Source: Sphingopyxis macrogoltabida (GTDB taxonomy: Bacteria; Pseudomonadota; Alphaproteobacteria; Sphingomonadales; Sphingomonadaceae). Taken from it: a stretch of DNA of 30,496 nt. The notes under the pieces are model-generated. The model did no database searches, was not told where the DNA came from, and saw nothing but the letters and a program-made list of their open reading frames with translations. This document shows positions 1-30,496 of this stretch, one piece after another (the first letter of the stretch is position 1; each line of letters starts with the position of its first letter). The DNA lies in contig NZ_CP012704.1 in NCBI RefSeq assembly GCF_001307295.1, forward strand, positions 1 through 30,496, in the 5' to 3' direction. The position numbers and the translations under genes were made by a program.

Positions 1-179
1 CTCTCCACTGGCGAACGCTGAAGGCACCCACCGCCGGTTTCGCCTGGCTTCTCTCGGAAGCCTCGCGGCCGGCAGGCCGCTCTGGTGACGGCGGTAGCCG
101 GCACGGATCGAAGGTGCATTGGCCGTGAGGCCAATTCCGCATTGCTCTTCTCAGGTCGACGGTTTTGGGTGAGTCCTGT
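1..179. other. Window edge, no recognised gene
   Basis: I see no convincing coding region here; all three plus-strand frames are interrupted or have no recognisable protein signature. There are short GC-rich inverted repeats, for example TTGGCC/GGCCAA around 118-135, and the segment leads into the AT-rich side of the replication origin. It may be the end of a neighbouring module outside the window. Confidence 0.4.
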
Positions 180-250
180 CGTTAAGAGATTCTGTTAAAT
201 AGGAATCGTTAAACAAGTTAAACCGCTCAAAAAGCGGAATCTTGCCTTGC
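180..250. other. AT-rich segment beside the iterons, possible DNA unwinding element
   Basis: The stretch is clearly richer in A and T than its surroundings and lies directly beside the iteron cluster, where a strand-opening region is expected in an iteron plasmid. It also contains a small hairpin, CCGCT/AGCGG at 223-237 with a five-base A-rich loop, which could instead act as a weak terminator. The unwinding role is inferred from position and composition only. Confidence 0.4.
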
Positions 251-274
251 TTATCAACTGCTTGCCGGACAGCC

Positions 275-359
275 CGGTGGGTGAAACCCCGTGATTCGGT
301 GTGTGATACCCCGATAGCGCGGTGGGTGATACCCCGACGCCAAGGTGGGTGAAACCCCG
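275..359 (+). repeat. Iteron array, first four copies (oriV)
   Basis: Four 17-bp direct repeats with consensus CGGTGKGTGAWACCCCG lie at 275-291, 297-313, 320-336 and 343-359 (the last starts AGGTG rather than CGGTG). Their starts are 22-23 bp apart, about two helical turns, as expected for initiator binding sites on one face of the DNA. They sit just beyond the 3' end of the replication initiator gene. Variation is limited to GGGT/GTGT and GAAA/GATA positions. Binding by RepA is inferred from family knowledge. Confidence 0.85.
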
Positions 360-394
360 AGACTCTGGAGCCGAAAAGGAGCCTCCCGCGCTAG

Positions 395-403
395 TTATCC
401 ACA
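395..403 (+). promoter_or_regulatory. DnaA box
   Basis: TTATCCACA matches the consensus DnaA-binding 9-mer perfectly and lies between the two iteron groups, supporting a DnaA-assisted origin here. Confidence 0.7.
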
Positions 404-463
404 GCCTGGCTGGTGGCTTCGGCATCGCCCGAAGCATGTCAGGGTTCAGGCAGCATCGCTGGC

Positions 464-510
464 CGGTGGGTGAAACCCCGATAGTTGGACTTGCGGTGTG
501 TGAAACCCCG
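464..510 (+). repeat. Iteron array, last two copies (oriV)
   Basis: Two further iterons, at 464-480 and 494-510, are followed by ATAG like the copy at 297-313. Their starts are 30 bp apart rather than 22-23. The last copy ends only five bases before the stop codon of the initiator gene. Confidence 0.85.
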
Positions 511-514
511 ATAG

Positions 515-1468
515 TCAGCGGCGGCCAGCAAGCCGGTCCATCTGTGCATCGACTTCCTCGGCCCGCTTGCGCTCGGCGTCGAAACGGGCGCGCCGCTCCT
601 CCTCGGCGCGCATTCTCTCGGCGAGTGCCAGTGCCTCGGCCTCGCCGCGGAGCCTGAACAACACGGCCGGGCTTTTGTCCGTCGTCTCGGTCAGCTCCAT
701 CGCATAGTCGGGGAGCTGGTCGGCCTCGATCACCCGCCGAAGCATCCGGTTGAACTCCTTGGGCTGGGCATCGCTGCCGGTCTTGTCGCGAAGTACCTCT
801 ACCCGGCAAGTCCACCCACCGCGCTGCGTGCCGGCGTGCTTTCGCGCGATACGATAGAGCGCCCGCTCCAGCCCTCCGGAGAGCAGGAAATAGTCGGGGT
901 GCATGGTGAGCAGCGACTTCTCGTTGACGATGCCCTCATAGACCCAATCCGAGAGGGTCAGCGTCATGCCGCGCGGCTGCTCCGTTTCGGCGTCGGTGTC
1001 GAAGGTCCAGCTGTCGAGCCAGTTGAAGCCAGCCTTCTGCCGGCGCTTCGTCGCGCGGATCGAAGTTGTGATCGAGGTCGTCTGGAGCCGGAGGAGCGCA
1101 GCTTGCAGCTCCTGATAGTCCCTGCCCCCTGTGCTGCGCTTGATCGCCCGCAGTAGGTCATAGGGCGTGGTTGTCAGCGTGCGGGGCAGATCGTTCAGCC
1201 CCTGCTGCTTCATGCGGTTGAGCGTGGACGCGGCCCATATCAGGATATCGGCGTCCCAGATCGTGGCCATGCCGTAGTCGGGAATGGCCTGGACGCGCAC
1301 CCAGGCCTCGCCATCCGGGCTGCGATACTCGATCGGCTTCAGCCGCTTGCGCTTCTGGAGCGAGAAGAACGGGCGCTCCATGACCTCCCGCTGGTCCTTG
1401 AGCGGAAGATCGCCGAGCGCCGGAATGAACAGGTCGAACTCGGGATTGGGATCACGCCGCTTGCTCAC
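515..1468 (-). CDS. repA: Replication initiator protein RepA (RPA family)
   Basis: This 317-residue protein is the plasmid replication initiator that should bind the iterons just downstream of its gene and recruit host replication proteins. The N-terminal and central sequence (FDLFIPALGDLPLKDQREVM, then the region around IPDYGMATIWDADILIW, and SDWVYEGI further on) is characteristic of the alphaproteobacterial replication initiator protein A family, a winged-helix initiator. The C-terminal ~50 residues are highly charged (ERMRAEEERRARFDAERKR) and probably form a coiled coil. Translation starts at GTG 1468, which overlaps the TGA of the upstream RHH gene in a GTGA junction, so it is probably translationally coupled to the parA-RHH genes. 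Family identity is confident; copy control is not visible. Confidence 0.9.
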   Translation of the reverse strand: MSKRRDPNPEFDLFIPALGDLPLKDQREVMERPFFSLQKRKRLKPIEYRSPDGEAWVRVQAIPDYGMATIWDADILIWAASTLNRMKQQGLNDLPRTLTTTPYDLLRAIKRSTGGRDYQELQAALLRLQTTSITTSIRATKRRQKAGFNWLDSWTFDTDAETEQPRGMTLTLSDWVYEGIVNEKSLLTMHPDYFLLSGGLERALYRIARKHAGTQRGGWTCRVEVLRDKTGSDAQPKEFNRMLRRVIEADQLPDYAMELTETTDKSPAVLFRLRGEAEALALAERMRAEEERRARFDAERKRAEEVDAQMDRLAGRR

Positions 1469-1797
1469 GGCGCGAACCTGGTGTGTCCCCGCTGGACCAA
1501 ATACTGGCGCAGCAACCGCTCGGTGATGACGGTAAGGGGCTCCCCGCCCTCCTCGACGCTGAGCTGGCGCAGTGTGCGGTGCATGTCTTCGGGAATGTGG
1601 ATTAGCACCGGCTTCTTGCCGGGATGGCTGCTGCGCCGGGCCGGTGCTGCCGGGGCCGACGTGTCCGCCGCACGCCGCGACCGACGCGGGACGGCAGGCT
1701 GCGGCGCGGGAGTTGCATCGGCAACGGGAGCCTGTGCCTGTGCCTCGGGCTCGTCATCGAAGATGCCGGCGAGCGCGGAAGATTTCTTCGCCATCAT
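1465..1797 (-). CDS. Ribbon-helix-helix partition protein (ParB/ParG-like)
   Basis: A small 110-residue protein with a flexible, Ala/Pro/Arg-rich N-terminal part (residues 1-60) and a C-terminal ribbon-helix-helix-like segment (about 61-101: PVLIHIPEDMHRTLRQLS followed by TVITERLLRQYL). This architecture, right after a small ParA, fits the centromere-binding partner of type Ib partition systems (ParG-like): the RHH dimer binds repeats and the disordered tail stimulates the ParA ATPase. The first ATG at 1797 overlaps the parA stop as ATGATG; the second ATG at 1794 is equally possible, as a GAGG motif lies just upstream of both. Its own stop overlaps the repA start. The likely DNA targets are the CTTAG-type repeats near parA. 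The exact family is inferred from architecture and context. Confidence 0.75.
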   Translation of the reverse strand: MMAKKSSALAGIFDDEPEAQAQAPVADATPAPQPAVPRRSRRAADTSAPAAPARRSSHPGKKPVLIHIPEDMHRTLRQLSVEEGGEPLTVITERLLRQYLVQRGHTRFAP

Positions 1798-2447
1798 CCA
1801 ACCTCGCTTACTTGCTTAGTCGTAAAGCCGCTTAGTCGCTTAGCCTCATCATAGGCGGCGCGCAACTCGGCCGCCGCCTTGCTGGCCGGGTCCGTCTCGG
1901 CGGCCGTTCTGCCGAGCGGCGTGGCCTTGTAGAAATCCTTGCGGAAGTGGAGGCGGCTGTCGAACATCGTCACGCCCTTCGCCGCGAAGCCGGCATGGGC
2001 CTCCTGCCCCTCCCCGCCCTGATGCGGAACCTGCGTCAGTATAACGGCGAACGGCGTGCCTGCCTGCTGCACCTGCTTGACGGTCTGCAACACCGAATGA
2101 ACGTCCAGCCCCCGCGGCGCGACAGGGATGATGACGAAATCCGCCTGCTCGGCTGCGAGCATGGCAATGTCCTTGGAGTTCGCCGGCGTGTCGATGATGA
2201 TGAGGTCGATCTTGCCGCTGCTGCGCCCGCGGGAGACGTGGAGCGGCAGACCGGCAACGCTGCTGTCCTTCACCATCACGTCGTCGTCGTCGCGGCGTTC
2301 GGACCAGTAGAGCGCCGATCCCTGGCGATCGTCGGCATCGAGGATAACGACCGACGCCCCCTCCCGCGCCGCCTCGACGGCGAATCCGGTTGAGAGGGTG
2401 GTCTTGGATTGCCCGCCCTTTTGCGCGATGACGGCCCATACTTGCAT
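1794..2447 (-). CDS. parA: ParA-family partition ATPase
   Basis: A 217-residue ParA/MinD-type ATPase that uses ATP-dependent DNA binding to segregate plasmid copies. The deviant Walker A lies at residues 10-17 and reads KGGQSKTT: both the signature lysine (K10) and the P-loop lysine (K15) are present, but serine replaces the usual second glycine of KGGxGKTT. The Walker A' region VVILDADDRQGSALYW (33-48) and the Walker B strand LIIIDTP (82-88) are present. The short length without an N-terminal HTH domain points to the ParF-like (type Ib) group. A good AGGAG lies upstream of ATG 2447. The 3' end overlaps the RHH gene, and the last ~15 codons contain CTTAG repeats matching the upstream control region. 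Confidence 0.9.
   Translation of the reverse strand: MQVWAVIAQKGGQSKTTLSTGFAVEAAREGASVVILDADDRQGSALYWSERRDDDDVMVKDSSVAGLPLHVSRGRSSGKIDLIIIDTPANSKDIAMLAAEQADFVIIPVAPRGLDVHSVLQTVKQVQQAGTPFAVILTQVPHQGGEGQEAHAGFAAKGVTMFDSRLHFRKDFYKATPLGRTAAETDPASKAAAELRAAYDEAKRLSGFTTKQVSEVG
1815..1845 (+). repeat. CTTAG repeat copy inside the 3' end of parA
   Basis: This 31-bp stretch matches 28 of 31 positions of 2495-2525, upstream of parA. It contains CTTAGTCGTAAAG followed by GCTTAGTCGCTTA. It lies in the parA coding sequence, within the codons for the C-terminal residues (RLSGFTTKQ). It is probably a second partition-protein binding site. Confidence 0.7.
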
Positions 2448-2460
2448 AGCTGCTGCTCCT

Positions 2461-2525
2461 ACTAAGCGGCTAAGCGACTTATAGAGCTTAGCCGCTTAGT
2501 CGTAAAGATGCTTAGTCGCTTAACC
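2461..2525 (-). promoter_or_regulatory. parA promoter overlapping partition operator/centromere repeats
   Basis: On the minus strand a -35 TTTACG (plus positions 2501-2506) and a -10 TATAAG (2478-2483) are separated by exactly 17 bp, which fits a sigma-70 promoter for parA-RHH-repA. The same DNA holds a perfect 14-bp inverted repeat, ACTAAGCGGCTAAG at 2461-2474 and its complement at 2487-2500, plus further CTTAGTCGCTTA units to 2525. Repeats lying across the promoter suggest autorepression by the RHH protein and probably centromere function. The promoter and repeats are seen; the binding is inferred. Confidence 0.7.
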
Positions 2526-2601
2526 AGGTTCGTCCTCAGTTCCGTCGCCGATCGGATCGTGGCGCATCGGGCCGTGCCCCTCAACCGGGCACAAAGGTGC
2601 A

Positions 2602-2993
2602 CCCGCTGTCTCCAGCCATTTGCGCGCAGTCGTCTACGCCAACCAGGCCACGGTCGTAATCGAGCCCACGGCCGACAGCCTCGCCCTGATCAGGACGGCC
2701 ACGCGCGCGGCCGCGGCGATGTGGCGCGACGGCTACCGCTACCAGAAGACCGGGATCGTACTGCTCGACCTCTATCAATCCGCGGGCCTGCCCGTGGCCG
2801 ACCTGTTCGCGTCGTTCGATCCGGAAAAATCCAAGGCGCTGATGGCGGCACTTGATCCGGTCAACGGCCGCTTTGGCCGCAACACCCTGCGACCGGGCGC
2901 TGTTGCGGCAACGCCGACCTGGGCATGCGACGGGGTAATCTGTCTCCCTGCTATACGACGCGGGAGACAGATTTTCTGCGCGTTCACACCTGA
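2602..2993 (+). pseudogene. umuC: umuC (Y-family DNA polymerase V subunit) 3' remnant, frameshifted
   Basis: Only the C-terminal part of a UmuC-like translesion polymerase remains. Signature sequences run in order: YANQATVVIEPTAD, WRDGYRYQKTGIVLLDL, then LFASFDPEKSKALMAALD and GRFGRNTLRPG. After PTW (codon TGG at 2920-2922) the frame fails. The expected continuation GMRRGNLSPCYTTRETDF is found one frame over, from 2922 to a TGA at 2991-2993. Adding a single G in the GGG run at 2921-2923 would join both halves as PTWGMRRGN, so a one-base deletion is the simplest explanation. The polymerase catalytic domain is absent and there is no start codon context. The neighbour is the partition region on one side and the defence island on the other, so this is probably debris from an earlier insertion. 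The fragment cannot be functional. Confidence 0.8.
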
Positions 2994-3017
2994 AAGCACC
3001 CTACCATAATGCATGCT

Positions 3018-3030
3018 ACATATATGTTGA
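3018..3030 (+). promoter_or_regulatory. Palindrome and possible promoter upstream of the HTH-GTPase gene
   Basis: ACATATATGT at 3018-3027 is a perfect 10-bp palindrome in a short AT-rich gap. It partly overlaps a TTGACG (3025-3030) that could be a -35 element, although no good -10 is obvious 17 bp downstream (CATACA). Since the next gene begins with an XRE-type HTH, this is a candidate operator for autoregulation. Weak evidence. Confidence 0.3.
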
Positions 3031-3077
3031 CGGATTTCGGTTAGGCGCGCATACATGCTGCATGAAGGAGATTGTGC

Positions 3078-5258
3078 ATGGGCGGTATTTCACATAGCGC
3101 GGTTCTCGCGCGCCTTAGAAGCGAGATCGGGGTAACGCAGGCGGCCTTGGCGACGGAGGCCGGCCTCGATCAAAGTCGGGTTTCCCGCATCGAAAAGGGG
3201 GAGGTGTCTTCCGAAGCGGAAGTCGAGAAGGTGCTCGATGCGCTGACGGCGCTCGGCTCTCCCCAGGCCCGGGCCTATAAAGAATTCATCGGCCGCGCGT
3301 GGGAGAACATCGCGCCGCCGAGCTTCTTCAACCCGCAGCGCGCATGCCTTGAAATAGCCGACGAGGCGCTTCGCGACATCGACACCTTCCTCGCCGATGA
3401 GAGCCGTCCCTGGCCGCTCCGCCGCCAGATCGAGCGGCATAAGGACACCCTCATCAAGGGGGCGAACTACCTTCAGAAGATGAACCACAACATCGCCTTC
3501 ATCGGGCCGATCGGCGTGGGAAAATCGACAGGTCTTAGCTTCCTCTTCGACCTTCTCGTGCCGCCGACGCTGGCCTCCAAGCCGATCGACCGGCCCGTCC
3601 TCGAAACAGGGGCGGGCGGCACGACCATTTGCGAGGTTCATATCAAGCGCGGGCCGGAATTCGGCATCAGTTTGCTGCCGATGTCTGAAACCGAGCTGCG
3701 CGACCTGGTGGCCGACTTCTGCGCCTCGCGTTGGGCGGTGCTGAAGGGCGAGCTGAAGGAGTCAGCCGATAACGCCGGGGTGAGCCGCGAGCATGACCGG
3801 GCGATCCGGAATATGTCGGGCCTAACGCGTCGCCGCTCCACCGAGAACGGCAAGATCGTCTATTTCGATCCGGTGAGCGATCTGGTCGCCTCCTGCGCGA
3901 GCGAAGACGAGTTCCGCACGCGGGTCCTGGAGTTGATGAAGCTGCCCGAGCGCACTCAAAGGGAACTCTGGTACGACAGCGTGACGCGGCAGCACCCGAT
4001 GGAATGGGTGATGAAGACCTTCCGCGAGGTAAACAACGGTCGTCTGGCCGACGTGTCGCTGCCGACGAGCATTGACCTGATCATTCCCGAGTTCGGCCGC
4101 AGCTTCGGCGAGCTGGAAATCAATGTCATCGACACGAAGGGCGTCGATGATGTGGCCGTGCGCGAAGACCTGGACCTCCGCCTCAAGGACCCCCGCACCG
4201 CGGTCGTGTTCTGCACCCGCTTCAACGACGCGCCGGGCGTGACGACGCGCTCCCTGCTGCAGCACATGCACGACACGTACTCGGAACCGGTGAATACGGG
4301 GAAAGTCTCGATCCTGGCGCTCCCGCGCACCGAGGAAGCGCGGGCCATGAAGGACGACGCGGGCGAAGTCGCGATGGACGATGCCGAGGGATATGCCTTC
4401 AAGCAGATGCAGGTGGAGAACGAGCTGGCGGCCGAGGATCTGGCCGGCGTTCCCATGGTCTTTTACAACGTGCAGTCGGACGACGCGGCGCCGGTGCGCG
4501 GCGCGCTGTTCGACCAGCTGAACCGTATGCGCTCCACGGTCGAGGCCCGCCTGTTCGACCTGTGCGCCGCTGCCGACGAGGTGATGAAGAACCACGAGGC
4601 GCAAGCCCTCACGGCGGCAATGGAGGAAGTAGCCGAAAGGCTGAACTCCTTTCTTGATGCTCACCCGGCGCTCCCGGCCCGTGAGCGTCATGCTTATACG
4701 GAGGCGCTGACGACGATCGGCGGGGTGCGATACGCCGCGACGCTGTGGGCGGCGACGCGCCGGAACGGCGAATATTCCGGGTTCAACATCATTCACAACA
4801 TCGGGGTGGGCGCGGCGAAGGATGCGCGGCAGCGCAGCGATCGGTGGTTCTCGTCGCTGAAGGACTACATCGCCGTCATGAAAGGCGACGAGGGGCTGCA
4901 GCTGGCGGAGAAGACGATCAGTCAGATGGAGCAAAGCGCGATCGCAACGCGCACCGCATTCCTGGAAGCGGTGCAGCGGGCGGGGATGGAAGTCTATCGC
5001 GGCCCCCTCTCCAGCGCTTCGATCTGGAGTCAGTGCGCGGCCGAATGGGGTGCGGGACCGGGCTTCAAGGGCCGCGTCGCAGGCAACCTGAAAACGTGGT
5101 TCGAAGACCGGGCCGATCTGAAAGACAAGCTGGAGGAGATTACGAACGTCCTCTGGGATCAGCTCGTCATCGCGCCGATGCGCCGCCTGGTGGCGGAGAA
5201 CGCGCCGGAAGCCGGGCTGGGTGGGAACGTGATCCCATTCCCGACGAAAGCTGCATAA
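3078..5258 (+). CDS. XRE-type HTH protein fused to a large P-loop GTPase-like domain
   Basis: This 726-residue protein begins with an XRE/Cro-type helix-turn-helix (about residues 4-60: VTQAALATEAGLDQSRVSRI). A large P-loop domain follows, with Walker A/G1 GPIGVGKST at 143-151, a TTICEV switch-like strand and a G3-type DTKG at 352-355. The long C-terminal half looks largely helical and ends in VIPFPTKAA. The pattern is dynamin-like or related to other large GTPases, but I see no clear NKxD specificity motif, so nucleotide choice is uncertain. ATG 3078 is chosen because AAGGAG (3065-3070) lies seven bases upstream. The DUF262/HNH gene follows after 28 bp, probably in one operon, suggesting a sensor or regulator coupled to a nuclease. 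Function in defence is inferred from context; no transmembrane segment is seen. Confidence 0.65.
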   Translation: MGGISHSAVLARLRSEIGVTQAALATEAGLDQSRVSRIEKGEVSSEAEVEKVLDALTALGSPQARAYKEFIGRAWENIAPPSFFNPQRACLEIADEALRDIDTFLADESRPWPLRRQIERHKDTLIKGANYLQKMNHNIAFIGPIGVGKSTGLSFLFDLLVPPTLASKPIDRPVLETGAGGTTICEVHIKRGPEFGISLLPMSETELRDLVADFCASRWAVLKGELKESADNAGVSREHDRAIRNMSGLTRRRSTENGKIVYFDPVSDLVASCASEDEFRTRVLELMKLPERTQRELWYDSVTRQHPMEWVMKTFREVNNGRLADVSLPTSIDLIIPEFGRSFGELEINVIDTKGVDDVAVREDLDLRLKDPRTAVVFCTRFNDAPGVTTRSLLQHMHDTYSEPVNTGKVSILALPRTEEARAMKDDAGEVAMDDAEGYAFKQMQVENELAAEDLAGVPMVFYNVQSDDAAPVRGALFDQLNRMRSTVEARLFDLCAAADEVMKNHEAQALTAAMEEVAERLNSFLDAHPALPARERHAYTEALTTIGGVRYAATLWAATRRNGEYSGFNIIHNIGVGAAKDARQRSDRWFSSLKDYIAVMKGDEGLQLAEKTISQMEQSAIATRTAFLEAVQRAGMEVYRGPLSSASIWSQCAAEWGAGPGFKGRVAGNLKTWFEDRADLKDKLEEITNVLWDQLVIAPMRRLVAENAPEAGLGGNVIPFPTKAA

Positions 5259-5286
5259 TAATCAACCACGAGGGGGCCTAAGAACC

Positions 5287-7194
5287 ATGGCGGGATCAAC
5301 GTTCCAGACTAATCCGATCGACCTTCAACGGCTGCTGGACGAATGCCATCGCGGCATCATCCAGCTGCCCGACTTTCAGCGGAGCTGGGTCTGGGACGAA
5401 GACCGCATCAAGAGCCTCATCGCTTCGATCTCGCGGGCTTTCCCGGTCGGCGCGCTCATGTCGCTCGATACGGGGGGGCCTGTGAATTTCAAACCTCGCC
5501 CGGTCGAAGGCGCGCCGCCCGAGGCCCGGCAAATGGCGCCGCAATCCCTCCTGCTGGACGGCCAGCAGCGCATGACGTCCCTCTATCAGGTGGCGTTGCG
5601 GGGCAAGGTTGTCGAAACCGTCACCCCGAAGAAGAAGCGTGTCAAACGCTGGTTCTACATCGACATCCGCAAGGCTATCGACGAGCTGGCCGACCGCGAG
5701 GAGGCGGTCGTCGGCGTGCCGGAAGATCGCATGGAGCGCACGGATTTCGGCCGGGAGGTCACGCTCGACCTCTCGTCGCCGGAGAAGGAATACGCGGCGC
5801 TGATGTATCCGGTGTCGCAGGTGTTCGATTGGGACAAGTGGCAAGACGGCTTCGACGACTATTGGGCCGGCGACGAGCACAAGGCGGTCCGCGAAGAATT
5901 CCGCGCCTTCAAGCGCCAGGTGCTCGAAAACTTCAAATACTACCGCGTGCCGGTGATCGCGCTCGACCGCTCGACCTCGAAGGAAGCGGTCTGCGTCGTG
6001 TTCGAGAAGGTGAACACAGGCGGCAAGGCGCTCGACGCCTTCGAGCTGGTCACGGCCATGTATGCCGCCTCGGGGCATGAACTCCGCAAGGACTGGTATG
6101 GCGATGAAAGCACCAAGGGGCGCCATCGCCGCCTCGCCGACACGCTACGCCCCGCGGATTCCGACGCCGGCATCCTGGCGGGCGTGGGCAACACGGATTT
6201 CCTGCAGGCGGTGTCCCTGTTCTACACGCGCGACAAGCGGCGTGCGGCCGAGCAGGCGGGTAAAGAGGGCAAGGAGCTTCCGGCGGTGTCGGGCAACCGC
6301 CAGGCACTGCTCGATCTCCCGCTCGACGCCTATAAGCTCTATGAAGCGCAAGTGGAGCAGGGCTTTGTACGGGCCGCCAAGTTCCTGCACATGCTGCATA
6401 TCTACCGCATTTTCGACCTGCCCTATCAGTCGCAGATTGTCCCCCTTGCGGCGATCCTCGCTGACATCGGCGACGCATGGGAGCACGAGGCCAATCGGTC
6501 CAAGCTGGTGCAATGGTACTGGAACGGCGTCTTCGGCGAACTCTACGGGTCGGCGGTCGAGACCCGCATCGCGCGCGATTTCATGGAGGTGCCACGCTGG
6601 CTGAAGGGCGGCCCGGCCCCTTCGACCGTCAGCGAAACGATGTTCCGGGCTGACCGCCTGAAAACGATGCGCATGCGACTGTCAGCCGCTTACAAGGGCG
6701 TGAACGCCCTACTGATGAAGGAGGGGGCGCAGGACTTCCGCTCCGGGCAGAGGTTCGATCACACCGTCTTCTTCGGCGAGAACGTCGACATACACCACAT
6801 CTTCCCGCAGGACTGGTGCAAGGCGCGCGGCATCAAGCCGGCCGTCTTTGATAGCATCATCAACAAGACGCCGCTGTCCTACCGCACGAACAGGATCATC
6901 GGCGGCGTGGCGCCGTCCGAATATCTCGGGAAGCTGGAGAAGGGCAACAACGCCAACCCGCCGATCAGCAGCGAGAAGCTGGACGGCTATCTGGCATCGC
7001 ACCTGATCGATCCGGCGATGCTCCGGGCCGATGCCTTCGAGGCCTTCATGGACGATCGGCAGAAGCGGCTGCTTGGCCTGATCGAGCAGGCGATGGGTAA
7101 GGCCGCCTACAAGGGCGACGTTCCGGAAGAGGGTGAGGATGTCGAGAGCGACGACGATACGGCCGAGGCCGAGCAGACGATCCCCTTGGCTTAA
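5287..7194 (+). CDS. DUF262/HNH protein, GmrSD-like nuclease
   Basis: A 635-residue protein with the two-part layout of GmrSD-type modification-dependent restriction enzymes. The N-terminal DUF262 (ParB-like nucleotidase) domain shows LPDFQRSWVW (from about 27) and LLLDGQQRMTSL with DGQQR at 91-95. The C-terminal region carries an HNH/DUF1524-like motif, VDIHHIFPQDWC, with the paired histidines at 503-504, followed by a conserved-looking NKTPLSYRTNRIIGG. The acidic tail (EEGEDVESDDDTAEAE) is unusual. In characterised GmrSD enzymes the N-terminal domain hydrolyses NTP and the HNH part cuts DNA bearing modified cytosine; the substrate here is unknown. A purine-rich GAGGGGG site precedes ATG 5287, and the gene lies 28 bp after the HTH-GTPase gene, so the two probably work together. 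Confidence 0.75.
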   Translation: MAGSTFQTNPIDLQRLLDECHRGIIQLPDFQRSWVWDEDRIKSLIASISRAFPVGALMSLDTGGPVNFKPRPVEGAPPEARQMAPQSLLLDGQQRMTSLYQVALRGKVVETVTPKKKRVKRWFYIDIRKAIDELADREEAVVGVPEDRMERTDFGREVTLDLSSPEKEYAALMYPVSQVFDWDKWQDGFDDYWAGDEHKAVREEFRAFKRQVLENFKYYRVPVIALDRSTSKEAVCVVFEKVNTGGKALDAFELVTAMYAASGHELRKDWYGDESTKGRHRRLADTLRPADSDAGILAGVGNTDFLQAVSLFYTRDKRRAAEQAGKEGKELPAVSGNRQALLDLPLDAYKLYEAQVEQGFVRAAKFLHMLHIYRIFDLPYQSQIVPLAAILADIGDAWEHEANRSKLVQWYWNGVFGELYGSAVETRIARDFMEVPRWLKGGPAPSTVSETMFRADRLKTMRMRLSAAYKGVNALLMKEGAQDFRSGQRFDHTVFFGENVDIHHIFPQDWCKARGIKPAVFDSIINKTPLSYRTNRIIGGVAPSEYLGKLEKGNNANPPISSEKLDGYLASHLIDPAMLRADAFEAFMDDRQKRLLGLIEQAMGKAAYKGDVPEEGEDVESDDDTAEAEQTIPLA

Positions 7195-7205
7195 ATGACA
7201 GGGAC

Positions 7206-7220
7206 GCCGCCTCCGGCGGC
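7206..7220 (+). terminator. GC hairpin after the DUF262 gene
   Basis: GCCGCC and GGCGGC form a perfect 6-bp stem with a 3-base loop 11 bases after the stop codon. No U-run follows, so it is a weak candidate for an intrinsic terminator separating this operon from the toxin-antitoxin pair. Confidence 0.3.
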
Positions 7221-7260
7221 AGGCTCGGCAGGGGGGTCCTGCGGGGTTGTATGGCGTAAC

Positions 7261-7289
7261 TTGACACCGAACGCTTATTTTGGTAGCAT
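7261..7289 (+). promoter_or_regulatory. Sigma-70-type promoter of higBA
   Basis: A consensus -35 TTGACA (7261-7266) is followed after exactly 17 bp by TAGCAT (7284-7289). The higB ATG at 7295 begins only five bases after the -10, so transcription would start at or next to the start codon, implying a leaderless message. HigA-type antitoxins usually repress such promoters; no clear operator palindrome was identified. Confidence 0.65.
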
Positions 7290-7294
7290 AGATC

Positions 7295-7585
7295 ATGAAG
7301 ATCAGGAACGTGATCCATAAGGGATTGCGACGCTTCATCGAGACCGATGATGCTAGCGGGCTGCAGCCCGCCGTCGTGGCCAAAATCCGGCGCATGGTCT
7401 CCTTTCTCCAGGACATGGAGAAGGAGGACGAGCTGCGCACGGTGCCGAGCTGGAAGGCCCATCAGCTGACCGGCGACCGCAAAGGCACCTGGAGCCTGTT
7501 CGTGACCAAGAACTGGCGGATGACGTTCCGGATCGATCGGGGCGAGATCGAGATCGTCGACCTCGACTATGAAGATTACCACTAG
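7295..7585 (+). CDS. higB: HigB-like RelE-superfamily toxin
   Basis: A 96-residue toxin resembling ribosome-dependent mRNA interferases of the HigB type. Recognisable family stretches are MKIRNVIHKGLRRFIETD at the N-terminus, WKAHQLTGDRKGTWSL near the middle, and the closing KNWRMTFRI and IVDLDYEDYH, the typical end of HigB/RelE proteins. The toxin precedes its antitoxin, the order usual for higBA. The gene is preceded by a good promoter and has almost no 5' leader. It sits between the GTPase/DUF262 pair and the restriction-modification genes, where it may stabilise the island. Confidence 0.88.
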   Translation: MKIRNVIHKGLRRFIETDDASGLQPAVVAKIRRMVSFLQDMEKEDELRTVPSWKAHQLTGDRKGTWSLFVTKNWRMTFRIDRGEIEIVDLDYEDYH

Positions 7586-7594
7586 GAGGTGGCC

Positions 7595-7927
7595 ATGGCT
7601 GCAAATCTGGGACTCCGCTTGAAGAACCCCGCCCATCCCGGCGGCTTCATCAAGCACGAGATCATCGAACCTCTCGGCCTGTCGGTGACCGCCGCGGCCG
7701 AAGTGCTGGGGGTCACGCGGGCGACGCTCTCGACGCTGCTCAACGAGCGGGCGCACCTGTCGCCGGAGATGGCGCTGCGGATCGAGAAGGCCTTCGGCGT
7801 CTCGATGGACACGCTCATGCGGATGCAGAACAGCTACGACATTGCCCAGGCCCGCAAGCGGGAAGGGGACATCAAGGTTGCCCCCTTCAAGGGCAAGCCG
7901 ATCGATCCGCAGCCGTCGATGATCTGA
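7595..7927 (+). CDS. higA: HigA-like antitoxin (XRE family)
   Basis: A 110-residue HTH protein of the HigA addiction-module antidote family. It opens with NPAHPGGFIKHEIIEPLGLS, the family's N-terminal signature, followed by the helix-turn-helix (VTAAAEVLGVTRATLSTLLN) and EMALRIEKAFGVSMDTLMRMQ. It should bind and neutralise HigB and repress the shared promoter. ATG 7595 is chosen over the in-frame GTG 7589 because AGGAGG lies 7 bases before the ATG and overlaps the higB stop. The C-terminal tail after VAPFKGKP is short and Pro-rich. Confidence 0.88.
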   Translation: MAANLGLRLKNPAHPGGFIKHEIIEPLGLSVTAAAEVLGVTRATLSTLLNERAHLSPEMALRIEKAFGVSMDTLMRMQNSYDIAQARKREGDIKVAPFKGKPIDPQPSMI

Positions 7928-7961
7928 CGCGAATGCTCCTTCCTTCTTGCAAGTGCACCTC

Positions 7962-8588
7962 ATGAGTTTAATCAAGTCCAGAGAGCGAGTGAACGATCAC
8001 GGTGAGGTATTCACTCCCCCGTGGCTCGTCGAAAAGATGCTCGATATCGTCAAAGGCGAGACGGAGCGCATCGACGCGCGCTTTCTTGAACCTGCCTGCG
8101 GCAGCGGCAATTTCCTGGTGCCGATCCTTCAGCGCAAGCTTGCGGCAGTGCAACTGAAATTCGGTAAGTCTGAATTCGAGCGGCGCCACTACGCGCTGTT
8201 TGGCCTTATGTGCTGCTACGGTATCGAGCTGCTGCCCGACAATATCGCCGAATGCCGCGCGAACATGCTGGAGGTCTTTGCTGACTATCTCGGCGTCGGC
8301 CAGCAGGACGAGGCCTATCGCGCCGCCTCCTTCGTGCTGACGCTCAATCTCGTCCATGGCGATGCCATGACCATGCGCGACACAGCGGGCGCGCCGATCA
8401 GCGTCGTGGAGTGGGGCTATTTAGGAAAGGGCAAGTTCCAGAGGCGGGATTTCCGGCTCGATGTGCTCACCGGAATGGCAAGTTTCAGCGCCGAGGACTC
8501 GCTCTTCGCCAGCCTCGGGAAGCACGAAATCTTCACGCCCACATCATCATATCCGCCGATGTCGCTTGGCGACCTCGCGGCAATGTGA
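7962..8588 (+). CDS. N6-adenine DNA methylase-like protein, short form lacking NPPY
   Basis: A 208-residue protein with the N-terminal half of an N6-adenine methyltransferase: EVFTPPWLVEKMLD at 15-28, SAM-binding motif I FLEPACGSGNFL at 41-52, a YGIELLPDNIAECRANM region, and VHGDAM (motif III-like). No catalytic (N/D)PPY motif follows; the protein ends at LGDLAAM. It may be a SAM-binding partner or specificity helper of the larger methylase 21 bp downstream, or a naturally truncated copy. ATG 7962 is chosen over the upstream TTG because the conserved HGEVFTPP block normally lies close to the N-terminus; no strong ribosome site is visible. It starts 34 bp after higA. Confidence 0.75.
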   Translation: MSLIKSRERVNDHGEVFTPPWLVEKMLDIVKGETERIDARFLEPACGSGNFLVPILQRKLAAVQLKFGKSEFERRHYALFGLMCCYGIELLPDNIAECRANMLEVFADYLGVGQQDEAYRAASFVLTLNLVHGDAMTMRDTAGAPISVVEWGYLGKGKFQRRDFRLDVLTGMASFSAEDSLFASLGKHEIFTPTSSYPPMSLGDLAAM

Positions 8589-8609
8589 CGGCGGTACAGG
8601 GGGAAAAGA

Positions 8610-10190
8610 ATGAACGAACAGGCGGGATTCACATTGCGGGGGCGCAATCCCGACGTTTTGACCTGCATCGCCAACCTGTCGAACGACGAGGTGTTTACGC
8701 CGCCGGAGTTCGCCAACCGGATGCTGGACACACTGGCCGAGGCGTGGGCAACGGCCAATGACGGGGCGAGCATATGGGGAAATCGAAATGTTCGATTCCT
8801 CGACCCCTTCACCAAGTCTGGCGTCTTCCTGCGCGAGATCACCACGCGGCTGATTGCTGGGCTGGCCGATGAAATCCCAGAGCTGCAGGAGCGGGTCGAT
8901 CATATCCTGACCCGCCAGGTTTTTGGCATCGGCATCACTAAACTCACTAGCCTGTTGGCGCGACGCAGCCTTTATTGCTCGAAGTATGCCAACGGCGAAC
9001 ATTCGGTCGCCAGCAGCTTCAAGACGGAAGTCGGTAACATCTGGTTTGAGCGGATCGAGCACACCTGGAACGGAGGGAAGTGCTCGTTCTGCGGTGCGCC
9101 CCGCTCCCTCTTTGACCGCGACAAAGGCCTGGAGAACCACGCCTATGCTCTCATTCACACCAACAACATAAAAGCTCGCATTGGAGAGCTGTTCGGAGCC
9201 GACATGCAGTTCGATGTACTTATCGGAAACCCTCCCTATCAGATGACCGGCGGGGCTGGCGGAACAAGTGATTCATCTATCTATCATCTGTTCGTTGAGC
9301 AGGCGATGGCGCTGGAGCCAAGATATATTTCGATGGTAATTCCATCTCGCTGGATGGCAGGTGGCCGTGGGATGGATGATTTTCGTCAGGCTTTCCTGAG
9401 CGGCGGTCATCTGAAGGAATTAGTTGACTTTCCCGCGTCGGCGGAAGTTTTCCCTGGTGTCGAAATCAAGGCCGGCATCTGCTATTTCCTATGGGATAGG
9501 GCACATAAGGGGAAGTGCAATGTCACGACGTTTCGCGGCGGCGAAGCCATCGGTCCTATAGCACGCAAACTTGATGAGTATGACATCTTTGTTCGTGATG
9601 GACGAGCGCTATCAATTCTTCATAAGGTTCTTTCACACGATGAGGTTCCTATAAACAGCATTTTAAGCCGAGATACCGCCTTTGGCCTTGCCTCAAATTT
9701 TGCTCAATTTCGCGCGACTGAGCGCGATGGCGATGTGGCACTTTTTTTCATTCAGAGGATGAAGAGAGGCGTCGGGTACGTAGCTCGTGATACCATAAGG
9801 AAGAGTATTCCTCTCATCGACAAGTGGAAGCTTCTCGTACCGGAAGCTTATAATGGTGGCGACGCGGTTCCACATCAAATACTTGGCAAGCCTGTTGTTG
9901 CCCCACCTAACTCAGTGTGCACTCAGTCATTTCTTGTATTTAGCGTTGATACTCAACAAGAGGCTGAGAGTGTGCGATCGTACTACTCCACGCGCTTGTT
10001 TAGGTTTCTGGTGTCTCAACGAAAAATAACTCAGCATGCGCTGAACTCAACTTACTCATGGGTCCCAATGCAGACATGGGACACGACTTGGACGGATGAG
10101 ATGCTGTACGAGAAATATGGCATTTCAGCGGACGAGCAGGCTTACATCGAGTCTCAAGTTCGCGCGATGGATGTCGGCGATGGCGAGTAA
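8610..10190 (+). CDS. Eco57I-type N6-adenine DNA methyltransferase
   Basis: A 526-residue DNA methyltransferase. It repeats the EVFTPPEFANRMLD block (from about 27), has an altered motif I (FLDPFTKSG, D65) and a canonical catalytic motif IV, LIGNPPYQ with NPPY at 207-210. A CSFCGAP element (about 156-162) might bind a metal but only one CxxC pair is obvious. The C-terminal half (IPSRWMAGGRGMDDFRQAF, then the KPVVAPPNS and YSWVPMQTW regions) resembles the target-recognition part of Eco57I-like enzymes. This part is visibly lower in GC than the first half and the neighbours, suggesting a mosaic origin of the specificity region. It should methylate adenine to protect host DNA from the nuclease-helicase encoded next, whose start overlaps its end. 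Confidence 0.85.
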   Translation: MNEQAGFTLRGRNPDVLTCIANLSNDEVFTPPEFANRMLDTLAEAWATANDGASIWGNRNVRFLDPFTKSGVFLREITTRLIAGLADEIPELQERVDHILTRQVFGIGITKLTSLLARRSLYCSKYANGEHSVASSFKTEVGNIWFERIEHTWNGGKCSFCGAPRSLFDRDKGLENHAYALIHTNNIKARIGELFGADMQFDVLIGNPPYQMTGGAGGTSDSSIYHLFVEQAMALEPRYISMVIPSRWMAGGRGMDDFRQAFLSGGHLKELVDFPASAEVFPGVEIKAGICYFLWDRAHKGKCNVTTFRGGEAIGPIARKLDEYDIFVRDGRALSILHKVLSHDEVPINSILSRDTAFGLASNFAQFRATERDGDVALFFIQRMKRGVGYVARDTIRKSIPLIDKWKLLVPEAYNGGDAVPHQILGKPVVAPPNSVCTQSFLVFSVDTQQEAESVRSYYSTRLFRFLVSQRKITQHALNSTYSWVPMQTWDTTWTDEMLYEKYGISADEQAYIESQVRAMDVGDGE

Positions 10191-12738
10191 GCCCGCAATT
10201 GAGGAAATCCTCACCCCAAAGCCGGAAGCACGCCCCCGCATCTACGCCTATTCGATCGCATCCGACACACACAGCGGCCTTCTCAAGGTCGGTCAGACCA
10301 CTCGCGACGTGACGCAGCGTGTCTCGGAGCAGCTCAAGACGGCCGCGATCACCAATTACACGATCGAGCTGGACGAAAACGGGGAGCGTGATGATGGCGG
10401 CATCATCACCGATCACGCAGTGCGTGAAGCCCTAAAGCGAAAGGGTTTTGCCAATCCGCAGCTCGAATGGATGCGCTGCACGGTGGCCGACGTGAAAACC
10501 GTGCTCGCAGAGCTGCGCTCAGGCCAGCAATTCACCGGCACTCACCATGAGGATTTCCCGCCGCGCAAAGAGCAGGCGGAAGCGGTCGATCAGACCTACG
10601 CCTATTTCCGCTCCCGCTGGGAACAGGACCCCAAGGCGGTGCCGCGCTTCCTCTGGAACGCGAAGATGCGGTTCGGCAAGACGTTCACGTCCTACCAGCT
10701 CGCCAAGAAGCTTGGAGCGAAGCGGGTACTGGTCCTGACGTTCAAGCCAGCGGTCGAGGATGCGTGGCAGGCCGACCTGGAAAACCATCGGGATTTCGAT
10801 GGCTGGCAGTATCTCTCCCGCAAATCGGGGCGCGACCCGAGCCAGATTGATCCCGAAAAGCCCGTGGTATTCTTCGGCTCTTTCCAGGACCTCCTTGGCC
10901 GCGACAAGGCCGGAAATATCAAGGCCCGCCATGAGTGGGTGCATACGACGAATTGGGATTTGGTCGTGTTCGACGAATACCATTTCGGCGCCTGGCGGGA
11001 GACGGCCAAGGAGCTGTTCGAGGGCGAGGAAGAGGCAGTCGCCAAGAAGGAGACCAGCCTTGAGTATGCAGCAGACCTCGAAGACGTGAACGAGGATCTC
11101 GGCGTCCTCTCAGAGAGCGAGGCCGAGTTCCTGCCGATCACGACACGGGCTTACCTCTATCTCTCGGGAACGCCTTTCAAGGCCCTGGCCACCGGCGAGT
11201 TCATCGAGGAGCAGATTTTCAACTGGACCTACACCGACGAGCAGAAGGCCAAGGCCGCGTTTGCGGCCAAAAATCCCGGTAAGCGGAACCCCTACGGGGC
11301 GTTGCCGCAGATGCGCCTGCTGACCTACCAGATGCCTGACGAGCTGCTGGCAATCGCCAGCGCAGGCGAGTTCGACGAGTTCGACCTGAACGCCTTTTTC
11401 AGTGCAACAGGTACGGGCGACGCGGCGGAGTTCAAGTTCAAGAACGATGTCCAGAAGTGGCTCGACATCATCCGCGGCGGCTATGCGCCGCAGACGGTCA
11501 AGAGCCTCAAGGCCGGCACCAGGCCGCCATTCCCCTATTCGGACGTGCGGCTGCTGCCCTATCTGCAACACTCCTTCTGGTTTTTGCCGAACGTGGCCGC
11601 CTGCCACGCCATGGCTAACCTGCTCAAGGAGCGGCAGAACACCTTCTGGCACGATTACAACGTGATCGTGTCCGCCGGTGCGACGGCAGGGATCGGCCTC
11701 GACGCGCTGCCGCCGGTGCGCGAAGCGATCGGCAGCGGCTTTGACACCAAGACGATCACTCTGTCCTGCGGCAAGCTCACCACCGGCGTCACCGTCGCGC
11801 AGTGGTCGTCGATCCTGATGTTGCGGAACCTTAAGTCGCCGGAAACCTACTTTCAGGCGGCGTTCCGGGTGCAATCGCCATGGTCGATCAAGAACCCCAA
11901 CGGGGATGATCCGAACGAGGAAGAGGTCCTCAAGCCGGTCTGCTTCGTATTCGATTTCGCCCCGACGCGCGCGCTGCGCCAGCTCTCGGAATACGGCATT
12001 GGCCTTTCGCCTGGCGAGGCCAATCCCGAGAATGCTGTCCGCGAGCTGGTCTCGTTCCTCCCTGTGCTCGCCTATGACGGCGCGAACATGACACAGATCG
12101 ATGCCGGCGGTATCCTCGATATCGCCATGGCTGGGACCTCGGCCACGCTGCTCGCGCGCAAGTGGGAATCGGCGTTGCTGGTCAATGTCGACAACGACAC
12201 GCTCCGTCGTGTTCTGGACAATCCCGAAGCAATGGCCGCCGTCGAGCGGATCGAAGGATGGCGGTCTCTCGGGGACAACATCATCGAGACGATCATCAAC
12301 AAGAGCGAGACGGTTAAAGACCTTAAAGCCAAGGCGAAGGAAAAGGGGGGCGAGCTGTCTGCGAAAGAGAAGAAGGAGCTGACGGACGAGGAGAAGGAGT
12401 ACAAATCGAAGCGCAAGCTGGTGCAGGAGAAGCTGATCAAGTTTGCCACACGCATTCCGGCCTTCATGTACCTGACGGATTTTCGCGAAAATACGCTTCA
12501 AGATGTCATCACCAAATTGGAGCCCGAGCTGTTCCAATCGGTAACGGGCCTGACGGTCGCGGACTTTCACCTGCTCGTGCGGCTTAAGGTGTTCAACACG
12601 GAGCGCATGAACGAAGCAGTGTTCGCCTTCCGGCGATATGAGGACGCCTCGCTCCGGTATACCGGCATCGAAAGCCACGAAGGGCTGACGCATTATGGCC
12701 TTTACGACACCGTGGTTGCAAAGGACGAGGCAGCCTGA
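10180..12738 (+). CDS. GIY-YIG-like nuclease fused to a DEAD/DEAH-type helicase (restriction subunit)
   Basis: An 852-residue protein with a GIY-YIG/T5orf172-like N-terminus (residues 21-50: IYAYSIASD, then LLKVGQTTRDVTQRV) followed by a superfamily 2 helicase. The helicase shows Walker A AKMRFGKT (K167), DEYH box at 265-268, motif III YLSGTPF and a motif VI-like FQAAFRVQSPW. A lysine/glutamate-rich coiled-coil-like segment (KAKAKEKGGELSAKEKKELT) lies in the C-terminal third. It is best read as the DNA-translocating and cleaving partner of the methylases upstream, though the GIY-YIG signature is loose and the catalytic residues were not individually confirmed. ATG 10180 overlaps the methylase stop by 11 bases; ATG 10171 is an alternative. 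Co-translation supports a single restriction-modification operon. Confidence 0.78.
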   Translation: MASKPAIEEILTPKPEARPRIYAYSIASDTHSGLLKVGQTTRDVTQRVSEQLKTAAITNYTIELDENGERDDGGIITDHAVREALKRKGFANPQLEWMRCTVADVKTVLAELRSGQQFTGTHHEDFPPRKEQAEAVDQTYAYFRSRWEQDPKAVPRFLWNAKMRFGKTFTSYQLAKKLGAKRVLVLTFKPAVEDAWQADLENHRDFDGWQYLSRKSGRDPSQIDPEKPVVFFGSFQDLLGRDKAGNIKARHEWVHTTNWDLVVFDEYHFGAWRETAKELFEGEEEAVAKKETSLEYAADLEDVNEDLGVLSESEAEFLPITTRAYLYLSGTPFKALATGEFIEEQIFNWTYTDEQKAKAAFAAKNPGKRNPYGALPQMRLLTYQMPDELLAIASAGEFDEFDLNAFFSATGTGDAAEFKFKNDVQKWLDIIRGGYAPQTVKSLKAGTRPPFPYSDVRLLPYLQHSFWFLPNVAACHAMANLLKERQNTFWHDYNVIVSAGATAGIGLDALPPVREAIGSGFDTKTITLSCGKLTTGVTVAQWSSILMLRNLKSPETYFQAAFRVQSPWSIKNPNGDDPNEEEVLKPVCFVFDFAPTRALRQLSEYGIGLSPGEANPENAVRELVSFLPVLAYDGANMTQIDAGGILDIAMAGTSATLLARKWESALLVNVDNDTLRRVLDNPEAMAAVERIEGWRSLGDNIIETIINKSETVKDLKAKAKEKGGELSAKEKKELTDEEKEYKSKRKLVQEKLIKFATRIPAFMYLTDFRENTLQDVITKLEPELFQSVTGLTVADFHLLVRLKVFNTERMNEAVFAFRRYEDASLRYTGIESHEGLTHYGLYDTVVAKDEAA

Positions 12739-12790
12739 CCAGAAAACCCTAAGCCTGACCATACATTAGTTTACATATTTTGCATTTGGG

Positions 12791-12819
12791 TTGACATTTC
12801 TACCCTTCAGTGACACAAT
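12791..12819 (+). promoter_or_regulatory. Candidate promoter of the ietA-ietS operon
   Basis: TTGACA (12791-12796) is a perfect -35, and CACAAT (12814-12819) stands 17 bp downstream as a modest -10. Transcription would begin near ATG 12827, again implying little or no leader, as for higBA in the same island. Confidence 0.5.
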
Positions 12820-12826
12820 AATGGGT

Positions 12827-13951
12827 ATGGAAGTTGACAAGTCCCTTGTATCTGCGCTGATCGAAGCCGCCATGTCGGCGAATTACACCGGAGTCCGCCG
12901 TATCGGCGGCCAGATCGCCAAAAGCCTAGCGGAACAAGACGACCTGGAGGGCGCGAAGGCCCTCCAGTCGCTGCTCCGGAAGCGTGGCGTCCCCCTTCAA
13001 GCTTCGGGCTATGCCGAGGCGCTTCCGCGTGACGCAGGATCGCGACTACCCCTCATTGAAGAGGGGCAATGGCCGACAACGCCGATCATGCTCGGGGGGG
13101 AGGCTGGCCAGACCATCTCGCAGTTCATCGAGGATGCGCAGCATATCAGCTTGCTGGCCGAGAAGGGCGTTTCCGCGCGCCTTGGCCTGTTGCTTTACGG
13201 CCCGCCAGGAACGGGGAAAACCCTGCTGGCGGGACATATCGCGGCGTCGCTGCAACGGCCGCTCTACGTCGCCCGTCTTGATTCCCTGATCTCGTCTCGA
13301 CTTGGCGAAACCGCCAAAAATGTCCGGGGGATATTCGATTTCGTGCCTGCTCGTAACGCGGTGCTGTTCCTCGACGAAATGGACGCCATTGCAAAGCTTC
13401 GCGATGATCGGAACGAGCTGGGCGAGCTAAAGCGTGTCGTGAACACCGTTCTTCAGGGGCTCGATTCCCTGACGGACGACGTGGTGACCGTCGGCGCGAC
13501 CAACCATCCACACCTCCTCGATCCCGCCATTTGGCGGCGCTTTCCCTACAAGGTGAAGCTGGATCTTCCCGATGAGGACGTGCGCGCCAGCATGTGGGAG
13601 CATTTCCTGTTTCAGGAAGATGCCCTTCACAAAGACAATGCGCGCTTGCTGGCGCGGGTTTCAGAAGGGCTGAACGGCGCGGATATCGAGAATATCGCGC
13701 TCGCGTCACGGCGGCGGGCGATCCTCAGTGACCGCGAGGTCGATCTGGCGCGTATCCTTCTCGCGGTTAGCGGATCAAAAACCGGCAGCCCACGCCTGCT
13801 CGACAGCCGGGACCTGGAAACGGCGGATAAGAAGGTTCTGACCCGCCTGCTCCACGAAAAGGGCGGCATCGGCCAAGCCGAGATTGGCAAGATCGTCGGT
13901 GTCAGTCGTCAGATGGTGCACCGCTATCTGAAGGAGGCGATCGATGGTTGA
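12827..13951 (+). CDS. ietA: AAA-family ATPase, IetA-like (antitoxin/defence partner of IetS)
   Basis: A 374-residue single AAA+ module: Walker A GPPGTGKT at 125-132, Walker B VLFLDEMD at 179-186, a sensor-like VGATNHP and an arginine-finger-like IWRRFPYKVKL. The C-terminus (GQAEIGKIVGVSRQMVHRYL) looks like a helix-turn-helix, which is unusual for a protease-associated ATPase and may allow autoregulation. The pairing with a subtilisin-like protease gene directly downstream matches the IetA/IetS pair, described first as a plasmid-stability toxin-antitoxin system on pTiC58, where the ATPase homologue is the antitoxin, and later as an anti-phage system. The start is taken at ATG 12827; ATG 12821 is equally possible. 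It overlaps ietS by 8 bases. Confidence 0.78.
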   Translation: MEVDKSLVSALIEAAMSANYTGVRRIGGQIAKSLAEQDDLEGAKALQSLLRKRGVPLQASGYAEALPRDAGSRLPLIEEGQWPTTPIMLGGEAGQTISQFIEDAQHISLLAEKGVSARLGLLLYGPPGTGKTLLAGHIAASLQRPLYVARLDSLISSRLGETAKNVRGIFDFVPARNAVLFLDEMDAIAKLRDDRNELGELKRVVNTVLQGLDSLTDDVVTVGATNHPHLLDPAIWRRFPYKVKLDLPDEDVRASMWEHFLFQEDALHKDNARLLARVSEGLNGADIENIALASRRRAILSDREVDLARILLAVSGSKTGSPRLLDSRDLETADKKVLTRLLHEKGGIGQAEIGKIVGVSRQMVHRYLKEAIDG

Positions 13952-15686
13952 TACTCCACGGCGGCCGCTGCTGAACCCCGTTCTGCGCTTCATCAAGGAC
14001 CCCAAACCGGAAGGGGTGTCCGGCGGCGGAAAGAACGCGAGCAGCATCAAGACGGACCGCCTGCCCGAACAGCGGCGCGTGCTGTCTCGACAGTTCCTTG
14101 CCCTGTCCGAAGAGACGGCGCAGCGCCCCCGGTTCGATGGACGCGTTGTGCTCTACGCGGCGATGTTCGACGACTCCCTTGCGCCCAGCTACACGCCCTC
14201 GGACCTCTTTAGCCCGACGCGGGATGCGCGGCTCATTGCTCCTTATCGGTCGGGATACCTCGTCGAAGTGGCGGCGAACCAGCTTCCCGCTTTTGCGCGC
14301 CTCGTGCAGCGCACGGACCTGGCCAAGGAACAGGTGGACATCTCTCGCATCGAAGCCGTCCGCTTTTTCGAGAACGAGGATACCACCGGAGCCACGTCTC
14401 TGGACGAGATTTGGGATGCTGCGCCGGAAACCAAGGGAGGCAGGGCCTTCACAGTCTGGCTCATGCCTCTGCGCGGCCGCGATGCCTCAGAAGAACTGAT
14501 CGAGCGCTTTGCTGCGCTCCGCGATGGCACGATCACACCGCCGCCGCCTCTTCTGGCGGGCGTCGATCTCGACGCCGAGAGCGATGTTCCGGTCGTGATG
14601 CGGCGCAGCCTGCGTGCGGCGGGCGCGAGCGGCGACCGCATTAATCTCGCGATGCGGGCTTATCGCCTGCGCCGTCGGGCGCGCACAACGGTTCTCGTTG
14701 CGTCGCGGGCCGCGCTTGGCCAGCTTGTCGCGTCCGGCACCGTATTCCGTATCGAGCCGGTACAGCCGATAAGCTCCACCTCGCCCGGGGAGGGTCGGGA
14801 GCCGGACCGCCCTTTACCGGAAAACTTGACGATGCTGCCAATCGTCGGCGTCGTTGATGGCGGCATGACGGCGGGGTCCTACCGTCATGCAGAGGCATGG
14901 CGCGCGCCGCCGCTCGTCGCTGATGGCGCGGCCGATACCCAGCATGGAAATTGGGTAACCTCTCTCGTGGTGCAGGGTCATGACTGGAACAACAATCTCA
15001 CCCTGCCGCCGCTCTACTGCCAGGTCGGCACGGCCCAAGCCCTCGCAAAGCAAGCGTCGGGGGTCTTCGTCGACCCTCAGGATTTTATCGCCTATGTGGA
15101 TGGAGTGATGGCAGCAAACCCGGACACGCGGGTTTGGAATTTCTCCCTCAATCAGGCCTACGCCTGCGATCTCGAAGCCGTGAGCGCGCTCGGGCATGAT
15201 ATTGCCTTGCTGGCGCGCAAGCACCGCGTGCTGCCCATCATCTCCGTAGGCAACAAGCCGGGCTCCCGGCTTCAGCCGCCCGCCGATTGCGAAGCGGCGA
15301 TCACAGTCGGAGGCCGGAGTCACGACGGCAACGGCGATCCGGCGGGGGAATGTCCCGTGAGCCTGTGTGGGCCAGGGCCGTCCAGTATGCTCAAGCCCGA
15401 CCTCTCGCATTTTTCGCACGTCCGCGTCTTGGGCGGGCATCTCATTCGGGGGTCGAGCTTCGCAACGTCCCTCACGTCGCCGCTCGCTGCACACACGATG
15501 GAGCGGGTGCGCGACGCCTCTCCGGACCTTGTGAAGGCTCTGCTGCTGCACAACTCGGACGGGATGAACTTCGATCCGGCCATGGGCTTTGGCACCCCGT
15601 CGGCCGCCTCGCTGCCCTGGGAGTGCCGACCTGGCTTTGTTACGCTGCAATGGCGCGCGACGCTTCGCCCTGGCGCAGCCTATTAG
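13944..15686 (+). pseudogene. ietS: Subtilisin-like serine protease IetS, 5' part cut by Tn3 insertion
   Basis: This is the N-terminal 580 residues of an S8-family protease. The whole catalytic triad lies here: D305 in GVVDGGM, H334 in QHGNWV, and S505 in RGSSFAT; VGNK supplies a probable oxyanion asparagine. The frame ends at a TAG created where the transposon joins the target, the final G being the first base of the transposon. Joining residue 579 to the segment from 19790 restores an uninterrupted 757-residue protein. In IetAS systems the protease is the toxic effector restrained by the ATPase. The truncated product could still be a folded, perhaps active, catalytic domain, but it lacks the C-terminal 178 residues, so function is uncertain. 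Confidence 0.82.
15681..15685 (+). repeat. Target-site duplication, left copy (TATTA)
   Basis: TATTA immediately precedes the left end of the transposon and is repeated at 19790-19794 immediately after its right end. A 5-bp duplication is the hallmark of Tn3-family insertion. Confidence 0.9.
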
Positions 15687-15723
15687 GCCCAGTCGGCCCG
15701 AAGCTGCGATTTTGGTCATCTTG
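15686..15723 (+). repeat. Transposon left inverted repeat
   Basis: Begins GGCCCAGTCGGCCCGAAGCT and continues to 15723. It matches the right end in all but two positions, near 15716 and 15720. Confidence 0.92.
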
Positions 15724-15772
15724 GAGAACACGTCGGGAACGGGCTGGTTGTTGTTGACGATCGCCCATGCGA

Positions 15773-15801
15773 GGAACGACGTTCCGCTCCGATAAGGGAG
15801 C
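15773..15801 (+). promoter_or_regulatory. Dyad elements upstream of tnpA
   Basis: GGAACGACGTTCC (15773-15785) is a palindrome, followed directly by GCTCC (15786-15790) pairing with GGAGC (15797-15801). A TTGACG lies at about 15754. These may be the tnpA promoter-operator or a hairpin over the ribosome site AAGGGAG, limiting transposase translation. Confidence 0.4.
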
Positions 15802-15807
15802 GGCGTT

Positions 15808-18717
15808 ATGAGCCTTGGCGTTTCGAGTGGGGATCTGATCGGCTCCTGGAGCCTGAGTTTTTCGGACATCGCGTTCGTGACCGGCAAAGCGGAGACGGCA
15901 CGACTGGGATTGGCGGTTCAGCTTAGATTTTTCGCCGGGCATGGCTTCTTTGTGCCGGATCATGCGTCGATACCCTCCGACGGTGTCTTGTATCTGGCGG
16001 AGCAACTTGGTCTCGATGCCAAATCCGTGAACCACTATGATTTTTCCGGGCGCACCGCCCGCCGGCATTGCGCGGAGATTTTGCGGCATCTCGGGTTCCG
16101 CCGTATGACGCAGACGGATCGCAGGGCGTTGTCGAGGTGGATTTCCGACGATCTTTGTGCGGGCGGGCAGCCGATCAATGCCATGCTCGAGCATGTTTTC
16201 CTGTGGTGCCGCGACCGCCGTATCTATGGGCCGTCGCGCAAGGAGCTGGAACGCCTCGTCCGTTCGCAACGACACCTCTATCTGGAGGCCCTGTTGGCCC
16301 GAGTCCGCGATCGGCTTGCGCCGGATGCGGTCGCCTTGCTGGAAGCCTCGCTCGCCGATCCCGATGGCCCGACCGGCTTCAACACGATGAAGGGGGATGC
16401 AGGTCAGGCGACGCTCGAAAACATTCTTGGCGTGACCGCCAAACTCGCCTTTATCCAACGGCTTGCTCTTCCCCGAGATTTCCTATCGGTCACGGGCAAG
16501 GCATGGGTCGATCAGATCGTTCGCCGGGTTGCCGGCGAGAAAGCCTCGGAGATGCGCCGGCATGTACCGGCGCGCCAGCTCGGGCTCTATGCCGTTTATC
16601 TGATGGCGCGGGAAGCTCAGCTTACGGATGCGATGGTCGACCTGCTGATCGAGACGGTCCATAAGATCGGATCGCGCTCGAAACGCAAGGTGGTGGGCGA
16701 TATCGCGAAAGACATCGAGCGGGTCTATGGCAAGGAGCGACTCCTGGTCGAGATTGCCAGCGCTTCGATCGACGATCCATCCGGGCGCATCTGCGATGTC
16801 ATTTTCCCAATCGCCGGCAAGGACAAACTGGCGGCGATCATCAAGGAAAGCCAGGCAAAGGGCGCCTTGGATCGGCGGATCTACAAGGTGATGCGGAGGT
16901 CATGGGCCAATCATTATCGCCGTATGCTGCCAAGCCTGCTTTCGGCACTGGAGTTCCGGTCGAACAACGCCGTGTGGCGTCCGGTGCTGGCGGCCCTGGA
17001 CTGGATCAGAAGCAAAGTGGATGATGGATGCCGCTACGTGCCGCCGCACGCAGTGCCGGTCGACGAGGTCATTCCGGCGAGATGGCGCAGTTCCGTCATT
17101 GATGAAGAGGGGCGCGTAAACCGGATCAGTTATGAGCTTTGTGTCCTCGCGCAACTGCGCGATCGCATCCGTTCTAAGGAAATCTGGGTTGTCGGGGCGG
17201 ACCGATACCGCAATCCCGATGACGATCTTCCCAAGGACTTCGATGCGCGGCGAGAAGCATATTACACAGGATTGAACCTGACGGCGGATGCGCGTGCATT
17301 TTCAAGCGCCATCCGGGAAGAGCTTGCTCAGGAACTGTTGCTCCTCAATGCCAATATTCCCCGGAACGACAAGGTTCGGCTGCTGTGGCGCGGCGAGAAC
17401 CGTATATCTCTCACCCCGTTCAAACCCTTGCCCGAACCCAGGGGTCTCGCCTCGATCAAGACCGAGATCGGCCAACGCTGGCCGATGACCGGGCTGCTCG
17501 ACGTACTGAAGGAGGCTGCCCTTGATACGGGACTTCTCGAAGCGTTCGAAACATCGGCCTCGCGTGTTGCACTGCCGAAAACCGCGCTGGATCAACGTCT
17601 CCTGCTATGCCTCTACGGCCTGGGAACGAATGCCGGGCTCAAGCGGATCGCCGGCGCCACCCCCGATGTCAGCTATGAAGAGCTGCTGCATGTCCATCGC
17701 CGCTTCGTTCATGCCGCGGCGCTCAAGGAGGCGTGTGCCAGGGTTGCGAATGCGACCCTGGCAATCCGCAATGCTGCAGTCTGGGGGGACGCCGGCACGG
17801 CCTGTGCGTCAGATTCCACAAAGTTCGGAGCCTGGGATCGCAACCTGATGACGGAATGGCATGCGCGTTATGGTGGACGGGGCGTCATGATCTACTGGCA
17901 TGTCGAACGACGCGCGACATGCGTCTATTCCCAGCTCAAGCGCTGCTCTTCCTCCGAGGTCGCCTCCATGATCGAGGGCGTGCTGCGCCATTGCACCGAC
18001 ATGGAAATCCAGCGACAATATGTTGATAGTCATGGCCAAAGCGCGGTTGGCTTTGCATTTTGCCGGCTTCTCGGATTTGAGCTTGCACCCCGCCTGAAAG
18101 CGATCGCTCGCCAGAAGCTGGCTCTTCCCGATGTCGGCATGCGAACGCGGCTTCCCCACTTGCAGCCGATCCTCTCCAGTCCGATCAACTGGGATGAGAT
18201 CGAGCAGCAATATGACGAGATGGTCAAATATGCAGCCGCGATGCAGACAAAAACCGCCGACCCGGAGGCGATCCTGCGCCGGTTTAGCCGCTCCGAGGTG
18301 ATGCACCCGACCTACAAGGCGTTGAGTGAGCTGGGCCGCGCGGTCAAGACGATCTTCCTGTGCCGGTATCTGCGCGAGGAGTCCTTCCGCCGCGAAATTC
18401 ATGAAGGCCTGAATGTCGTTGAAAACTGGAACAGTGCCAATGGGTTCGTTTTCTTCGGCAAGGGCGGCGAGATCGCCACTAACCGCATCGATGAGCAGCA
18501 GCTCTCGGTCCTGGCGCTACATTTGCTGCAAGCGTCGCTTGTCTATGTGAACACCCGAATGCTTCAGAGCGTGCTGGTGGAACCGAAATGGACGGGCCGG
18601 ATGACGCCGGATGATTATCGCGGCCTCACACCGCTGATTTACAGCCACGTCAATCCTTATGGCCGCTTCGACCTCGATCTGAATAGCCGGATCGATTTTG
18701 GGCGGCTTGCTGCCTGA
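15808..18717 (+). CDS. tnpA: Tn3-family transposase
   Basis: A 969-residue transposase, full length for the family. The DDE catalytic residues can be placed at D669 (CASDSTKFG), D740 (YVDSHGQS) and E872 (LNVVENWN). The downstream block [19 protein letters not shown] and the tail [19 protein letters not shown] are also characteristic. It acts on the two terminal inverted repeats in replicative transposition, forming cointegrates. An AAGGGAG lies before ATG 15808. No internal stop or frameshift is visible, so it should be active. It reads in the same direction as the interrupted ietS and could be partly served by ietA-ietS transcription. Confidence 0.93.
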
Positions 18718-18859
18718 CCGGGGCCTTTCCGCTCGCACCATTTGGGTGCACCCGAACGTGACGATCGGAAGTGACATATACGACATGTCACAAAAGGGTG
18801 GTTCCGTCACCAATGTTACTGTACGAGGGCAAAGCCACCCTAATGTGACGGATTTGCCC
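18718..18859 (+). other. Putative resolution (res) site between tnpA and tnpR
   Basis: The gap holds several dyads expected of resolvase binding sites: GTGACA (18771-18776) facing TGTCAC (18786-18791), and CCGTCAC (18804-18810) facing GTGACGG (18845-18851). Spacing varies as in subsites I-III of res. The region probably also contains the tnpR promoter. Confidence 0.6.
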
Positions 18860-19726
18860 ATGACCCGCGTCGGCTACGCCCGCGTCAGCACCATCGACCA
18901 GGATCTCGACATCCAGGTTGCCCGGTTGAAGGCAGCGGGCTGTGAAATCCTCCGCTCCGAAACAGGCTCGGGCGCATCGCGCACTGGACGCACGGAGCTT
19001 GAGACGATCATGCAGTTCCTGCGCGCCGATGACGAACTCGTCGTCCTGCGTCTCGATCGGCTCGGTCGCTCCACACGCGATGTTCTCAATCTGGTTCATG
19101 AACTCGACCAGAAGGGAGCCTCATTGCGGGTGCTTGAGCCGGAGGTGACGACGGCCGGAAGCATGGGGCGGATGGTGATCACCATTCTGGGCATGGTCGC
19201 GGACATGGAACTGACGTTCATCAAGGACCGGCAGCGCGCCGGGATCGAGGCGGCGCGCGCCGAAGGCGTCTACAAAGGCCGGAAGAAAAACATCGATGAC
19301 GATGAAATCCGACGCCGGATCACCGCCGGCGCGAGCAAGGCCAGCGTCGCGCGCGACCTCAAGATCTCAAGAATGACCGTCTATCGGGCGCTTGACGTCA
19401 TTCCTTCAAGGATCGGGCTGCCGGAAAAGCCGCCTTCTGTCACCATCGCCCTGCATCTGACCATCGAGAACTTCAACAAGCATGGTCGTGGCAGAAAGCC
19501 CGCTCGCGAGCGCATTGAGGCGATGCTGGAGCGGGATTACCAGATGCAAAAGACCGGGAACTGCGATTACACGCTGACCGTCGCCTATGATCAGGGTGCC
19601 GATGGCGTCAGCCTCGATGATGAGATCGCATCTCTCCAGACAGAGATGTTCAACATCGCAGAGAGCTACAGGTGCTCGATCGAGACCGATGTTTACGAGA
19701 TTGGAGGACAAGAGCGAGCCTGGTAG
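18860..19726 (+). CDS. tnpR: Serine resolvase with a C-terminal extension
   Basis: A 288-residue serine recombinase that resolves cointegrates at res. The N-terminal catalytic domain carries the nucleophile S10 in GYARVSTIDQ, with RLDRLGRSTRD and the long E-helix region MVADMELTFIKDRQRAGI. The helix-turn-helix is at about 153-180 (SKASVARDLKISRMTVYRAL). Beyond it lies a further ~100 residues (HLTIENFNKHGRGRK, a CDYTLTVAYD strand, ending GGQERAW) absent from the classical ~185-residue resolvases; its role is unknown. ATG 18860 is chosen because the GYARVS block must be near the N-terminus. Confidence 0.9.
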   Translation: MTRVGYARVSTIDQDLDIQVARLKAAGCEILRSETGSGASRTGRTELETIMQFLRADDELVVLRLDRLGRSTRDVLNLVHELDQKGASLRVLEPEVTTAGSMGRMVITILGMVADMELTFIKDRQRAGIEAARAEGVYKGRKKNIDDDEIRRRITAGASKASVARDLKISRMTVYRALDVIPSRIGLPEKPPSVTIALHLTIENFNKHGRGRKPARERIEAMLERDYQMQKTGNCDYTLTVAYDQGADGVSLDDEIASLQTEMFNIAESYRCSIETDVYEIGGQERAW

Positions 19727-19751
19727 ATCGCCATGTTCAATCTTTGTTCTT

Positions 19752-19789
19752 CAACATGGCCAAAATCGCAGCTTCGGGCCGACTGGGCC
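19752..19789 (-). repeat. Transposon right inverted repeat
   Basis: Read on the minus strand it begins GGCCCAGTCGGCCCGAAGCT like the left end. The last base of the element is 19789. Confidence 0.92.
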
Positions 19790-19794
19790 TATTA
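19790..19794 (+). repeat. Target-site duplication, right copy (TATTA)
   Basis: Matches 15681-15685 exactly and directly follows the right inverted repeat. Confidence 0.9.
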
Positions 19795-20326
19795 TTGGGA
19801 GTTGCCAATCCCGGATTCCTTGAAAAGGACCGGGAAGCTGAAGGGCGCAGGCGCGCTCACCGCCATTCTCAATCCGCACCCGATGGTGACGGATTACGCC
19901 GGCCCAAATTACTTCAGTGTTCGCCTCGCGGCAGCGCTTCAGTATCAGCGCGGCCGCACGCCGAAAGGCGCGGCGAAATTCCACAATCTCCTGGGCTCTC
20001 TCGATACCGAAAAGATCACAGAGCAGGAAGCGCGCACGGTCGATCACAAATGGAGCCCGATCCGGCACCACAAGAATGACTTTCAGAGCGTTAGCTTCGA
20101 GGGAGATACGCTGCGCGTCTATGCCCGCGTCTACGCGCGGGACCTGTACCTCTACGGGTACACTGGCACCGAAGAAATCCCCGAAATGGAAACGGCTTTC
20201 GTTCTGTCGCTCGGCACCAGCGATGAGAACGATGATGTCTACAACGAGCTGCGCGACCAGCTCGGTGCCTTTGTCGAAACGGCGGTTGTCGAGGCCGATA
20301 TCGACGTGGACAATGAAGGATTCTGA
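19790..20326 (+). pseudogene. ietS: Subtilisin-like serine protease IetS, 3' part
   Basis: This segment encodes the C-terminal 178 residues of the protease, starting YYWELPIPDSLKRTGKL in the frame that continues the 5' part. Its content (LTAILNPHPMVTDYAGPNYF, then RHHKNDFQSVSFEGDTLRVY and LVLS-like strands) is a beta-rich C-terminal domain without catalytic residues, of the kind that follows S8 domains in this group. The stretch is open backwards into the transposon end to about 19733, so a short fusion product is possible from a non-ATG start, but no convincing ribosome site is seen. It ends two bases before the DUF2188 gene. Confidence 0.8.
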
Positions 20327-20328
20327 GC

Positions 20329-20577
20329 ATGAGCAAGGACAAAGACAGGACAGTCTATCGGCGGCCCTCGGACAACAAATGGGTCGATAAGCGCAATGGC
20401 GCCGGGCGTGGTTTCGTATTCGACCGGCAAGCCGACGCGATCGCCTCGGGTCGCGAAAAGCTCGTCAACGCCAGGGGCGGCGAGCTGACCGTGAAGGGGC
20501 GGGAAGGGCGCATCCGCAGCAAGGACACGCTCGGCGGCGGCAACGATCCGGTGCCGCCACGCGACCGCGAGCATTGA
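20329..20577 (+). CDS. DUF2188 small protein
   Basis: An 82-residue basic protein with the DUF2188 pattern: YRRPSDNKWVDKRNGAGR, then QADAIASGREKLVNARGGEL and GREGRIRSKDTLG. Its function is unknown. The ATG follows the ietS stop after two bases, with AAGGA about eight bases upstream, so it is probably the third gene of the ietA-ietS operon and is now separated from its promoter by the transposon unless tnpA/tnpR transcription reads through. It ends one base from the convergent end of the integrase gene, with no terminator between them. Confidence 0.75.
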   Translation: MSKDKDRTVYRRPSDNKWVDKRNGAGRGFVFDRQADAIASGREKLVNARGGELTVKGREGRIRSKDTLGGGNDPVPPRDREH

Positions 20578-20578
20578 G

Positions 20579-21538
20579 CTAGATTAGCACCCGCTCAACC
20601 TCGTCGAGGCTGACCTCATCAGAGCGCCGATCATAAAGCTGCGTCGTGCGCGTCGAGGCGTGATTTGCCATCATCGCCGCTTTCTCCAGCGTGCCGCCGT
20701 TCTTCAGATAGGCGGTGATGCCGGTTGCACGGAATGAATGGTTGCCGATCGCCGTGGCAATGCCGGCGGCGGCAGCGCGCCGCCGCACCATGGCGAAAGC
20801 GTTGGCCTGCGGCAGCGCATTGGTGCTCAAGGCCCGCGTCCCACGAGCGATCGTGCGGAACAGCGGCCCTTTTGGATCGCCTCGCAAGGCGCAGCCGTCG
20901 ATATAGGCAATCAGATATTCCTCCAGGTTGTGGTGGCAGGGCATTTCGTGCCGCTTGCCGCCCTTTTCATGCAGCCGCACCCATAGGCGGCGGTTCTGCG
21001 TGAAAACGTCTTCCACCCGCATCTTCTCGGCCGCGCCGATGCGGCCGAAGCTGTAGATCATGAGCCCGATCAAGGCGCGGTCCCTAAGGCCTGCAGGCGT
21101 GGCCACGTCGATGCTGTCGAGCAGCATTCGCGCTTCATCCGGGGCGAGCACCGGCGTCTTGCCGCGCCTGACGCTATGCGACGGCCCGCGCACCGACGCG
21201 GCGGGATTCGATGGGACAATCTGGCCGACCACGAGCCAGTCGAAGAGGTGACGGATGGCTGCCAGGCGCAGCTTGGCCGTGGGCGCACTCCGTGCCGCTG
21301 TCAGCTCCTCGATGTAGCCCGCAACGTGTATTGGCTGCACGGCCGCGATCGACGTGATGCCTCGCGCTTCGCACCATGCCAGGAACTCGGCCGTCGCGCG
21401 GGCATAGGCCCGGCGCGTGTTGGGATTGCGGATGTTGGCCGTGAAGAATTCATAGAAGCGAACCCGCGCGCGCTCGCCCGCAACGGCGACGAGGGCGGGC
21501 AAAGCCGCATCTGGAGCCAAAGGGACGAGCTGGGTCAC
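20579..21538 (-). CDS. Tyrosine recombinase/integrase (XerC/D-like)
   Basis: A 319-residue tyrosine recombinase. The N-terminal SAM-like DNA-binding domain covers about 25-115 (NTRRAYARATAEFLAWCEAR). All catalytic positions are present: R166 (YSFGRIGAAE), K192 (HEKGGKRHE), H267 and R270 (NHSFRATG), H293 (MANHAST) and Y302 (TTQLYDRR). It could resolve plasmid multimers or move a neighbouring segment; no att core was identified. It starts at GTG 21538, overlapping the stop of the upstream beta-helix-like gene as GTGA, so the two are coupled. It is intact and its sequence is high GC like the backbone. Confidence 0.92.
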   Translation of the reverse strand: MTQLVPLAPDAALPALVAVAGERARVRFYEFFTANIRNPNTRRAYARATAEFLAWCEARGITSIAAVQPIHVAGYIEELTAARSAPTAKLRLAAIRHLFDWLVVGQIVPSNPAASVRGPSHSVRRGKTPVLAPDEARMLLDSIDVATPAGLRDRALIGLMIYSFGRIGAAEKMRVEDVFTQNRRLWVRLHEKGGKRHEMPCHHNLEEYLIAYIDGCALRGDPKGPLFRTIARGTRALSTNALPQANAFAMVRRRAAAAGIATAIGNHSFRATGITAYLKNGGTLEKAAMMANHASTRTTQLYDRRSDEVSLDEVERVLI

Positions 21539-21840
21539 CGCCGACCCTTCACGTGAGCAACCGGATCAATGATCGTCACCGCATCGGCAGACCGATCTGC
21601 CACGGCATCGACGGTGCCGAATATCTCGACACGGCCGCCATCGTTGATGACAACGCCATTGACCATTCCGTGGATGATCACGCGCGCTTTAGGCTCGATG
21701 ACGAGGTCGCCGGTGATCATGCCGTGCAGTACCAGCTTCCTTCCGGTACGCACCACAGCTCCCGCGGTGATCATGCCGTGCACGGCTAGGTCTTCGTCAA
21801 TCAACAAAGGGCCTTCGATCTTGTCGTTTACTGCCCGCAT
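21535..21840 (-). CDS. Small bactofilin-like/beta-helix repeat protein
   Basis: A 101-residue protein built of short repeats: HGMITAGAVV, HGMITGDLVI and HGMVNGVVIN, each followed by a polar turn and a V/I-rich strand, then VEIFGTVDAV. This resembles polymer-forming bactofilin-type right-handed beta-helices, but it is shorter than known cytoskeletal bactofilins. ATG 21840 is preferred (GGGGGCG just upstream) to the in-frame ATG 21969, because the segment between them contains an AT-rich palindrome that looks regulatory. The repeats show in the DNA as two 17-bp direct copies at 21712-21728 and 21766-21782. Coupling to the integrase is odd; function unknown. Confidence 0.6.
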   Translation of the reverse strand: MRAVNDKIEGPLLIDEDLAVHGMITAGAVVRTGRKLVLHGMITGDLVIEPKARVIIHGMVNGVVINDGGRVEIFGTVDAVADRSADAVTIIDPVAHVKGRR

Positions 21841-21868
21841 GAACGCCCCCTGATGTATCCGATAAAGG

Positions 21869-21890
21869 ACATTATCATATATGACAACGT
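21869..21890 (-). promoter_or_regulatory. AT-rich palindrome upstream of the beta-helix-like gene
   Basis: TCATATATGA (21875-21884) is a perfect 10-bp palindrome within an imperfect 16-bp one (TTATCATATATGACAA). It sits about 35-45 bases upstream of ATG 21840, where an operator-promoter would be expected. Weak evidence. Confidence 0.35.
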
Positions 21891-21959
21891 GAGCAAATCC
21901 GCTGATAGGGGTTGTGACACCAGCGACTTTCTCCGGGTGTGCCGAAGCAGGAGCAACCT

Positions 21960-22631
21960 TTAACCCCATGCGTCGAATTCATTCACAAATCTTGGAGAGA
22001 AGTCCCGGACCTGAACGTCACGCTCAGAGCCACTTAGTCGGTTTAGACAGCTCTGCACAATTTCGGCGAGGGGCATACTATTGGCCCATGCTCCTATCAC
22101 ATATTCGGGAGAAATCGGCTCGAGCACCTGAGTTTCCGCATCGGAGTAAGTCGTAAGAGCATCGGCAATGCCGGTATCCACGCGATAAGAATATCCGGTG
22201 AACCCGTTTGGATGAGATGACTCCGAGAACATTCTATTGAATGCCCAGGGACCGCCCAGAAAGCCCCGGTGATCGAGCATTTCACGCCGTGCAGCATTGC
22301 GAGCGTAGAAACGGCATTCATGCGTCCAAAGGACGCTGGGGCAGAGAAACAGGACGATCCAGTCAGTTCGACCCGACGCTGCTCGCTTGGCTTCAAACAT
22401 TCTATGGTTGATTGCGGAGATCGAAACAGAGATGGCTTGGTCTTCACCATCTAGGCGATGATCAATGCTGGTGTATGCGGGCATTCCGGCCGTTGATAGG
22501 TGAGCTCGACATAGCAAACCGTGCGCTATGATGTTGGGCAAATTGGGCGCTGGCGTGAAATGGCAAAGGTACTCGATGCCACGATAGGCGACGATCTCTC
22601 GAATTTTATCTCGATAGCCGATCTTTGCCAA
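21960..22631 (-). CDS. DarT-like DNA ADP-ribosyltransferase
   Basis: A 223-residue protein of the DarT (DUF4433) superfamily, enzymes that use NAD+ to ADP-ribosylate bases in single-stranded DNA and block replication. The NAD-binding block is CHFTPAPNLPNIIAHGLL, with H24 and N30 in the expected places. YTSIDHRLDG, ISVSISAINHRMF and WIVLFLCPSVLW follow. The late motif DAETQVLEPISPEYV (from 165) aligns with the family's QAEVQV element, giving E166 as the probable catalytic glutamate. The only suitable start is TTG 22631, two bases after the membrane-protein stop, implying low or coupled expression, common for toxins. No DarG macrodomain antitoxin is encoded nearby. Composition is AT-richer than the backbone. 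Confidence 0.75.
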   Translation of the reverse strand: MAKIGYRDKIREIVAYRGIEYLCHFTPAPNLPNIIAHGLLCRAHLSTAGMPAYTSIDHRLDGEDQAISVSISAINHRMFEAKRAASGRTDWIVLFLCPSVLWTHECRFYARNAARREMLDHRGFLGGPWAFNRMFSESSHPNGFTGYSYRVDTGIADALTTYSDAETQVLEPISPEYVIGAWANSMPLAEIVQSCLNRLSGSERDVQVRDFSPRFVNEFDAWG

Positions 22632-22633
22632 TT

Positions 22634-22918
22634 TCAGCGCTCCGACCGGTTTGCTTTCGCTTTCCTACGATTCCTCCAGATAGTTCTAATAATAGGCAAA
22701 GTGATACCTGCAATTGCATAGTCTATGAACATTGCAGCATTGAAGGCGTAGACCTTATCCCGTTGTGAAAACCATAGAACAAAGATTATTGCAAAAGCAG
22801 CTATGGAGCTCACCCATACCATTGGTCTGTAACTCTCAAAAATTCGCTTCCATACTGCCCATTCCATAATTTTACTAATTAGGTATAGAACAATTAGCCC
22901 TCCCGCTACAGCACCCAT
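22634..22918 (-). CDS. Small membrane protein of the Sel1-DarT cluster
   Basis: A 94-residue protein I do not recognise. It has about three hydrophobic segments: residues 2-18 (AVAGGLIVLYLIS), 33-50 (MVWVSSIAAFAIIFVLW) and 60-80 (MFIDYAIAGITLPIIRTI), and ends in a basic tail (RNRRKAKANRSER), predicting a cytoplasmic positive C-terminus. Its ATG overlaps the Sel1-protein stop as TAATG, with AAAAGGGG upstream, so it is translationally coupled. It might anchor the Sel1 or DarT-like protein to the inner membrane or act as the immunity component; this is inference from position only. Confidence 0.65.
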   Translation of the reverse strand: MGAVAGGLIVLYLISKIMEWAVWKRIFESYRPMVWVSSIAAFAIIFVLWFSQRDKVYAFNAAMFIDYAIAGITLPIIRTIWRNRRKAKANRSER

Positions 22919-24123
22919 TAAATCACCCCTTTAAGTTTTAAAAAGTTAAATACTTCTAGGTTTTTCAGAGACTTCATAGCCTCAGGCAGGCCTTGCTTTG
23001 AAGCCATTCCGTACCAATACTTCGCTTGTTTTATATTATCTATATCGTCTTGATCGAGATATTCAGCGCTGGCATCAATCTTGTCCATATACAGTTTACC
23101 CAGGTTGAACTGAGACCCCGCGTCACCGGACTTGGCCGCCATTTCGGTAAACATCGCTAAGTCATGCTGGACTTTGTCACTTCTCCGTTCCTTCGGAATA
23201 GAAAGCCCGGCTTGGGACAAGAATATCTGGCAGAATACATTTCCAGACAGCGCCCCGGCTCTGATGATTTCGCCGCCACGAGATTGGCCGAGACGTTCTA
23301 TAAGCTTCTTGGCCTCACCAACGCTGTTGGGAGGTCCGTCCTTCGGTTTTTGGCCAAAAATTCCTAACATCTCACCGCCTTCTAGAGGTTCATTATTGAA
23401 GAACGTATCTACGCCGCGCAGCGGCTGCGATCGATCCCCATACGGCGACTTTGCTATGATGTGCCCCACGATAGAGCAACGAGCCATGACGGCGAGTTTA
23501 TCGCTCACTCCCGATCGCCGCATCGCGACGTGCAGTTTATTTAGTCCATCGGTAATCTGATCTGCTGCTGACCCGGGTTTGAGACGGTTCAGGCCCCCGT
23601 CGTAAAATCCCGTGTCGATGCCCGTGCGTTTGACGAAATAATGTACAAAATCGAAATCACTGGTAGCAGCAGCATCCAATTCATAGGCGATGACGTCGAC
23701 TGTTGCGCCATACTTTCGGCAAATCACATCATAAAAACGAGCCGCACAAATCATGATTGAAGGGACCAAGCTGTCCCCAGAGGCCGCTTCTTCAGCGAAC
23801 TTCGCGAGATTGTCTGCTCCAAACCCACCTCGGTCAGCTGCCTCCAGCTGCCAGAGAACATCCTTCGCACGCGGATGCCCTGCTTCAGCTGCTTTATACC
23901 AACAGTCTGCCGCCAGGTCGAAGTCATACGGCGTTACGCTTCCTCCACCCCACAGAAGCGACAGATTGAAGAGTGCCGAGACATGTCCACCTCGCGCAGC
24001 GTTTCCGAAGTGAATACTTGCAGCACTGAAGTTTCCTTCTTGTATAGCTGCAACACCAGCAACATACTCTCCTTCAATTTGCTCTGATGAGCTAGTAAAG
24101 AACGGTTTTTGAAACTCAGCCAT
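22918..24123 (-). CDS. Sel1-like repeat protein
   Basis: A 401-residue protein with Sel1-like (TPR-related) helical repeats near both ends: SAASIHFGNAARGGHVSALF and ADCWYKAAEAGHPRAKDVLW in the N-terminal part, and SQFNLGKLYMD with QAKYWYGMASKQGLPEA near the C-terminus. The middle (about 110-290) is not obviously repetitive and holds the unplaced stretches DFVHYFVKRTG and ARCSIVGHIIAKSPYGD. No signal peptide is seen. ATG 24123 is chosen because GGGAGAAG lies just upstream; an in-frame start at 24159 is less likely. Sel1 repeats mediate protein contacts, and in this cluster it could be a sensor or adaptor for the DarT-like enzyme. GC is clearly lower than the flanking tra genes. Confidence 0.72.
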   Translation of the reverse strand: MAEFQKPFFTSSSEQIEGEYVAGVAAIQEGNFSAASIHFGNAARGGHVSALFNLSLLWGGGSVTPYDFDLAADCWYKAAEAGHPRAKDVLWQLEAADRGGFGADNLAKFAEEAASGDSLVPSIMICAARFYDVICRKYGATVDVIAYELDAAATSDFDFVHYFVKRTGIDTGFYDGGLNRLKPGSAADQITDGLNKLHVAMRRSGVSDKLAVMARCSIVGHIIAKSPYGDRSQPLRGVDTFFNNEPLEGGEMLGIFGQKPKDGPPNSVGEAKKLIERLGQSRGGEIIRAGALSGNVFCQIFLSQAGLSIPKERRSDKVQHDLAMFTEMAAKSGDAGSQFNLGKLYMDKIDASAEYLDQDDIDNIKQAKYWYGMASKQGLPEAMKSLKNLEVFNFLKLKGVI

Positions 24124-24202
24124 ATTCTTCTCCCGCAATGAGAAACGTATGCACAACAAGCCGTTTGGCGTATGCGCTGCGTGTTCTTTAGGGCCACCGT
24201 GC

Positions 24203-24904
24203 TTATTGGGGCTCCCTTGGCGCTACGCTGACGGTACATCGAACCGCCTGGCTCTCACGATCCGCGCGCTTCCGACACGCCTCCAGTGCCTCACGATTGG
24301 CGGCAACGATCCGGTCGCCCGCCGCCAGCGCAGCGAACGCGCTGGGCGAAGCGGCCTGCATCATGCGCTGTCCGCCTTCCCACATCGGCATGTTGAGCGG
24401 GCGCGCCGCCATCTTCTCCGGCCATTGCCAACTCGCTGGCACGGCGCGCGCCACGACGCCGGCGAACGCCGCCCAAAGCACCATGCCGAGCACCACGCCG
24501 CCGATCGCCGTCCACATCAGCCAGCGGTTCTGCTCGTCGCCGCGCCGCGCCGATGCCGTCACGCCCTGAAGCACCCGGATTGCGTCCTTCAGCTCGGCGG
24601 CTGCGGTCGCGATCGTCCGCCGGTCCTCGGCGCGGGCATCCGCACCTGCCGCCACGATCCGGTCAACGACATGGCGTGGGGTCGCTCCGTCCCGGGCCGC
24701 CGCCACCAGCGCGTCAGCGCGCTGCAAGGTGGCATCGATCTTCTGCACCATGCCCGCCAGCGTCTCGCTGTAATCGGGCTGCTCGGGGAGTTCGGCGCGC
24801 TCGACCGCCATCCGCTCGACTGCGCGGCGCAGCAGCGCCAGCTCGCCCTCCACCCGCGCGAAGGCTTCCTGGGCTGTCTCGGGTTCGTGCTCGTCCTCGC
24901 TCAT
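24203..24904 (-). CDS. DUF6118-like membrane protein downstream of traA
   Basis: A 233-residue protein resembling the DUF6118 proteins commonly encoded after traA on sphingomonad plasmids. The N-terminal ~115 residues are charged and helical (EAFARVEGELALLRRAVERM, DATLQRADALVAAARDG), likely coiled coil. One transmembrane segment follows (WLMWTAIGGVVLGMVLWAAF, about 132-151), then a PEKMAARPLNMPMWEGGQRM block and a C-terminal domain with two cysteines. It may be a membrane-tethered transfer accessory protein; no experimental role is known to me. ATG 24904 has AGGGAGACAGG upstream. It starts 34 bp after the traA stop, so it is in the same operon. Confidence 0.68.
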   Translation of the reverse strand: MSEDEHEPETAQEAFARVEGELALLRRAVERMAVERAELPEQPDYSETLAGMVQKIDATLQRADALVAAARDGATPRHVVDRIVAAGADARAEDRRTIATAAAELKDAIRVLQGVTASARRGDEQNRWLMWTAIGGVVLGMVLWAAFAGVVARAVPASWQWPEKMAARPLNMPMWEGGQRMMQAASPSAFAALAAGDRIVAANREALEACRKRADRESQAVRCTVSVAPREPQ

Positions 24905-24937
24905 CCTGTCTCCCTCACGCACCCGAAAGCGCGAAAC

Positions 24938-27862
24938 CTATCGGCTCAGTCCCCGGTCACGCTCGCGATCCGGCCCCAGCGATCTCGTCAGCGCGTCACC
25001 GACCGCGCGGTCCTTCTCCAGCTTCAGCGCCAGCTCGGGCGCGCGGCGGCGGAGTGCGGATTCCAGCTGCGGATCGCGCCCGATCGCACCGGCGACCTTC
25101 GCCATGTTGCCGCGCAACCGCTCGGCACCGGCACGGTCGCCCGCCCGCTCAAAGGCGGCACGGTCGCGCTGCATCGCCTTCCATGCTTCCACGAAGCGGC
25201 CTGCGCGGGCATCCGGGTCAAGCCAGACGCGCTGCTCCTCGGCCATCGCGCGCGCCGCTCCACCAGTGTTGCCGCCGGCGGCCTGCTCAATGAGCTTCGG
25301 ATCGCGCCGGAGCGCGGAAGCGAGGTCGCGCGCGGCATGAGAGCGGCCCGCGTCCAGCGCCTCGCCGGCCTTGCGCAACGCGCTCTCCTGATGCGGCAGC
25401 ACCGGCAAGCCCTTGGCGCGCATCCGGCCTATATCGGCCGTGGCGCGCGCATAGCGTTCGATCGCCTCGTCCTGGCCCGGCTTGCCGCCGGTCGCGGGCT
25501 CCCGTTCCGGCGCGGACGTCTTCTGCGGTGCCCGGGGCCGGAAGCCGTCGAACATGCCCTTGGCCTTGTCGCGCACCTTGGCGGCGATCTCCCGCGCGAG
25601 TTCCGGAAACCGGATCTCGCGCCGCTCGGCGAACGCGCGCGCCCGGTCATTGTCGGAAGGGGCGGCATAGTCGCCGGCCATGTCCTTGGCGCGGTCACGC
25701 GACAGGACGCGGGCGAGCTGGCGCTGATCGGTGAAGTCGTCGCGCCCATAATGGAGCGACACCCCGTCGCGATGCCGCGACAGCGCGACATAGGCGCCGT
25801 GCCGGTCCATCCCCGGCGTCGCCAGCACATGCGCGCGATCGACGGTCACGCCCTGCGATTTATGGATGGTCGCGGCATAGCCATGATCGACATGGGCATA
25901 GTCCTTGAGGTCGAAAGCGACACGGCTGCCCCCGTCGAGCCGCACCGCCATGCGGCCTTCGCTGACATGCTCCAGCGTGCCCAGCGTGCCGTTCTTCACG
26001 CCCATGCTGCGCTCGTTGCGCAGGAACATGATCCGGTCGCCGGATGCGAAGTCGCGCCGGCCCCGCTCGACGGTGACGCCCACGTCCTGGCCCAGCTCGC
26101 CGCCCGCCCGCATCCGCCCGCGCGCCTCCTCGTTGAGCGCGCGCACCTCGGCATTGGTGTGGGTGAGGATGATGCGGGTCTTGTCAGGCTCGGCTTGGCG
26201 CTGGCGATCCCAACCGTCCACCAGCTCGCCCCGCGCCGCCTCGCGCGTGTCGGCCGCCTGCACCATGCCCCGGCTCTCATAGGCGTGCAGCGCCTCACCG
26301 GTGCGGCCCGTGGCGAGCGAGCGCGTCGCCTCCTTCTGCCAGTCGCCCCGCTGCCGGCGAACCTCGGTGATCTCGGCCGCGCCGTGGCGCTCACTGATCG
26401 ACCGGAACGCCGCTCCGGCTTCGATCGCCTGCATCTGCTCGGGGTCGCCCACCAGCACCACCTTCGCGCCGGCGTCGCGGGCATGGGACAGCACCCGCTC
26501 CATCTGGCGGGTGCCGATCATGCCCGCCTCGTCCACCACCAGCACGTCGTTGCGGGACAGCTGGTCACGGCCCTGCGCCCACGCATGTTCAAGGCTGGCG
26601 ATGGTGCGGGACTGGATGCCCGATCCGCCCTCAAGGTTCTCGGCCGCGATCCCGGACAAGGCCGCGCCGCGCACCTGATAGCCCTCGCGCTCCCACGCCT
26701 CGCGCGCAACGCCCAGCATCGCCGACTTGCCGGTGCCGGCATAGCCGATGACCGACGTCAGCCCTTGACCCTCGGTGATACGGTCGAAGGCGTCGCGCTG
26801 CTCGCCCGACAGCACCAAGCCGCGCCCTTCCGCCGTCTCCAGCGCCCCGGTGCGATGCGACACGGACACGCCATGCCTGGCGCCACGCGCCAGCTCGTCA
26901 CCGGCGCGCTCAAGCTGTGCTTCGGTCGCGATCATCTCGCGGGATGTGAACCGCTCCTGGTCGCGTCCGTCCGTGCCTAGCGCCACCAGTTCGGGACTGG
27001 CGCGCACCGCCGCCATCACCTGGTCGAACTGATCCTTGCCGTCCGAATGGCGGAACGCGAACACAGCCAGGTCGCGGGTGGTGAAGGTGGCCTGCTGCCG
27101 CGTGATCGCATCGAGCGCGACATTCGGGTCCGCGACGATCTTCTCGCCGTTCTCGCGCGCGATCCGCAGATGATCTTCGGCGCGTCGGTGCGGCTCGTCC
27201 TCCTCCAGACGGCGCGTTCCCATCGGCCCGATCTTGTGCTGCGGCTCAAGCTGGATGCCCTGATCGGCATAGGAGCGATGATCGATCCGGCCCTCCAGCC
27301 CAAGCTCAGCCATGCGCTCGTTCACGTGCGCCGCCCACGCCTCGCGCCACTCCTGCAACAGCTCGGTGCCGTTCCAATCCCGGACCTTCTTGCCGAACCC
27401 TTCAGGCCCGACTTCCCGCATCGTCATCATGACATGCGCGTGCGGCTTCGGGCTGCCGTCGTCCGCCTTGTCCCAATGCACGTTGAGGTCGGCGACCATC
27501 CCGCGATCCACGAACTGCTTCTGCACGAAATCGCGGGCGAGGCTCACGCCCTGCTGCTGATCCATCTCGCGCGGAATCGAGAACTCCACCTCGCGGGCAA
27601 GCTGCGCGTCCTTGCGCTTCTCGCCTGCCTCCACCTCGTTCCACAGCGCAGTGCGGTCGTTTAAACGCTTCGGCGCGCCCTCCGGAAATATCACCTCGGA
27701 GTGGATCACACCGGCCTTGTTCGAGAAGTCGTGATGGCGATTCAGCTTCTCATCGAACAGCCGCGATGCCGAGCGATAGGCAGCGGACGCGACGGCGCTG
27801 GAGCCCTTCGCGCGGCTGATAACCTTGGCGCTGAAATGATAGATCGCCATCGCGACCGCCAT
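24938..27862 (-). CDS. traA: TraA, Ti-type conjugative relaxase-helicase
   Basis: A 974-residue relaxase that nicks oriT and unwinds the transferred strand. The MobA/MobL-type relaxase domain opens with MAIYHFSAKVISRAKGSSAV, has a likely catalytic Y29 (ASAAYRSAS), and the metal-binding histidines H129, H141 and H143 (HWDK, KPHAHVMM). The C-terminal helicase belongs to superfamily 1 (RecD/TraI-like), with Walker A GYAGTGKS at 373-380, DE box D444-E445 (VLVVDEAGMIG) and a late YAATIHKSQGVTVDRAHV motif. ATG 27862 (with AAGAAG upstream) is preferred over GTG 27907, which would place the coding start on the candidate oriT. It is transcribed divergently from traC-traD-traG. Confidence 0.93.
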   Translation of the reverse strand: MAVAMAIYHFSAKVISRAKGSSAVASAAYRSASRLFDEKLNRHHDFSNKAGVIHSEVIFPEGAPKRLNDRTALWNEVEAGEKRKDAQLAREVEFSIPREMDQQQGVSLARDFVQKQFVDRGMVADLNVHWDKADDGSPKPHAHVMMTMREVGPEGFGKKVRDWNGTELLQEWREAWAAHVNERMAELGLEGRIDHRSYADQGIQLEPQHKIGPMGTRRLEEDEPHRRAEDHLRIARENGEKIVADPNVALDAITRQQATFTTRDLAVFAFRHSDGKDQFDQVMAAVRASPELVALGTDGRDQERFTSREMIATEAQLERAGDELARGARHGVSVSHRTGALETAEGRGLVLSGEQRDAFDRITEGQGLTSVIGYAGTGKSAMLGVAREAWEREGYQVRGAALSGIAAENLEGGSGIQSRTIASLEHAWAQGRDQLSRNDVLVVDEAGMIGTRQMERVLSHARDAGAKVVLVGDPEQMQAIEAGAAFRSISERHGAAEITEVRRQRGDWQKEATRSLATGRTGEALHAYESRGMVQAADTREAARGELVDGWDRQRQAEPDKTRIILTHTNAEVRALNEEARGRMRAGGELGQDVGVTVERGRRDFASGDRIMFLRNERSMGVKNGTLGTLEHVSEGRMAVRLDGGSRVAFDLKDYAHVDHGYAATIHKSQGVTVDRAHVLATPGMDRHGAYVALSRHRDGVSLHYGRDDFTDQRQLARVLSRDRAKDMAGDYAAPSDNDRARAFAERREIRFPELAREIAAKVRDKAKGMFDGFRPRAPQKTSAPEREPATGGKPGQDEAIERYARATADIGRMRAKGLPVLPHQESALRKAGEALDAGRSHAARDLASALRRDPKLIEQAAGGNTGGAARAMAEEQRVWLDPDARAGRFVEAWKAMQRDRAAFERAGDRAGAERLRGNMAKVAGAIGRDPQLESALRRRAPELALKLEKDRAVGDALTRSLGPDRERDRGLSR

Positions 27863-27875
27863 GATGCACTTCTTA

Positions 27876-27910
27876 GCGCACGTCGGCAACGACGTATAAG
27901 CGCGCACTCA
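27876..27910. other. oriT: Candidate origin of transfer (oriT)
   Basis: ACGTCG-GCAA-CGACGT (27880-27895) is a perfect 6-bp hairpin. It is followed at once by ATAAGCGCGCACT (27896-27908), resembling the nic core of IncQ and Ti-type oriT (TAAG/TGCGCCCT). The position in the divergent traA-traC gap is where Ti-type plasmids have oriT. The nick would fall near 27900/27901. The sequence is seen; the function is inferred. Confidence 0.65.
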
Positions 27911-28020
27911 TCACTCGCATCGCTCCTGCTGATTGACTGCCGTGCATTCCCATTATGGGTTGCCTGCCTTTTCCTCTTTGCTAGGCTACGGTGGTCCTGA
28001 CGCGGAAAGGAGAAAGCACC

Positions 28021-28344
28021 ATGCGCAAGGTACGCGACTATGACGCGGAGCTGAAAGCGCTGGAGAGCCGCGCCAAGGCGATTAAGGCACGTCGCATTGA
28101 ACAGCTTGGCCAGCTTGTCATCGCCGCCGGGGCCGATGTGCTCGACATGGAAACCCTCGCCGGTGCGCTGCTCGATGCCACCGCTTCCAAGGACGCGGAA
28201 GCGAAGGAGGCGTGGCGCGCGAAGGGCTCCGCTTTCTTTCAACGGCGCGGGCGCAAAGGTGGCCGGACTGCTGGCGGCAACGGCGACAGCGGGAGTGCGC
28301 AACCGGGCGATGATCCAGCGTCTGGAAGCGTCGCAGCGTCGTAG
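28021..28344 (+). CDS. traC: TraC-like conjugal transfer accessory protein
   Basis: A 107-residue protein with a helical N-terminal region (MRKVRDYDAELKALESRAKA) followed by RRIEQLGQLVIAAGADVLDM and LAGALLDA. The order, basic helix then a GQLVIAAGAD-like strand, resembles TraC of Ti-type transfer systems, which assists the relaxase at oriT. The tail is Gly/Ser-rich and low complexity. An AAAGGAG lies nine bases before ATG 28021. The similarity is modest, and the symbol rests largely on its position between traA and traD. Confidence 0.6.
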   Translation: MRKVRDYDAELKALESRAKAIKARRIEQLGQLVIAAGADVLDMETLAGALLDATASKDAEAKEAWRAKGSAFFQRRGRKGGRTAGGNGDSGSAQPGDDPASGSVAAS

Positions 28345-28363
28345 CGATACGCGAGCTTGGGTC

Positions 28364-28606
28364 ATGCAACGCCGCGAACGCACCCGCCACCTGATCGAGC
28401 TGGGCGGGCTCGTCCAGAAAGCCGGTCTGGTGGAACTCGCCGACGACGATCGCGCGACCATCTATGGCGCGCTGCTGGAGCTAGTCGGCCACGCTGGCAG
28501 CGACGATGCTGACGGCACCCTCGCGCTCTGGAAGCGGCGCGGCAAACGCGCGTTCGACGCGGAAACGGAAGCGAAGGAGAAAGGCGATGGCGCTCCTAGA
28601 TATTGA
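28364..28606 (+). CDS. traD: TraD conjugal transfer protein
   Basis: An 80-residue protein with the TraD signature of Ti-type plasmids: RTRHLIELGGLVQKAGLVEL, then DDDRATIYGALLELV and WKRRGKRAFDAE. TraD is a small relaxosome-associated accessory protein. The preferred start is ATG 28364, which matches the family length; ATG 28310 would overlap traC and add 18 residues. The C-terminus overlaps the next gene by 20 bases. Family assignment is good, start uncertain. Confidence 0.75.
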   Translation: MQRRERTRHLIELGGLVQKAGLVELADDDRATIYGALLELVGHAGSDDADGTLALWKRRGKRAFDAETEAKEKGDGAPRY

Positions 28607-28871
28607 GGCGGTCCGCGGGCAAATCCGCGCGCTGGATTTCGTGCGGGGCACCCCGGCCGAGCACGCCATATGGCGGGAGGACGACGCGGACTCTCGCGCT
28701 AACCTCGCGATCGAGGGCATGGCGCTGGAGCCGGACGAGGAAGCGCTGTTCGACATGCTGCGCGACGAGGCGGTGCCCCCCACCCTTGCCACGCAAATCA
28801 TCCTCAAGCTGCTCGGCCACCCAGATGCCGATCCGGCACTGGCGATCACGCCGCTGGAACAGGCCTGCTGA
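28587..28871 (+). CDS. Unrecognised small protein between traD and traG
   Basis: A 94-residue acidic protein I do not recognise by domain. It reads as helical, with LDFVRGTPAEHAIWRED and FDMLRDEAVPPTLATQI as the most distinctive stretches. GAAGGAG lies just upstream of ATG 28587, inside traD. Its TGA shares its last base with the traG start (TGATG), so the genes are tightly coupled. Its conserved place in the transfer operon suggests an accessory role in mating-DNA processing, but no function can be given. Confidence 0.7.
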   Translation: MALLDIEAVRGQIRALDFVRGTPAEHAIWREDDADSRANLAIEGMALEPDEEALFDMLRDEAVPPTLATQIILKLLGHPDADPALAITPLEQAC

Positions 28872-30439
28872 TGGCGGGGCCGCTCATCGGCGGGCGTCGG
28901 CCGATCAGCTGGCGGCTCGCGATCGTCGTCGCGTTCGTCGCGGCCTATGCGACCGCGCGGTGGCTGGAAGGCATCTTCGGCGTTGGGCAGATTTCCGGCA
29001 CGGTGTCGTTCCTGGTCCTGGTCGGCCTGATCGGCGCGACCTGGTGGATCAACAGCCGTGCAGGCAACGGCAGGAATGAGCTGCTCGGCTCGGCCCGCTT
29101 CGGTGACCGCGCCGACGTGCGCAAGCTGGAGGCGACCGGGGATCTCCTGATCGGCCGCGCCAAGGAGTCGGGCAAGCTGCTCCGCTATGACGGCGCGGCG
29201 CACCTGCTGACGATAGCACCCACCCGTTCCGGCAAGGGCGTCGGCACGATCATCCCCAACCTGCTCCTGCTCGACCGCTCCGTGGTCTGCATCGACCCCA
29301 AGGGCGAGAATGCCCGCGTCACGGCCCGTGCGCGGGCTAGGAAGGGTGCTGTATGGTGCCTCGACCCCTTCGGCGTCTCCGGGCGTCCTGCGGCCCGTTA
29401 TAACCCTCTGGCGCAGCTCGACCCAGCGAGCCCGGACCTCACGGAAGATGCGCAAACGATCGCTGACGCGCTGGTCCATGACGCGCTGGGGCAATCGGGC
29501 GAGGCGCATTGGAACGAGGAAGCCAAGGCGCTGATCGCCGGCATCATCCTACACACCGTCATCCACGAGCCCGTGTCCCAAGCCACGCTGGCGACCGTGC
29601 GCGACAAGCTCACCCGCGATCCCGCCGCTTTCGCCGCGCTGCTGGCGGACATGCAGGCCAGCACCGGCGCGCACGGGCTGATCGCGCGCGCCGCCAACCG
29701 CCAGCTCGGCAAATCCGATCGCGAGGCGGCAGGCGTGCTGTCGTCGGCGCAGCGTCACACCCACTTTCTCGACAGCCCACGCCTGGTCGAAAGCACGTCC
29801 GCCTCCGATTTCCGGTTTGCCGACCTGAAGGAGCGGCCCGGCACCGTGTTCCTGTGCCTGCCACCGGATCGACTCGATACTTATGCGCGGTGGCTGCGGC
29901 TCCTGGTCGCGCAGGCCGTCACCGACATGGCGCGCTCCCCTGCCCGGCCGGAACGCCCGGTGCTGTTCCTGCTCGATGAGTTCGCCGCCCTCGGCCGACT
30001 GGAGCCGGTAGAGCGCGCGATGGGGCTGATGGCGGGCTATGGCCTCCAGCTTTGGCCGATCCTTCAGGACATGCACCAGCTCCGCGCCCTCTATGGCGAG
30101 CGCGCCGGCACCTTCCTGTCCAATGCCGGCGTGATCCAGACGTTCGGGGTCAATGACCATGCCACCGCCGACATGCTCTCGCGCACGATCGGCGACACGA
30201 CGCTGGAATATGCGACCCTCAGCACGTCGCGCGGCACGGGCTGGGGCGACAATCGCGCCGGTCCCTCGGAAAGCGTCAGCACGCATGTCACGGCGCGGCG
30301 GCTCGTCACGCCCGACGAAATCATGCGGATGCCGGCCGACACGCTCCTGCTGCTGCGCCAGGGCGAACGCCCGCTCTGGGCCAGCAAAATCCGCTACTAT
30401 GACCAGCGCGAGTTCGCAGGCCTGTTCGATCCGGCGTAA
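28871..30439 (+). CDS. traG: VirD4/TraG type IV coupling protein
   Basis: A 522-residue coupling protein that links the relaxosome to the type IV secretion channel. Two N-terminal transmembrane segments lie at about 15-31 and 44-60 (VSFLVLVGLIGATWW). The cytoplasmic ATPase has Walker A PTRSGKGVGT (from 117) and Walker B VLFLLDEFAALG with D369-E370; FGVNDHATADMLSRTIGD is also characteristic of the family. It is a little shorter than many TraG proteins (about 600 or more residues) but no break is visible. It starts on the overlapping TGATG junction. The partner Trb/VirB channel genes are not in the window and may lie just beyond the right edge. Confidence 0.93.
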   Translation: MAGPLIGGRRPISWRLAIVVAFVAAYATARWLEGIFGVGQISGTVSFLVLVGLIGATWWINSRAGNGRNELLGSARFGDRADVRKLEATGDLLIGRAKESGKLLRYDGAAHLLTIAPTRSGKGVGTIIPNLLLLDRSVVCIDPKGENARVTARARARKGAVWCLDPFGVSGRPAARYNPLAQLDPASPDLTEDAQTIADALVHDALGQSGEAHWNEEAKALIAGIILHTVIHEPVSQATLATVRDKLTRDPAAFAALLADMQASTGAHGLIARAANRQLGKSDREAAGVLSSAQRHTHFLDSPRLVESTSASDFRFADLKERPGTVFLCLPPDRLDTYARWLRLLVAQAVTDMARSPARPERPVLFLLDEFAALGRLEPVERAMGLMAGYGLQLWPILQDMHQLRALYGERAGTFLSNAGVIQTFGVNDHATADMLSRTIGDTTLEYATLSTSRGTGWGDNRAGPSESVSTHVTARRLVTPDEIMRMPADTLLLLRQGERPLWASKIRYYDQREFAGLFDPA

Positions 30440-30496
30440 TCGCACACACCGGTCCCGGAAGATCGAACGGTAGCTTTGAGATAGCGCCTCATCACC
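30440..30496. other. Right window edge, no feature
   Basis: The last 57 bases after traG show no recognisable gene or clear terminator. Confidence 0.4.

What the first reader, a model, noticed from the sequence alone, without database searches (positions are those of the whole stretch)
13944..20326. Tn3-family transposon cuts an IetS-type protease gene, with exact frame reconstruction
Seen: TATTA at 15681-15685 and 19790-19794, inverted repeats of about 38 bp inside them, and protease sequence on both sides. Deleting the 4104-bp element plus one TATTA gives GCC-TAT-TAT-TGG, an uninterrupted 757-residue protease. Known: AAA-ATPase/subtilisin pairs of this kind (IetAS) act in plasmid stability and phage defence. 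Inference: the system was intact until a recent insertion, and the host population may have lost a costly toxin.
Basis: partly seen in the sequence, partly recalled or inferred. Interest (0 to 1): 0.75.

Follow-up and report, generated by a model that had tools for sequence, protein, structure and literature searches.

The report
Transposon-split plasmid toxin and plasmid deletion
A common jumping gene of soil bacteria landed in, and cut, a plasmid toxin gene, and the same genome appears to hold a second, smaller plasmid in which everything beyond the jumping gene's right edge, including the plasmid-transfer genes, has been deleted.

Summary
A complete 4104-bp Tn3-family element (15686-19789) with a perfect 5-bp target duplication lies inside an ietS-like subtilase gene. 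The two halves, searched apart, project to exactly adjacent bases in 45 of 45 related loci (43 distinct), so the gene was once continuous. The element is common: 66 plasmid records hold a match at 99% or more, and it sits once on each of four contigs of this genome.

The larger point lies outside the finding. The window is a circular 30.5-kb plasmid. A second contig of the same assembly, C6 (19,860 bp), is 100% identical to it but lacks 19790-30425. The gap begins at the transposon's right end and removes the severed ietS end, relaxase and coupling-protein genes. This is the signature of Tn3 adjacent deletion, a known reaction (PMC9330008 passages), here apparently coexisting with its parent.

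"Lost a costly toxin" is plausible, not shown. The putative catalytic triad stays in the left half, but the cut falls in a conserved C-terminal beta-rich domain. Verdict: a real but ordinary insertion. That C6 is circular rests on contig structure; no reads were seen.

The parts
515..1468 (-). repA, replication initiator (kept in C6)
   Evidence: Pfam RPA 263.4 bits; identical copy on C6
12791..13951 (+). ietA-like AAA ATPase, intact (antitoxin side)
   Evidence: PADLOC IetA E 8.5e-99
13944..15686 (+). left half of ietS-like subtilase gene, with D305, H334, S505; stop codon completed by first base of the element
   Evidence: Pfam Peptidase_S8 residues 313-550; PADLOC IetS E 1.4e-38; alignment A1
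15681..15685 (.). target duplication, left copy (TATTA)
15686..19789 (+). Tn3-family transposon, 4104 bp
15686..15730 (+). left terminal inverted repeat
   Evidence: 45 bp, 93%
15808..18717 (+). tnpA, Tn3 transposase
   Evidence: Pfam DDE_Tnp_Tn3 452.4 bits; NCBIfam NF033527 829.8 bits; annotated WP_006961814.1 in the identical element
18718..18859 (.). intergenic stretch with dyad repeats, likely res site (inference)
   Evidence: sequence printed
18860..19726 (+). tnpR, serine resolvase
   Evidence: Pfam Resolvase 120.8 bits on the longer ORF 18698-19726; start as annotated for WP_006961816.1
19745..19789 (-). right terminal inverted repeat; the C6 deletion begins at its outer edge
19790..19794 (.). 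target duplication, right copy (TATTA)
19790..20326 (+). right half of ietS-like gene (C-terminal beta-rich part); as listed its ORF opens at ATG 19733 inside the element
   Evidence: PADLOC IetS E 4.2e-11, profile 587-733; 45 of 45 contiguity; model of a relative
20329..20577 (+). DUF2188 gene directly after ietS
   Evidence: Pfam PF09954; beside ietAS in 20 of 45 loci, plus 1 weak and distant hit
19790..30425 (.). 10,636-bp segment absent from contig C6
21960..22631 (-). DarT-like gene (lost in C6)
   Evidence: Pfam DarT E 1.2e-9
24938..27907 (-). TraA-type relaxase/helicase (lost in C6)
   Evidence: Pfam MobA_MobL 234.3 bits; similar plasmids annotate traA
27991..28344 (+). traD (lost in C6)
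   Evidence: Pfam TraD
28871..30439 (+). VirD4/TraG-type coupling protein; all but its last 14 bp lost in C6
   Evidence: Pfam T4SS-DNA_transf 283 bits

Best explanation
A Tn3-family transposon that circulates among sphingomonad plasmids transposed replicatively into an A/T-rich pentamer inside ietS of this plasmid and duplicated the five bases. This cut the subtilase-type toxin after its catalytic domain and inside its C-terminal beta-rich domain (shown by sequence and by the model of a relative; loss of activity inferred). Later, on some plasmid copies, the same element attempted intramolecular transposition: its right end joined a target near 30426, deleting everything between (19790-30425). 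The product is C6, 19,860 bp, with repA, a parA-like gene, ietA and the left ietS half but without relaxase, traD, most of the coupling-protein gene, the DarT-like gene and the right ietS half. The reciprocal circle would carry no repA and was lost (inferred; no second full copy of the segment is in the assembly). C5 and C6 carry the same replicon and were both present in the sequenced culture (inferred from the assembly).
For: Perfect duplication and element borders. Halves adjacent in 45 of 45 loci, 43 distinct. C6 = window 30426-30496 + 1-19789 at 100%, ending at the element's last base. The stretch 30426-30496 was found in this genome only on C5 and C6, so no other repeat explains the branch there. 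The deleted segment was found in full only on C5. C5 has matched 5-bp flanks; C6, if circular, does not, so C5 is the parent. A review states that such deletions begin precisely at one terminus and leave the element without direct repeats, and names Tn1/Tn3 (PMC9330008, passages of section 5.2.1). Unmatched flanks are not rare for this element: 9 of 23 copies surveyed.
Against: No reads were seen and the circularity of C6 is stated in no output. A linear contig ending at a repeat edge would look the same at its right end. The junction has a 1-bp ambiguity (a T at both 19790 and 30426). The C6 target pentamer has 2 G/C of 5; 13 of the 14 perfect duplications have 0 or 1. The putative catalytic triad is intact in the left half, so loss of toxicity is not shown.
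Confidence: 0.8

Rival explanations
1. C6 is an assembly artefact: a partial duplicate of C5 cut at the edge of the repeated transposon, with no deletion plasmid in the cells.
For: The element is a repeat present once on each of four contigs, and assemblies often break at repeat edges (general knowledge). C6 is not stated to be circular.
Against: 15.7 kb of plasmid sequence outside the element is reported twice at 100% identity, and the left end of C6 lies exactly 71 bp before the linearisation point of C5 in a stretch found nowhere else in the genome. An assembler has no reason to start there unless reads branched there (inference).
Confidence: 0.17
2. The split gene still works: the left half keeps the whole protease domain and the right half is made as its own ORF starting in the transposon, so that two pieces act together or the left piece acts alone.
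For: Putative triad residues are in the left half. The right ORF starts at ATG 19733, 6 bp after the resolvase stop.
Against: The cut falls in a strand (578-585) of the C-terminal part as modelled in a relative, and that part is as conserved as the rest (26 of 178 invariant against 68 of 579). No sigma-70-like promoter was found in 15400-20600 (0; shuffles mean 1.7), though the scan covers that type only. C6 lacks the right half altogether.
Confidence: 0.12
3. The smaller form came first, and the 30-kb plasmid arose by fusion at the transposon.
For: Tn3 elements do fuse replicons (established knowledge).
Against: C5 has matched flanks, and both ietS and the coupling-protein gene run on across the borders in C5 only; relatives have ietS continuous.
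Confidence: 0.02

Closest known systems
Tn3-family unit transposons (Tn1/Tn3) and their adjacent deletions
   Same: Transposase family, 5-bp duplication, resolvase, deletion that starts at one terminus and leaves no matched repeats (PMC9330008 passages)
   Different: Here deleted and parental plasmids appear in one assembly; only tnpA and tnpR are annotated wholly within the identical 4104 bp elsewhere, so no passenger gene is evident
IetAS of pTiC58 (Yamamoto et al. 2009, not held; known here only through citing papers)
   Same: AAA ATPase plus subtilase pair on a plasmid
   Different: Toxin gene cut; a DUF2188 gene follows ietS; scores below the NCBIfam IteA/IteS cutoffs. Not compared at sequence level here
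SgiAT of Salmonella genomic island 1
   Same: Subtilase toxin and AAA-ATPase antitoxin; stability role (PMC5006074, passages including the abstract)
   Different: Chromosomal island; intact; not compared at sequence level here
Mycoplasma AAA-ATPase/subtilisin-like module
   Same: Same kind of protein pair, toxin reported toxic in laboratory hosts (PMC8562856 passages)
   Different: Chromosomal; not compared at sequence level here

Membership tests
Tn3-family transposon | Tn3-type DDE transposase of about 950-1000 aa | tested here: met
   969 aa, NF033527 829.8 bits vs cutoff 500
Tn3-family transposon | Terminal inverted repeats of about 38-48 bp | tested here: met
   45 bp, 93%
Tn3-family transposon | 5-bp target duplication | tested here: met
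   Window copy; 14 of 23 other copies, C3 and C4 of this genome among them; 9 of 23 without
Tn3-family transposon | Resolvase and res site | tested here: inconclusive
   Resolvase met; res only suggested by dyads in 18718-18859
IetAS toxin-antitoxin/defence pair | AAA ATPase of the IetA family directly before the protease gene | tested here: met
   PADLOC IetA E 8.5e-99; but NCBIfam IteA 299.4 bits, below its equivalog cutoff of 510
IetAS toxin-antitoxin/defence pair | Full-length IetS-family subtilase | tested here: not met
   Only as two halves in this window; PADLOC IetS E 1.4e-38 and 4.2e-11; NCBIfam IteS 125.3 and 34.9 bits vs cutoff 900. 34 of 41 genome-collection relatives have one full-length frame
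IetAS toxin-antitoxin/defence pair | Toxicity of the protease and neutralisation by the ATPase | not testable with these tools
   needs the bench
Transposon-mediated adjacent deletion | Deletion starts precisely at one terminus; element left without matched repeats | tested here: met
   C6, the second part only if C6 is circular; 1-bp ambiguity
Transposon-mediated adjacent deletion | Reads across the new junction | not testable with these tools
   no reads held

The most novel reading that the evidence does not exclude
Breaking ietS was the licensing step. IetAS is reported to determine stability and incompatibility of its plasmid (title of the pTiC58 paper as cited), so once the transposon had cut the toxin, cells could tolerate a shrinking, same-replicon derivative (C6) beside or in place of the parent. 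One transposon would thus first disarm the plasmid's addiction module and then prune its transfer genes.
Probability: 0.12. Interest if true: 0.6.

Novelty: new member of a known kind. Interest (0 to 1): 0.4.

Why it matters
Insertion and adjacent deletion by Tn3 elements are known, but a genome that seems to hold the parent plasmid and its transposon-edge deletion together, with the toxin of an addiction/defence module as the insertion site, gives a natural pair in which to measure plasmid stability, copy competition and loss of transfer. It also warns that gene-presence calls of IetAS, whether as a defence or a stability system, can count broken copies: each half here still matches the IetS profiles.

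Tried and rejected
Empty-site search at DNA level in plasmids: the 12791-15685 stretch matches only in ietA, at 69-79% identity in 17 records, and the right flank not at all. No phage match for 12791-15685. A second ietS copy in the genome that could stand in: none beyond C5 and C6. An explanation of the C6 start by a repeat elsewhere: none. Sphingobium cloacae plasmids that share a replicon were compared for a second example (pSCLO_4 and pSCLO_5 only in part): they share long near-identical stretches, and the left pentamer of pSCLO_7 equals the right pentamer of pSCLO_4, suggestive of exchange at the element, but I could not show that it made them; the other agreements of pentamers are between unrelated strains or, for C5 and C6, by construction. 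The idea that toxin genes break more often than antitoxin genes: among 43 related loci with an ietA match (of 45), ietS is not one open frame in 5 (4 independent; three of the five are frameshifts that could be sequence errors) and ietA in none; ietS is twice as long, and by length alone four of four would fall in ietS about one time in five (0.19). Not significant. Two loci (L042, L066) had no ietA match and were left out of that count. Searches for a published name of the element or a report of such deletions in sphingomonads (listings only, 12 of 280 papers shown) showed nothing that fits by title; passages of PMC3906814 were not relevant. IetAS paper searches: (listings). The organism's name was not found: one search warns that its records may be left out. 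PDB fold search of the relative's model: subtilases; the top rows include Tk-SP (3afg) and Kex2, which have C-terminal beta domains (recalled), but TM-scores in the 50 rows listed are at most 0.39 by query, so only the protease fold is claimed.
Full report
What was checked. TATTA is at 15681-15685 and 19790-19794 and the terminal repeats match over 45 bp at 93%. Inside lie a 969-aa Tn3 transposase and a serine resolvase. The same 4104 bases are annotated elsewhere with WP_006961814.1 and WP_006961816.1.

The element is common. In the plasmid collection 159 records match the 12791-20600 stretch, 66 of them with a best place of at least 99% identity; the 40 rows listed all match over the element and all are sphingomonads. 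I fetched flanks for 21 of these records, chosen so that several plasmids of one strain were included, and added the copies on C3 and C4 of this genome. 22 of these 23 copies are identical over all 4104 bases and one has an identity of 0.9998. 14 of 23 have a perfect five-base duplication and 9 of 23 do not. With the window's copy it is 15 of 24. In the 298 genomes of the family that were searched, 45 have any match, mostly short; full-length identical copies were listed in three, the own one included (which scored only two candidates per genome). In this genome full-length copies sit once on each of C3, C4, C5 and C6; C1 and C2 show only short matches.

The gene was continuous. The left half (579 residues) and the right half (178 residues) were searched separately. 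In rhizobial plasmids the left match ends and the right match begins on neighbouring bases. A scan of one genome per species gave 41 loci (which warns that the own genome may be left out). With four plasmid loci, 45 of 45 give a distance of zero between the projected ends; 43 of these are distinct. Among the closest is the chromosome of Labrenzia sp. THAF82, 80% and 89% identical in the two halves. In L036 only 37 residues of the right half match, and L070 has an insertion elsewhere in the gene, but both are continuous at the point of the window's insertion.

What the cut does. Residues D305, H334 and S505, which fit the subtilase triad (motif recalled), are invariant in the five-sequence alignment that includes the window, and the same numbers are invariant in 27 intact relatives. 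All lie in the left half. A model of the intact Labrenzia relative (mean pLDDT 81.7, pTM 0.85, 27 sequences) has a beta-rich C-terminal part from about residue 565; the insertion point falls in its second strand (578-585). Confidence is low around residues 441-500, inside the protease domain. The C-terminal part has 26 invariant positions of 178, against 68 of 579 in the left part. So the protease domain is whole but an equally conserved domain is cut off. Loss of function is likely, not proven. IetS-type proteins are toxins and IetA-type ATPases antitoxins in the SGI1 and mycoplasma systems (PMC5006074 passages; PMC8562856 passages). The founding pTiC58 paper is cited there for stability and incompatibility but is not held.

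What the finding missed. The genome has six contigs; the window is the whole of C5 (30,496 bp). C6 (19,860 bp) equals window 30426-30496 followed by 1-19789 at 100% identity. This shows, first, that the end of C5 runs on into its start, as in a circle. Second, C6 lacks exactly 19790-30425, and its last base is the last base of the transposon. The stretch 30426-30496 was found in this genome on C5 and C6 only, and the missing segment in full on C5 only; C4 has diverged relatives of parts of it at 73-76%. If C6 is circular, its transposon has unlike flanks (TATTA on the left, TCGAT on the right), whereas C5 has matched ones. So C5 is the parent and C6 the deletion product. The junction is uncertain by one base because a T stands at both 19790 and 30426. 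The 71-bp offset between the starts of C5 and C6 looks like an assembly-graph overlap, which would require reads branching at 30426; that is inference.

Mechanism. Intramolecular replicative transposition by Tn3-family elements deletes DNA from one terminus to a target and leaves an element without direct repeats (PMC9330008, passages of section 5.2.1). C6 fits both statements. The lost segment carries the right ietS half, DUF2188, a tyrosine recombinase, a DarT-like gene, TraA-type relaxase, TraD and all but the last 14 bp of the coupling-protein gene. What remains has repA (identical on both), a ParA-like gene, a GmrSD-type gene, HigB-like and HTH genes, methylase-like and helicase-like genes, ietA and the left ietS half. 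The reciprocal circle would lack repA, which explains its absence (inference).

Limits. C6 could be an artefact, though two copies of 15.7 kb of sequence outside the element are hard to explain that way. Two plasmids with one replicon are expected to segregate (established knowledge), so they may be a mixed culture rather than one cell. The link between loss of IetS and tolerance of C6 is only a hypothesis.

Side result. A DUF2188 gene stands directly after ietS in seven loci (and the window) and upstream of ietA, on the other strand, in thirteen: 20 of 45 loci, plus one weak, distant hit; 24 have none. The profile was made from such neighbours, two of the loci are duplicates and the rhizobial loci are close kin, so the count overstates independence. 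Against that, 36 other loci in hand (332 kb) gave none. One paper search listed 8 of 16 papers, none holding the word DUF2188.

Verdict. Observation confirmed, interpretation partly supported, kind of system known. The apparently coexisting deletion derivative is the interesting part.

Noticed in passing
20329-20577; L030-L033, L039, L040, L045 (after ietS); L026, L027, L029, L046-L048, L052-L054, L056-L058, L068 (before ietA): DUF2188 genes neighbour ietAS in two different arrangements (20 of 45 loci, duplicates included), which suggests a possible third component; the one paper search made for it listed no paper with that word.
   Followed up: partly
L070:7089-7868: ietS of Azospirillum sp. 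B21 appears to be interrupted by another element whose frames read like a DDE (IS5-type, recalled) transposase: an independent interruption of ietS.
   Followed up: partly
L036:3560-3583: In a Rhodobacteraceae MAG ietS loses homology after about 37 residues of the right half and then stops: another C-terminal loss.
   Followed up: partly
L100 (pSCLO_7), L102 (pSCLO_4): In Sphingobium cloacae the five bases left of the transposon on pSCLO_7 equal those right of it on pSCLO_4, as after an exchange at the element; neither copy has matched flanks.
   Followed up: partly
18860-19726: The resolvase runs about 110 residues beyond its Pfam HTH match (made on the longer ORF 18698-19726), a C-terminal extension without a Pfam hit.
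   Followed up: no
21960-22631: DarT-like gene; none of the neighbouring genes scanned gave a macrodomain (DarG-type) hit.
   Followed up: no
3072-12738: Dense run of likely defence or toxin-antitoxin genes: HTH protein, GmrSD-type, HigB-like with HTH partner, two methylase-like genes and a helicase-like gene on a plasmid that also carries ietAS.
   Followed up: no
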